Shown here: positions 1 to 64,000 of the stretch, piece after piece | Layout: every line of letters begins with the position of its first letter | Position numbering within the stretch: position 1 is the stretch's first letter | Source of the DNA: Protonemura montana | Lineage: Eukaryota > Arthropoda > Insecta > Plecoptera > Nemouridae | NCBI GenBank assembly: GCA_947568835.1 | Contig: OX387612.1 | Coordinates: forward strand, 989,001 to 1,053,000 | DNA: 64,000 nucleotides | Direction: 5' to 3' | Program-made: the position numbers and the translations under genes | Notes under the pieces: model-generated | Told to the model about the DNA's origin: nothing | What the model saw: the letters and a program-made list of their open reading frames with translations, nothing else | Database searches by the model: none

Positions 1-1226
1 CAGTCAATAGACCAGTGTCACAGAGACAGTCAATAGACCAGTGTCACAGAGACAGTCAATAGACCAGTGTCACAGAGACAGCCAATAGACCAGTGTCACA
101 GAGACAGCCAATAGACTAGTGTCACAGAGACAGCCAATAGACCAGTGTCACAGAGACAGTCAATAGACCAGTGTCACAGAGACAGTCAATAGACCAGTGT
201 CACAGAGACAGTCAATAGACCAGTGTCACAGAGACAGTCAATAGACCAGTGTCACAGAGACAGTCAATAGACCAGTGTCACAGAGACAGTCAATAGACCA
301 GTGTCACAGAGACAGCCAATAGACCAGTGTCACAGAGACAGCTAATAGACCAGTGTCACAGAGACAGTCACAGAGACAGTCAATAGACCAGTGTCACAGA
401 GACAGTCAATAGACCAGTGTCACAGAGACAGCCAATAGACCAGTGTCACAGAGACAGTCAATAGACCAGTGTCACAGAGACAGTCAATAGACCAGTGTCA
501 CAGAGACAGTCAATAGACCAGTGTCACAGAGACAGTCAATAGACCAGTGTCACAGAGACAGCCAATAGACCAGTGTCACAGAGACAGCCAATAGACCAGT
601 GTCACAGAGACAGCCAATAGACCAGTGTCACAGAGACAGCCAATAGACCAGTGTCACAGAGACAGTCAATAGACCAGTGTCACAGAGACAGCCAATAGAC
701 CAGTGTCACAGAGACAGTCAATAGACCAGTGTCACAGAGACAGCCAATAGACCAGTGTCACAGGGACAGCTAATAGACCAGTGTCGCAGAGACAGCCAAT
801 AGACCAGTGTCACAGAGACAGCCAATAGACCAGTGTCACAGAGACAGTCAATAGACCAGTGTCACAGAGACAGTCAATAGACCAGTGTCACAGAGACAGC
901 CAATAGACCAGTGTCACAGAGACAGCCAATAGACCAGTGTCACAGAGACAGCCAATAGACCAGTGTCACAGAGACAGCCAATAGACCAGTGTCACAGGAC
1001 AGCCAATAGACCAGTGTCACAGAGACAGCCAATAGACCAGTGTCACAGAGACAGCCAATAGACCAGTGTCACAGAGACAGTCAATAGACCAGTGTCACAG
1101 AGACAGTCAATAGACCAATGTCACAGAGACAGCCAATAGACCAGTGTCACAGAGACAGCCAATAGACCAGTGTCACAGAGACAGTCAATAGACCAGTGTC
1201 ACAGAGACAGTCAATAGACCAGTGTC
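1..1226. repeat. 26-bp minisatellite, about 47 copies
   Basis: The unit reads cagtcaatagaccagtg plus tcacagaga; the main variants are tcaat/ccaat. It continues off the left edge and ends about 30 bp before the acceptor of the EH2 exon, so it fills the 3' part of that intron. Confidence 0.97.
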
Positions 1227-1258
1227 TATGTCTATGTTGACTGTGGTGTTACTTTTAG

Positions 1259-1417
1259 GTCTGGCGCTGAGTGGGCCGTCCCTCATGCCTCCAAGCTGCG
1301 CTTCACTCAGCTGTTCAACACTCTGGACCGGGGGAGGACCGGCTTCTTGTCCGGGCCGCAGGCTCGCAACGTCATGGTTCAGAGCAGAGTCGCTCAGAAC
1401 GTTCTCGCGCAGATTTG
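1259..1417 (+). CDS. ITSN: ITSN exon a: first half of EH2 domain
   Basis: The acceptor is the AG at 1257-1258 and the donor GTGAGC starts at 1418. Base 1259 finishes a codon begun in an upstream exon, and the exon ends two bases into a Trp codon. It encodes the EWAVP start of EH2, the first EF-hand helix and the QARNV segment, ending at AQIW. A 26-bp array ends about 30 bp before the acceptor. Confidence 0.92.
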
Positions 1418-4400
1418 GTGAGCTTCGACAGAATAAAATATTTTTATCTTACTTTTCCTCATTCTTGATTAATTCACCAAAACTCATAGGCAATTTAAGT
1501 AGACTTTTAAATTTTACTTGCACAGATTTTCCATCCTTATGAGGCAAAGACTAGCACAGATAAAGCTTGCACAGATATTCCATCCTTATGAGGCAAAGAC
1601 TAGCACAGATAAAGCTTGCACAGATATTCCATCCTTATGAGGCAAAGACTAGCACAGATAAAGCTTGCACAGATATTCCATCCTTATGAGGCAAAGACTG
1701 CCACAGATAAAGCTTGCACAGATATTCCATCCTTATGAGGCAAAGACTAACACAGATAAAGCTTGCACAGATATTCCATCCTTATGAGGCAAAGACTAGC
1801 ACAGATAAAGCTTGCACAGATATTTCATCCTTATGAGGCAAAGACTAGCACAGATAAAGCTTGCACAGATATTCCATCCTTATGAGGCAAAGACTAGCAC
1901 AAATAAAGCTTGCACAGATATTTCATCCTTATGAGGCAAAGACTAGCACAGATAAAGCTTGCACAGATATTCCATCCTTATGAGGCAAAGACTAGCACAG
2001 ATAAAGCTTGCACAGATATTCCATCCTTATGAGGCAAAGACTAACACAGATAAAGCTTGCACAGATATTCCATCCTTATGAGGCAAAGACTAGCACAGAT
2101 AAAGCTTGCACAGATATTCCATCCTTATGAGGCAAAGACTACCACAGATAAATCTTGCACAGATATTCCATCCTTATGAGGCAAAGACTAGCACAGATAA
2201 AGCTTGCACAGATATTGGCAAAGATTACCAATATCGTGCTTTGTCTTATTATTATTTTAACTAAACTTTGTCGGGTTGATTTGTTCAGGACGTTATCGGA
2301 CATGGACGGCGATGGAAAGCTTTCATGCGATGAGTTTGTGCTAGCGTTGTACTTGTGTGAGCAAGCCAAGGCCGGGGAGTCGATGCCGGTCACGTTGCCT
2401 GCTGATCTGGTCCCACCGGCAATGAGGAAGCAACGACAGGGAAGTCTACCTGGACAGGGGCAAGCCGGTGAGAGCAATGATCTTCATCTCAGTTGTCTTT
2501 TGATGGATATGTGACAGATCTTAAGATGGATCATAAAGACGTAATAGTCAATCTGTTTGCATTATTGAACCTAATTTTCTGCAATTTTTCTATTTTTTTT
2601 CCTATTTTGGCAATAGCTTCAACAAATAAAAGTTTATCAGGATTTCTTCCGCCTGCATCATCGACCTAAGAGCACCTATTCCTAAGGAAAAAGAGGAGCG
2701 ATTTTAGTGTTAATAGGGCGATGATAACGTCGACTTTAAAGTTTATTAGTTATTATTATTTATTATTCCATTTGTTTAAATCGGACATTTATAGGAACCC
2801 TGGAAGAGAAAACTCGTCAGCGAAGTGAAACTGTTGAAGTAGTATCATTTGTCACATGTTGCTGAGTTGCTAATTCTATATTTAAACAATTATTCTGCAC
2901 AAAATTTGTGGGAAACTAAAAAAAAACTTGCTTTTTGTTGTCGCCTTTGATTTCTCGAGAAGTTATAGAGTTGAGTTATTTGCAATTTAGAGTCGGGAGA
3001 CAAATGGTGGGGTTCGAGTCCCCGTTTGGACATCAATTTTTGAGACGTTTTTATTGTTTATAATAGTAAAATACCCCGCGCATTGCAAGCGTTTGCAATT
3101 TAAATAAGATTTCATCTAAAATGAATCGTCTAAAGATGCATTTGCTTTGTTTGTGTTGTATTTTCAAAGATGTGTTTTCGATGTGGAATCAATTGAATGA
3201 TTGTGTGTCATTTGTTTGCAATGTTCAGCGGAGGCTATCGACAAAGACGCGGCGCTGAGTCTTCTTACGACGACATTCGAAGACAAACGCAAGGAGAACT
3301 TTGACAAGGGCCAGGCGGAGTTGGAGCGTCGTCGTAAACAGCTGCTGGACGTGCAGAGGAAAGAAGCGGAGGAGAGACAAAGAAAGGAGAAGGAGGAGGA
3401 GGAGAAGAGAGAACGTGTACGGATTGAACAGGAGAAGCGACGGCAGGCAGAGTTTGAGAGACAGCTTCAACGCCAGCGAGAGGTAAGTCATCTCTCATTG
3501 GCTGGATAAATTATTCCCAAACTTTTCACATCTGTCTAATCCTTATGTTATTTTGATAACGCGGACTAAACTTTGTCAAAAAAACATCGCAAATGGGTCG
3601 ATTTATGCCAAATAAATACAAAAATGTGAACTTTACCAAATTGAAACTGCAAGTAAATATACATTGTAGAGTTGGAACAAAACGGCTGCTGCCTTCACAT
3701 GGAACAGACTTGGGAACTTGAGTTGTTGGAAATCTGGGAAAGTTTGGTTAGTTTCAGGTAACTAACATAAATGCATGGCAACGTAGAGAAGCCCAATTCC
3801 GTAGAGAAGCCCAATTCCGTGGGAAGCCCAATTCCATGGAGAAGCCCAATTCCATGGGAAGCCCAATTCCATGGAGAAGCCCAATTCCATGGGGAAGCCC
3901 AATTCCATAGGGAAGCCCAATTCCATGGGGGAGCCCAATTCCATGGGGGAGCCCAATTCCATGGGGAAGCCCAATCCCATGGGGAAGCCCAATTCCATGG
4001 GGAAGCCCAATTCCATGGAGAAGCCCAATTCCATGAGGAAGCCCAATTCCATGAGGAAGCCCAATTCCATGAGGAAGCCCAATTCCACAGGGAAACCCAA
4101 ATGGGAATGTATTGTTTAGTGCTGGGAGTTAAAATAGCAAACAGACTTTGTGAAATCATCAACCCAATGGAGCACCAAGGAGACTTAAAAACTCATTTCA
4201 ACTTTAACCTTACCGACAAAATATTGTACAGCACCGTATCAACACAGCATTAAACCTGACCCTCCATCGTCTCTCTTCTTCATTAACAATCAACAACTTT
4301 ATCTTGTGAAATATAACGTGTCTTGCTAAAAGATTACATGATCCTATCCCCGACCAGTTTATATCTGGAAAATATATATTTAAGGAAATCCTCTAAATTA

Positions 4401-7400
4401 ACAACGTCCTTCACTCATTGCCGATGACTTCGTTGCTGACCATGACTAAATGTCAACATTTTAGGTCCTTTTTGTGGACTTTAAGTCGTTCAACCCTCTG
4501 AAGGTCAGTCGTTAGTCGTTACACTGTGAAACCTCCGATAAATCATTTAATTCCTTGGCAGGTAAGTAACACATGTGCATGCTACACTAATTCTGCCACC
4601 TGTTGGCAAAAATATAATGCACTTGAAATTTGTCGCCAGAGAATATCCATCGCAATCTATAATATTGTGTTGCGTTTGTTCCAGGCCGAGCAGGAGCGCG
4701 AAGAGACTCGGCGCCGAGCGCAAGAACAGCGCGAGAGTGCGCGGCGTGACATGGAGAAACAGCGACAGCTCGAGTGGGAGAAGTCGCGATCACAAGAACT
4801 GCAGCAAGCGCGACACCGAGAGCAGGAAAACGTCCTGCGTTTGAAGGCAAAGAACCAGACGCTAGGAATCGAACTTTCACAGCTGGTAAGTCTGTAATCA
4901 TACCAATAACCACTAGCATAGCACACAATGATCTTAAAACTTGGTTATCATATGGGACTGCACACAATTGACATAGCAATAAGCACAAGCATAGCACACA
5001 AGGATCTTAAAACTTGGTTATCATATGGGACTGCACACAATTGACATAGCAATAAGCACAAGCATAGCACACAAGGATCTTAAAACTTGGTTATCATATG
5101 GGACTGCACACAATTGACATAGCAATAAGCACAAGCATAGCACACAAGGATCTTAAAACTTGGTTATCATATGGGACTGCACACAATTGACATAGCAATA
5201 AGCACAAGCATAGCACACAAGGATCTTAAAACTTGGTTATCATGTGGGACTGCACACAATTGACATAGCAATAAGCACAAGCATAGCACACAAGGATCTT
5301 AAAACTTGGTTATCATATGGGACTGCACACAATTGACATAGCCATAAGCACAAGCATAGCACACAAGGATCTTAAAACTTGGTTATCATATGGGACTGCA
5401 CACAATTGACATAGCAATAAGCACAAGCATAGCACACAAGGATCTTAAAACTTGGTTATCATATGGGACTGCACACAATTGACATAGCAATAAGCACAAG
5501 CATAGCACACAAGGATCTTAAAACTTGGTTATCATATGGGACTGCACACAATTGACATAGCAATAAGCACAAGCATAGCACACAAGGATCTTAAAACTTG
5601 GTTATCATATGGGACTGCACACAATTGACATAGCAATAAGCACAAGCATAGCACACAAGGATCTTAAAACTTGGTTATCATATGGGACTGCACACAATTG
5701 ACATAGCAATAAGCACAAGCATAGCACACACGGATCTTAAAACTTGGTTATCATATGGGACTGCACACAATTGACATAGCAATAAGCACAAGCATAGCAC
5801 ACAAGGATCTTAAAACTTGGTTATCATATGGGACTGCACACAATTGACATAGCAATAAGCACAAGCATAGCACACAAGGATCTTAAAACTTGGTTATCAT
5901 ATGGGACTGCACACAATTGACATAGCAATAAGCACAAGCATAGCACACAAGGATCTTAAAACTTGGTTATCATATGGGACTGCACACAATTGACATAGCA
6001 ATAAGCACAAGCATAGCACACAAGGATCTTAAAACTTGGTTATCATATGGGACTGCACACAATTGACATAGCAATAAGCACAAGCATAGCACACAAGGAT
6101 CTTAAAACTTGGTAATCATATGGGACTGCACACAATTGACATAGCAATAAGCACAAGCATAGCACACAAGGATCTTAAAACTTGGTTATCATATGGGACT
6201 GCACACAATTGACATAGCAATAAGCACAAGCATAGTACACAAGGATCTTAAAACTTGGTTATCATATGGGACTGCACACAATTGACATAGCAATAAGCAC
6301 AAGCATAGCACACAAGGATCTTAAAACTTGGTTATCATATGGGACTGCACATAATTGACATAGCAATAAGCACAAGCATAGCACACAAGGATCTTAAAAC
6401 TTGGTTATCATATGGGACTGCACACAATTGACATAGCAATAAGCACAAGCATAGCACACAAGGATCTTAAAACTTGGTTATCATATGGGACTGCACACAA
6501 TTGACATAGCAATAAGAACAAGCATAGCACACAAGGATCTTAAAACTTGGTTATCATATGAGACTGCACACAATTGACATAGCCATAAGCACAAGCATAG
6601 TACACAATGATCTTAAAACTTGGTTATCATATGGGACTGCACACAATTGACATAGCAATAAGCACAAGCATAGTACACAAGGATCTTATAACTTGGTTAT
6701 CATATGGGATGGGACTATCTTTGCTGCTATGAGTGTAAGTCCTGGAATTGATTGACATGTGTTTCTTGTAGAATGAGAAGGTTAAGGAGTTGTCCGGTCG
6801 AATCAGTGAGACTCGTCTTGGAGTCTCGGGAGTGAAGACTACGATCGATGGGATGCGTTCCACTCGAGATACGCAGCTGCAAGAAATGTCGGGGCTCAAA
6901 AACAGACTCAAAGAACAGAACCAGAGGCTGATAGCGCTCAGCCAGGAGAAGGTGACAATCATTTAAATCAATCCCAGTTCATTCACTCACATATTCTTCC
7001 AGTATTTATTTCATCCTTTTCTTCTTTTTTTACCATCTCAGCTTCCTTGTGGAACCAGAAAAAAAAAATTCTTAAACTTATTTCTTTCCTTTTCCCATCT
7101 TATAAAGATAAAATGGTATTTGAAGAATTGTGACTTAGACCTGTTCCCTGTTGCTTGGATTGAACAAAGCTGGAGTCTCTTTGCCCGGATAGTTTAGTAG
7201 GTAGAGCACCCGACCGGCAAGTGGGAGGTCCCGGGTTTGTATCCCGGTTCTGTCCAGTCCAGCTTTGTTACTGTTCCCATGACAACAAGTCGATAACAAT
7301 CAAATAAATACAGCAAAATTATCTTTTAGTGTCTGGCCCCGCAGCAAATGTTAGAAGCGAAGTCATTTGCTGATCTGGAATCGTGTAGCGTTTGAAATCA

Positions 7401-10400
7401 TTCTTTTATTATCAACATTATTCTGCCAGTTTTTTAAACTCGCGGGCTTTACAATTTAATTAGAGCTGTATTATAGATGAACGTAGCTTATGTTGCTTTT
7501 TATCCTTTTATTTTTCTTTGGAAAGAAGTTTACTTTCAAGCTTCTTTCTGTATTTGCTGTTTATTTAATTGTTGGTCATATTTGTCTTGTAAAAATGTTG
7601 CCGTGTTTTAATGAATCATTGCGTGCCCTGCACAATTCTTTCAGTCATTTCAATACGTTGCATTTTGTGAAAACTGTTGTCATGGAAATTGTCTGGAAAC
7701 TACGATAAGTTTACATAAAATCCCAACAATTTCTGTAGTCATGAAAACAACATTCGTGCATTGCAACAATGTGTCCGTCCATCATAATCTCCTAAACGCT
7801 AATTTAAAAATTGGGATCATTTTCGTAAATTTTAAAAAGCTTAAAAACTATTAAACGGATTTTGCTGAAAATCAAACTCGATCTAAGTTGAGAAAGCAAG
7901 AACGTGTCCTGCAAGTTTGGTTTAAATCGGTGCGAGCGTTTAGGCGCTAGAACGTTCAAGTGGTTTTATTCGGGGGAAGTGAAACTGGCAAACAGTTTGT
8001 GTCGGTAACTTTGAGGTTAGTAACGGCTCATGAGCTGAACAATGTTTTCTCTGCCTTCTAGAGTCGTCTGGAGTCCAAGAACAAGATGAACCTGGCGCAG
8101 GACTCGATGAACCACGAGCAGTCTACGGTCACTTTCAACAACAAACAAATTACACTGAAACAACTTCGTGACAGATTGGGTGATCTTCAGAAGGAGGTAC
8201 ACGCTGGCAACAGATGTTTCTGTCAAGAAACTTACTTACATTAAAACTTACAAACCAATAACACAGGGATCTAAATTGTAGGGGTGTGCGAATAGTGGTT
8301 TTTGAGTTCGAATCGAATATCGAATCGAATTATTGTCAACCGTTTCAAACCGAATCGAATTTCGAATAATTATTTACAAAAACGTCGAATATCGAATCGA
8401 ATGTCGAAGTATTTCATTTGATCGAAGAATTTTCGAATTGCTACTTTTATCACTTCATTTCAATTTCAAAACGCAGAATTCTGAATTTTTATTGTCACTT
8501 TGGTATTTATTAGCATGTTTTAACTTCCAGTTCAACAGCATTCCGTAAGGTACATACATATAGCTCCAGTCTCTTTCCTTTATGTACTACTAAAAAGTTT
8601 ACCCATAAATCTCGTGTTTACCAAATCAGGGTGAGTTGTGACAGATAACCATAGCATGATAAACACTTTAAACAGCATGATCATAAAATAACAAAAATTA
8701 GCTTTTTGTAGTGGTCCCAAATTACACTCCTCTTATTATCATTGATGTTATTGTTATCACCTTGCCTTTCCGTTTCTGCCTCACTCATATCAATATCCAT
8801 GGTAGTAGCCAGAAGGGGTCAAATGTACGTAAATAGAAGTAGATTTAAGTAAGCAAGAACCAGAGTAAAGGCCATTTTGAATTTCATGTTTGGAATTCAA
8901 TTTTGTGACGTGTGCTGCTCCCTAGTAGCCATTACATGAACCAACTTCGAAGTTGACCTCGAAGTATTCGAACAGCGAATAATTTTCTTTCGAACCGAAG
9001 TATTTTCGAATGATTTTAAAACAACTAATCGACAATCGAAGTCAAATAATTCGATTCGATTCGAGCCGAATTATTCGTCAAGTTCGAAGCTTCGCACACC
9101 CCTACTAAATTGTTTCTTATATTGGGTCATTTCATGCAAAATAAGAGCTCTTAAAATCAATTTGAACTTGACCGTCGACCGTCGTGCAATTTCATGAAAT
9201 TCGGCACACTTGTCCAGAATGTTGATTTAACTTAATACATATTTTTATTTTTATTTTCACTGAAAACCTTCAGAGTTATAGAAGGGAAGAAAAAGATTTT
9301 TTTTTTTTATCAAACCAACAATTTGCACAAGTGAGGTCAATGGTGGTCCTATTTGACATGATATGAACCTGATCAATTTTCTAATCGCTTATTAAAAAAG
9401 AGATTTTAATCGAAATTACATAATACGTCCAATAACTTGGGGGAAACGTTTTAGAAGTTAACATCGATGTTGTTCCCTCCGGCAGATTGAGGTTAAGTTG
9501 GCCGACATCGAGAACAACAACAGCCAGCTCGGCGACCTGAAGACCCAGCTCGGCACGCTCGTCAGCGAATGTGAACAACTTTACTCCGTTTACGAAGATA
9601 AACGCGATCGCGTCCTGGACATCAAGGTGAGACGACGCGGCTACATTACCTATAATTTTTGAGAGTTTGTTGTGAAAGTGTTCCTAATAGCGTTGAGTGC
9701 AGGTTCTAGGTAGAGAAACAACGTCAATGTTACAGTCTCTGCGTGAAAGATGGCCGCCAAATGACTACCTTACCGACAAAAATGCAGAGTACCGGAACGT
9801 AACGTTAGGTGGAGCCACTGTCGTATGAAATTTAATTTCAATATGTATCGTAGGTTACTCACTTTTTAATATCGTTACGTGTTTATCAATCGTTGAGGTA
9901 AACATTGATGGAGATTTTTTAAGCATGAAAAGTCTCAAAAGCGAGTTAACCTACGAGAAATATCGAAATTAAATTTCATACGACAGTGGCTCCACTTAAC
10001 GTGATGTACCGGTACTCTACATTTTTGTTGGTAAGGTAGTCATTTGGCGGCCATCTTTCACGCAGAGACTGTAACATTGACGTTGAAACTCTACCTAGAA
10101 CCTGCACTCAACGGTTTTATTGACCTTATAATAAAAGTCTCACATATTTTTGTAAGTGGCTGGCTGGGATGTCTCATTACCAGCGTAAATCTTTATAGAA
10201 ATTGTGTGCAATTTGGTTTTATTGGTTTGTAATTCAGATGTTTATTTAGGGTATGATTACAGGTAAGCAAAGCATGCAATCATCTTTTATTTAAGTTCCT
10301 TTGCAAGTCTGAAGTTGCCATATAACGTGAGATATTGTGGTAAAGTAAAGTCGAAGGGTAAAGCATGCTCGAAGGGTAAAATTACCACCTTTTCTAACAC

Positions 10401-13400
10401 GTATAACTTTTCAACCCTTTGAGTAAAAATATTTTAAAAAAATCACCTGGCCACATCCACATTCTCAACAAGAGAACCAATTTTCATCAAAATCTGAGTC
10501 AGTCAATGCTTATAATGAGTGATTTGACTTGGAACAACCCTTTGGCCTAACATAAGATATGTTATATATCTATAACATATATATCTTACATAAATATTAT
10601 ATATACAAGGTGATATATTGGTGTAATATTAGTTTTAATATTTTATACATATTAATTCAGATTTTTACTTTTCAGAGCATGAACGCCCGTCGCGACCCAA
10701 CAGACTTCAGCTCCTCGTGGGGGGCGGAGCCAGCGTGGAACGAAACGCAAGAACCCGATTGGCCAGCAGAGACAACCAACATCGAACCCGCGGCAATCGA
10801 ATCCACCGGCGCTGAATCGGAAGGAGACTTCGCTAAGTACCGAGCAATCTACGAGTTCGTTGCTAGGAACGGAGACGAGATTTCATTTCAACCCGGAGAT
10901 ATCGTCATGGTGAGTTGACAAGACTGGCCAATCCTTGGTGCTGTTGGACAGGAGCAGCCAACACAGTGTGTCAAAGTGACAAGGCTAAGCGGTGGCCGGT
11001 CCTTGGGGCTGTTGGACAGGAGCAGCCAACACAGTGTGTCAAAGTGGCAAGGCTAAGCGGTGGCTGGTCCTTGGTGCTGTTGGACAGGAGCAGCCAACAC
11101 AGTGTGTCAAAGTGACAAGGCTAAGCGGCGGCCGGTCCTTGGTGCTGTTGGACAGGAGCAGCCAACACAGTGTATCAAAGGGACAAGGCTAAGCGGTGGC
11201 CGGTCCTTGGTGCTGTTGTACAGAAGCAGCCAACACAGTGTGTCAAAGTGACAAGGCTAAGCGGTGGCCGGTCCTTGGTGCTGTTGGACAGGAGCAGCCA
11301 ACACAGTGTGTCAAAGTGACAAGGCTAAGCGGTGGCCGGTCCTTGGTGCTGTTGGACAGGAGCAGCCAACACAGTGTGTCAAGTGACAAGGCTAAGCGGT
11401 GGCCGGTCCTTGGTGCTGTTGGACAGGAGCAGCCAACACAGTGTGTCAAAGTGACAAGGCTAAGCGGTGGCCGGTCCTTGGTGCTGTTGGACAGGAGCAG
11501 CCAACACAGTGTGTCAAAGTGACAAGGCTAAGCAGTGGCCGGTCCTTGGTGCTGTTGTACAGGAGCAGCCAACACAGTGTGTCAAAGTGACAAGGCTAAG
11601 CGGTGGCCGGTCCTTGGTGCTGTTGGACAGGAGCAGCCAACACAGTGTGTAAAAGTGACAAGACTTAGTGGTGGCCGGTCCTTGGTGCTGTTGGACAGGA
11701 GCAGCCAACACAGTGTGTCAAAGTGACAAGGCTAAGCGGTGGCCGGTCCTTGGTGCTGTTGGACAGGAGCAGCCAACACAGTGTGTCAAAGTGACAAGGC
11801 TAAGCGGTGGCCGGTCCTTGGTGCTGTTGGACAGGAGCAGCCAACACAGTGTGTCAAAGTGACAAGGCTAAGCGGTGGCCGGTCCTTGGTGCTGTTGGAC
11901 AGGAGCAGCCAACACAGTGTGTCAAAGTGACAAGGCTAAGCGGTGGCCGGTCCTTGGGGCTGTTGGACAGGAGCAGCCAACACAGTGTGTCAAAGTGGCA
12001 AGGCTAAGCGGTGGCTGGTCCTTGGTGCTGTTGGACAGGAGCAGCCAACACAGTGTGTCAAAGTGACAAGGCTAAGCGGCGGCCGGTCCTTGGTGCTGTT
12101 GGACAGGAGCAGCCAACACAGTGTATCAAAGGGACAAGGCTAAGCGGTGGCCGGTCCTTGGTGCTGTTGTACAGAAGCAGCCAACACAGTGTGTCAAAGT
12201 GACAAGGCTAAGCGGTGGCCGGTCCTTGGTGCTGTTGGACAGGAGCAGCCAACACAGTGTGTCAAAGTGACAAGGCTAAGCGGTGGCCGGTCCTTGGTGC
12301 TGTTGGACAGGAGCAGCCAACACAGTGTGTCAAGTGACAAGGCTAAGCGGTGGCCGGTCCTTGGTGCTGTTGGACAGGAGCAGCCAACACAGTGTGTCAA
12401 AGTGACAAGGCTAAGCGGTGGCCGGTCCTTGGTGCTGTTGGACAGGAGCAGCCAACACAGTGTGTCAAAGTGACAAGGCTAAGCAGTGGCCGGTCCTTGG
12501 TGCTGTTGTACAGGAGCAGCCAACACAGTGTGTCAAAGTGACAAGGCTAAGCGGTGGCCGGTCCTTGGTGCTGTTGGACAGGAGCAGCCAACACAGTGTG
12601 TAAAAGTGACAAGACTTAGTGGTGGCCGGTCCTTGGTGCTGTTGGACAGGAGCAGCCAACACAGTGTGTCAAAGTGACAAGGCTAAGCGGTGGCCGGTCC
12701 TTGGTGCTGTTGGACAGGAGCAGCCAACACAGTGTGTCAAAGTGACAAGGCTAAGCGGTGGCCGGTCCTTGGTGCTGTTGGACAGGAGCAGCCAACACAG
12801 TGTGTCAAAGTGACAAGGCTAAGCGGTGGCCGGTCCTTGGTGCTGTTGGACAGGAGCAGCCAACACAGTGTGTCAAAGTGACAAGGCTAAGCGGTGGCCA
12901 ATCCTTGGTGCTGTTGCACAGGAGCAGCCAACACAGTGTGTCAAAGTGACAAGGCTAAGCGGTGGCCGGTCCTTGGTGCTGTTGGACAAAAGCAGCCAAC
13001 ACAGTGTGTCAAAGTGACAAGGCTAAGCGGTGGCCGGTCCTTGGTGCTGTTGGACAGGAGCAGCCAACACAGTGTGTCAAAGTGACAAGGCTAAGCAGTG
13101 GCCGGTCCTTGGTGCTGTTGTACAGGAGCAGCCAACACAGTGTGTCAAAGTGACAAGGCTAAGCGGTGGCCGGTCCTTGGTGCTGTTGGACAGGAGCAGC
13201 CAACACAGTGTGTCAAAGTGACAAGACTTAGCGGTGGCCGGTCCTTGGTGCTGTTGGACAGGAGCAGCCAACACAGTGTGTCAAAGTGACAAGGCTAAGC
13301 GGTGGCCGGTCCTTGGTGCTGTTGGACAGGAGCAGCCAACACAGTGTGTCAAAGTGACAAGGCTAAGCGGTGGCCGGTCCTTGGTGCTGTTGGACAGGAG

Positions 13401-16400
13401 CAGCCAACACAGTGTGTCAAAGTGACAAGGCTAAGCGGTGGCTGGTCCTTAGTGCTGTTGGACAGGAGCAGCCAACACAGTGTGTCAAAGTGACAAGGCT
13501 AAGCGGTGGCTGGTCCTTAGTGCTGTTGGACAGGAGCAGCCAACACAGTGTGTCAAAGTGACAAGGCTAAGCGGTGGCCAATCCTTGGTGCAGTTGGACA
13601 GGAGCAGCCAACACAGTGTGTCAAAGTGACAAGGCTAAGCGGTGGCCAATCCTTGGTGCAGTTGGACAGGAGCAGCCAACACAGTGTGTCAAAGTGACAA
13701 GGCTAAGCGGTGGCCGGTCCTTGGTGCTGTTGAACAGGAGCAGCCAACACAGTGTGTCAAAGTGACAAGGCTAAGCGGTGACCGGTCCTTGGTGCTGTTG
13801 GACAGGAGCAGCCAACACAGTGTGTCAAAGTGACAAGGCTAAACGGTGGCCGGTCCCTGGTGCTGTTGGACAGGAGCAGCCAACACAGTGTGTCAAAGGG
13901 ACAAGGCTAAGCGGTGGCCGGTCCTTGGTGCTGTTGGACAGGAGCAGCCAACACAGTGTGTCAAAGTGACAAGGCTAAGCGGTGGCCGGTCCTTGGTGCT
14001 GTTGGACAGGAGCAGCCAACACAGTGTGTCAAAGTGACAAGGCTAAGCGGTGGCCGGTCCTTGGTGCTGTTGAACAGGAGCAGCCAACACAGTGTGTCAA
14101 AGTGACAAGGCTAAGCGGTGACCGGTCCTTGGTGCTGTTGGACAGGAGCAGCCAACACAGTGTGTCAAAGTGACAAGGCTAAACGGTGGCCGGTCCCTGG
14201 TGCTGTTGGACAGGAGCAGCCAACACAGTGTGTCAAAGGGACAAGGCTAAGCGGTGGCCGGTCCTTGGTGCTGTTGGACAGGAGCAGCCAACACAGTGTG
14301 TCAAAGTGACAAGGCTAAGCGGTGGCCGGTCCTTGGTGCTGTTGGACAGGAGCAGCCAACACAGTGTGTCAAAGTGACAAGGCTAAGCGGTGGCCGGTCC
14401 TTGGTGCTGTTGGATAGGAGCAGCCAACACAGTGTGTCAAAGTAACAAGGCTAAGCAGTGGCTGGTCCTTGGTGCTGTTGGACAGGAGCAGCCAACACAG
14501 TGTGTCAAAGTGACAATGCTAAGCGGTGGCCGGTCCTTGGTGCTGTTGGACAGGAGCAGCCAACACAGTGTGTCAAAGTGACAAGGCTATGCGGCTAAGC
14601 GGTGGATGTTTCATGGCTATGTGCCGGCACCTGTTTAACCCTGCGCTCCCATCCAGGTTCCCCTGGTTCACAATGCTGAGCCCGGGTGGCTGGCCGGACA
14701 GATCCGGGGCCACACCGGCTGGTTTCCTGAGTCGTACGTGGAACCTGTCACGTCGCCCGGTGAAGCTGCCGAGTTCCCGGCAGACCTCGATGCTAAACGT
14801 CCGCTGGAGTGAGTTTTGTTTGCATTTGTAATGTCTCGACCAGTTTCATAGTCAACGTACAATAGAAGAAGCAATTATTGCCCGCACAAGAATTGTAAAA
14901 CTTGAAACTGTTTTGATTTCTATGAAATCTGATTTAAATTGCAATTTTTTGCAAAATGCAAAGTATTTTCTAAATAGCAACAATTAAATCTTCTCAAAAA
15001 TAATGTATCCAAGTAGTTTAATTAATCAAAGAAACACTTGCAACAGGTGATGTCAGGGTTTCAGTCCTTGCTTGGGGATCAGTTTTGAGAGGTTAGGTTA
15101 GGTTAGGTTAGGTTAGGTTAGGTTAGGTTAGGTTTAGATTTAAAGTTGTTGATGCTGACAGACCTTGGTCTTCCTGTGTTGCTTGTTCAGGGAGATCGCC
15201 GAAGTTCCGGAAACGCTCTCGGAAGGTTCCGTCGCGGAAACCGCGAGCGCCACCGGAACTCGTCTTGTGAACGAGATCGTTAAACGTGCGGAAAGCATCG
15301 CGGCTGGGGAAGATGCTCCGGCAGAAAACTACGGTAATTTTAACATAGGACAGACCATCTGTGTGCTAGATCTGTGTTAGTCAATTTTAACATAGGACAG
15401 ACCATCTGTGTGCTAGATCTGTGTTAGTCAATTTTAACATAGGACGGACCAACTGTGTGCTAGATCTGTGTTAGTCAATTTTAACATAGGACAGACCATC
15501 TTTGTGCTAGATCTGTGTTAGTCAATTTTAACATAGGACAGACCAACTGTGTGCTAGATCTGTGTTAGTCAATTTTAACATAGGACAGACCATCTGTGTG
15601 CTAGAACTATGTTAGTCAATTTTAACATAGGACGGACCATCTGTGTGCTAGATCTGTGTTAGTCAATTTTAACATAGGACAGACCAACTGTGTGCTAGAT
15701 CTGTGTTAGTCAATTTTAACATAGGACAGACCATCTGTGTGCTAGATCTGTGTTAGTCAATTTTAACATAGGACAGACCAACTGTGTGCTAGATCTCTGT
15801 TAGTCAATTTTAACATAGGACAGACCAACTGTGTGCTAGATCTGTGTTAGTCAATTTTAACATAGGACAGACCATCTGTATGCTAGATCTGTGTTAGTCA
15901 ATTTTAACATAGGACAGACCATCTGTGTGCTAGAACTATGTTAGTCAATTTTACCATAGGACAGACCATCTGTGTGCTAGATCTGTGTTAGTCAATTTTA
16001 ACATAGGACAGACCAACTGTGTGCTAGATCTGTGTTAGTCAATTTTAACATAGGACAGACCAACTGTATGCTAGATCTGTGTTAGTCAATTTTAACATAG
16101 GACAGACCATCTGTGTGCTAGATCTATGTTAGTCAATTTTAACATAGGACGGACCATCTGTGTGCTAGATCTGTGTTAGTCAATTTTAACATAGGACAGA
16201 CCAACTGTGTGCTAGATCTGTGTTAGTCAATTTTAACATAGGACAGACCATCTTTGTGCTAGATCTGTGTTAGTCAATTTTAACATAGGACAGACCATCT
16301 GTGTGCTAGATCTGTGTTAGTCAATTTTAACATAGGACCCACCATCTGTGTGCTAGATCTGTGTTAGTCAATTTTAACATAGGACAGACCATCTGTGTGC

Positions 16401-19400
16401 TTGATCTGTGTTAGTCAATTTTAACATAGGACAGACCAACTGTGTGCTATATCTGTGTTAGTCAATTTTAACATAGGACCCACCATCTGTGTGCTAGATC
16501 TGTGTTAGTCAATTTTAACATAGGACAGACCATCTGTGTGCTAGATCTGTGTTAGTCAATTTTAACATAGGACAGACCATCTGTGTGCTAGAACTATGTT
16601 AGTCAATATTAACATAGGACAGACCAACTGTGTGCTAGATCTGTGTTAGTCAATTTTAACATAGGACAGACCATCTGTGTGCTAGAACTATGTTAGTCAA
16701 TTTTAACATAGGACAGACCAACTGTGTGCTAGATCTGTGCTAGTCAATTTTAACATAGGACAGACCATCTGTGTGCTAGATCTGTGTTAGTCAATTTTAA
16801 CATAGGACAGACCATCTGTGTGCTAGATCTGTGTTAGTCAATTTTAACATAGGACAGACCATCTGTGTGCTAGATCTGTGTTGGTCAATTTTAACATAGG
16901 ACAGACCAACTGTGTGCTAGAACTATGTTAGTCAATTTTAACATAGGACAGACCATCTGTGTGCTAGATCTGTGTTAGTCAATTTTAACATAGGACAGAC
17001 CATCTGTGTGCTAGATCTGTGTTAGTCAATTTTAACATAGGACAGACCATCTGTGTGCTAGATCTGTGTTAGTCAATTTTAACATAGGACAGACCATCTG
17101 TGTGCTAGATCTGTGTTAGTCAATTTTAACATAGGACAGACCATCTGTGTGCTAGATCTGTGTTGGTCAATTTTAACATAGGACAGACCAACTGTGTGCT
17201 AGAACTATGTTAGTCAATTTTAACATAGGACAGACCATCTGTGTGCTAGATCTGTGTTAGTCAATTTTAACATAGGACAGACCATCTGTGTGCTAGATCT
17301 GTGTTAGTCAATTTTAACATAGGACAGACCATCTGTGTGCTAGATCTGTGTTAGTCAATTTTAACATAGGACAGACCATCTGTGTGCTAGATCTGTGTTA
17401 GTCAATTTTAACATAGGACAGACCATCTTTGTGCTAGATCTGTGTTAGTCAATTTTAACATAGGACAGACCAACTGTGTGCTGGATCTGTGTTAGTCAAT
17501 TTTAACATAGGACAGACCATCTGTGTGCTGGATCTGTGTTAGTCAATTTTAACATAGGACAGACCAACTGTGTGCTAGATCTGTGTTAGTCAATTTTAAC
17601 ATAGGACAGACCATCTGTGTGCTAGATCTGTGTTAGTCAATTTTAACATAGGACGGACCAACTGTGTGCTAGATCTGTGTTGGTCAATTTTAACATAGGA
17701 CAGACCATCTGTGTGCTAGATCTGTGTTAGTCAATTTTAACTTAGGACAGACCAACTGTGTGCTAGATCTGTGTTAGTCAATTTTAACTTAGGACAGACC
17801 AACTGATGATTCTCAACTAAACATGTTTTGTTTCAGGCAACTACGTAGCTCTGTACCCGTACGCCTCGCCCGAGGTCGGTGACCTCAGTTTTGGCCAATC
17901 AGAGGTGATCGTTGTTGTGAAGAAGGAAGGTGATTGGTGGACTGGAGTCATCGGGGACCGGCAAGGAATCTTCCCGTCTAACTACGTTCAGCCGGTTCCT
18001 GAAGAGGTTAGTTTTCTGCGGTCCTGGCACCAGGTTTACTCTTGGCTGCCTGTTAGGCTAGGATTGCTTGAGAAGATTTATTATGAACCTATTTCAATGT
18101 CTGGGTTTGGTTCATGAAGTTTGAATGGAACGGAGGAGAGAAGAATGAATGCAACGTAGATGAAGTTTATAAGAAGTATTGAAGGGGTGACCAAGTTTGG
18201 ACAAGATTAAAAGCAAAATATTGAGATAGATAACAAGAGATTTGGTTTTACAATTGGGAAAGAAAGATTGAAATTGTTTGAATTAATGATGAGACCTAAT
18301 TATCATATATATAATATATAATAATGACTTGTGAACTTGGCTTTCTGAGATGTGTTCACTCTCGTGACTTACCTGTTGCTTCTGGCTTAGACTTCGGTGG
18401 AGGACATGAAACCTGTCGCTGTCGTTGAAGCTGTCGCAGTTGAAACTGCATTTGAACCGGCTTTCGAACTCAAGACAGGTTTTAAAGAAGAGATCGCCGT
18501 TGTGTCCAGCGAGCCGGTGAGTTTGATAATAGCTGCAGAGTTCACTCCTTGTTACTGACTTTTAACCTCTTACATGTTGATTGACTCATGTCTACTTGAT
18601 ATAAACTTAGCACTAGTTTTAACAAAAACTATTTCAACTGGGTTTTCAATGCTAAGTGAAGAACAACTAAATTTCCCTATAAGTGTAATATGTAATTACC
18701 TATATATATATATATTGATTAGCGCGGCTAACGGTCGATTAGCGTAGCTAACGGGTTGATTAGCTTGGCTAACGGTCGATTAGCGTAGCTAACGGTTGAT
18801 TAGCGTAGCTAACGGTTGATTAGCGTGGCTAACGGTTGATTAGCTTGGCTAACGGTTGATTAACTTGGCTAACGGTCGATTAGCTTGGCTAACGGTCGAT
18901 TAGCTTGGCTAACGGTCGATTAGCTTGGCTAACAGTTGATTAGCTTGGCTAACGGTTGATTAGCGTGGCTAACGGTTGATAAGCTTGGCTAAGGGTTGAT
19001 TAGCTTGGCTAACGGTTGATTAGTTTGGATAACGGTTGATTAGCATGGCTAACGGTTGATTAACTTAGCTAACGGTCGATTAACTTGGCTAACGGTTGAT
19101 TAACTTGGCTAACGGTTGATTAACTTGGCTAATGGTTGATTAACTTGGCTAACGGTTGATTAACTTGGCTAACGGTTGATTAACTTGGCTAATGGTTGAT
19201 TAGCTTGGCTAACGGTTGATTAACTTGGCTAACGGTTGATTAACTTGGCTAACGGTCGATTAACTTGGCTAACGGTTGATTAACTTGGCTGACGGGTTGT
19301 TTTTCTTCAGGCTGCAATCATCAAGTCACCGGTTACCCCTGACTTTGCTGCGATGTCTGCCTCAACGATGGTAATAAACAAACTCTCTTTATTTTGCCAC

Positions 19401-22400
19401 ATTTTGTCTCGCACTATCAGCTGTCACTGTGCGTTTCACAGAAATTCATAACTCTACGATAGTAATACCTAGATGATCATAATTAAATTACCTCATTCCT
19501 TATTATTATTATTATTATCATTAAAGTATAAAAAAGTCAACAAATCCAACGTCAAATTGGAGTTATTTGAGTTTGACAGGTTGTTACGTGATATAGCGTC
19601 ACTAGAATCAGAGTGACTGTGAGTATTCACAGCCTCTTGGTTCTACTCCTTGGAGATCTGTCATTCTCATCAAATACTTTGAAATTGTCTCAAAAAGAAT
19701 GTGTCAAAGTAGCTCAATTGGTTAGAGCAACACCCGCGACAGGTGGAGATCAGGGTCCAAGTAGCTCAATTGGTTAGAGCAACACCGTGGTAACATAAGA
19801 TAGCAGAATTGAGAAGCTCTGTCAGGCGATCTCAGCATCTCCATGGCTACCAAACGTTGAATCTACCATTGAACCTCCTATGCTAGGCCATGATATACCC
19901 ATGGTAACATAAGATAGCAGAATTGAGAAGCTCTGACAGGCGATCTCAGCATCTCCATGGCGATCTCAGCATCTCCATTACTACCAAACGTTGAATCTAC
20001 CATTGAACCTCCTATGCTAGGCCATGATATACCCGTGGTAACATAAGATAGCAGAATTGAGAAGCACTGTCAGGCGATCTCAGCATCTCCATGGCCACCA
20101 AACGTTGAATCTACCATTGAACCTGCTATGCTAGGCCATGATATACCCGTGGTAACATAAGATAGCAGAATTGAGAAGCTCTGTCAGGTGATCTCAGCAT
20201 CTCCATGGCTACCAAACGTTGAATCTACCATTGAACCTCCTATGCTAGGCCATGATATACCCGTGGTAACATAAGATAGCAGAATTGAGAAGCTCTGTCA
20301 GGTGATCTCAGCATCTCCATGGCTACCAAACGTTGAATCTAACATTGAACCTCCTATGCTAGGCCATGATATACCCGTGGTAACATAAGATAGCAGAATT
20401 GAGAAGCTCTGTCAGGCGATCTCAACATCTCCATGGCTACCAAACGTTGAATCTACCATTGAACCTCCTATGCTAGGCCATGATATACCCGTGGTAACAT
20501 AAGATAGCAGAATTGAGAAGCTCTGTCAGGCGATCTCAGCATCTCAATGGCTACCAAACGTTGAATCTACCATTGAACCTCCTATGCAAGGCCATGATAT
20601 ACCCGTGGTAACATAAGATAGCAGAATTGAGAAGCTCTGTCAGGCGATCTCAGCATCTCCATGGCTACCAAACGTTGAATCTACCATTGAACCTCCTATG
20701 CTAGGCCATGATATACCCGTGGTAACATAAGATAGCAGAATTGAGAAGCTCAGTCAGGCGATCTCAGCATCTCCATGGCTACCAAACGTTGAATCTACCA
20801 TTGAACCTCCTATGCTAGGCCTGATATACCCGTCGTAACATAACATAGCAGAATTGAGAAGCTCTGACAGGCGATCTCAGCATCTCCATGGCTACCAAAC
20901 GTTGAATCTACCATTGAACCTCCTATGCTAGGCCATGATATACCCGTGGTAACATAAGATAGCAGAATTGAGAAGCTCAGTCAGGCGATCTCAGCATCTC
21001 CATGGCTACCAAACGTTGAATCTACCATTGAACCTCCTATGCTAGGCCTGATATACCCGTCGTAACATAACATAGCAGAATTGAGAAGCTCTGACAGGCG
21101 ATCTCAGCATCTCCATGGCTACCAAACGTTGAATCTACCATTGAACCTCCTATGCTAGGCCATGATATACCCGTGGTAACATAAGATAGCAGAATTGAGA
21201 AGCTCTGTCAGGTGATCTCAGCATCTCCATGGCTACCAAACGTTGAATCTAACATTGAACCTCCTATGCTAGGCCATGATATACCCGTGGTAACATAAGA
21301 TAGCAGAATTGAGAAGCTCTGTCAGGCGATCTCAACATCTCCATGGCTACCAAACGTTGAATCTACCATTGAACCTCCTATGCTAGGCCATGATATACCC
21401 GTGGTAACATAAGATAGCAGAATTGAGAAGCTCTGTCAGGCGATCTCAGCATCTCAATGGCTACCAAACGTTGAATCTACCATTGAACCTCCTATGCAAG
21501 GCCATGATATACCCGTGGTAACATAAGATAGCAGAATTGAGAAGCTCTGTCAGGCGATCTCAGCATCTCCATGGCTACCAAACGTTGAATCTACCATTGA
21601 ACCTCCTATGCTAGGCCATGATATACCCGTGGTTACATAAGATAGCAGAATTGAGAAGCTCTGTCAGGCGATCTCAGCATCTCCATGGCTACTAAACGTT
21701 GAATCTACCATTGAACCTCCTATGCTAGGCCATGATATACCCGTGGTAACATAAGATAGCAGAATTGAGAAGCTCTGTCAGGCGATCTCAACATCTCCAT
21801 GGCTACCAAACGTTGAATCTACCATTGAACCTCCTATGCTAGGCCATGATATACCCGTGGTAACATAAGATAGCAGAATTGAGAAGCTCTGTCAGGCAAC
21901 CTCAGCATCTCCATGGCTACCAAACGTTGAATCTACCATTGAACCTCCTCTGCTAGGCCATGATATACCCGTGGTAACATAAGATAGCAGAATTGAGAAA
22001 CTCTGTCAGGTGATCTCAGCATCTCCATGGCTACCAAACGTTGAATCTACCATTGAACCTCCTATGCTAGGCCAAGATATACCCGTGGTAACATAAGATA
22101 GCAGAATTGAGAAGCTCTGTCAGGCGATCTCAGCATCTCCATGGCTACCCAACGTTGAATCTATCATTGAACCTCCTATGCTAGGCCATGATATACCCGT
22201 GGTAACATAAGATAGCAGAATTGAGAAGCTCTGTCAGACGATCTCAGCATCTACATGGCTACCAAACGTTGAATCTACCATTGAACCTCCTATGCTAGGC
22301 CATGATATACCCGTGGTAACATAAGATAGCAGAATTGAGAAGCTCTGTCAGGCGATCTCAGCATCTCCATGGCTACCAAACGTTGAATCTACCATTGAAC

Positions 22401-25400
22401 CTCCTATGCTAGGCCATGATATACCCGTGGTAACATAAGATAGCAGAATTGAGAAGCTCTGTCAGGCGATCTCAGCATCTCCATGGCTACCAAACGTTGA
22501 ATCTACCATTGAACCTCCTATGCTAGGCCATGATATACCCATGGTAACATAAGATAGCAGAATTGAGAAGCTCTGTCAGGTGATCTCAGCACCTCCATGG
22601 CTACCAAACGTTGAATCTACCATTGAACCTACTATGCTAGGCCATGATATACCCGTGGTAACATAAGATAGCAGAATTGAGAAGCTCTGTCAGGCGATCT
22701 CAGCATCTCCATGGCTACCAAACGTTGAATCTACCATTGAACCTCCTATGCTAGGCCATGATATACCCGTGGTAACATAAGATAGCAGAATTGAGAAGCT
22801 CTGTCAGGCGATCTCAGCATCTCCATGGCTACCAAACGCTGAATCAACCATTGAACCTTCTATGCTAGGCTATAATATACCCGTGGTAACATAAGATAGC
22901 AGAATTGAGAAGCTCTGTCAGGCGATCTCAGCATCTCCATGGCTACCAAACGTTGAATCTACCATTGAACCTCCTATGCTAGGCCATGATATACCCGTGG
23001 TAACATAAGATAGCAGAATTGAGAAGCTCTGTCAGGTGATCTCAGCATCTCCATGGCTACCAAACGTTGAATCTAACATTGAACTTCTATGACACTTGGC
23101 GCTAACTTGTCTTTGTTTGTTCTAAAAAATGCTGCCACTTTTAGGGAAATAACACCGATTTCTTTCACTCACCCCAGGTACCTTGATATAATCGTGTTGG
23201 TCACACTGTTGTTAGCATGTAATGCACAATGCACCGTAATAGACGATCACGTAGTGGGCATGTAGCCAAAGCATGGAGCATCAGTGGGAAGTATATATGT
23301 TCAACTAAAGAGCATCAGTGGGAAGTATATATGTTCAACTACAGAGCATCAGTGGGAAGTATATATGTTCAACTAAAGAGCATCAGTGGGAAGTATATAT
23401 GTTCAACTACAGAGCATCAGTGGGAAGTATATATGTTCAACTACAGAGCATCAGTGGGAAGTATATATGTTCAACTACAGAGCATCAGTGGGAAGTATAT
23501 ATGTTCAACTACAGAGCATCAGTGGGAAGTATATATGTTCAACTAAAGAGCATCAGTGGGAAGTATATATGTTCAACTACAGAGCATCAGTGGGAAGTAT
23601 ATATGTTCAACTACAGAGCATCAGTGGGAAGTATATATGTTCAACTACAGAGCATCAGTGGGAAGTATATATGTTCAACTACAGAGCATCAGTGGGAAGT
23701 ATATATGTTCAACTACAGAGCATCAGTGGGAAGTATATATGTTCAACTACAGAGCATCAGTGGGAAGTATATATGTTCAACTACAGAGCATCAGTGGGAA
23801 GTATATATGTTCAACTACAGAGCATCAGTGGGAAGTATATATGTTCAACTACAGAGCATCAGTGGGAAGTATATATGTTCAACTACAGAGCATCAGTGGG
23901 AAGTATATATGTTCAACTACAGAGCATCAGTGGGAAGTATATATGTTCAACTACAGAGCATCAGTGGGAAGTATATATGTTCAACTACAGAGCATCAGAG
24001 GGATGTATATATGTTCAACTACAGAGCATCAGTGGGAAGTATATATGTTCAACTACAGAGCATCAGTGGGAAGTATATATGTTCAACTACAGAGCATCAG
24101 TGGGAAGTATATATGTTCAACTACAGAGCATCAGTGGGAAGTATATATGTTCAACTACAGAGCATCAGTGGGAAGTATATATGTTCAACTACAGAGCATC
24201 AGAGGGAAGTATATATGTTCAACTACAGAGCATCAGTGGGAAGTATATATGTTCAACTACAGAGCATCAGTGGGAAGTATATATGTTCAACTACAGAGCA
24301 TCAGTGGGAAGTATATATGTTCAACTACAGAGCATCAGTGGGAAGTATATATGTTCAACTACAGAGCATCAGTGGGAAGTATATATGTTCAACTACAGAG
24401 CATCAGTGGAAAGTATAAAAAAAAATAATGTGGAAAGAAAATACAATTATGTTAGTTTAAAAGGAATTTAATATGCTTTCAAATTCTACTGGAAAGTTTC
24501 TTTGTCCCATAAGCAGTTTCTGGCCGACTTTTCCTCGGATGCATCCAAGATTTGAATTTTTGGTTTGTCTCAATATTTTTTCTTAAAAGAAGTGATCAGT
24601 TCCAGATGAAACCGGTTTGAAATAGAAGATTTTTGTTTATGGATGGGTCTTGTGGATGTTTGATGTACGATCTTACAACAGCTGATCTTGTGTAATCAGT
24701 GAAATCGGTTTAGATTGGAAAATTGCAAACTCATTCGCGATGCTGTCTCTGATTCATGATAACCTAACCAGACAACGCAGGGAAGTTTCAGTTCAAAGCT
24801 TGTCTTGTACTTCACTTTACTAACATCAAGCCAAACTTGCTTTTCACTCAGCGTTGAGGTAAAACTCACATTTTTAACTTTTTAATATTTTTACATTTTT
24901 ACAAGACGATTATTTCACATTTGCTAAAAAAAAAAAAATTAAATCATATTTAAATTGCAAACGCTTGCAATGCACGGGGTATTTTATTCTTGTAAGCACT
25001 ATAAACGTTTGAAAAATTGATGCCCAAACGGGGATCAATTTTTGAAACGTTTATAGTGTTCATAATAATAAAATATATATATTTATGTAAAAATGAGGCA
25101 TTTATTCAAGTGGGCACTAATCTGGTGTAGCAGTCAATATTTGTGCTCTGCACTTCTCGTCGTTTAGCTTTTAACCCAGTGTTTCAGATTGTTGGAAAAT
25201 CAGTTTGACTTAAAAACAAAGTTGATCTCGATGTCAGTGAAATTGGGTGTCAAGAGTTGAATGATTTGGTGAAACGGAAGTCTTGCGGCTTGTTAAAGTG
25301 TGGTTATCGTTGTCTGCAGGGCAAGGGACGGAAGCCGGAGATTGCGACTGTTATTGCTCCGTACCAAGCTTCCAGCTCCGAGCAACTGAGCCTGTCTCGA

Positions 25401-28400
25401 GGTCAGCTGGTCATGATTAGGAAGAAGACCAGCACGGGTTGGTGGGAGGGGGAACTCCAAGCCAAGGGGCGCAAGAAACAGGTGAGTCAAGCTAACTATA
25501 CACTTCAACAATACTTCAATATAGCTGTTGTTTCTTTAATTTTTAAGTTCTTGTAGGGTTTTTTTTTTAGTTTTCAAAGGTTGCCATGTGAGCTTGGGAG
25601 TCAATTCAAGTCCAGGGTTTCTCACTCAAATCTCAAGCAAATTCACTACAAAAAATCTCTCGGTTCTCAAACTTTCACCCCAGTTAAACTTTTGCCAACA
25701 AATCTGGGTTCCACCGGCCGCAGCTTTACAATTGAAATAACGGGCAGATATGTAACCTTATGATGGGAGTTGACAGTTTAAACATTTCCTTCAAGTAATC
25801 TTCATTTTTTAAGCCTTGTGCTTTCTAAATTTTGTTAAAAAATGCAATTTTGGGGCTTCATTTTGGCGAGTGAAAAAAATCCCTTTTCATACGAAAGAAA
25901 TAGTTAAGATCAAGTTCAATGTAATGTGTAAAACAAGCGCCGTTTCTAGAATTCTAACCTGAACTGTACGACCGCATGTTTTCATCATGCTAGGATATCG
26001 GATGCTAGGATATCATGTTAGGATATAGAAGGTTAGTCAGAGTTTAAACTTGCTTCATGTCTTATGATTGGTTGCCAGGTCGGTTGGTTCAATTGTTTAG
26101 ATTATAGAAGGTTAGTCAGAGTTTAAACTTGCTTCATGTTTTATGATTGATCCCCAGGTCGGTTGGTTCAACTGTTAGAATTATAGAAGGTTAGTCAGAG
26201 TTTAAACTAGCTTCATGTCTTATGATTGATCCCCAGGTCGGTTGGTTCAACTGTTAGGATTATAGAAGGTTAGTCAGAGTTTAAACTTGCTTCATGTTTT
26301 ATGATTGATCCCCAGGTCGGTTGGTTCAATTGTTTAGATTATAGAAGGTTAGTCAGAGTTTAAACTAGCTTCATGTTTTATGATTGATCCCCAGGTCGGT
26401 TGGTTCAATTGTTTAGATTATAGAAGGTTAGTCAGAGTTTAAACTAGCTTCATGTTTTATGATTGGTCCCCAGGTCGGTTGGTTCAATTGTTTAGATTAT
26501 AGAAGGTTAGTCAGAGTTTAAACTAGCTTCATGTTTTATGATTGATCCCCAGGTCGGTTGGTTCAATTGTTTAGATTATAGAAGGTTAGTCAGAGTTTAA
26601 ACTAGCTTCATGTTTTATGATTGGTCCCCAGGTCGGTTGGTTCAATTGTTTAGATTATAGAAGGTTAGTCAGAGTTTAAACTAGCTTCATGTTTTATGAT
26701 TGATCCCCAGGTCGGTTGGTTCAATTGTTACGATTATAGAAGGTTAGTCAGAGTTTAAACTTGCTTCATGTTTTATGATTGATCCCCAGGTCGGTTGGTT
26801 CAATTGTTTAGATTATAGAAGGTTAGTCAGAGTTTAAACTAGCTTCATGTTTTATGATTGGTCCCCAGGTCGGTTGGTTCAATTGTTTAGATTATAGAAG
26901 GTTAGTCAGAGTTTAAACTAGCTTCATGTTTTATGATTGATCCCCAGGTCGGTTGGTTCAATTGTTACGATTATAGAAGGTTAGTCAGAGTTTAAACTAG
27001 CTTCATGTTTTATGATTGATCCGCAGGTCGGTTGGTTCAATTGTTTAGATTATAGAAGGTTAGTCAGAGTTTAAACTTGCTTCATGTTTTATGATTGATC
27101 CCCAGGTCGGTTGGTTCAATTGTTTAGATTATAGAAGGTTAGTCAGAGTTTAAACTAGCTTCATGTTTTATGATTGATCCCCAGGTCGGTTGGTTCAATT
27201 GTTTAGATTATAGAAGGTTAGTCAGAGTTTAAACTAGCTTCATGTTTTATGATTGATCCCCAGGTCGGTTGGTTCAATTGTTACGATTATAGAAGGTTAG
27301 TCAGAGTTTAAACTAGCTTCATGTTTTATGATTGATCCCCAGGTCGGTTGGTTCAATTGTTTAGATTATAGAAGGTTAGTCAGAGTTTAAACTAGCTTCA
27401 TGTTTTATGATTGGTCCGCAGGTCGGTTGGTTCCCAGCGACTTACGTCAAGCTGATGGTGAGCGGAAGGAACACACCGACTTCAATGGAGATGACAAACC
27501 GCTGCGTAACTCCAGAGTTCAGCAACCCTGGTAAGTCAATCTTTCTGCGTTGTTTCAGTCAATCTTTCTGCGTTGTTTCAGTCAATATCTGCAGAGATTC
27601 GGGCACATTTTGCAATTTTTAAAATAAAAATGAAACAAATTGGTAATGATTGTTTTTATAACGACTCATGTCTACTTTATCTAACAAAAGCTATTTTAAC
27701 TGGGTTTTGAATGCCAAGCAAAGAACAACCAAATTTCCCTTAAAAAATCAGTTCAAAAAGTTTTTGTTATAAATGTTGGTTCATTACAGGAGTCAAATAT
27801 GCATGAATTTGTACATATTACATTCATGGAATTGCTCATGATTTAAATTGAAAATAATGTATTTGCAAGTTGTGTGTTTGCTCTTCAGACAAGAGCTGGG
27901 CCAACAATTGGTCAGAGCAACATCTGTGACAACTGGAGTTGGATACATTAAGACATTGAATTAAGTTAGTCACTGTTGCCAACCTCTCTGTTTTGTTTTG
28001 TCCGACAGAGAAAGTGGTCGCCCTGTTTCCGTACACGGCTCTGAACTCGGACGAGCTGAGCTTTGAGAAGGACGATGTGATCCTGGTCCTGGCTCGAGAA
28101 GAGGAAGCTTGGTGGCGTGGGGAGATAGACGGCCGCTCGGGACTCTTCCCGTCCAACTACGTGGCCGCCATGTGTGAGTAGACGCTGACTAAAGTTGGGT
28201 TAGGGGTGTGCGGAAGTGAGGTTAAGGGGCTTGGTCAGAGTGGATAGCGGTTGTCATGGAGAGACTTATGTTTTTGTATTTTATTTGGTCAATAGTGCAT
28301 TGGAATGAGTAGACCACGTCAGTTTTTATATAAACATAAACATATAGGTACTTGAAGCTACGGTCGCCATCTTGAGAGTCACTGATTTTGTGTTTTCGTT

Positions 28401-31400
28401 GGTAGCTTTCACCGCATAAATGGTCGAAATTTATTTCAAAAACTCTAAATGTTAGCGTTGAAATCATAAGAACACTTTGAGCAATATATACCTCGGACAA
28501 AAAAATACCTGAGAGCTTAAAAAAACGATTTTAATATTTGTGTTGAAATAATTTACCAGAGAAGCGTATTTTAATCGAGCGGTTTGTTCCTTTGTAAAGT
28601 GCCGACAGCGAAATCTTGTCTCTTTTACGACTTTTAAAATCAATTTGTTATTTTGCACATTATTGACATTCGTATGAAATATAAAACATTTGATGTCAAC
28701 GCTAAGCAGAGATTTGTTTGAAATTCATTACGACATCGAGGCGTGATTTTCCGTAACACTGGAGCAACGACGTAACATTGGCGAAGCTTGAATTACATTT
28801 TTGTAAACTGGATCAAGGTTTCAGTAACCGGGTCGTAATATTTGGTCTACGTTTGATTTCTGTTGCAAATCGGAGAGCATTTCTGCACACCTCTACATCC
28901 ATTGTTTTGTACTTTTATTTTCTTCAATGGTTGATTACATATTTGGTAAAATTTGGAAAGTCAGATAAGTAAAGATACAAAGACATAAAAGATAAAGTTA
29001 CTTAAATTACCAGTTTTATTCTTTGTGTTTTAAAAGTTCTCGACAGAGCAAAAAGAATTTCTTAATACGTATTCTGTCAGTCCATTTTTAAAAGCCAGGC
29101 CATCTTTACATTTGAACATTCTGAGCTGACATCTTTATTCTATTGCGTCTTTTGTTAAAAGCTAATCTTCGATTGATTTAATTGTAGGAGGTTTGGAAGC
29201 GACGAGTTCGATGACAGGCTGACCAACTACCACCACGCAACTACCAACTCAACTAAACTAAAAAAAAACATCAAGATTTAGTGCAGACAAAATTTCAAGA
29301 CCTAACTCGTAGCCAGGTGCACCAACCTGGGCATTGAATACCTAACTTCTTCAATAGCGTTCTAACCTTGAATTAACTGAGATCCCAGACCTTGCTTGGG
29401 ATCTTCACTTGAAGTTCATTCAACAGCAGATTTTGTGATTTCTCTTTGTGGAAACCTAACCTCAATCCAGTACGTTTTTCTAACCTGTAACCTGGCTTTG
29501 CGTGCTTGCGATTGCGCCGCTTGTTGGTCTTGCCATTAAAAATATTCCTCGGCATGGCTGTTCTCCTCGCTGTTTGCTGCCACCGTTATTTTTATCGCTG
29601 TTTTTTAGTTTTCTTGTTTGGCATGTTGTCGTTGGTAGTGTGTTTTGGTCGCCGGTCTTTGGATTCCTCGTGGTTTTTGCATGCGTTTAGCGAGGTTCGA
29701 TTCCGAAGTAGAATCGGGAAAAGTGCAAGGATTTGGTTTTCTGAAAGCCCGACGTAAACGCTAGGTTTTCTGCGATCTGATTGGTTTTTAGTATATCTTT
29801 TAGTCGTCTAGAAATTAGCGTCGAGAAGAAGTTGTCGAGCTCGAATATTGAATAAATTTGCTTCGTCTTTGCTTCTTTGCTAAGAAAATTAAGATTAATA
29901 TTCTCTAGCAAATCAAGTTTTCATGCAATTTGGATGCATTCTGTGAAAAAAAAATGAAATATCTTTGCTTTTTGCTGGAGTCTGAACTATCTAATCTCAC
30001 GCCTCTCAAAGTCAATGAAATTATTAATTTCGGATAAAACCTAGTCGAGTGCCTGCCGTAAACGTTTGAAATCATAGAATTATTTTCTCCCCAGAAAGTA
30101 GATCCCACTTAAAATATGAACGTACTTAACAAATAGCGGCAAGAGTCCGGCTGCCATGGTTTTACTGTCATTAATTTCATGGAGCCCAACTTTACGTGCA
30201 TTGCTATCTTTTCACTTCTTGCATCGTTTGTTTCCGGCTTACTTCCTCTAACCCTACTTTTAAGAAGATAGGTTTCAGTTTTCTATCTAGGTCATATGTA
30301 TCTAGGTCATATGTATCTAGGTCATATGTATCTAGGTCATATGTATCTAGGTCATATGTATCTAGGTCATATGTATCTAGGTCGTATGTATCTAGGTCAT
30401 ATGTATCTAGGTCATATGTATCTAGGTCATATGTATCTAGGTCATATGTATCTAGGTCATATGTATCTAGGTCGTATGTATCTAGGTCATACGTGGTTAA
30501 TATATTTAAAAAATAAATGTTCTAATTTATTTTTTGCACTTTGGCTCTAGCTTTTTAAATATTAATTTAGTTGAAACTCTGAACTTTTAATTGAATTACA
30601 AATTAGAACCTTTATTTTATGAATCTCCTATGAATTATCTGATAATAATCTCAATTAACCAAGCCTTCTTGAAATCATCGGGCTTCAATGCTTTACTGGC
30701 CATAATTCGCTAGCTTTGGTCAACGAGCTTTTCATTTGTTCTTTGTCTAGAAATGTTTCACGTTGAGGCAGTAAAACTTTGGGCTTCAAAGCTAACGATT
30801 GGTATTTGCTCGTTGATTCTGTTGTCTTATTTACCCAATGTACCAAGAGCTAAGATGGCCGACATCTTGTGCTGATTGGGACAGTGAGGTTATGTTCAAT
30901 AAGTTTCACTAGTTTTATAATTATAAAAAATCGAGATTAACAAAAAGCGCTTTTCTTTGATGGTGTAGTTTTAAAGAAAGTTGCTTTGGATTGCCATCTC
31001 TCTCAAGATCTGTGTTTCTTTCGTTGACTTTATGCTCAATTAAGAAAGTTAAGTTGTTGTTAAGTTTACACTGATTTGTCTCTCGTTACATGTGATAGTG
31101 TTTTGTTTTGTTTTGATTATAAATTAATTGTTTCAATTTAAATCATCATATAATAAATTATTATGAAATTAATTCCTAGGATACAGATTAGTTGAGAATA
31201 TAATGTATATAATGTATGTTAAAATACTGATGAAACGATCTGAGAATTAGATAGAGTTATGTGCGTAGACTTGATATTATGTGTTGCACAATAAATCGTG
31301 TCCAATATAAAACACAAAAAAAAACTCAGTTTTTTACTGCGACAATAAATATTGTAAAAGAATCGAGTTTTAACAAAAACTATTTGAAATGGATTTTGAA

Positions 31401-34400
31401 TACTACGTAAAGAACAACTAAATATCACAACGTTTCGTAACTTGTACAAAACGTTGGAACTCAGCATACAAAACCCATTTCAAATAGTTTTTGTTAAAAC
31501 TAGTGCTACTGGCTAAATCAAGTAGACATGAGTCTAGAAACCATCTTAAATACAGGTTTGTTCGCCGTGTTTTTCCCGTGCGACAATTGGTAAGTCTTGT
31601 AGCTTCGATTGCGTGGAACGATGTTTTCCGTTTCGCTGGAAAATACCGTCTCTGTTTACAGCGGCGATGAAACTGGACAAGACGGAGCGGAAACGTCAGG
31701 AACACATCAACGAACTGATTCACACGGAAGAAGCTTACATAGAGGACATGCTCATTGTCCACGACGTAAGTATTATCTCAAACACAGGGATTAGCTGCAT
31801 CTCTGTTGGTTAGTTCTAACATAGGGCTGTGAAGGAAGGATAACCATCATTATAGCATGACATGGATTTAACAAGGTAACGTTTGTAGTCTCAAACAAAC
31901 TAGCGACGTGATCCTGACAAAAATACATGATGAGCTCATTTAAATGCATCTCGGATGACACCAATTAAAGCGGCAATACCCTTCAAAATTAATTTTTACC
32001 ATAGATTTGTAACTTTAGTATGAATTGAAATTTACCTATTTAAAAGAATTTTCTGAAAAACTGGATCTGCAATTAATTATCTAAGATTTTTGGTTTTTCG
32101 TGCGGCGCGATCTGCGAGCTGAGTATTTATTTATTTATTTTTATTTATTTGTTTGTGCTTCGTACAATTACAAGGTAGTTGTGTGAGCCTAAGTAGTAGG
32201 AACTTCGTCCATAAAGATAGAAATAGGAATACGATTCTCTTGTAGAGTACTGTCTTTCCCTGCGGCCGCTCCGTTGGCCAAAGTCGCCAAAAGTCTATCC
32301 CCTCCCTGCCCTATCCCCTCCCTGCCCTATCCCCTCCCTGCCCTATCCCCTCCCTGCCCTATCCCCTCCCTGCCCTATCCCCACCCTGCCCTATCCCCTC
32401 CCTAGCGATTCTCCCTTCTGAGCGCTGTCGCTGCCGCTCAGAGCGGTACTGCACGGAAATATGCAACAAGCTAATTACATACCTGCGGTAATTCGCTTCC
32501 CTTGGCTAAACGAATAATTGTATCATAAAGCCAAATTATTTCAACACAGAGGAAGGATGGAGGACTTTGCTCAAATTATTTGAATTTTATCTGATGAGTG
32601 GTTTGTTTAGGTGCTAGGGGTCGAAAAAGCACTACGGGTTATTTCTTACGGGAGTTTTTTTTCTAAGCAACCAAGCCGAAAAACACGGACTTTGGCAATT
32701 TCTGCACGGACGACGATAGACATTTGAGGTTTTTTTTATAGTCCAAATGCCATTATAAAATCTTCCAAATCGATGGTATCAATTAATTTTAAATGGTCAA
32801 TGCCCATTTAATGAGGAATACATGAATGACCAACTCTAGTGGTAACCTGTTACATTGCTGCAGGTGTTTGAGAAGCCACTGATTGACAGCAAAGTTCTAT
32901 CAAAACGTGACGTCGCTCGAATCTTCATCAACTGGCGTGACATCATCGTGTGTAATCACACGTTCTTGCGTGCACTTCGTGTACGAAGAGACATGTCCGC
33001 AGGTGGCGTGGTCCGCATGGTCGGAGACATCATGTGCGAGAATGTAAGTAATACGTTTCTATATCTTTGTACACTTTCCACCGAGACACTTAAACCATAA
33101 GCCAGTGGGGTCTTTGATCTCCCCTATTCTACCTGTGTAACCCACTGGTCTGTACACACTTGCGTGGATAGCGCATCCCGTGGACTGGTTTCCAAGCCAG
33201 TGGGGTCTTCGATCTCCCCTATTCTACCTGTGTAACCCACTGGTCTGTACACACTTGTGTGGATAGCGCATCCCGTGGACTGGTTTCCAAGCCAGTGGGG
33301 TCTTTGATCTCCCCTATTCTACCTGTGTAACCCACTGGTCTGTACACACTTGTGTGGATAGCGCATCCCGTGGACTGGTTTCCAAGCCAGTGGGGTCTTC
33401 GATCTCCCCTATTCTACCTGTGTAACCCACTGGTCTGTACACACTTGCGTGGATAGCGCATCCCGTGGACTGGTTTCCAAGCCAGTGGGGTCTTCGATCT
33501 CCCCTATTCTACCTGTGTAACCCACTGGTCTGTACACACTTGCGTGGATAGCGCATCCCGTGGACTGGTTTCCAAGCCAGTGGGGTCTTTGATCTCCCCT
33601 ATTCTACCTGTGTAACCCACTGGTCTGTACACACTTGCGTGGATAGATCATCCCGTGGACTGGTTTCCAAGCCAGTGGGGTCTTCGATCTCCCCTATTCT
33701 ACCTGTGTAACCCACTGGTCTGTACACACTTGTGTGGATAGCGCATCCCGTGGACTGGTTTCCAAGCCAGTGGGGTCTTTGATCTCCCCTATTCTACCTG
33801 TGTAACCCACTGGTCTGTACACACTTGCGTGGATAGCGCATCCCGTGGACTGGTTTCCAAGCCAGTGGGGTCTTTGATCTCCCCTATTCTACCTGTGTAA
33901 CCCACTGGTCTGTACACACTTGCGTGGATAGCACATCCCGTGGACTGGTTTCCAAGCCAGTGGGGTCTTCGATCTCCCCTATTCTACCTGTGTAACCCAC
34001 TGGTCTGTACACACTTGCGTGGATAGCACATCCCGTGGACTGGTTTCCAAGCCAGTGGGGTCTTCCATCTCCCCTATTCTACCTGTGTAACCCACTGGTC
34101 TGTACACACTTGTGTGGATAGCACATCCCGTGGACTGGTTTCCAAGCCAGTGGGGTCTTTGATCTCCCCTATTCTACCTGTGTAACCCACTGGTCTGTAC
34201 ACACTTGTGTGGATAGCGCATCCCGTGGACTGGTTTCCAAGCCAGTGGGGTCTTCGATCTCCCCTATTCTACCTGTGTAACCCACTGGTCTGTACACACT
34301 TGCGTGGATAGCGCATCCCGTGGACTGGTTTCCAAGCCAGTGGGGTCTTTGATCTCCCCTATTCTACCTGTGTAACCCACTGGTCTGTACACACTTGTGT

Positions 34401-37400
34401 GGATAGCACATCCCGTGGACTGGTTTCCAAGCCAGTGGGGTCTTTGATCTCCCCTATTCTACCTGTGTAACCCACTGGTCTGTACACACTTGCGTGGATA
34501 GCGCATCCCGTGGACTGGTTTCCAAGCCAGTGGGGTCTTCGATCTCCCCTATTCTACCTGTGTAACCCACTGGTCTGTACACACTTGCGTGGATAGCGCA
34601 TCCCGTGGACTGGTTTCCAAGCCAGTGGGGTCTTTGATCTCCCCTATTCTACCTGTGTAACCCACTGGTCTGTACACACTTGCGTGGATAGCGCATCCCG
34701 TGGACTGGTTTCCAAGCCAGTGGGGTCTTTGATCTCCCCTATTCTACCTGTGTAACCCACTGGTCTGTACACACTTGCGTGGATAGCGCATCCCGTGGAC
34801 TGGTTTCCAAGCCAGTGGGGTCTTTGATCTCCCCTATTCTACCTGTGTAACCCACTGGTCTGTACACACTTGCGTGGATAGCACATCCCGTGGACTGGTT
34901 TCCAAGCCAGTGGGGTCCTCGATCTCCCCTATTCTACCTGTGTAACCCACTGGTCTGTACACACTTGCGTGGATAGCGCATCCCGTGGACTGGTTTCCAA
35001 GCCAGTGGGGTCTTTGATCTCCCCTATTCTACCTGTGTAACCCACTGGTCTGTACACACTTGCGTGGATAGCGCATCCCGTGGACTGGTTTCCAAGCCAG
35101 TGGGGTCTTCGATCTCCCCTATTCTACCTGTGTAACCCACTGGTCTGTACACACTTGCGTGGATAGCGCATCCCGTGGACTGGTTTCCAAGCCAGTGGGG
35201 TCTTCGATCTCCCCTATTCTACCTGTGTAACCCACTGGTCTGTACACACTTGCGTGGATAGCGCATCCCGTGGACTGGTTTCCAAGCCAGTGGGGTCTTT
35301 GATCTCCCCTATTCTACCTGTGTAACCCACTGGTCTGTACACACTTGCGTGGATAGCGCATCCCGTGGACTGGTTTCCAAGCCAGTGGGGTCTTTGATCT
35401 CCCCTATTCTACCTGTGTAACCCACTGGTCTGTACACACTTGTGTGGATAGCACATCCCGTGGACTGGTTTCCAAGCCAGTGGGGTCTTTGATCTCCCCT
35501 ATTCTACCTGTGTAACCCACTGGTCTGTACACACTTGCGTGGATAGCGCATCCCGTGGACTGGTTTCCAAGCCAGTGGGGTCTTCGATCTCCCCTATTCT
35601 ACCTGTGTAACCCACTGGTCTGTACACACTTGCGTGGATAGCACATCCCGTGGACTGGTTTCCAAGCCAGTGGGGTCTTTGATCTCCCCTATTCTACCTG
35701 TGTAACCCACTGGTCTGTACACACTTGCGTGGATAGCACATCCCGTGGACTGGTTTCCAAGCCAGTGGGGTCTTTGATCTCCCCTATTCTACCTGTGTAA
35801 CCCACTGGTCTGTACACACTTGCGTGGATAGCGCATCCCGTGGACTGGTTTCCAAGCCAGTGGGGTCTTTGATCTCCCTTATTCTACCTGTGTAACCAGT
35901 GGTTAATTTGTGCGTAAACTCACGTAAACTCCGTTTATCTACCTATTTTCATGCGTAAACCCCGTTTACTCACCTTCCCTATTCCTATACCAGTAACCGC
36001 AGTAGCCCGTGTAAATGATGTGATTTCTAACAATCGTGTAAGCCAAAACAATATTTTTAATACCAACATGCTTCAATAGCAAGAAAAGCCGAGTTTTATG
36101 TTATGTCTAACTCTAAGGTTTGTAGCAATAACTGAGATTCACGCGAATGCATCGAGGAGCTCCTAGCATCGTTACATAGTATTCCTAGCTGTGCGCGAGC
36201 CGCAACCCTTTGATAGGCAGCGCCGACGAAACAAAGCCAGCGTTCGGACCAACATTTTCCGAAAACTTAAAAGCTAAACTTTCAGAAAAATTTCCCCTTT
36301 TTTCCTGGGACACAGCTTCATATTTTTCATCCCCACTACTCCCATTTCTTTAGTAAAAAATCCCTCAATCATGCAGTCGCGATGCTTTCTTAAACCGAGG
36401 AAGTTGCGTTCTTTTCATCGGCCAACATGCCGCTAGGGAAGCGCGGGGTCGACGCTGGTGGGTCGGGCTCACACTCAAACAGTAAATCCAAAATTACTTG
36501 TTTTTTTACTCAAGTTAATGCAGTAAGTGTTGTTGATGTCAATGCAAGTTCATGTTCTTCGGCAACTGGGAATGGTCGAGATGCAGAGACGTCGTTGCCC
36601 GAAAGAGAAATCGCCATGGTCCAGAATAGTATGGTTCTCGAAGGTAATTCAATTATGATAGTATAAACGTACAATAAAATAAATAGAACTACGCACTTGA
36701 CACTGCCCTGTGAGCTGTGAAATTGCCCATGGTATACATATCGGTAAATAGGTTAATGGTGTAAAAGCGCACCAAGGGCTGGCTACCGCCTGCCCACACG
36801 CTCTCACGATCTTGCGAAGAACGATATACATAATAAAGCATGACATATCCACCAATCCATGCAATCAGGAGGTTGCTCACCTATAACCATCCCACTAGGT
36901 ACCAAATTCTTAAATGGCGCACACTAGTCTCCTCCAACCCCCCCCCCCACACTGTTTCAATAAAGTTAGGGTTTACCCACCTTTTCCGATACAAATTAAC
37001 CACTGTGTGTAACCCACTGGTCTGTACACACTTGCATGGATAGCACATCCCGTGGACTGGTTTCCAAGCCAGTGGGGTCTCTGATCTCCCCTATTCTACC
37101 TGTGTAACCCACTGGTCTGTACTCACTTGCAAAGGTATCCTAACCTCAACTCTGGTTCCAGCTACCGAAGATGACTTCGTACGTGAGATTCTGCAGCTGT
37201 CAGTTGAGTGCCGCCACGTACTTGCAGCACCTGACGGAGACCAGCCCCGAGTTTAAAGAGATCCAGAAGACCTGTCAGAGTGACCCGAGAACCAAGGGCA
37301 TGCCGCTGAGTTCGTTTCTTATCAAACCAATGCAGCGGATTACAAAGTACCCGCTCATCATAAAGAAGGTAACGCAAAGATTACATTCAAACAATAGTTT

Positions 37401-40400
37401 CATGAAATTCAGAATTCTGCATTTGATGGGAAGTTGTCGTGGCAATTATCAACTAACAACTCGATAGAAAGGAGTTGAGAAAGCTTTAAAAGTAGGTAAT
37501 GTTTACTTTACAAAAACCTAATAAGTTAAAAGCACAAAGCTTTGCAATGCCAGACTCTTTCATCCTGATTGAAGAGACGGTTATAAAGTTTTATATCCTG
37601 TGTTCAGATCCTGGAACTGACAGATGAGAATCATCCTGACAGACAGAACCTGCAGGAAGCACTGAGTAAAGCCGAGGAGTTCTGCGTTCAGGTGCGTGAT
37701 GCTTATTTAATCCTCGGAGGCTGATGAGACTGAACTCATTTGTCCGTTTGTATTTCTTTATCACCATTTAGTGGACTTGACAAAAAGTTGCATCCGTATG
37801 AGTGAGATTAATAAGTAATTATGGTTCATCGATCAATATTTGTTACAAAATCTAAACCCGATTATTAGTGATTATTGAAGGTAGTTGTGGACCCTCTTCC
37901 ACATTCACGTCGAAGCATTTCGAGTTAAGTTAAAAATGGTAAAGTCGGTGTAAAGTTTAAGTTAAATGTAAGAAATTGTGATGTGATAAGATGTAAGCAA
38001 TGATATTATTGTAACCAAGCTGAAGAGCGGCATTTAATAATTAACAAAATAACAAATAAATTTAATTGAGTTGCGTTGTGTGCAGGTGAACGAGGGTGTT
38101 CGTGAGAAGGAGAACTCAGAACGGTTGGAATGGCTGCAGCATCACGTGGTCAGCGAGAATCTACCCGAGCAGATTGTGTTCAACTCCGTAACCAACGCTG
38201 TTGGACCTCGCAAGTTCCTTCATCACGGCGTTCTTAGGAAGGTAGGCAACTTAAATTGAGATCAGCTGACTCGATCCTAGCCTCTATCCAGGTTATTAGA
38301 GATCAGCTGGCTGGATCCTATGCTCTATCCAGGTTATTTGAGATCAGCTGGCTGGATCATATGCTCTATCCAGGTTATTTGAGATCAGCTTGCTGGATCA
38401 TATGCTCTATCCATGTTATTTGAGATCAGCTGGCTGGATCCTATGCTCTATCCAGGTTATTAGAGATCAGCTGGCTGGGTCCTATGCTCTATCCAGGTTA
38501 TTTGAGATCAATTGTCTGGATCCTATGCTCTATCCAGGTTATTTGAGATCAGCTGGCTGGATCCTATGCTCTATCCAGGTTATTAGAGATCAGCTGGCTG
38601 GGTCCTATGCTCTATCCATGTTATTTGAGATCAGCTGGCTGGATCCTATGCTCTAGCCAGGTTATTTGAGCTCAGCTGGCTGGATCCTATGCTCTATCCA
38701 GGTTATTTGAGATCAATTGTCTGGATCCTATGCTCTATCCAGGTTATTTGAGATCAGCTGGCTGGATCCTATGCTCTATCCAGGTTATTAGAGATCAGCT
38801 GGCTGGGTCCTATGCTCTATCCAGGTTATTTGAGATCAGCTGGCTGGATCCTATGCTCTACTCAGATTATTTTAGATCAGCTGGCTGGATCCTATGCTCT
38901 ATCCAGGTTATTTGAGATCAGCTGGCTGGATCCTATGTTCTATCCAGGTTATTTGAGATCAACTGGTTTGATTCTATACTCTATCCAGGTTATTTGAGAT
39001 CAGCTGGCTGGATCCTATGCTCTATCCAGGTTATTAGAGATCAGCTGGCTGGATCCTATGCTCTATTCAGGTTATTTGAGATCAGCTGGCTGGATCCTAG
39101 CCTCTATCCAGGTTATTAGAGATCAGCTGGCTGGATCCTATGCTCTATCCAGGTTATTTGAGATCAGCTGGCTGGATCCTATGTTCTATGCAGGTTATTT
39201 GAGATCAACTGGCTGGATCCTATGTTCTATGCAGGTTATTTGAGATCAGCTGGCTGGATCCTATGCTCTATCCAGGTTATTTGAGATCAGCTGGCTAGAT
39301 CCTATGCTTTATCCAGATTATTTGAGATCAGCTGGCTGGATCCTATGCTCTATCCAGGTTATTTGAGATCAGCTGGCTGGATCCTATGCTCTATGCAGGT
39401 TATTTGAGATCAGCTGGCTGGATCCTATGCTCTTTCCAGGTTATTTGAGATGAGCTGGCTGGATTCTATGCTGGTTTTTAACTTCCTTGTCTTGTGTATC
39501 CAGGCTAAGAGTGGTAAGGAACTCGTCTGCTTCCTGTTGAACGACTTCCTGTTGTTGACTGTGCCGAGCAAGCCGCTGCCGCCGACGCACTCGTTCCTGT
39601 TCGATCGTAAATCGCAGGCCACCTGTCGCGTCTACAAGCGAGTGAGTTCAACAAATAAATATGTTTTATTTGTGCATTCTTTTTTATTAAAGAACTTTAC
39701 AACTGGATTTTTGAATGCTAAGTAAAAGTCACTTAATAACTTAAGGTTTTGATTGGTTTTTGGGATGGACGTTGATTTAATTTGTTAAAAACGCCAATTT
39801 TTCGGGGAGATTTTGTATTAAAAAATATGCAAAATATTGAAGTGGTTTTCATATTTGACTTTGGTTGTTATGGTTACATGCATGAATTATTCCTGGACAA
39901 TTTGATTCTTGTTATTATTCTGTTATCAAAGAATTGTCACCACTGACTTTACTCATGATAAGTTGGCAGAACTGAGTTTATTTCTTTCTTTTCTGAGCAA
40001 TAAAAAAACCAGTTTATTTAAAATATTTTTTTCCTGTTTCCTGCTGTTGCCATGACGTCCCTTCAAGCCTTGTTTTGTTATGTTTAAACGTTATGTTTGT
40101 TCTTCAAGCCTCTGCTGCTAAATCAGCTGACCGTATTGAAAGACTCTGCAGACTCGGCCGGTGAATCTCTGCGTCTCTTCGACTCTGGTTCTCGGTTGAC
40201 CTTGAACTTCGTGGCTCCCTCGGCTGCGGAGCGAACACTTTGGTCGAAACGAATTGAAGCGGCAGCCGTTGAGCTGTTGGACATGGAGAAAAGTAGGATT
40301 CAAAGACAACAGTCAAGTGAGTCCCGTCATTGTTCTATCAATAGGAACACTTACATAATCTCACTTATATAATACTTACATAACCTCACAAAAGTTGATG

Positions 40401-43400
40401 CCCAAACGGGGACTTGAACCCCGAACTCCACCTGTCGCGGGTGTAGCTCTAACCAATTAAACTACTTGGACCCCGATCTCCACCTGTCGCAGGTGTTGCT
40501 CTAACCAATTGAGCTACTTGGACCCCGATCTCCACCTGTCGCGGGTGTTGCTCTAATCAATTGAGCTACTTGGACCCCGATCTCCACCTGTCACGGGTGT
40601 TGCTCTAACCAATTGAGCTACTTGGACCCCGATCTCCACCTGTCGCGGGTGTTGCTCTAACCAATTGAGCTACTTGGACCCCGATCTCCACCTGTCACGG
40701 GTGTTGCTCTAATCAATTGAGCTACTTGGACCCCGATCTCCACCTGTCACGGGTGTTGCTCTAACCAATTGAGCTACTTGGACCCCGATCTCCACCTGTC
40801 ACGGGTGTTGCTCTAACCAATTGAGCTACTTGGACCCCGATCTCCACCTGTCACAAGTGTTGCTCTAACCAATTGAGCTACTTGGACCCCGATCTCCACC
40901 TGTCACGGGTGTTGCTCTAACCAATTGAGCTACTTGGACCCCGATCTCCACCTGTCGCGGGTGTTGTTCTAACCAATTGAGCTACTTTGGCCCCGATCTC
41001 CACCTGTCGCGGGTGTGCTCAAACCAATTGAGCTACTTGGACCCCGATCTCCACCTGTCGCGAGTGTTGCTCTAACCAATTGAGCTACTTGGACCCCGAT
41101 CTCCACCTGTCGCGGGTGTGCTATAACCAATTGAGCTACTTGGACCCCGATCTCCACCTGTCGCGAGTGTTGCTCTAACCAATTGAGCTACTTGGACCCC
41201 GATCTCCACCTGTCGCGGTGTTGCTCTAACCAATTGAGCTACTTGGACCCCGATCTCCACCTGTCGCGGTGTTGCTCTAACCAATTGAGCTACTTGGACC
41301 CCGATCTCCACCTGTCGCGGGTGTTGTTCTAACCAATTGAGCTACTTGGACCCCGATCTCCACCTGTCACGGGTGTTGCTCTAACCAATTGAGCTACTTG
41401 GACCCCGATCTCCACCTGTCACGGGTGTTGCTCTAGCCAATTGAGCTACTTGGACCCCGATCTCCACCTGTCGCGGGTGTGCTCAAACCAATTGAGCTAC
41501 TTGGACCCCGATCTCCACCTGTCGCGAGTGTTGCTCTAACCAATTGAGCTACTTGGACCCCGATCTCCACCTTTCGCGGGTGTGCTCTAACCAATTGAGC
41601 TACTTGGACCCCGATCTCCACCTGTCGCGAGTGTTGCTCTAACCAATTGAGCTACTTGGACCCCGATCTCCACCTGTCGCGGTGTTGCTCTAACCAATTG
41701 AGCTACTTGGACCCCGATCTCCACCTGTCACAGGTGTTGTTCTAACCAATTGAGCTACTTGGACCCCGATCTCCACCTGTCGCGAGTGTTGCTCTAACCA
41801 ATTGAGCTACTTGGACCCTGGCTTTTCGAATGACAGTTCTCCAAGGAGTAGAACCAAGAGGCTGTGAATACTCACAGTCACTCTGATTCTAGTAACGCTT
41901 TATCACGTCACAACCTGTCAAACTCGGATAACTCCAATTTGACATTGGATTCGTTGCTGTATTAGGATGAAATCTGATTTAAATTTCAAACGTTAGCAAT
42001 GCGAGGGGTATTTTTGTCATATGGTTTTTGTTAGAGTTTTCATGTCCTATCTCGGGAGCGAATTGGAATTTGAAATTTGTTTTTGAAGAGTAAAGCAGAA
42101 TTTTTGACTTCTTTTAACCTAGAAATAAGTAACTTGACTGATATATTGACTTAATTTTGCGCTCTGTTGGGCAATGCTGGCTTTGATTGAACATTACAGT
42201 GTTGCCAGCTGTTTGGCATTTTAACACAATTGTTGTTGATTTGTTTTGTCGTGTTTCCCTCGCTTGTTTACAGAGCAAGCGCAGTTCGGTGCTTGCGGCC
42301 GGGTCCTCGTGTTGGTAGCAGTTGGCGTTGGACTCAGGCCTGCCAACGGTGAGAGCATTGCTGCCAACTTAGCATGCTTTGCTTGCTTGCACTCGAACTT
42401 TCTTCCAGTTTTGCTGATCTAGAAGGCGGTGGCTGTTCTTCGATGATATCTTTTATCGGTGGCGTTGTTTTGTTGAAAAAGCATTTCATGATTCTTACAT
42501 TCTTATTGCAAATCAAACTTTTGTGGACAAATTTAATATTTTTAATATTCTTTAATATCTTTATCATTTCACCTCCTCCCTTCTAGGCTAGGTTAGGTTC
42601 ATCATCATCCACTCATCGCCCGACTCCATTAGACCAATGCCACTTTGGTCCGTTGTTAAAACATTGCAGAAATCGTCTTCCATATGAATTACCACAAAAA
42701 AAAAATTTTTTTTGTTAAGAAGCAAACTTACTGAACAAAAATTGCAAAATAATGTTGGTCTAAAACTTTTCAATTTCTCTGTAATTTGGTGCTTGTGTTG
42801 GTAGACTGCAAAGAATGTTCTGGATCATGAAATGCTTCGTACTCTAATAACACCGACCCTTGCATGACCCGTACTTACGCTAGTCGCATGTTAAACATCG
42901 CTTCAATCGCATGCTTTAGTTCGACATCGTAAACCCAGGGGACGGCTCCGAGTCAAACTGATCTCGGCCGCAGAAATACAATATCGTCGTCGGAAGAACG
43001 GTGAGAACATAACCTAAAACATGTTGTCATGGCGATGATGGTAAACATAACCTCAAATGTGGTGGGTTTTTTCACAATGTACAACCAATGAGTCGATTTA
43101 TCTACAGTCCTTTTCGAACCTAACAGTTCGTTAGTTTGTTATTTGCTCGGCGACGGCCGATCAGAAGGTGTTTTTCGTTTGTTAACAGTCGGTTAGTGAC
43201 TTAACGGACTTCAGTTTCATTTTTAGCTCGAGATCGCACTGCTCCTGTAAGTGCACTCAAAACGTAGAACTTAGAGAAAATAAAAGCAGAACAAAGAACA
43301 TTCCTGATTATCATTATGTAATACCACCGTTACTTAATTGTACAATTGTAAGAGAAACTTAAATAATAAATAAAATAAATACCCTAGCCAATAAATGGGC

Positions 43401-44806
43401 AGGGCCAACTTTAAACATGAACACGTTTAGAACGTGTTCCCGGCTTTAACATGAGTTCCCGACGCGTTCCAGGGAAGTGCGATGCGTTCTGTGAAGTCAG
43501 CATGGGATCACAGCGACACAGAACTGCTGTTGTGTCGGCCACAACCGACCCAGTGTGGAACGCGTCCATGCAGTTCCTGGTCAAGGATCTCGCTGAAGAC
43601 GTTCTCTGTGTAACTGTCTTCGACCACAGCCGGTTCTCACCAGACGGTAACATAATATAACTTTGTGACATCGTAATAATAATCAAACAACCAACCTAAG
43701 TGCTGCCAACTATTATATAACTTAGTTATAACCTAGCTTTTATAAAATAGAATAACTTGATGATAGTTTTCAATTAGATAGAGCTTGGGGAACAATTTTA
43801 CAACAGAACAATGGGACAGAGAATATCAGTGAGGAGGCAGAAGAAGTCAACACAAAGAATCCAGAAGAAAATATTAAGATAGGTAGATTAAGAACTGAAC
43901 GTAATGAATAAGGAAATTTTGATCTTCGACCACGGCCGGTTCTCACCAGACGGTAACATAATCTAACTTTGTGACATCGTAATAATAATCAAACAACCAA
44001 CCTAAGTGCTGCCAACTATTATATAACTTAGTTATAACCTAGCTATTATAAAATAGAATAACTTGATGATAGTTTTCAATTAGATAGAGCACGGGGAACA
44101 ATTTTACAACAGAAAAATGGGACAGAGAATATCAGTGAGGCTGAAGAAGTCAACACAAAGAATTCAGAAGAAAATATTTAGATAGGTAGATTAAGAACTG
44201 AACGTAATGAATAAGGAAATTTTGATAACATCACATAACGTAAGGACAACCTCGAAAAATTGGCGTTTTTTCCATATTCATAATTAGTGAGTAAAAAACG
44301 CCGATTTGTTCAGGATTTTATTTTAGAAAATACAAAATTTAAAAGATTTTGAGTTATTGACCCTGATTATTTTCTTTAGATGCATTTAGGAAGCTTGAAC
44401 TAAGTAATTGTTCTAATTTTATGTGGTTCTTTTGTTATTGGAAAATTGTCAGGACTGCTCTTACCCTTGATAAAGTAACAGGTACAAGTTAGGAAACGTT
44501 GGGAAATTTAGTTGTTCTTCACTTAGCATTGAAAACCCAGTTGAAATAGTTTTTGTTAAAACTAGTGCTAAGTTTACATCAAGTAGACATGAGTTTAAAA
44601 AACAAAGTTTTTTCAAATGTCGTATCCTGACGCTTGTTTTGTTTTGTTTTGTTCCAGGATTCTTGGGTCGCACTGAAGTCAGGATCGCCGACATCCTGGC
44701 CGAGGCCAAGGACTCTAAGGAGCCGATCCTGAAACACTTGTTGCTGCACGAAGTCGAGGCCGGCGAGATCAGAGTCAAACTTGACCTGCGGTTGTTCGAC
44801 AAGTGA
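1259..44806 (+). CDS. ITSN: Intersectin, long form (5'-partial, 26 exons in window)
   Basis: The exons joined here give one open frame of about 1347 residues with every junction in phase. Order by approximate residue in this partial product: EH2 (4-100), charged coiled coil (114-416), SH3A (466-528), SH3C-like (593-647), SH3D (714-777), SH3E (802-855), DH (862-1047), PH (about 1085-1200), C2 (about 1220-1345). Intersectins are clathrin-coat-associated endocytic scaffolds: EH domains bind NPF peptides, SH3 domains bind dynamin, synaptojanin and WASP-type partners, DH-PH activates Cdc42, and C2 contacts membrane. EH1 and the start codon lie upstream of the window. Vertebrate intersectins have five SH3 domains; the equivalent of SH3B is not seen here. 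Exons are GC-richer than the AT-rich unique intron sequence. Identity rests on domain order and on matching linker and domain sequence known from the family. Coordinates cover exons plus introns; each exon is listed separately. Confidence 0.95.
1518..2215. repeat. 49-bp minisatellite, about 14 copies
   Basis: The unit contains ccatccttatgaggcaaag and ctagcacagataaag. It lies in the intron that interrupts EH2. One partial or diverged unit at the 3' end leads into unique sequence 70 bp before the acceptor. Confidence 0.96.
2289..2467 (+). CDS. ITSN: ITSN exon b: second half of EH2 and linker
   Basis: The acceptor is ttgttcag and the donor is GTGAGA at 2468. The exon completes the Trp codon and encodes the calcium-binding-type loop DMDGDGK followed by DEFVLALYL, the rest of EH2. 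A short Gln/Gly-rich linker follows. It ends one base into an Ala codon. Confidence 0.93.
2995..3124 (+). mobile_element. tRNA-headed element, T-arm and tail
   Basis: Carries the B-box-like ggggttcgagtccccg, then catcaatttttgagacg, aaaataccccgcgcattgc and aagatttcatct. This is the 3' half of the element in the intron before the coiled coil. Confidence 0.7.
3229..3482 (+). CDS. ITSN: ITSN exon c: start of coiled coil
   Basis: The acceptor is gttcag and the donor GTAAGT at 3483. After the [13 protein letters not shown] motif that opens the intersectin central region, the product is almost wholly Glu/Arg/Lys/Gln (REQEK-type heptads), as expected of the KLERQ/coiled-coil region. It ends in phase 0. 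Confidence 0.93.
3776..4098. repeat. About 18-bp minisatellite (15-18 bp units)
   Basis: Units of the form gaagcccaattccatgg with length variation between 15 and 18 bp, about 18 copies, in the coiled-coil intron. Overlapping open frames here are repeat artefacts. Confidence 0.95.
4099..4684. other. Intron sequence, nothing recognised
   Basis: Unique AT-rich sequence between the 18-bp array and the coiled-coil exon; no domain or repeat seen. Confidence 0.6.
4685..4885 (+). CDS. ITSN: ITSN exon d: coiled coil
   Basis: The acceptor is gttccag and the donor GTAAGT at 4886; 67 codons, phase 0 at both ends. Highly charged [11 protein letters not shown] sequence continues the helix, with RQLEWEKSR as a family-typical stretch. 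A 73-bp array begins about 14 bp after the donor and fills the next intron. Confidence 0.92.
4900..6711. repeat. 73-bp minisatellite, about 25 copies
   Basis: Units contain cacaaggatcttaaaac and catatgggactgcacac; copies are nearly identical. The array begins 14 bp after the donor of exon d and fills almost all of the intron, suggesting recent homogenisation. Confidence 0.97.
6772..6951 (+). CDS. ITSN: ITSN exon e: coiled coil
   Basis: The acceptor is tttcttgtag and the donor GTGACA at 6952; 60 codons, phase 0. It encodes [12 protein letters not shown] and continues as a helical region rich in Arg, Gln and Leu, matching the part of intersectin that follows the ELE..LND segment. Confidence 0.88.
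7163..7269 (+). repeat. tRNA-like hairpin element
   Basis: The core at about 7183-7256 has an A-box-like tagtttagtaggtagagc, an anticodon-arm-like segment and a B-box-like gggtttgtatccc. It is flanked by a perfect 12-bp inverted repeat (aacaaagctgga at 7163-7174, tccagctttgtt at 7258-7269). The B box departs from the GGTTCGA consensus, so this is more likely a tRNA pseudogene or SINE fragment than an active tRNA gene. Confidence 0.5.
8062..8196 (+). CDS. ITSN: ITSN exon f: coiled coil
   Basis: The acceptor is ctgccttctag and the donor GTACAC at 8197, which is a weak donor. It gives 45 codons in phase 0, including [14 protein letters not shown], which corresponds to the QHLRDQLDEVEKE region of vertebrate intersectin. 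Confidence 0.88.
8279..9104. mobile_element. hAT-type non-autonomous DNA transposon (826 bp)
   Basis: The ends are perfect 14-bp inverted repeats TAGGGGTGTGCGAA / TTCGCACACCCCTA, less one mismatch-prone base further in, flanked by an exact 8-bp duplication ctaaattg (8271-8278 and 9105-9112). The 8-bp duplication and TAGGGGTG-type ends are hAT hallmarks. Both subterminal regions are rich in TTCGAA/ATTCGAT motifs. There is no transposase ORF inside. Confidence 0.85.
9486..9626 (+). CDS. ITSN: ITSN exon g: end of coiled coil
   Basis: The acceptor is cctccggcag and the donor GTGAGA at 9627; 47 codons, phase 0. The peptide [15 protein letters not shown] continues the heptads and aligns with the EIDIFNNQLKEL stretch of the family. 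The following intron carries a palindromic MITE. Confidence 0.88.
9690..10114. mobile_element. Palindromic MITE, copy 1 (about 425 bp)
   Basis: The two halves are long inverted repeats: gttgagtgcaggttctagg at the left returns as the reverse complement at 10094-10112, with gatggccgccaaatgac in both arms. A short asymmetric centre separates the arms. A second copy is at 45582-46006. No clear target duplication remains here. Confidence 0.85.
10676..10909 (+). CDS. ITSN: ITSN exon h: linker and first half of SH3A
   Basis: The acceptor is acttttcag and the donor GTGAGT at 10910; 78 codons, phase 0. An acidic, Trp- and Pro-containing linker leads into [16 protein letters not shown] and QPGDIVM, the first strands and RT loop of SH3A. 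The 68-bp array begins about 10 bp into the intron. Confidence 0.93.
10919..14605. repeat. 68-bp minisatellite, about 54 copies
   Basis: Units contain ggccggtccttggtgctg and gagcagccaacacagtg. The array starts about 10 bp after the donor inside SH3A and fills the intron. Variant order repeats with a 951-bp period (13 units of 68 plus one of 67; copies at 10992 and 11943 onward) and again with a 340-bp period (13731/14071). The same family occurs at 61925-63052. Confidence 0.97.
14657..14808 (+). CDS. ITSN: ITSN exon i: second half of SH3A
   Basis: The acceptor is ctcccatccag and the donor GTGAGT at 14809. It encodes [11 protein letters not shown] and the SH3 signature [10 protein letters not shown], then a linker, ending two bases into a Glu codon. 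The exon lies immediately 3' of a 3.7-kb minisatellite. Confidence 0.93.
15036..15092 (+). mobile_element. Fragment of the tRNA-headed element
   Basis: The stretch with aacaggtgatgtcaggg and ggggatcagttttgaga is a diverged match to the middle of the tRNA-headed element seen in fuller form at 2995-3124 and 45301-45581. Confidence 0.5.
15091..15134. repeat. (GGTTA)n microsatellite, nearly 9 copies
   Basis: A perfect pentanucleotide run. GGTTA/TTAGG is the arthropod-type telomere motif, but this short intronic tract sits between two intersectin exons and has no telomeric context. Confidence 0.95.
15191..15333 (+). CDS. ITSN: ITSN exon j: inter-SH3 linker
   Basis: The acceptor is gcttgttcag and the donor GTAATT at 15334. 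It encodes a Glu/Ala/Ser-rich linker ending AENY, with no SH3 signature, where SH3B would sit in vertebrate intersectins. It ends one base into a Gly codon. The 47-bp array begins at the donor itself. Confidence 0.88.
15334..17806. repeat. 47-bp minisatellite, about 53 copies
   Basis: Units contain gtcaattttaacatagg and tgtgctagatctgtg. The first unit is the splice donor itself (gtaattttaacatagg), and the array runs to 30 bp before the next acceptor, so the intron is almost pure repeat. Common variants are ccatct/ccaact. Confidence 0.97.
17837..18006 (+). CDS. ITSN: ITSN exon k: complete SH3 domain (SH3C-like)
   Basis: The acceptor is tttgtttcag and the donor GTTAGT at 18007. A whole SH3 domain is seen: [35 protein letters not shown] and [10 protein letters not shown]. 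The sequence is closest to vertebrate SH3C, whose KKDGDWWTG and GVFPSNYV it parallels. Phase 0 at the end. Confidence 0.95.
18391..18516 (+). CDS. ITSN: ITSN exon l: linker
   Basis: The acceptor is ttctggcttag and the donor GTGAGT at 18517; 42 codons, phase 0. The peptide is rich in Val, Ala and Glu and has no recognisable domain. It is supported by open frame, splice sites and phase between the two SH3 exons. Confidence 0.8.
18582..18681 (+). repeat. Interspersed repeat family F, copy 1
   Basis: Contains gactcatgtctacttgat, ttttaacaaaaactatttc and gaagaacaactaaattt. Related copies lie at 27661-27742 (+), 31363-31536 (both strands) and 44498-44594 (minus). No element family is recognised. 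Confidence 0.75.
18715..19297. repeat. 20-bp minisatellite, about 29 copies
   Basis: Unit ttgattagcttggctaacgg with gcgtg, acttg and gtcga variants. It ends 13 bp before the acceptor of the 20-codon exon at 19311. Confidence 0.96.
19311..19370 (+). CDS. ITSN: ITSN exon m: short linker exon
   Basis: A 20-codon exon, phase 0, with acceptor tttttcttcag and donor GTAATA. It encodes [16 protein letters not shown] 20-bp array stops about 13 bp before it, leaving only the pyrimidine tract. It is short and lacks a domain, so it could be an alternative exon. Confidence 0.72.
19555..19786 (+). mobile_element. tRNA-headed element, 5' leader and head units
   Basis: The leader (gagtgactgtgagtattca, cctcttggttctactcc) is the reverse complement of sequence at 41826-41960. 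It is followed by two tRNA-like head units with tagctcaattggttagagc (an A-box-like sequence). The second head unit runs directly into the 114-bp array. Confidence 0.7.
19787..23091. repeat. 114-bp satellite, about 29 copies
   Basis: Units contain gtggtaacataagatagc and atggctaccaaacgttg. Most spacings are exactly 114 bp; one early unit is longer through an internal repeat, and blocks around 20720-20950 and 20950-21170 share variants, showing local block duplication. Confidence 0.97.
23276..24416. repeat. 34-bp minisatellite, about 33 copies
   Basis: Unit gagcatcagtgggaagta followed by tatatgttcaactaca. Copies are nearly identical. Because 34 is not a multiple of 3, three overlapping long open frames appear; they are not genes. 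Confidence 0.97.
24417..24941. other. Intron sequence, nothing recognised
   Basis: Unique AT-rich sequence between the 34-bp array and the element tails; short frames only. Confidence 0.6.
24942..25079. mobile_element. tRNA-headed element tails, head to head
   Basis: 24942-25035 is the reverse complement of the 3' tail (gcaaacgcttgcaatgc, cggggtattttatt), immediately followed by a + strand tail piece (gatcaatttttgaaacgtt, gtgttcataataataaa). The head is missing. Confidence 0.65.
25320..25481 (+). CDS. ITSN: ITSN exon n: first part of SH3D
   Basis: The acceptor is tgtctgcag and the donor GTGAGT at 25482; 54 codons, phase 0. It encodes [16 protein letters not shown], the [16 protein letters not shown] stretch and [15 protein letters not shown], which match SH3D closely, including the GKK/RQ element before the exon junction. 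Confidence 0.95.
26024..27433 (+). repeat. 79-bp minisatellite carrying a splice acceptor
   Basis: About 18 units containing ggttagtcagagtttaaac and gatccccaggtcggttgg. The last unit ends in the real exon o, whose acceptor and first 12 bases are the repeat's own ccag/gtcggttggttc. The upstream copies lie at exact 79-bp steps (26079 to 27422 is 17 x 79). Confidence 0.97.
27422..27530 (+). CDS. ITSN: ITSN exon o: end of SH3D and linker
   Basis: It begins [12 protein letters not shown], completing SH3D, then a polar linker; it ends one base into a Glu codon with donor GTAAGT at 27531. The acceptor is ggtccgcag at 27413-27421. The first 12 coding bases and the acceptor are the last copy of the upstream 79-bp repeat, so the same GTCGGTTGGTTC start occurs 17 more times upstream. 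Confidence 0.94.
27661..27742 (+). repeat. Interspersed repeat family F, copy 2
   Basis: Diverged copy: gactcatgtctactttat, aacaaaagctattttaac and gaacaaccaaatttccctt in the same order as copy 1. Confidence 0.65.
27893..27955 (+). mobile_element. Degenerate tRNA-like head fragment
   Basis: ccaacaattggtcagagc followed by acaactggagttgg is a diverged match to the head of the tRNA-headed element (caattggttagagcaac, acaggtggag). Confidence 0.4.
28009..28173 (+). CDS. ITSN: ITSN exon p: SH3E domain
   Basis: The acceptor is tccgacag and the donor GTGAGT at 28174. It encodes [28 protein letters not shown] and [10 protein letters not shown], a complete SH3E. It joins the DH exon in phase. If the donor is not used, the frame stops two codons later at TAG 28179-28181, which would end a short-form protein just after SH3E. 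Confidence 0.95.
30283..30492. repeat. 15-bp minisatellite, about 14 copies
   Basis: Unit gtatctaggtcatat with occasional gtcgtat; nearly perfect. It lies in the intron before the DH domain and makes spurious MYLGH- and SYVSR-type open frames. Confidence 0.97.
31363..31536. repeat. Family F hairpin, copy 3
   Basis: ttttaacaaaaactatttg at the left end and its near reverse complement aaatagtttttgttaaaac at the right end enclose two inverted halves of the family F repeat. It would fold into a long hairpin in the intron RNA 130 bp before the DH exon. Confidence 0.75.
31662..31765 (+). CDS. ITSN: ITSN exon q: start of DH (RhoGEF) domain
   Basis: The acceptor is ctgtttacag and the donor GTAAGT at 31766. 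It encodes [20 protein letters not shown], the first helix (CR1) of the DH domain. This is the boundary where short and long intersectin forms diverge in vertebrates. Confidence 0.94.
31766..32863. other. DH intron
   Basis: Unique AT-rich intron sequence apart from the 16-bp pyrimidine array listed separately; no coding sequence recognised. Confidence 0.6.
32276..32404. repeat. 16-bp pyrimidine-rich minisatellite
   Basis: Unit tatcccctccctgccc, about 8 copies, strongly strand-asymmetric (C/T on + strand), preceded by a NotI-type gcggccgc at 32261. It is in the DH intron. Confidence 0.93.
32864..33043 (+). CDS. ITSN: ITSN exon r: DH domain
   Basis: The acceptor is cattgctgcag and the donor GTAAGT at 33044; 60 codons, phase 0. 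It encodes [24 protein letters not shown] and [11 protein letters not shown], closely matching the DH helices after CR1, and ends at MVGDIMCEN. Confidence 0.95.
33098..35888. repeat. 95-bp minisatellite, main block, about 29 copies
   Basis: Units contain tggactggtttccaagcc, ggggtcttcgatctcccc and gtaacccactggtctgtac. The block ends where a hAT element inserted; about one more unit continues at 37006-37126. Copies differ at a few positions (ttcga/tttga, gcgca/gcaca). The ctggtttccaagccag and gggg...cccc hairpins resemble tRNA anticodon and T arms. Confidence 0.97.
35897..37005. mobile_element. hAT transposon remnant in the 95-bp array
   Basis: The 1109-bp element starts CAGTGGTTAATTTGT and ends with its exact reverse complement ACAAATTAACCACTG. 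It is flanked by an exact 8-bp duplication tgtgtaac (35889-35896 and 37006-37013), which is itself part of the 95-bp unit. CAGTG ends and an 8-bp duplication place it in the hAT superfamily. An ORF of 79 codons at 36427-36666 could be the start of a decayed transposase; most of a transposase is missing. Confidence 0.88.
36427..36666 (+). pseudogene. Short ORF in hAT element, possible transposase start
   Basis: 79 codons beginning [17 protein letters not shown] and rich in Ser, Asn and Val, followed directly by a stop. It lies entirely within the hAT element. A KSKITCFF segment resembles the opening of some hAT-family proteins, but no zinc finger or dimerisation domain is seen. The transposase assignment is inference from location. 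Confidence 0.3.
37006..37126. repeat. 95-bp minisatellite, unit beyond the hAT insertion
   Basis: The 3' remainder of the interrupted array, one full unit and part of the next, ending about 36 bp before the acceptor of the CR2-CR3 exon. Confidence 0.93.
37162..37368 (+). CDS. ITSN: ITSN exon s: DH domain, CR2-CR3
   Basis: The acceptor is ctggttccag and the donor GTAACG at 37369; 69 codons, phase 0. It holds [12 protein letters not shown] and the DH signature [19 protein letters not shown], the long helix that contacts the GTPase. The intron before it contains the 95-bp array split by a hAT element. Confidence 0.96.
37608..37691 (+). CDS. ITSN: ITSN exon t: last DH helix
   Basis: The acceptor is ctgtgttcag and the donor GTGCGT at 37692; 28 codons, phase 0. 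[19 protein letters not shown] matches the loop and helix after CR3 of the DH domain. Confidence 0.94.
38086..38241 (+). CDS. ITSN: ITSN exon u: DH-PH junction
   Basis: The acceptor is gttgtgtgcag and the donor GTAGGC at 38242; 52 codons, phase 0. It encodes [35 protein letters not shown], the family-typical linker and first strand of PH. The 41-bp array starts about 16 bp into the next intron. Confidence 0.95.
38258..39470. repeat. 41-bp minisatellite, about 29 copies
   Basis: Unit gagatcagctggctggatc followed by ctatgctctatccagg and ttattt. It starts 16 bp after the donor and stops 33 bp before the acceptor of the PH exon. The same family is at 63395-64000 in the ABCC gene. Confidence 0.97.
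39504..39641 (+). CDS. ITSN: ITSN exon v: PH domain
   Basis: The acceptor is gtgtatccag and the donor GTGAGT at 39642; 46 codons, phase 0. [18 protein letters not shown] is the PH strand typical of intersectin (KSNKELYGFLFNDFLLLT in vertebrates). A Pro-rich loop and CRVYKR follow. Confidence 0.95.
39681..39730 (+). repeat. Weak family F match
   Basis: attaaagaactttacaac followed by tggatttttgaatgctaag resembles part of family F. Diverged; low confidence. Confidence 0.35.
40109..40316 (+). CDS. ITSN: ITSN exon w: end of PH domain
   Basis: The acceptor is gttcttcaag and the donor GTGAGT at 40317. It encodes [30 protein letters not shown] and the C-terminal PH helix [17 protein letters not shown]. 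It ends one base into a Lys codon. Confidence 0.93.
40388..41826 (-). repeat. 53-bp tRNA-like tandem array, about 27 copies
   Basis: On the minus strand each unit reads ccaagtagctcaattgg, ttagagcaacacccgcg and acaggtggagatcgggg: the D arm with an A box, anticodon arm and start of the T arm of a tRNA-like head. The array is flanked by parts of the tRNA-headed element (leader at 41826-41960, tail at 41985-42020), so it grew inside one copy. Units lack the B box except at the 40415-40425 edge. Confidence 0.93.
41826..42020 (-). mobile_element. tRNA-headed element, leader and tail, minus strand
   Basis: Contains the leader reverse complement (gtgaatactcacagtcact, cctgtcaaactcggataac) and then tail-like sequence (gatgaaatctgatttaaat, gcaatgcgaggggtatttt). 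With the adjacent array it represents one expanded element in the PH-C2 intron. Confidence 0.65.
42274..42348 (+). CDS. ITSN: ITSN exon x: first strand of C2
   Basis: The acceptor is cttgtttacag and the donor GTGAGA at 42349. It encodes [17 protein letters not shown], parallel to the GRLMVNVVEGIELKP start of the intersectin C2 domain, and ends one base into a Gly codon. Confidence 0.87.
42588..42660 (+). repeat. Fragment related to the 5S-like element tail
   Basis: ctaggttaggttcatcatc, ccattagaccaatgcc match, with changes, the reverse complement of 47470-47520. It appears to be a second copy of that element's 3' part. Confidence 0.5.
42974..43000 (+). CDS. ITSN: Candidate 27-nt microexon in the C2 loop
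   Basis: The 27 bases between cggccgcag and GTGAGA keep the reading frame between the two flanking C2 exons and would insert nine residues (EIQYRRRKN) in the loop before GKCDAFCEV. The loop is short without it and long with it compared with vertebrate intersectin. It may be a chance match to splice consensus. Confidence 0.3.
43473..43646 (+). CDS. ITSN: ITSN exon y: C2 domain
   Basis: The acceptor is acgcgttccag and the donor GTAACA at 43647. It encodes [29 protein letters not shown] and [14 protein letters not shown], the core C2 strands and calcium-loop region. The last 29 coding bases and the donor are duplicated 306 bp downstream. Confidence 0.95.
43617..44224 (+). repeat. 306-bp tandem duplication including an exon end
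   Basis: The segment from the last 29 coding bases of exon y through about 275 bp of intron is repeated 306 bp downstream (cttcgaccac at 43618 and 43924). The second copy keeps ccagacg/gtaaca as a donor-like site but has no acceptor of its own, so it is an exon fragment. Confidence 0.92.
44498..44594 (-). repeat. Interspersed repeat family F, copy 4
   Basis: Reverse complement of copy 1: aaatttagttgttcttcac, gttgaaatagtttttgtta and catcaagtagacatgagt in order, just upstream of the last C2 exon. Confidence 0.75.
44658..44806 (+). CDS. ITSN: ITSN exon z: end of C2 and stop codon
   Basis: The acceptor is gttttgttccag. It encodes [25 protein letters not shown] and LDLRLFDK, then TGA at 44804-44806; this matches the C-terminal end of intersectin. 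A possible donor (GTGAGG) starts at 44803, just before the stop, and would splice to 46049, giving the near-identical ending FDKL and stop. Confidence 0.94.
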
Positions 44807-45300
44807 GGTTAGGTTAGAGACAAGTTGTTCATTCTGCACTCGAAACTTTTAGCGATTACTCAAAGTTTAAGTGGATTGTTTGCGATCACAGCGAGAAATT
44901 GGAAGTTGATATACAAATTCTTATAATCCTGTCATTCAATATTTGATTCGATGCCAAGCTCTGTTGAAAGTAGGCATTTCACTCGATATATAAGTCGCTT
45001 GATTTGGAAAGCTCATGCCCGATATCAAGTTCAAAAGAAACTAATTACTTGAATTCTCAAAAAAAAAAAAACCTTTAATTGATTTTCAAGAATTGTATTT
45101 TATTTCTAATTTCTGCTTTAAATTCAAACCAGATTAACGGAAATTTTCTTGTTAAATCGCTCTTCGAGCTCTTGATAAAAGTGCCAGGCAAAATTATTCA
45201 GTATTTTTCTTTCACCAAACAAACGCTTTCATTTAATCTCTGAGCTAATAACTGTACTGTCGTCGTATATTTGTCCACTAAACTCGTTTGCCTGCCATTT

Positions 45301-46035
45301 AGATGAAATCTGATTTAAATTGCAAACGCTTGCAATGCGGGGGGTATTTTATTATTATGAACACTAAAACCGTCTCAAAAATTGATGTCCAAACGCGGAC
45401 TCGAACCCCGATCTCCACCTTTCGCGGGTGTTGCTCTGAACCATTGAGCTACTTGGACACTGGCTTTTTGAGACTATTCTAGTGTATTTGATGAGGATGA
45501 CGGATCTCCAAGAAGTAGAACCATGAAGCCAATGAGTCACCATGAGTCCACGTTTGGGCATCAATTTTTGAGACGGTTATACCGTTGAGTGTAGGTTATA
45601 GGTAGAGTTTCAACGTCAATGTTACAGTCTCTGCGTGAAAGATGGCCGCCAAATGACTACCTTACCGACAAAAATGCAGAGTACCGGAACATCACGTTAT
45701 GTGGAACCACTGTCGTATGAAATTTAATTTCGATATTTCTCGTAGGTTAACTCGCTTTGAGACTTTTCGTGCTCAAAAAATCTCCATCAATGTTTACCTC
45801 AACGATTGATGTACACGTAACGATATTAAAAAAGTGAGTAACCTACGAGAAATATCGAAATTAAATTTCATACGACAGTGGCTCCACTTAACGTGATGTT
45901 CCGGTACTCTGCATTTTTGTCGGTAAGGTAGTCATTTGGCGGCCATCTTTCACGCAGAGACTGTAACATTAACGTTGAGACTCTACCTATAACCTACACT
46001 CAACGGTTATAGTGTTGTTAATAATAATTTTTGAC
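45301..46035 (-). mobile_element. tRNA-headed element, fullest copy, split by a MITE
   Basis: From the left: tail reverse complement (agatgaaatctgatttaaa, gcaatgcggggggtatt), B-box region (ggactcgaaccccgatc on +), head reverse complement, leader reverse complement, then a second tail piece in + orientation (catcaatttttgagacgg) interrupted at 45582-46006 by the MITE. The two tail pieces face each other as an inverted repeat. A- and B-box sequences suggest a Pol III-derived element. Confidence 0.7.
45582..46006. mobile_element. Palindromic MITE, copy 2 (425 bp)
   Basis: Ends are CCGTTGAGTGTAGGTTATA and its reverse complement, flanked by an exact 5-bp duplication TTATA (45577-45581 and 46007-46011). 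Removing it restores the gacggttatagtgtt tail of the host element. The centre is inverted relative to copy 1. Superfamily is not assigned. Confidence 0.9.
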
Positions 46036-46048
46036 ATTTTTTTTCCAG

Positions 46049-46165
46049 GTTATGAATGATTTTCGATGTTGGTTTGAACCCCCGTTGTCCCGTGGATTCT
46101 CTCCGATGAATGAAGCAAAACTCACAAGAAAAATAAATTGAAATTAAAATAATGCAGTGACGTAA
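46049..46165 (+). other. ITSN: Probable alternative last exon and 3' UTR of ITSN
   Basis: A good acceptor (tttttttccag) precedes 46049. Spliced from the donor at 44803, the frame reads Lys, Leu, stop (tga 46052-46054). A canonical AATAAA at 46132-46137 follows. The end at about 46165 is assumed from the usual distance to cleavage. If not spliced, the 3' UTR simply runs from 44807 through a SINE and a MITE to the same signal. Confidence 0.5.
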
Positions 46166-47205
46166 TCTCTGTACACCTACTTCATGATGCTACCGTCGTA
46201 GGTAGCACCGCCAAATGACCGCTCTAGGTCGGGGTTATATAATATCACCGGTCGTATTATGTAGCACCATGGTAGCACCGCCAAATGACCGCTCTAGGTC
46301 GGGGTTATATAATACCACCGGTCGTATTATGTAGCACCATGGTAGCACCGCCAAATGACCGCTCTAGGTCGGGGTTATATAATACCACCGGTCGCATTAT
46401 GTAGCATCATGGTAGCACTGCCAAATGACCGCTCTAGGTCGGGGTTCTATAATACCACCGGTCGTATTATGTAGCCCCATGGTAGCACCGCCAAATGACT
46501 GCTCTAGGTCAGGATTATATAATACCACCGGTCGTATTATGTAGCACCATGGTAGCACCGCCAAATGACCACTCTAGGTCGTGGTTCTATAATACCACCG
46601 GTCGTATTATGTAGCCCCATGGTAGCACCGCCAAATGACTGCTCTAGGTCAGGATTATATAATACCACCGGTCGTATTATGTAGCACCATGGTAGCACCG
46701 CCAAATGACCGCTCTAGGTCGGGGTTATATAATACCACCGGTCGTATTATGTAGCACCATGGTAGCACCGCCAAATGACCACTCTAGGTCGTGGTTCTAT
46801 AATACCACCGGTCGTATTATGTAGCCCCATGGTAGCACCGCCAAATGACTGCTCTAGGTCAGGATTATATAATACCACCGGTCGTATTATGTAGCACCAT
46901 GGTAGCACCGCCAAATGACCGCTCTAGGTCGGGGTTATATAATACCACCGGTTGTATTATGTAGCACCATGGTAGCACCACCAAATGACTGCTCGAGGTC
47001 GGGGTTATATAATACCACCGGTCGTATTATGTAGCACCATGGTAGCACCGCCAAATGACCGCTCTAGGTCGGGGTTATATAATACCACCAGTCGTATTAT
47101 ATAGCACCATGGTAGCACCACCAAATGACCGCTCTAGGTCGGTGTTATATAATACCACCAGTCGTATTATGTAGCACCATGGTAGCACCGCCAAATGACT
47201 GCTTT
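46166..47205. repeat. 70-bp minisatellite, about 14 copies
   Basis: Units contain catggtagcaccgccaaatg, gctctaggtcggggtt and accaccggtcgtattatg. It begins just after the presumed polyadenylation site of ITSN. Alternating variants (cgtggttct, caggattat) point to multi-unit duplication. Confidence 0.95.
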
Positions 47206-47469
47206 TTAGTTACTCTAGTAAAGCTTATCTATGAAAATGCCTTACTGTACCTATTTAGTACACAAAGTACGTAGTTCATCAACTTATAATAATATCACTA
47301 AAGTAGATTGTTGGAGTGTTAGTGACCAGACATTGATATTTAAAAACACATATTCTACACGAAGTTCTTTTCAAGAACTCTTTCCCACCGAACTTGACGT
47401 GTCTTCGTACTTTCATGATTGATTTGTTGTGTTTAACGATGCACTTTTGTGACATCGTGCCATGCGGCA
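47206..47469. other. AT-rich intergenic stretch, nothing recognised
   Basis: Only short overlapping frames on both strands with no recognisable protein and no repeats. Confidence 0.6.
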
Positions 47470-47700
47470 CTGGTCAAATGGCGTCGGTCATTTAGTGGGG
47501 GATAATGAACCTGACCTAGCCTCAAAGAGAGGAAAAGAAACCGGATGCCGGCACGTAGCCTACTCATGTCTAAGACCAAGGGGACCACCGGCTTAACATC
47601 CCTTTCGAAGGACGGTACAACGTGAACAATAGGATTCCTCCACAAATCCATGCTGTCGAGAGGTTGATAAGCAAGGCGAGTGAAGTTGCTGTACAAAATT
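47470..47700 (-). mobile_element. 3' part of a 5S-like element
   Basis: On the minus strand this follows the 5S-like array and reads through cttggtcttagacatgag, gtaggctacgtgccggc and gaggctaggtcaggttc. A diverged second copy of its end is at 42588-42660, so it is an interspersed repeat, probably the body of a 5S-rRNA-derived SINE. Confidence 0.5.
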
Positions 47701-48186
47701 TCATCCCTCCAACCTCTCTCCCAAACAGAACTGGTCATGTGTATGATAGTCACCCATCCAATACCTGACCCAGCGCAGTGTTGCTTAACTTTCTTCCCTC
47801 CAACCTCTCTCCCGAACAGAACTGGTCATGTGTATAATGGTCACCCATCTAATACCTGACCCAGCGCAATGTTGCTCAACTTTCATCCCTCCAACCTCTC
47901 TCCCAAACAGAACTGGTCATGTGTATGATGGTCACACATCCAATACCTGACCCAGCGCAGTGTTGCTTAACTTTTTTCCCTCCAATCTCTCTCCCGAACA
48001 GAACTGGTCATGTGTATAATGGTCACCCATCCAATACCTGACACAGCGCAGTGTTGCTTAACTTTCATCCCTCCAACCTCTCTCCCGAACAGAACTGGTC
48101 ATGTGTATGATGGTCACCCATCCAATACCTGACCCAGCGCAATGTTGCTCAACTTTCATCCCACCAACCTCTCTCCTGAACAGAAC
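47700..48186 (-). repeat. 91-bp 5S rRNA-like tandem array, about 5 copies
   Basis: On the minus strand each unit contains aagttaagcaacactgcg and ggtattggatgggtgacc, which resemble box A and box C of the 5S rRNA internal promoter (AGTTAAGC and TACTTGGATGGGTGACC). The rest of each unit is unlike 5S rRNA, so these are not rRNA genes but appear to be copies of a 5S-derived SINE head. Confidence 0.65.
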
Positions 48187-48601
48187 CATACTCTCATCAC
48201 CACACTCCTCCGTGGTGCAAATTATTACAGAAATCAAACGTCAATTTACTATGAAAATAGTCTACACAATTGTTGACCACATGAATTATGAACCAACCTT
48301 GCCGACAATAAAAGGTATTGCATTTTGTTTTCTACTTGGAGCTATTGTTGAAATGTACAAAGAAAGTTTATTGTTATTAGCGGCTGCAGCTGTTTCTGCT
48401 GTTTTGACAGATTTTTCAGCTCAGGGAAAAGCAATAATATTCAGTGCAAGTCATATCTTACCAAGTATTGACTGCTCAATCCAGAGCTTAAAAGTATTGT
48501 CACAAGTATTGTCTACATTATTATTATTATGTGTCCACTTGTTATTTTCTACTTTGACATGTAATAGAATTATCTTCCTTCTTTCAAGTTCCTGTAAGTA
48601 G
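48184..48601 (+). CDS. AT-rich ORF, unknown, possible exon
   Basis: About 138 codons are open after the 5S-like array, without recognisable domain. The peptide starts near NRTILSSPHSSVVQI and has amphipathic and hydrophobic helices (LLLLAAAAVSAVL, STLLLLCVHLLF). An acceptor-like ctcctgaacag ends at 48184 and a donor-like GTAAGT begins at 48595, in the same frame. Codon use is AT-rich, unlike the two genes here. It could be an exon of an unseen gene, a decayed element gene, or chance. Confidence 0.25.
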
Positions 48602-49502
48602 GTTTGTTTCTTGTGCTACTTCCATTAATTGTGCCTGTTGAACAACTCGTTAGTGCTGACCACTTTTAACAACTTCTGCAGATAGAGGATCTGTAATGTA
48701 GTAGGTAGAGTTTACATTGAACACAAATCAGAATAAAGTTAATTTATTTTTCTTATAGCATATCATGTTTTTCGTATCATATTCTCGCTCATAAAAGAGC
48801 CAATCCTTGTTTCTATCCTGCCAAAGATGCGAGCAAATGCTTACTAAGGTTGGAGGTCTCCGGTTCTAATTTGATTTGGTGCTTTAAGAGAAGTGAACCT
48901 GTGTTTTCGTTTCGCGTTAACCTAACCTTGCCTCGGCCTGGTGGACTCTGACGTCACTAACTACCTACATGTTGCCAACTTTAGAAAGAAAAACTTTTGA
49001 ATGCAAAATAAAGCCAGTCTTCACCGGGGAGTTTAAAAATTAACCAGGAAATTATGAATGAAATCATCTTGTATTTTAATTATTTGTGAATTGATCAGTT
49101 TATTTGCGTGAAACTAAATCTATTGAAAATAAGAACTTGAATACTACTTACTACTAACTAAAAGTCCTAATGGCTTCTGCTAAATACCTGCCGTACACTA
49201 GCGGATTCTAGCAATGGCTGCTAAAGAGAGGTTTGCAAGCTTGGGTGCATGCCAATCCTGATAAAAGTTAAGTGACACAAAAGATATGAATTTGAACTTT
49301 GGCTAATTAACTTTTTTTTTTATTCAATATTTATTTTTGCTAAAATTATTAAATGTTTCAACCAAAGAAAAAACATTATTTTGTTGCTTTTAAATCGGAT
49401 AGTTAACAGTAGCATCATGGTGCCATGTTTTCTAGGTTGGGATGAGAAGCCCAGAAAGGAGCAAACTCAAATTAATTCTAGTGTAATAACATCCTTGTCG
49501 TC
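48602..49502. other. Unique AT-rich intergenic sequence
   Basis: No gene or repeat is recognised. It contains short homopolymer runs and no long open frame. Confidence 0.6.
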
Positions 49503-50347
49503 AGTGGGACCTCCCGAATGCAAGGCAGACATGGCGCTCTCACTACCAGGATAGCCGGCCACCAGGATCGAACCTGGGACCTCCCGAATGCACGACAGAC
49601 ATGGCGCTCTCACTACCAGGATAGCCGGCCACCAGGATCGAACCTGGGACCTCCCGAATGCAAGACAGACATGGCGCTCTCACTACCAGGATAGCCGGCC
49701 ACCAGGATCGAACCTGAGACCCCCCGAATGCAAGGCAGACATGGCGCTCTCACTACCAGGATAGCAAGCCACCAGGATCGAACCTGGGACCTCCCGAATG
49801 CAAGGCAGACATAGCGCTTTCACTACCAGGATAGCAGGCCACCAGGATCGAACCTGGGACCTCCCGAATGCAAGGCAGACATGGCGCTCTCACTACCAGG
49901 ATAGCCGGCCACCAGGATCGAACCTGGGACCTCCCGAATGCAAGGCAGACATGGCGCTCTCACTACCAGGATAGCCGGCCACCAGGATCGAACCTGGGAC
50001 CTCCCGAATGCAAGGCAGACATGGCGCTCTCACTACCAGGATAGCCGGCCACCAGGATCGAACCTGGGACCTCCCGAATGCAAGGCAGACATAGCGCTCT
50101 CACTACCAGGATAGCCGGCCACCAGAATCGAACCTAGGACCTCCCGAATGCAAGGCAGACATGGCGCTCTTACTACCAGGATAGCCGGCCACCAGGATCG
50201 AACCTGGGACCTCCCGAATGCAAGGCAGACATGGCGCTCTCACTACCAGGATAGCCGGCCACCAGGATCGAACCTGGGACCTCCCGAATGCAAGGCAGAC
50301 ATAGCGCTCTCACTACCAGGATAGCCGGCCACCAGGATCGTACCTGA
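49503..50347 (-). repeat. 70-bp tRNA-like tandem array, about 12 copies
   Basis: On the minus strand each unit reads ggctatcctggtagtgagag, cgccatgtctgccttgc, attcgggaggtccc and aggttcgatcctgg. It has a D-arm/A-box-like region, a TTGCAT anticodon-loop-like segment as in tRNA-Ala(TGC), and an intact B-box-like GGTTCGATCC. The period is about one tRNA length. The D stem is degenerate and the T loop is a base short, so functional tRNAs are unlikely. Confidence 0.85.
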
Positions 50348-50350
50348 AAC

Positions 50351-50520
50351 TTTTAGATGAAATCTGATTTAAATTGCAAACGCTTGCAATGCGCGGGGTA
50401 TTTTTGATTATCAACACTATAACCGTCTCAAAAAATGATGCCCAAACGAGAACTTGATCTCTGATTTGATCTGGCTATCCTGGAATTGATCCCCGTTTGG
50501 GTATCAATTTTAGGAACTCT
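50351..50520. mobile_element. tRNA-headed element tails, inverted
   Basis: Begins ttagatgaaatctgattta and gcaatgcgcggggtattt (tail, minus), then aacactataaccgtctc and gatgcccaaacg, then a + strand remnant ccccgtttgggtatcaatt. The head is missing or decayed. Confidence 0.65.
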
Positions 50521-50549
50521 TTTTCTAAGGAAAGTGCAGAATTATAAGA

Positions 50550-50697
50550 CCTACAGCGAGGTAGAGTTTCACGTCATCACTTGCACGTCACAAAACGCAT
50601 GGTCAGCCGTTGCAAGGTCCGGCCTTCGAAACCCGATACCGGCATTCCGTTATCTCGGCGTTATAATCTCACCCAACGCATCTTGCGATGCAATTTG
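50550..50697 (+). pseudogene. Possible LINE reverse transcriptase fragment
   Basis: A short frame ends NPIPAFRYLGVIISPNASCD then stops. YLGVxI is a motif near the end of the palm/thumb region of many non-LTR reverse transcriptases. Nothing else of a LINE is seen, so this is only suggestive. Confidence 0.3.
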
Positions 50698-50756
50698 AAA
50701 GTCATGCTGTCGATCTCAGTTGGTAGCCGACTTAAGGCTTGGCATTGCGTATTAGG

Positions 50757-50820
50757 TGCGTGCTTAAGTGCGTGAAAGTGCGTGTAAGTGCGTGTAAGTG
50801 CGTGAAAGTGCGTGTAAGTG
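50757..50820. repeat. 10-bp minisatellite, about 6 copies
   Basis: Unit gtgcgtgtaa/gtgcgtgaaa immediately upstream of the large 60-bp array. Confidence 0.92.
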
Positions 50821-50866
50821 CTCAACAGAACAAAGGCGATGGATTCCAGCAAAAAGCACATCAACG

Positions 50867-53800
50867 TCAACCCCAAGGCGACAGCGAATCCAGTTTCACG
50901 ATTGTTGTTTTGGTAAGACTGATGCCTAGGTCGGGGTCACTGCTTGGTGCTATGGTGGTGCTAGTTAGCTCGGTGCTACTGACAGTAATACCAGGGTCAC
51001 TGCTTGGTGCTATGGTGGTGCTAGTTAGCACGGTGCTACTGACAGTAATACCAGGGTCACTGCTTGGTGCTATGGTGGTGCTAGTTAGCACGGTGATACT
51101 GACAGTAATACCAGGGTCACTGCTTGGTGCTATGGTGGTGCTAGTTAGCACGGTGCTACTGACAGTAATACCAGGGTCACTGCTTGGTGCTATGGTGGTG
51201 CTAGTTAGCACGGTGCTACTGACAGTAATACCAGGGTCACTGCTTGGTGCTATGGTGGTGCTAGTTAGCACGGTGCTACTGACAGTAATACCAGGGTCAC
51301 TGCTTGGTGCTATGGTGGTGCTAGTTAGCACGGTGCTACTGACAGTAATACCAGGGTCACTGCTTGGTGCTATAGTGGTGCTAGTTAGCACGGTGCTACT
51401 GACAGCAATACCAGGGTCACTGCTTGGTGCTATGGTGGTGCTAGTTAGCAAGGTGTTACTGACAGTAATACCAGGGTCACTGCTTGGTGCTATGGTGGTG
51501 CTAGTTAGCACGGTGCTACTGACAGCAATACCAGGGTCACTGCTTGGTGCTATGGTGGTGCTAGTTAGCACGGTGCAACTGACAGTAATACCAGGGTCAC
51601 TGCTTGGTGCTATGGTGGTGCTAGTTAGCACGGTGCTACTGACAGTAATACCAGGGTCACTACTTGGTGCTATGGTGGTGCTAGTTAGCACGGTGCTACT
51701 GACAGCAATACCAGGGTCACTGCTTGGTGCTATGGTGGTGCTAGTTAGCACGGTGCTACTGACAGTAATACCAGGGTCACTGCTTGGTGCTATGGTGGTG
51801 CTAGTTAGCACGGTGCTACTGACAGTAATACCAGGGTCACTGCTTTGTGCTATGGTGGTGCTAGTTAGAATGGTGCTACTGACAGTAATACCAGGGTCAC
51901 TGCTTGGTGCTATGGTGGTGCTAGTTAGCACGGTGCTACTGACAGTAATACCAGGGTCACTGCTTGCTGCTATGGTGGTGCTAGTTAGCACGGTGCTACT
52001 GACAGTAATACCAGGGTCACTGCTTGGTGCTATGGTGGTGCTAGTTAGCACGGTGCTACTGACAGTAATACCAGGGTCACTGCTTGCTGCTATGGTGGTG
52101 CTAGTTAGCACGGTGCTACTGACAGTAATACCAGGGTCACTGCTTGATGCTATGGTGGTGCTAGTAAGCACGGTGCTACTGACATTAATACCAGGGTTAC
52201 TGCTTGGTGCTATGGTGGTGCTAGTTAGCACGGTGCTACTGACAGTAATACCAGGGTCACTGCTTGGTGCTATGGTGGTGCTAGTTAGCTCGGTGCTACT
52301 GACAGTAATACCAGGGTCACTGCTTGGTGCTATGGTGGTGCTAGTTAGCACGGTGCTACTGACAGTAATACCAGGGTCACTGCTTGGTGCTATGGTGGTG
52401 CTAGTTAGCACGGTGCTACTGACAGTAATACCAGGGTCACTGCTTGGTGCTATGGTGGTGCTAGTTAGCACGGTGCTACTGACAGTAATACCAGGGTTAC
52501 TGCTTGGTGCTATGATGGTGCTAGTTAGCACGGTGCTACTGACAGTAATACCAGGGTCACTGCTTGGTGCTATGGTGGTGCTAGTTAGCACGGTGCTACT
52601 GACAGTTATACCAGGGTCACTGCTTGGTGCTATGGCGGTGCTAGTAAGCATGGTGCTACTGACAGTAATACCAGGGTCACTGCTTGGTGCTATGGTGGTG
52701 CTAGTTAGCACGGTGCTACTGACAGTAATACCGAGGTCACTGCTTGGTGCTATGGTAGTGCTAGTTAGCACAGTGCTACTGACAGTAATACCAGGGTCAC
52801 TGCTTGGTGCTATGGTGGTGCTAGTTAGCAAGGTGCTACTGACAGTAATACCAGGGTTACTGCTTAATGCTATGGTGGTGCTAGTTAGCACGGTGCTACT
52901 GACAGTAATACCAGGGTCACTGCTTGGTGCTATGGTGGTGCTAGTTAGCACAGTGCTACTGACAGTAATACCAGGGTCACTGCTTGGTGCTATGGTGGTG
53001 CTAGTTAGCACGGTGCTACTGACAGTAATACCAGGGTCACAGCTTGGTGCTATGGTGGTGCTAGTTAGCATGGTGCTACTGACAGTAATACCAGGGTCAC
53101 TGCTTGGTGCTATGGTGGTGCTAGTTAGCACGGTGCTACTGACAGTAATACTAGGATCACTGCTTGGTGCTATGGTGGTGCTAGTTAGCAAGGTGCTACT
53201 GACAGTAATACCAGGGTCACTGCTTGGTGCTATGGTGGTGCTAGTTAGCACGGTGCTACTGACAGTAATACCAGGGTCACTGCTTGGTGCTATGGTGGTG
53301 CTAGTAAGCACGGTGCTACTGACAGTAATACCAGGGTCACTGCTTGGTGCTATAGTGGTGGTGGTTGGCACGGTGCTACTGACAGTAATACCAGGGTCAC
53401 TGCTTGGTGCTATGGTGGTGCTTGTTAGCACAGTGGTACTGACAGTAATACCAGGTCTACTGCTTGGTGCTATGGTGGTGCTAGTTAGCACGGTGCTACT
53501 GACAGTAATACCAGGGTCACTGCTTGGTGCTATGGTGGTGCTAGTTAGCACGGTGCTACTGACAGTAATACCAGGGTCACTGCTTGGTGCTATGGTGGTG
53601 CTAGTTAGCACGGTGCTACTGACAGTAATACCTGGGTCACTGCTTGGTGCTATGGTGGTGCTAGTTAGCACGGTGCTACTGACAGTTATACCAGGGTTAC
53701 TGCTTGGTGCTATGGTGGTGCTAGTTTGCACGGTGCTACTGACAGTAATACCAGGGTCACTGCTTGGTGCTATGGTGGTGCTAGTTAGCACGGTGCTACT

Positions 53801-56800
53801 GACAGTAATATCAGGGTCACTGCTTGGTGGTATGGTGGTGCTAGTTAGCACGGTGCTACTGACAGTAATACCAGGGTCACTGCTTGGTGCTATGGTGGTG
53901 CTAGTTAGCACGGTGCTACTGACAGTAAAATCAGGGTCACTGCTTGGTGCTATGGTGGTGCTAGTTAGCACGGTGCTACTGACAGTAACACCAGGGTCAC
54001 TGCTTGGTGCTATGGTGGTGCTAGTTAGAACGGTGCTACTGACAGTAATACTAGGGTCACTGCTTGGTGCTATTGTGGTGCTAGTTAGCACGGTGCTACT
54101 GACAGTAATACCAGGGTCACTGCTTGGTGCTATGGTGGTGCTAGTTAGCACGGTGCTACTGACAGTAATACCAGGGTCACTGCTTGGTGCTATGGTGGTG
54201 CTAGTTAGAACGGTGCTACTGACAGTAATACTAGGGTCACTGCTTGGTGCTATTGTGGTGCTAGTTAGCACGGTGCTACTGACAGTAATACCAGGGTCAC
54301 TGCTTGGTGGTATGGTGGTGCTAGTTAGCACGGTGCTACTGACAGTAATACCAGGGTCACTGCTTGGTGCTATGGTGGTGCTAGTTAGCATGGTGCTATT
54401 GACAGTAATACCAGGGTCACTGCTTGGTGCTATGGTGGTGCTAGTTAGCACGGTGCTACTGACAGTAAAATCAGGGTCACTGCTTGGTGCTATGGTGGTG
54501 CTAGTTAGCACGGTGCTACTGACAGTAACACCAGGGTCACTGCTTGGTGCTATGGTGGTGCTAGTTAGAACGGTGCTACTGACAGTAATACTAGGGTCAC
54601 TGCTTGGTGCTATTGTGGTGCTAGTTAGCACGGTGCTACTGACAGTAATACCATGGTCACTGCTTGGTGCTATGGTGGTGCTAGTTAGCACGGTGCTACT
54701 GACAGTAATACCAGGGTCACTGCTTGGTGCTATGGTGGTGCTAGTTAGAACGGTGCTCCTGACAGTAATACTAGGGTCACTGCTTGGTGCTATTGTGGTG
54801 CTAGTTAGCACGGTGCTACTGACAGTAATACCAGGGTCACTGCTTGGTGCTATGGTGGTGCTAGTTAGCACGGTGCTACTGACAGTAATACCAGGGTCAC
54901 TGCTTGGTGCTATGGTGGTGCTAGTTAGCACGATGCTACTGACAGTAATACCAGGGTCACTGCTTGGTGCTATGGTGGTGCTAGTTAGCACGGTGCTACT
55001 GTCAGTAATACCAGGGTCACTGCTTGGTGCTATGGTGGTGCTAGTTAGCACGGTGCTACTGACAGTAATACCAGGGTCACTGCTTGGTGCTATGGTGGTG
55101 CTAGTTAGAACGGTGCTACTGACAGTAATACTAGGGTCACTGCTTGGTGCTATTGTGGTGCTAGTTAGCACGGTGCTACTGACAGTAATACCAGGGTCAC
55201 TGCTTGGTGCTATGGTGGTGCTAGTTAGCACGGTGCTACTGACAGTAATACCAGGGTCACTGCTTGGTGCTATGGTGGTGCTAGTTAGCACGATGCTACT
55301 GACAGTAATACCAGGGTCACTGCTTGGTGCTATGGTGGTGCTAGTTAGCACTGTGCTACTGACAGTAATACCAGGGTCACTGCTTGGTGCTATGGTGGTG
55401 CTAGTTAGCACGGTGCTACTGACAGTAATACCAGGGTCACTGCTTGGTGCTATGGTGGTGCTAGTTAGAACGGTGCTACTGACAGTAATACTAGGGTCAC
55501 TGCTTGGTGCTATTGTGGTGCTAGTTAGCACGGTGCTACTGACAGTAATACCAGGGTCACTGCTTGGTGCTATGGTGGTGCTAGTTAGCACGTTTCTTCT
55601 GACAGTAATACCAGGGTCACTGCTTGGTGCTATGGTGGTGCTAGTTAGCACAGTGCTACTGACAGTAATACCAGGGTCACTGCTTGGTGCTATGGTGGTG
55701 CTAGTTAGCACGGTGCTACTGACAGTTAAACCAGGGTCACTGCTTGGTGCTATGGTGGTGCTAGTTAGCACGGTGCTACTGACAGTAATACCAGGGTCAC
55801 TGCTTGGTGCTATGGTGGTGCTAGTTAGCACGGTGCTACTGACAGTAATACCAGGGTCACTGCTTGGTGCTATGGTGGTGCTAGTTAGCACGGTGCTACT
55901 GACAGTAATACCAGGGTCACTGCTTGGTGCTATGGTGGTGCTAGTTAGCACGGTGCTACTGACAGTAATACCAGGGTCACTGCTTAGTGCTATGGTGGTG
56001 CTAGTTAGCACTGTGCTACTGACAGTAATACCAGGGTCACTGCTTGGTGCTATGGTGGTGCTAGTTAGCACGGTGCTACTGACAGTAATACCAGGGTCAC
56101 TGCTTGGTGCTATGGTGGTGCTAGTTAGCACGGTGCTACTGACAGTAATACCAGGGTCACTGCTTGGTGCTATGGTGGTGCTAGTTAGCACGGTGCTACT
56201 GACAGTAATACCAGGGTCACTGCTTAGTGCTATGGTGGTGCTAGTTAGCACTGTGCTACTGACAGTAATACCAGGGTCACTGCTTGGTGCTATGGTGGTG
56301 CTAGTTAGCACGGTGCTACTGACAGTAATACCAGGGTCACTGCTTGGTGCTATGGTGGTGCTAGTTAGCACGGTGCTACTGACAGTAATACCAGGGTTAC
56401 TGCTTGGTGCTATGATGGTGCTAGTTAGCACGGTGCTACTGACAGTAATACCAGGGTCACTGCTTGGTGCTATGGTGGTGCTAGTTAGCACTGTGCTACT
56501 GACAGTAATACCAGGGTCACTGCTTGGTGCTATGGTGGTGCTAGTTAGCACTGTGCTACTGACAGTAAAACCAGGGTCACTGCTTGGTGCTATGGTGGTG
56601 CTAGTTAGCACGGTGCTACTGACAGTAATACCAGGGTCACTGCTTGGTGCTAGGGTGGTGCTAGTTAGCACGGTGCTACTGACAGTAATACCAGGGTCAC
56701 TGCTTGGTGCTATGGTGGTGCTAGTTAGCACGGTGCTACTGACAGTAATACCAGGGTCACTGCTTGGTGCTATGGTGGTGCTAGTTAGAACGGTGCTACT

Positions 56801-59800
56801 GACAGTAATACCAGGATCACTGCTTGGTGCTATGGTGGTGCTAGTTAGAACGGTGCTACTGACAGTAATACCAGGGTCACTGCTTGGTGCTATGGTGGTG
56901 CTAGTTAGCACGGTGCTACTGACAGTAATACCAGGGTCACTGCTTGGTGCTATGGTGGTGCTAGTTAGCACGGTGCTACTGACAGTAATACCAGGGTCAC
57001 TGCTTGGTGCTATGGTGGTGCTAGTTAGCACGGTGCTACTGACAGTAATACCAGGGTCACTGCTTAGTGCTATGGTGGTGCTAGTTAGCATTGTGCTACT
57101 GACAGTAATACCAGGGTCACTGCTTGGTGCTATGGTGGTGCTAGTTAGCACGGTGCTACTGACAGTAATACCAGGGTCACTGCTTGGTGCTATGGTGGTG
57201 CTAGTTAGCACGGTGCTACTGACAGTAATACCAGGGTCACTGCTTGGTGCTATGGTGGTGCTAGTTAGCACGGTGCTACTGACAGTAATACCAGGGTCAC
57301 TGCTTAGTGCTATGGTGGTGCTAGTTAGCACTGTGCTACTGACAGTAATACCAGGGTCACTGCTTGGTGCTATGGTGGTGCTAGTTAGCACGGTGCTACT
57401 GACAGTAATACCAGGGTCACTGCTTGGTGCTATGGTGGTGCTAGTTAGCACGGTGCTACTGACAGTAATACCAGGGTTACTGCTTGGTGCTATGATGGTG
57501 CTAGTTAGCACGGTGCTACTGACAGTAATACCAGGGTCACTGCTTGGTGCTATGGTGGTGCTAGTTAGCACTGTGCTACTGACAGTAATACCAGGGTCAC
57601 TGCTTGGTGCTATGGTGGTGCTAGTTAGCTCTGTGCTACTGACAGTAAAACCAGGGTCACTGCTTGGTGCTATGGTGGTGCTAGTTAGCACGGTGCTACT
57701 GACAGTAATACCAGGGTCACTGCTTGGTGCTATGGTGGTGCTAGTTAGCACGGTGCTACTGACAGTAATACCAGGGTCACTGCTTGGTGCTATAGTAGTG
57801 CTAGTTAGCACGGTGCTACTGACAGTAATACCAGGGTCACTGCTTGGTGCTATGGTGGTGCTAGTTAGCACGGTGCTACTGACAGTAATACCAGGGTCAC
57901 TGCTTGGTGCTATGGTGGTGCTAGTTAGCACGGTGCTACTGACAGTAATACCAGGGTCACTGCTTGGTGCTATGGTGGTGCTAGTTAGCACGGTGCTACT
58001 GACAGTAATACCAGGGTCACTGCTTGGTGCTATGGTGGTGCTAGTTAGCACGGTGCTACTGACAGTAATACCAGGGTCACTGCTTGGTGCTATGGTGGTG
58101 CTAGTTAGCACTGTGCTACTGACAGTAATACCAGGGTCACTGCTTGGTGCTATGGTGGTGCTAGTTAGCACTGTGCTACTGACAGTAAAACCAGGGTCAC
58201 TGCTTGGTGCTATGGTGGTGCTAGTTAGCACGGTGCTACTGACAGTAATACCAGGGTCACTGCTTGGTGCTATGGTGGTGCTAGTTAGCACGGTGCTACT
58301 GACAGTAATACCAGGGTCACTGCTTGGTGCTATAGTAGTGCTAGTTAGCACGGTGCTACTGACAGTAATACCAGGGTCACTGCTTGGTGCTATGGTGGTG
58401 CTAGTTAGCACGGTGCTACTGACAGTAATACCAGGGTCACTGCTTGGTGCTATGGTGGTGCTAGTTAGCACGGTGCTACTGACAGTAATACCAGGGTCAC
58501 TGCTTGGTGCTATGGTGGTGCTAGTTAGCACGGTGCTACTGACAGTAATACTAGGGTCACTGCTTGGTTCTATGGTGGTGCTAGTTAGAACGGTGCTACT
58601 GACAGTAATACCAGGGTCACTGCTTGGTGCTATGGTGGTGCTAGTTAGCACAGTGCTACTGACAGTAATACCAGGGTCACTGCTTGGTGCTATGGTGGTG
58701 CTTGTTAGCACGGTGCTACTGACAGTAATACCAGGGTCACTGCTTGGTGCTATGGTGGTGCTAGTTAGCACGGTGCTACTGACAGTAATACCAGGGTCAC
58801 TGCTTGGTGCTATGGTGGTGCTAGTTAGCACGGTGCTACTGACAGTAATACCAGGGTCACTGCTTGGTGCTATGGTGGTGCTAGTTAGCACGGTGCTACT
58901 GACAGTAATACCAGGGTCACTGCTTGGTGCTATGGTGGATCTAGTTAGCACGGTGCTACTGACAGTAATACCAGGGTCACTGCTTGGTGCTATGGTGGTG
59001 CTAGTTAGCACGGTGCTACTGACAGTAATACCAGGGTCACTGCTTGGTGCTATGGTGGTGCTAGTTAGCACGGTGCTACTGACAGTAATACCAGGGTCAC
59101 TGCTTGGTGCTATGGTGGTGCTAGTTAGCACGGTGCTACTGACAGTAATACCAGGGTCACTGCTTAGTGCTATGGTGGTGCTAGTTAGCACTGTGCTACT
59201 GACAGTAATTCCAGGGTCACTGCTTGGTGCTATGGTGGTGCTAGTTAGCACGGTGCTACTGACAGTAATACCAGGGTCACTGCTTGGTGCTATGGTGGTG
59301 CTAGTTAGCACGGTGCTACTGACAGTAATACCAGGGTTACTGCTTGGTGCTATGATGGTGCTAGTTAGCACGGTGCTACTGACAGTAATACCAGGGTCAC
59401 TGCTTGGTGCTATGGTGGTGCTAGTTAGCACTGTGCTACTGACAGTAATACCAGGGTCACTGCTTGGTGCTATGGTGGTGCTAGTTAGCACTGTGCTACT
59501 GACAGTAAAACCAGGGTCACTGCTTGGTGCTATGGTGGTGCTAGTTAGCACGGTGCTACTGACAGTAATACCAGGGTCACTGCTTGGTGCTATGGTGGTG
59601 CTAGTTAGCACGGTGCTACTGACAGTAATACCAGGGTCACTGCTTGGTGCTATAGTAGTGCTAGTTAGCACGGTGCTACTGACAGTAATACCAGGGTCAC
59701 TGCTTGGTGCTATGGTGGTGCTAGTTAGCACGGTGCTACTGACAGTAATACCAGGGTCACTGCTTGGTGCTATGGTGGTGCTAGTTAGCACGGTGCTACT

Positions 59801-60571
59801 GACAGTAATACCAGGGTCACTGCTTGGTGCTATGGTGGTGCTAGTTAGCACGGTGCTACTGACAGTAATACTAGGGTCACTGCTTGGTTCTATGGTGGTG
59901 CTAGTTAGAACGGTGCTACTGACAGTAATACCAGGGTCACTGCTTGGTGCTATGGTGGTGCTAGTTAGCACAGTGCTACTGACAGTAATACCAGGGTCAC
60001 TGCTTGGTGCTATGGTGGTGCTTGTTAGCACGGTGCTACTGACAGTAATACCAGGGTCACTGCTTGGTGCTATGGTGGTGCTAGTTAGCACGGTGCTACT
60101 GACAGTAATACCAGGGTCACTGCTTGGTGCTATGGTGGTGCTAGTTAGCACGGTGCTACTGACAGTAATACCAGGGTCACTGCTTGGTGCTATGGTGGAT
60201 CTAGTTAGCACGGTGCTACTGACAGTAATACCAGGGTCACTGCTTGGTGCTATGGTGGTGCTAGTTAGCACGTTTCTTCTGACAGTAATACCAGGGTCAC
60301 TGCTTGGTGCTATGGTGGTGCTAGTTAGCACAGTGCTACTGACAGTAATACCAGGGTCACTGCTTGGTGCTATGGTGGTGCTAGTTAGCACGGTGCTACT
60401 GACAGTTAAACCAGGGTCACTGCTTGGTGCTATGGTGGTGCTAGTAAGCACGGTGCTACTGACAGTAATACCAGGGTCACTGCTTGGTGCTATGGTGGTG
60501 CTAGTTTGCACGGTGCTACTGACAGTAATACCAGGGTCACTGCTTGGTGCTATGGTGGTGCTAGTTTGCAC
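50867..60571 (-). CDS. Unproven mucin-like ORF across the 60-bp array
   Basis: A minus-strand frame of about 3234 codons from a GTG (no ATG, no signal peptide seen) to TGA near 50867, made of 20-residue Ser/Thr/Pro-rich repeats of the type seen in mucins and surface glycoproteins. Several frequent base variants are silent in this frame (Thr acc/act/aca, Val gtg/gtt). No splice acceptor, promoter or polyadenylation signal could be tied to it. Most likely an accident of a 60-bp period; kept because of its length and composition. Confidence 0.12.
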   Translation of the reverse strand: MQTSTTIAPSSDPGITVSSTVQTSTTIAPSSDPGITVSSTVLTSTTIAPSSDPGLTVSSTVLTSTTIAPSSDPGITVSSTVLTSTTIAPSSDPGITVRRNVLTSTTIAPSSDPGITVSSTVLTRSTIAPSSDPGITVSSTVLTSTTIAPSSDPGITVSSTVLTSTTIAPSSDPGITVSSTVLTSTTIAPSSDPGITVSSTVLTSTTIAPSSDPGITVSSTVLTSTTIEPSSDPSITVSSTVLTSTTIAPSSDPGITVSSTVLTSTTIAPSSDPGITVSSTVLTSTTIAPSSDPGITVSSTVLTSTTIAPSSDPGITVSSTVLTSTTIAPSSDPGITVSSTVLTSTTIAPSSDPGFTVSSTVLTSTTIAPSSDPGITVSSTVLTSTTIAPSSDPGITVSSTVLTSTIIAPSSNPGITVSSTVLTSTTIAPSSDPGITVSSTVLTSTTIAPSSDPGITVSSTVLTSTTIALSSDPGITVSSTVLTSTTIAPSSDPGITVSSTVLTSTTIAPSSDPGITVSSTVLTSTTIAPSSDPGITVSSTVLTRSTIAPSSDPGITVSSTVLTSTTIAPSSDPGITVSSTVLTSTTIAPSSDPGITVSSTVLTSTTIAPSSDPGITVSSTVLTSTTIAPSSDPGITVSSTVLTSTTIAPSSDPGITVSSTVLTSTTIEPSSDPSITVSSTVLTSTTIAPSSDPGITVSSTVLTSTTIAPSSDPGITVSSTVLTSTTIAPSSDPGITVSSTVLTSTTIAPSSDPGITVSSTVLTSTTIAPSSDPGITVSSTVLTSTTIAPSSDPGFTVSSTVLTSTTIAPSSDPGITVSSTVLTSTTIAPSSDPGITVSSTVLTSTTIAPSSDPGITVSSTVLTSTTIAPSSDPGITVSSTVLTSTTIAPSSDPGITVSSTVLTSTTIAPSSDPGITVSSTVLTSTTIAPSSDPGITVSSTVLTSTTIAPSSDPGITVSSTVLTSTTIAPSSDPGFTVSSTELTSTTIAPSSDPGITVSSTVLTSTTIAPSSDPGITVSSTVLTSTIIAPSSNPGITVSSTVLTSTTIAPSSDPGITVSSTVLTSTTIAPSSDPGITVSSTVLTSTTIALSSDPGITVSSTVLTSTTIAPSSDPGITVSSTVLTSTTIAPSSDPGITVSSTVLTSTTIAPSSDPGITVSSTMLTSTTIALSSDPGITVSSTVLTSTTIAPSSDPGITVSSTVLTSTTIAPSSDPGITVSSTVLTSTTIAPSSDPGITVSSTVLTSTTIAPSSDPGITVSSTVLTSTTIAPSSDPGITVSSTVLTSTTIAPSSDPGITVSSTVLTSTTLAPSSDPGITVSSTVLTSTTIAPSSDPGFTVSSTVLTSTTIAPSSDPGITVSSTVLTSTTIAPSSDPGITVSSTVLTSTIIAPSSNPGITVSSTVLTSTTIAPSSDPGITVSSTVLTSTTIAPSSDPGITVSSTVLTSTTIALSSDPGITVSSTVLTSTTIAPSSDPGITVSSTVLTSTTIAPSSDPGITVSSTVLTSTTIAPSSDPGITVSSTVLTSTTIALSSDPGITVSSTVLTSTTIAPSSDPGITVSSTVLTSTTIAPSSDPGITVSSTVLTSTTIAPSSDPGITVSSTVLTSTTIAPSSDPGLTVSSTVLTSTTIAPSSDPGITVSSTVLTSTTIAPSSDPGITVRRNVLTSTTIAPSSDPGITVSSTVLTSTTIAPSSDPSITVSSTVLTSTTIAPSSDPGITVSSTVLTSTTIAPSSDPGITVSSTVLTSTTIAPSSDPGITVSSIVLTSTTIAPSSDPGITVSSTVLTSTTIAPSSDPGITVSSTVLTSTTIAPSSDPSITVSSTVLTSTTIAPSSDPGITVSSTVLTSTTIAPSSDPGITDSSTVLTSTTIAPSSDPGITVSSIVLTSTTIAPSSDPGITVSSTVLTSTTIAPSSDPGITVSSTVLTSTTIAPSSDPSITVRSTVLTSTTIAPSSDPGITVSSTVLTSTTIAPSSDHGITVSSTVLTSTTIAPSSDPSITVSSTVLTSTTIAPSSDPGVTVSSTVLTSTTIAPSSDPDFTVSSTVLTSTTIAPSSDPGITVNSTMLTSTTIAPSSDPGITVSSTVLTSTTIPPSSDPGITVSSTVLTSTTIAPSSDPSITVSSTVLTSTTIAPSSDPGITVSSTVLTSTTIAPSSDPGITVSSTVLTSTTIAPSSDPSITVSSTVLTSTTIAPSSDPGVTVSSTVLTSTTIAPSSDPDFTVSSTVLTSTTIAPSSDPGITVSSTVLTSTTIPPSSDPDITVSSTVLTSTTIAPSSDPGITVSSTVQTSTTIAPSSNPGITVSSTVLTSTTIAPSSDPGITVSSTVLTSTTIAPSSDPGITVSSTVLTSTTIAPSSDPGITVSSTVLTSTTIAPSSRPGITVSTTVLTSTTIAPSSDPGITVSSTVPTTTTIAPSSDPGITVSSTVLTSTTIAPSSDPGITVSSTVLTSTTIAPSSDPGITVSSTLLTSTTIAPSSDPSITVSSTVLTSTTIAPSSDPGITVSSTMLTSTTIAPSCDPGITVSSTVLTSTTIAPSSDPGITVSSTVLTSTTIAPSSDPGITVSSTVLTSTTIALSSNPGITVSSTLLTSTTIAPSSDPGITVSSTVLTSTTIAPSSDLGITVSSTVLTSTTIAPSSDPGITVSSTMLTSTAIAPSSDPGITVSSTVLTSTTIAPSSDPGITVSSTVLTSTIIAPSSNPGITVSSTVLTSTTIAPSSDPGITVSSTVLTSTTIAPSSDPGITVSSTVLTSTTIAPSSDPGITVSSTELTSTTIAPSSDPGITVSSTVLTSTTIAPSSNPGINVSSTVLTSTTIASSSDPGITVSSTVLTSTTIAASSDPGITVSSTVLTSTTIAPSSDPGITVSSTVLTSTTIAASSDPGITVSSTVLTSTTIAPSSDPGITVSSTILTSTTIAQSSDPGITVSSTVLTSTTIAPSSDPGITVSSTVLTSTTIAPSSDPGIAVSSTVLTSTTIAPSSDPGITVSSTVLTSTTIAPSSDPGITVSCTVLTSTTIAPSSDPGIAVSSTVLTSTTIAPSSDPGITVSNTLLTSTTIAPSSDPGIAVSSTVLTSTTIAPSSDPGITVSSTVLTSTTIAPSSDPGITVSSTVLTSTTIAPSSDPGITVSSTVLTSTTIAPSSDPGITVSSTVLTSTTIAPSSDPGITVSITVLTSTTIAPSSDPGITVSSTVLTSTTIAPSSDPGITVSSTELTSTTIAPSSDPDLGISLTKTTIVKLDSLSPWG

Positions 60572-60575
60572 GGGA
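50935..60575. repeat. 60-bp satellite, about 160 copies, open on both strands
   Basis: Units contain tgcttggtgctatggtgg, tgctagttagcacgg and ctgacagtaataccaggg at exactly 60-bp spacing with no indels across 9.6 kb. Since 60 is a multiple of 3, one frame on each strand stays open: + gives 20-residue hydrophobic repeats (LLGAMVVLVSTVLLTVIP), minus gives Ser/Thr/Pro repeats (TSTTIAPSSDPGITVSS). Variants recur in multi-unit blocks, for example ctaggg plus tattgtgg at 54051, 54231, 54591, 54771, 55131 and 55491, and the block near 58561 recurs 1320 bp later. Confidence 0.97.
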
Positions 60576-61733
60576 ACAAAATGTTTGATTCTTAAAATAT
60601 AAGTTACCCGAAACCCGGCTCATGTTAAATGGAATTATTTATTGAAAGTCGTCGAAATAAACAGCGTAAGATGTAGGTTATCTTTCGTATTTTCTTTTAT
60701 TTAGAGTCTTAAAGAGATAAGGATTTGCTAAGTCCACATTGCAGATTATGCGATATTGTAACTTCCTTACAAGATTGAGCAAAGTGTTGAGGGCTTTAGT
60801 CTGATTGTAGCTGACGTTTACCTTTTTATTCTAAGTGTAGGTAATACTTATTATGAAATACTTTGTTCATTGCAAGCATTTGCTCTTGAAATCAGATTTC
60901 ACAAGCCGGGATCTCGAACATTCTGTTTACTGACGAAATCGACGATTGAGTCATCTTATTCTGGTTTATAAATCCACGTCATCTCCATCTTAAGTCTGAA
61001 TCGAAAGGAACGTTGCTACACTGCCCTCATTTTGATGCTACTTTCAACCCAGTTTTGTTTTCGAAAAGTGTCGAAAACTTAAAAAATAACGGTTTTCAAT
61101 GTATTTATCGAGCTTTTTTGCATGTTTACTCAACAAAGGGTTGTCGAATCGAATTTTAAAATATTGATAAAGATTCCTCGTTCAATTACGAAAAAGACTC
61201 AATTATTGAAACCTGACTAAAACTTGCATAAATTGACTAAAATTGTCATGAACCTGTTCGATGTGTAAAATGCCACTCCCCGACGTTCACTCGTTACCCT
61301 TGGCAACCATTAATTACAGCGTTTATTAAAGGTTAAAAGTAAGACAAGTGAGTGAAGCGTGGTGAAAAAACCACGTGGTTTTATTGACATTAGTCACTTG
61401 TTTCGTCACGGGTTGTAAATCTTATCACGGCTTGCTTGTAAATTTATCTTTCAAAGATAACTGATTTTATTCTGTTTCTTGAAGTTTATATGTCTGTCTC
61501 TTTCTATCTATTGATAAAATCACGGCTTTCCTTGAGGTTTTCATTGAAAAATAAAACAAATGCCAGACATCAGAAATCCGTGAGGCGGTTTCTCACTGCC
61601 ATACTACCCAAGTGCTCCTCAACTCTGACCTAGAAAAGCAATTTGCAGCAATGCTAGACTTTCTTGATTTCTCCATCCCATTGAGCTAATTGATCTCGCC
61701 TGTCACTCACCAAGTTCACTTGTCGCCCGCCAG
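60576..61733. other. Unique sequence before the ABCC exon
   Basis: AT-rich, no array, no recognised gene. The upstream ABCC exon and promoter were looked for here and not found. A degraded tRNA-headed element tail may lie near 60870-60915 (ttgcaagcatttgc, gaaatcagatttcac). Confidence 0.55.
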
Positions 61734-61844
61734 GTGGATCATCGACTTGTTCCGGAAAGGCCGGAAGCGAGATCTAGGCGTCGAGGACTTGTACAATGTA
61801 CTTCCGGTGGACCAGTCCAGCGCCCTCTGTGATAGACTCGAGCG
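61734..61844 (+). CDS. ABCC4: ABCC4/MRP4-like transporter, N-terminal exon
   Basis: The acceptor is tcgcccgccag and the donor GTAAGC at 61845. It encodes WIIDLFRKGRKRDLGVEDL then YNVLPVDQSSAL, which parallels the [20 protein letters not shown] and YSVLPEDRS segment near the N-terminus of ABCC4. ABCC4 is a plasma-membrane ATP-driven exporter of organic anions and cyclic nucleotides; other short ABCC proteins share this segment, so the subfamily number is the likely rather than certain call. The exon starts with the third base of a codon, so at least one coding exon lies upstream; I could not identify it. Confidence 0.82.
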
Positions 61845-61924
61845 GTAAGCAAAGAAACACGAGGACAAAGATTGAGCCAATACCAGATCAGGTTAGCTTC
61901 ATCATCAGCCAATCAGAAACAAGA

Positions 61925-63052
61925 CTCTGTGGTGGCCAGTCCACGGTGCTGTTGGATAGGAGCAGCAAACACAGTGTGTCAAAGGGACAAGGCTAAGCGG
62001 TGGCCGGTCCTTGGTGCTGTTGGACAGGAGCAGCCAACACAGTGTGTCAAAGTGGCAAGGCTAAGCGGTGGCCGGTCCTTGGTGCTGTTGGACAGGAGCA
62101 GCCAACACAGTGTGTCAAAGTGACAAGGCTAAGCGGTGGCCGGTCCTTGGTGCTGTTGGACAGGAGCAGCCAACACAGTGTGTCAAAGTGACAAGGCTAA
62201 GCGGTGGTCGGCCCTTGGTGCTGTTGGACAGGAGCAGCCAACACAGTGTGTCAAAGTGACAAGGCTAAGCGGTGGCCGGTCCTTGGTGCTGTTGGACAGG
62301 AGCAGCCAACACAGTGTGTCAAAGGGACAAGGCTAAGCGGTGGCCAGTCCTTGGTGCTGTTGGACAGGAGCAGCCAACACAGTGTGTCAAAGGGACAAGG
62401 CTAAGCGGTGGCCAGTCCTTGGTGCTGTTGGACAGGAGCAGCCAACACAGTGTGTCAAAGGGACAAGGCTAAGCGGTGGCCGGTCCTTGGTGCTGTTGGA
62501 CAGGAGCAGCCAACACAGTGTGTCAAAGGGACAAGGCTAAGCAGTGGCCAGTCCTTGGTGCTGTTGGACAGGAGCAGCCAACACAGTGTGTCAAAGGGAC
62601 AAGGCTAAGCGGTGGCCGGTCCTTGGTGCTGTTGGACAGGAGCAGCCAACAGTGTGTCAAAGTGACAAGGCTAAGCGGTGGCCAGTCCTTGGTGCTGTTG
62701 GACATGAGCAGCCAACACAGTGTGTCAAAGTGACAAGGCTAAGCGGTGGCCAGTCCTTGGTACTGTTGGACAGGAGCAGCCAACACAGTGTGTCAAAGTG
62801 ACAAGGCTAAGCGGTGGCCGGTCCTTGGTGCTGTTGAACAGGAGCAGCCAACACAGTGTGTCAAAGTGACAAGGCTAAGCGGTGGCCGGTCCTTGGTGCT
62901 GTTGAACAGGAGCAGCCAACACAGTGTGTCAAAGTGACAAGACTTACCGGTGGCCAGTGTTTGGTGCTGTTGGACAGGAGCAGCCAACACAGTGTGTCAA
63001 AGTGACAAGGCTAAGCAGTGGATGGTCCTTAGTGCTGTTGGACAGGAGCAAG
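61925..63052. repeat. 68-bp minisatellite, second array, about 16 copies
   Basis: Same unit as at 10919-14605 (ggccggtccttggtgctg, gagcagccaacacagtg), in the same orientation, filling the intron between the two ABCC exons and ending 40 bp before the acceptor. Here gtcaaagggac variants are common. Confidence 0.97.
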
Positions 63053-63091
63053 CTGCGTGCTGGCACCGGGATCACCCTAAATCTCTTACAG

Positions 63092-63229
63092 GAACTGGCT
63101 GGGTGAGGTTCGCCAGGCTGCCGATGGTTCTGGACGTCCTGCCAGCTTGCTTCGAGCCCTGGTCAAGACGTTTGGCTGGGAATACGCGATGCTCGGATTT
63201 TTCACTGGATTCCACGCCATCGTACTCAA
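63092..63229 (+). CDS. ABCC4: ABCC4/MRP4-like transporter, second exon
   Basis: The acceptor is aaatctcttacag and the donor GTAGGA at 63230. It joins the previous exon in phase (Arg codon) and encodes NWLGEVRQAADGSGRPAS, then LLRALVKTFGWEYAMLG and FFTGFHAIVL. This matches the ABCC4 order of charged linker, PSL.RA motif and start of the first transmembrane helix (LGIFTL in the human protein). The intron between the exons is a 68-bp array. The gene continues beyond 64000. Confidence 0.82.
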
Positions 63230-63394
63230 GTAGGAGAAAAGACATTTTAGAATTATATTAGAAGTAGCGACTGACAAAAGAAAGATTCCTGACAAGTGTT
63301 GAAAATCTGTCTCAGACTTCGAAGTCCAATTAGATGCAGCAAAAAACTGGTCTTAGTGAATAGTGTGCAACTATGACAACTAGAATTTTTTGGA

Positions 63395-64000
63395 ATTTGA
63401 GATCAGTTGGATGGATATTATGGTCTATCCAGGTTATTTGAGATCAGCTGGCTGGATTCTATGCTCTATCCAGATTATTTGAGATCAGCTGGCTGGATCC
63501 TATGCTCTATCCAGGTTATTTGAGAACAGCTGGCTGGATCCTATGCTCTATCCAGATTATTTGAGATCAGCTGGCTGGATCCAATGCTCTATCCAGGTTA
63601 TTTGAGATCAGCTGGCTGGATTCTATGCTCTATCCAGGTTACTTGAGATCAGCTGGATGGATCCTATGCTCTATCCAGGTTATTTGAGATCAGCTGGCTG
63701 GATCCTATGCTCTATCCAGGTTACTTGAGATCAGCTGGATGGATCCTATGCTCTATCCAGGTTATTTGAGATCAGCTGGCTGGATCCTATGCTCTATCCA
63801 GGTTATTTGAGATCAGCTGGCTGGATCCTATGCCCTATCCAGGTTATTTGAGATCAGCTGGATGGATCCTATGCTCTATCCAGGTTATTTGAGATGAGCT
63901 GGCTGGATCCTATGCTCTATCCAGATTATTTGAGATCAGCTGGCTGGATCCTATGCTCTATCCAGGTTATTTGAGATCAGCTGGCTGGATCCTATGCTCT
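63395..64000. repeat. 41-bp minisatellite, second array, about 15 copies
   Basis: Same unit as at 38258-39470 (gagatcagctggctggatc, ctatgctctatccagg), in the same orientation, in the ABCC intron and running off the right edge. Confidence 0.97.

Follow-up and report, generated by a model that had tools for sequence, protein, structure and literature searches.

A 79-bp minisatellite spanning an intron-exon border repeats the splice acceptor of an intersectin SH3 exon

One intron of an intersectin gene carries a row of splice acceptors at 79-bp steps, the last of which opens an exon encoding part of an SH3 domain. How could such a row have arisen, and what would lead the spliceosome to its last member? 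We addressed these questions in a window of 64,000 nucleotides, the whole stretch of DNA analysed here, together with searches of the surrounding genome. Because a single intron here offers 18 acceptors and a working protein apparently requires the last of them, the locus lends itself unusually well to a natural test of how splice sites are chosen.

Results

The gene that hosts the array was recognised as an intersectin by four SH3 matches on the + strand within the 64-kb window, by the Pfam SH3 and EH domains found in it, and by the best solved-structure matches of its protein, which are intersectin-1 and intersectin-2. Open frames, splice signals and the known domain order served to build, by hand, a gene model comprising 23 exons and 22 introns with both ends placed. 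Exon n (25320..25481, + strand), placed by its open frame, splice signals and an SH3 match, encodes the first part of an SH3 domain and is followed at 25482 by the donor AAACAG/gtgagt, whose score of 12.5 is the highest among the 25 donors scored. Exon o (27422..27530, + strand; 109 nt) ends at a gtaagt donor at 27531, and exon p (28009..28173, + strand) matches SH3 and encodes the next SH3 domain of intersectin. TRF also detected a 23-bp repeat of 2.3 perfect copies (27534..27586, + strand), which begins at the fourth base of the intron after exon o. When exons n and o were joined at 27422, their product aligned with the intersectin-1 SH3 domain 6gbu (i-Evalue 2.8e-25) in an ungapped alignment that spans the n/o junction, where the 6gbu side reads KRQ-IGWFPANYVKL. 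Since the joined exons align without a gap, the acceptor at 27422 gives the conserved protein, and the predicted start of exon o is fixed at 27422 by the SH3 alignment across the junction.

The array itself is a 79-bp minisatellite of 17.8 copies with 96% matches, delimited by TRF at 26024..27433 (+ strand). Its final 12 bases are coding, and the first 12 bases of exon o are part of the repeat unit. On its + strand the window contains GTCGGTTGGTTC 18 times, always directly after an AG: one copy lies at 27422, and the others fill 17 of 17 positions that precede it at exact steps of 79 bp (26079 to 27343). All 12 coding bases are kept in the 17 decoys. According to the copy table and site scores, the first decoy pseudo-exon lies at 26079..26110 (+ strand; 32 nt), with its acceptor at 26079 and a donor-like site after 26110, and the last before the true acceptor at 27343..27374 (+ strand). 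The further decoy copies start, on the same strand, at 26158, 26237, 26316, 26395, 26474, 26553, 26632, 26711, 26790, 26869, 26948, 27027, 27106, 27185 and 27264. Immediately upstream of the junction, the 11-base sequence is ttgatccccag in 12 of the 17 decoys and ttggtccccag in three, the remaining two having ttggttgccag (26079) and ttgatccgcag (27027); the true acceptor at 27422 reads ttggtccgcag. Copies at exact 79-bp steps with such identity cannot be a product of chance. These results bear out the first-pass annotation of this DNA on the ends and period of the array, on a unit ending in an acceptor and the first 12 coding bases of exon o, on the 17 upstream copies, on the wording of the true and the commonest decoy site, on a single decoy near 27025 sharing ccgcag (located at 27027), and on the exon n donor and the start of exon o.

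Over the 18 copies, 16 of the 79 columns vary, a number that falls to eight when the 5' edge copy is set aside. This edge copy is the most diverged, with 12 differences from the consensus; the other decoys have 0-5 and the 3' edge copy, which contains the true site, has two. None of the 12 coding columns is variable, an outcome with a chance of 0.05 when the 5' edge copy is included and 0.25 when it is not. The constancy of these coding columns is therefore not significant, and is no good evidence of selection on the decoys.

The first-pass annotation had treated the decoys as copies of an acceptor, which is correct for the acceptors but incomplete, as each unit also carries a donor-like site, AAG/gttagt, 32 nt after each decoy acceptor. 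The sequence AAGGTTAGT is intact in 18 of 18 copies of the array; the first donor-like site (26029..26037, + strand) precedes the first decoy acceptor and recurs every 79 bp. Its score of 8.7, obtained with a weight matrix built from the 25 donors in the window (mean 7.45), exceeds that of 14 of these 25 real donors. Among 2,964 non-donor GTs in the first 44 kb, 25 (0.84%) score as high, and 18 of them must be the array's own copies. The same gttagt serves a real donor of the gene, GAG/gttagt (exon ending at 18006; score 6.1). With an acceptor and a strong donor-like site in every unit, the decoys form pseudo-exons of 32 nt, 111 nt and longer; in general, the array offers a lattice of potential pseudo-exons whose lengths follow 32 + 79m nt. 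Both ends of the 111-nt pseudo-exons are usable, and transcripts are expected to leak into decoys to some extent, because the donor-like site outscores 14 of 25 donors and gttagt is used by a real one.

We then modelled the products of decoy use, all 986 of which contain a stop, whereas the canonical joining of exons n, o and p has none. In all 17 of the read-throughs from a decoy, a stop appears 6 or 15 codons past exon n. The 15 codons stated in the first-pass annotation apply to 15 decoys, which give one peptide in 12 cases and a second form in three, and the other two stop earlier, after 6 codons (VGWFNC-stop). With a single pseudo-exon placed ahead of exons o and p, 153 of 153 combinations run into a stop after 6 to 21 codons; pairs of 32-nt mini-exons do so within 57 codons (136/136) and triples within 30 codons (680/680). 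Because every decoy product stops and the canonical joining does not, the spliceosome would have to use the last copy to make the whole SH3 domain, in line with the earlier proposal that the splicing machinery must choose the last site.

As the 18 acceptors have nearly identical local sequence, the information that discriminates between them must lie outside the acceptor. The true acceptor scores 7.9 and the decoys 6.0-10.0, next to a mean of 7.2 (standard deviation 4.7) for 26 other acceptors, two of which belong to the next gene and were placed by eye. Four of the 17 decoys outscore the true acceptor, which rules out acceptor strength as the discriminator. An AG outside the repeat, at 25571 (score 8.9), also outscores the true site, which shows how coarsely the weight matrix discriminates when used by itself.

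By contrast, the composition of the exon body separates the true site from the decoys. Measured by 4-mer log-odds, a composition score in which codon content is a confounder, all 23 of the real exons range from 0.11 to 1.04, with exon o at 0.61, and the 111-nt pseudo-exon, at -0.84, falls inside the distribution of 311 intron windows (mean -0.94, maximum 0.12). The two ranges touch, as the lowest real exon (0.105, 60 nt) lies just under the highest intron window (0.119). GC content is 0.54 in exon o and 0.36-0.38 in the pseudo-exons, the lowest of the 23 real exons having 0.47. Furthermore, the 32-nt pseudo-exon is shorter than the shortest of the 23 model exons (60 nt), and the 47-nt gap from its end to the next acceptor is shorter than the shortest of the 22 model introns (239 nt). 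Because the exon body separates the true site and acceptor strength does not, the best-supported rule of choice, we infer, is exon definition that relies on the gtaagt donor at 27531.

To place the array in its setting, we compared it with other sequences. A whole-genome DNA search with the array region returned three matches, all at this locus, although absence elsewhere is no proof of rarity, and the 79-bp unit matched none of 43 other arrays compared. An origin of the array from a dispersed repeat was rejected on these two grounds. According to TRF, minisatellites make up 56% of the window; among the arrays in the 22 introns of the gene model, the 79-bp array is the one that crosses a border. 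A survey of SH3 sequences beyond the gene gave 12 matches in 8 of 20 loci, with no border crossed, a weak test in which the domain core alone was compared.

The variants of the true site were also traced through the array. Its G at -8 recurs in the decoys at 26079, 26474, 26632 and 26869 and its G at -4 in the decoy at 27027, whereas the nearest neighbour, the decoy at 27343, has neither. Because these variants scatter among the decoys but miss 27343, they suggest that the working acceptor may have exchanged sequence with its own decoys and shares in the turnover of the array.

Discussion

We propose, with a probability of roughly 0.7, that the array is a minisatellite of the type called 'mirage' in lancelets, which would have started from a tandem duplication spanning the intron-exon border, grown, and left the choice of the last copy to exon definition. 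Local tandem duplication over the border and subsequent expansion make the simplest history, and the most likely one, because the unit itself spans the border, and a local birth fits because the region was matched genome-wide in this array alone. To this extent the origin suggested by the first-pass annotation stands, as the simplest one consistent with the sequence. The duplicated segment would have comprised the end of the intron (a putative branch-point zone, the pyrimidine tract and AG) together with 12 bases from the start of the exon that follows. Unequal exchange or slippage may then have produced growth and homogenisation to about 18 copies, while the outermost 3' copy would have stayed the working acceptor of the intersectin SH3 exon. 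This last copy would most likely be picked by exon definition, since its acceptor adjoins an exon-like body and a strong gtaagt donor; the decoys would be passed over, the next donor-like site giving an exon that is too short (32 nt) or, at 111 nt or more, intron-like.

Border-spanning minisatellites named mirages are described for lancelet Adh3, the globin genes BflGb6 and BflGb9, troponin C and PGBD5 in PMC3087553 and PMC3902484, the latter adding the PGBD5 and troponin C cases. The intersectin array shares with them a tandem repeat across the border, the repetition of splice signals and part of an exon, and concerted turnover. It ends 12 nt inside exon o and thus spans the exon-intron boundary, and its copies carry AG and GT signals (AG in 17 of 17 decoys; AAGGTTAGT in 18 of 18 copies). 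Closest is BflGb6, for which exactly the same arrangement is described (PMC3087553, PMC3902484), with the 3' end of the intron and the 5' part of the exon repeated. The units measure 150-160 bp in BflGb6, 157 bp in BflGb9 and 10-72 bp in Adh3, compared with 79 bp here, and two BflGb6 haplotypes have 6 and 3 copies, compared with 18. Every unit here holds an acceptor and a high-scoring donor, whereas for lancelets the published account assigns AG/GT signals to many of the copies but not to all of them. The edge pattern of mirages, a homogenised interior with excluded edges, agrees at the 5' edge (12 differences) but not at the 3' edge, which has two differences and shares variants with the decoys; that the 3' edge copy is undiverged, unlike the 5' one, counts against the mirage reading.

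The host differs too, as the gene here is intersectin and the genome is arthropod-like by mitochondrial gene order, not that of a cephalochordate, the group in which the name was coined; the host is not a mechanistic part of the definition. The mitochondrial contig, C34, has cox1-cox2-atp6-cox3-nad3, cob and a weak nad6 (below the Pfam cut-off) on one strand and nad4 on the other, an order that we take to be the arthropod and not the lancelet pattern. The intersectin array thus joins the border-spanning minisatellites already published and is not unprecedented. A literature search found no report of such a minisatellite in intersectin or in arthropods, but its queries did not contain the name intersectin and absence is no proof. 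Since the papers found describe them in lancelets, the array suggests that border-spanning minisatellites occur in a distant animal lineage as well.

Two other systems offer partial parallels. In the human IFI6 minisatellite, the units carry a splice donor and two downstream units are used, giving three mRNAs, according to PMC4526556; as in the intersectin array, the units carry a splice site, but IFI6 repeats a donor instead of an acceptor, and its copies are actually used. Intron gain by tandem duplication, treated in PMC4974935 and argued for in PMC3087553, likewise involves duplication over or near splice signals. It differs in that no new intron or exon is evident here; this could be a later step.

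Could the decoys have a function of their own? A fraction of transcripts might enter them, stop early and be degraded, so that copy number would set the output of functional intersectin. Seventeen decoy acceptors scoring around the true site, 18 strong donor-like sites and a stop in every modelled product (17/17, 153/153, 136/136, 680/680) speak for such a rheostat, and copy-number-dependent unproductive splicing is possible on these models. We nevertheless regard it as unlikely, because the pseudo-exon body is intron-like, the published lancelet mirages left splicing undisturbed (PMC3087553, PMC3902484; regular splicing being what RT-PCR suggests in PMC3087553), and there is no sign of selection keeping the decoys (chance 0.25 or 0.05). 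A heritable form, in which the copy number of a lattice of similarly strong sites would set how frequently intersectin transcripts end up in stop-bearing pseudo-exons, is a shade less likely; if true, a fast-mutating minisatellite near a chromosome end would tune the dosage of a conserved endocytic scaffold.

Silencing by RNA structure, with each decoy acceptor paired to the pseudo-exon and donor of its own unit and the true site lacking a partner, appears improbable as the main mechanism. Predicted openness of the pyrimidine tract has a median of 0.010 in decoys, below 25 of the 26 other acceptors (median 0.078), and is 0.053 at the true site; in the branch-point zone it is 0.13 in decoys, 0.30 in other acceptors and 0.27 at the true site, and minimum-energy folds show long decoy hairpins. 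However, the hairpins of the four decoys tested gain no stability over dinucleotide shuffles (z -0.74 to +0.45), decoys have the more open AG (0.48 vs 0.12), donor openness hardly differs and the mean openness of the true site lies under all 26 other acceptors; moreover, 17 decoys that are copies amount to nearly one observation. Hairpin masking was rejected as the main mechanism because shuffled sequence folds no worse than the hairpins and because the AG shows the opposite trend in openness, and RNA structure may at best be a helper in the choice of the last copy. Most improbable is an artefact of assembly or sequence, a collapsed or expanded repeat, given that 16 of 79 columns vary among the copies, that many arrays of similar copy identity lie elsewhere in the window and that 1.4 kb is short for modern long reads. 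In its favour, one lancelet mirage appears wrongly assembled in a draft genome, according to PMC3087553.

If the array is indeed a mirage-type minisatellite read by exon definition, the discriminating information is to be sought in the exon body, the downstream donor or the order of transcription, and the scatter of variants suggests that a working splice site can exchange them with its own decoys.

Additional observations

Four introns of the window, 4886-6771, 10910-14656, 15334-17836 and 38242-39503, consist almost wholly of minisatellite (41-, 47-, 68- and 73-bp arrays): what is left comes down to 2-15 nt following the donor and 31-62 nt ahead of the acceptor, which gives a natural gauge of the least unique sequence that an intron can do with. 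Comparison of 21 arrays from the window identified relatives for 10 of them, either at another locus or at a second place in the window. Besides a 41-bp family, those in dispersed families lie at 1517-2216, 10925-14594, 15336-17805, 19788-23091, 46201-47203, 47699-48186, 50934-60573 and 61931-63050. At other loci or at further places in the window, units of 49, 68, 47, 114, 70 and 91 bp reappear with 88-100% identity and in either orientation, and a 60-bp unit with 81%. The pattern looks like minisatellites that move as units instead of being products of local growth alone. Units of 52 and 70 bp (40412-41818 and 49505-50346) resemble tRNA-derived sequence, with tRNA box motifs spotted by eye on their reverse strand; a SINE or a tRNA may have given rise to both minisatellites.

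Frames at 61735-63240, downstream of intersectin, look by eye like ABC transporter exons; two short frames near 61.7-63.2 kb had no match in Pfam, one of the query sequences being inexact. In the nuclear genome, COX1 copies lie on contig C4 at 5760925-5762262 and 5776811-5777755, one scoring the same as the mitochondrial COX1 of C34, and would represent either a recent mitochondrial insertion or an inclusion in the assembly.

The 41-bp family occurs in the window at 38256-39472 and 63395-64000 and at loci L011, L013 and L032, with consensuses 100% identical over 62-80 bp between the loci on contig C11, those on contig C15 and the window. A genome search gave 681 candidates, of which 40 were scored. 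Among these best-scored candidates, 33 of 33 distinct places on seven contigs lie at most 4.1 Mb from a contig end (11.7 expected), and 28 of the 33 at most 3 Mb; the count took in these seven contigs and left out the places on C5 and C14. Contig C15 looks rich in minisatellites, which occupy 11,425 of 50,000 bases in eight loci (L013, L016 and L029-L034), compared with 2,068 of 180,000 in 18 loci on other contigs, where six of the eight were picked by position and the other two, like all 18, by SH3 matches. Of the C15 total, 5,000 bases belong to L029 (C15:300000-304999), the entire 5 kb of which is a single 30-bp array of 166 copies.
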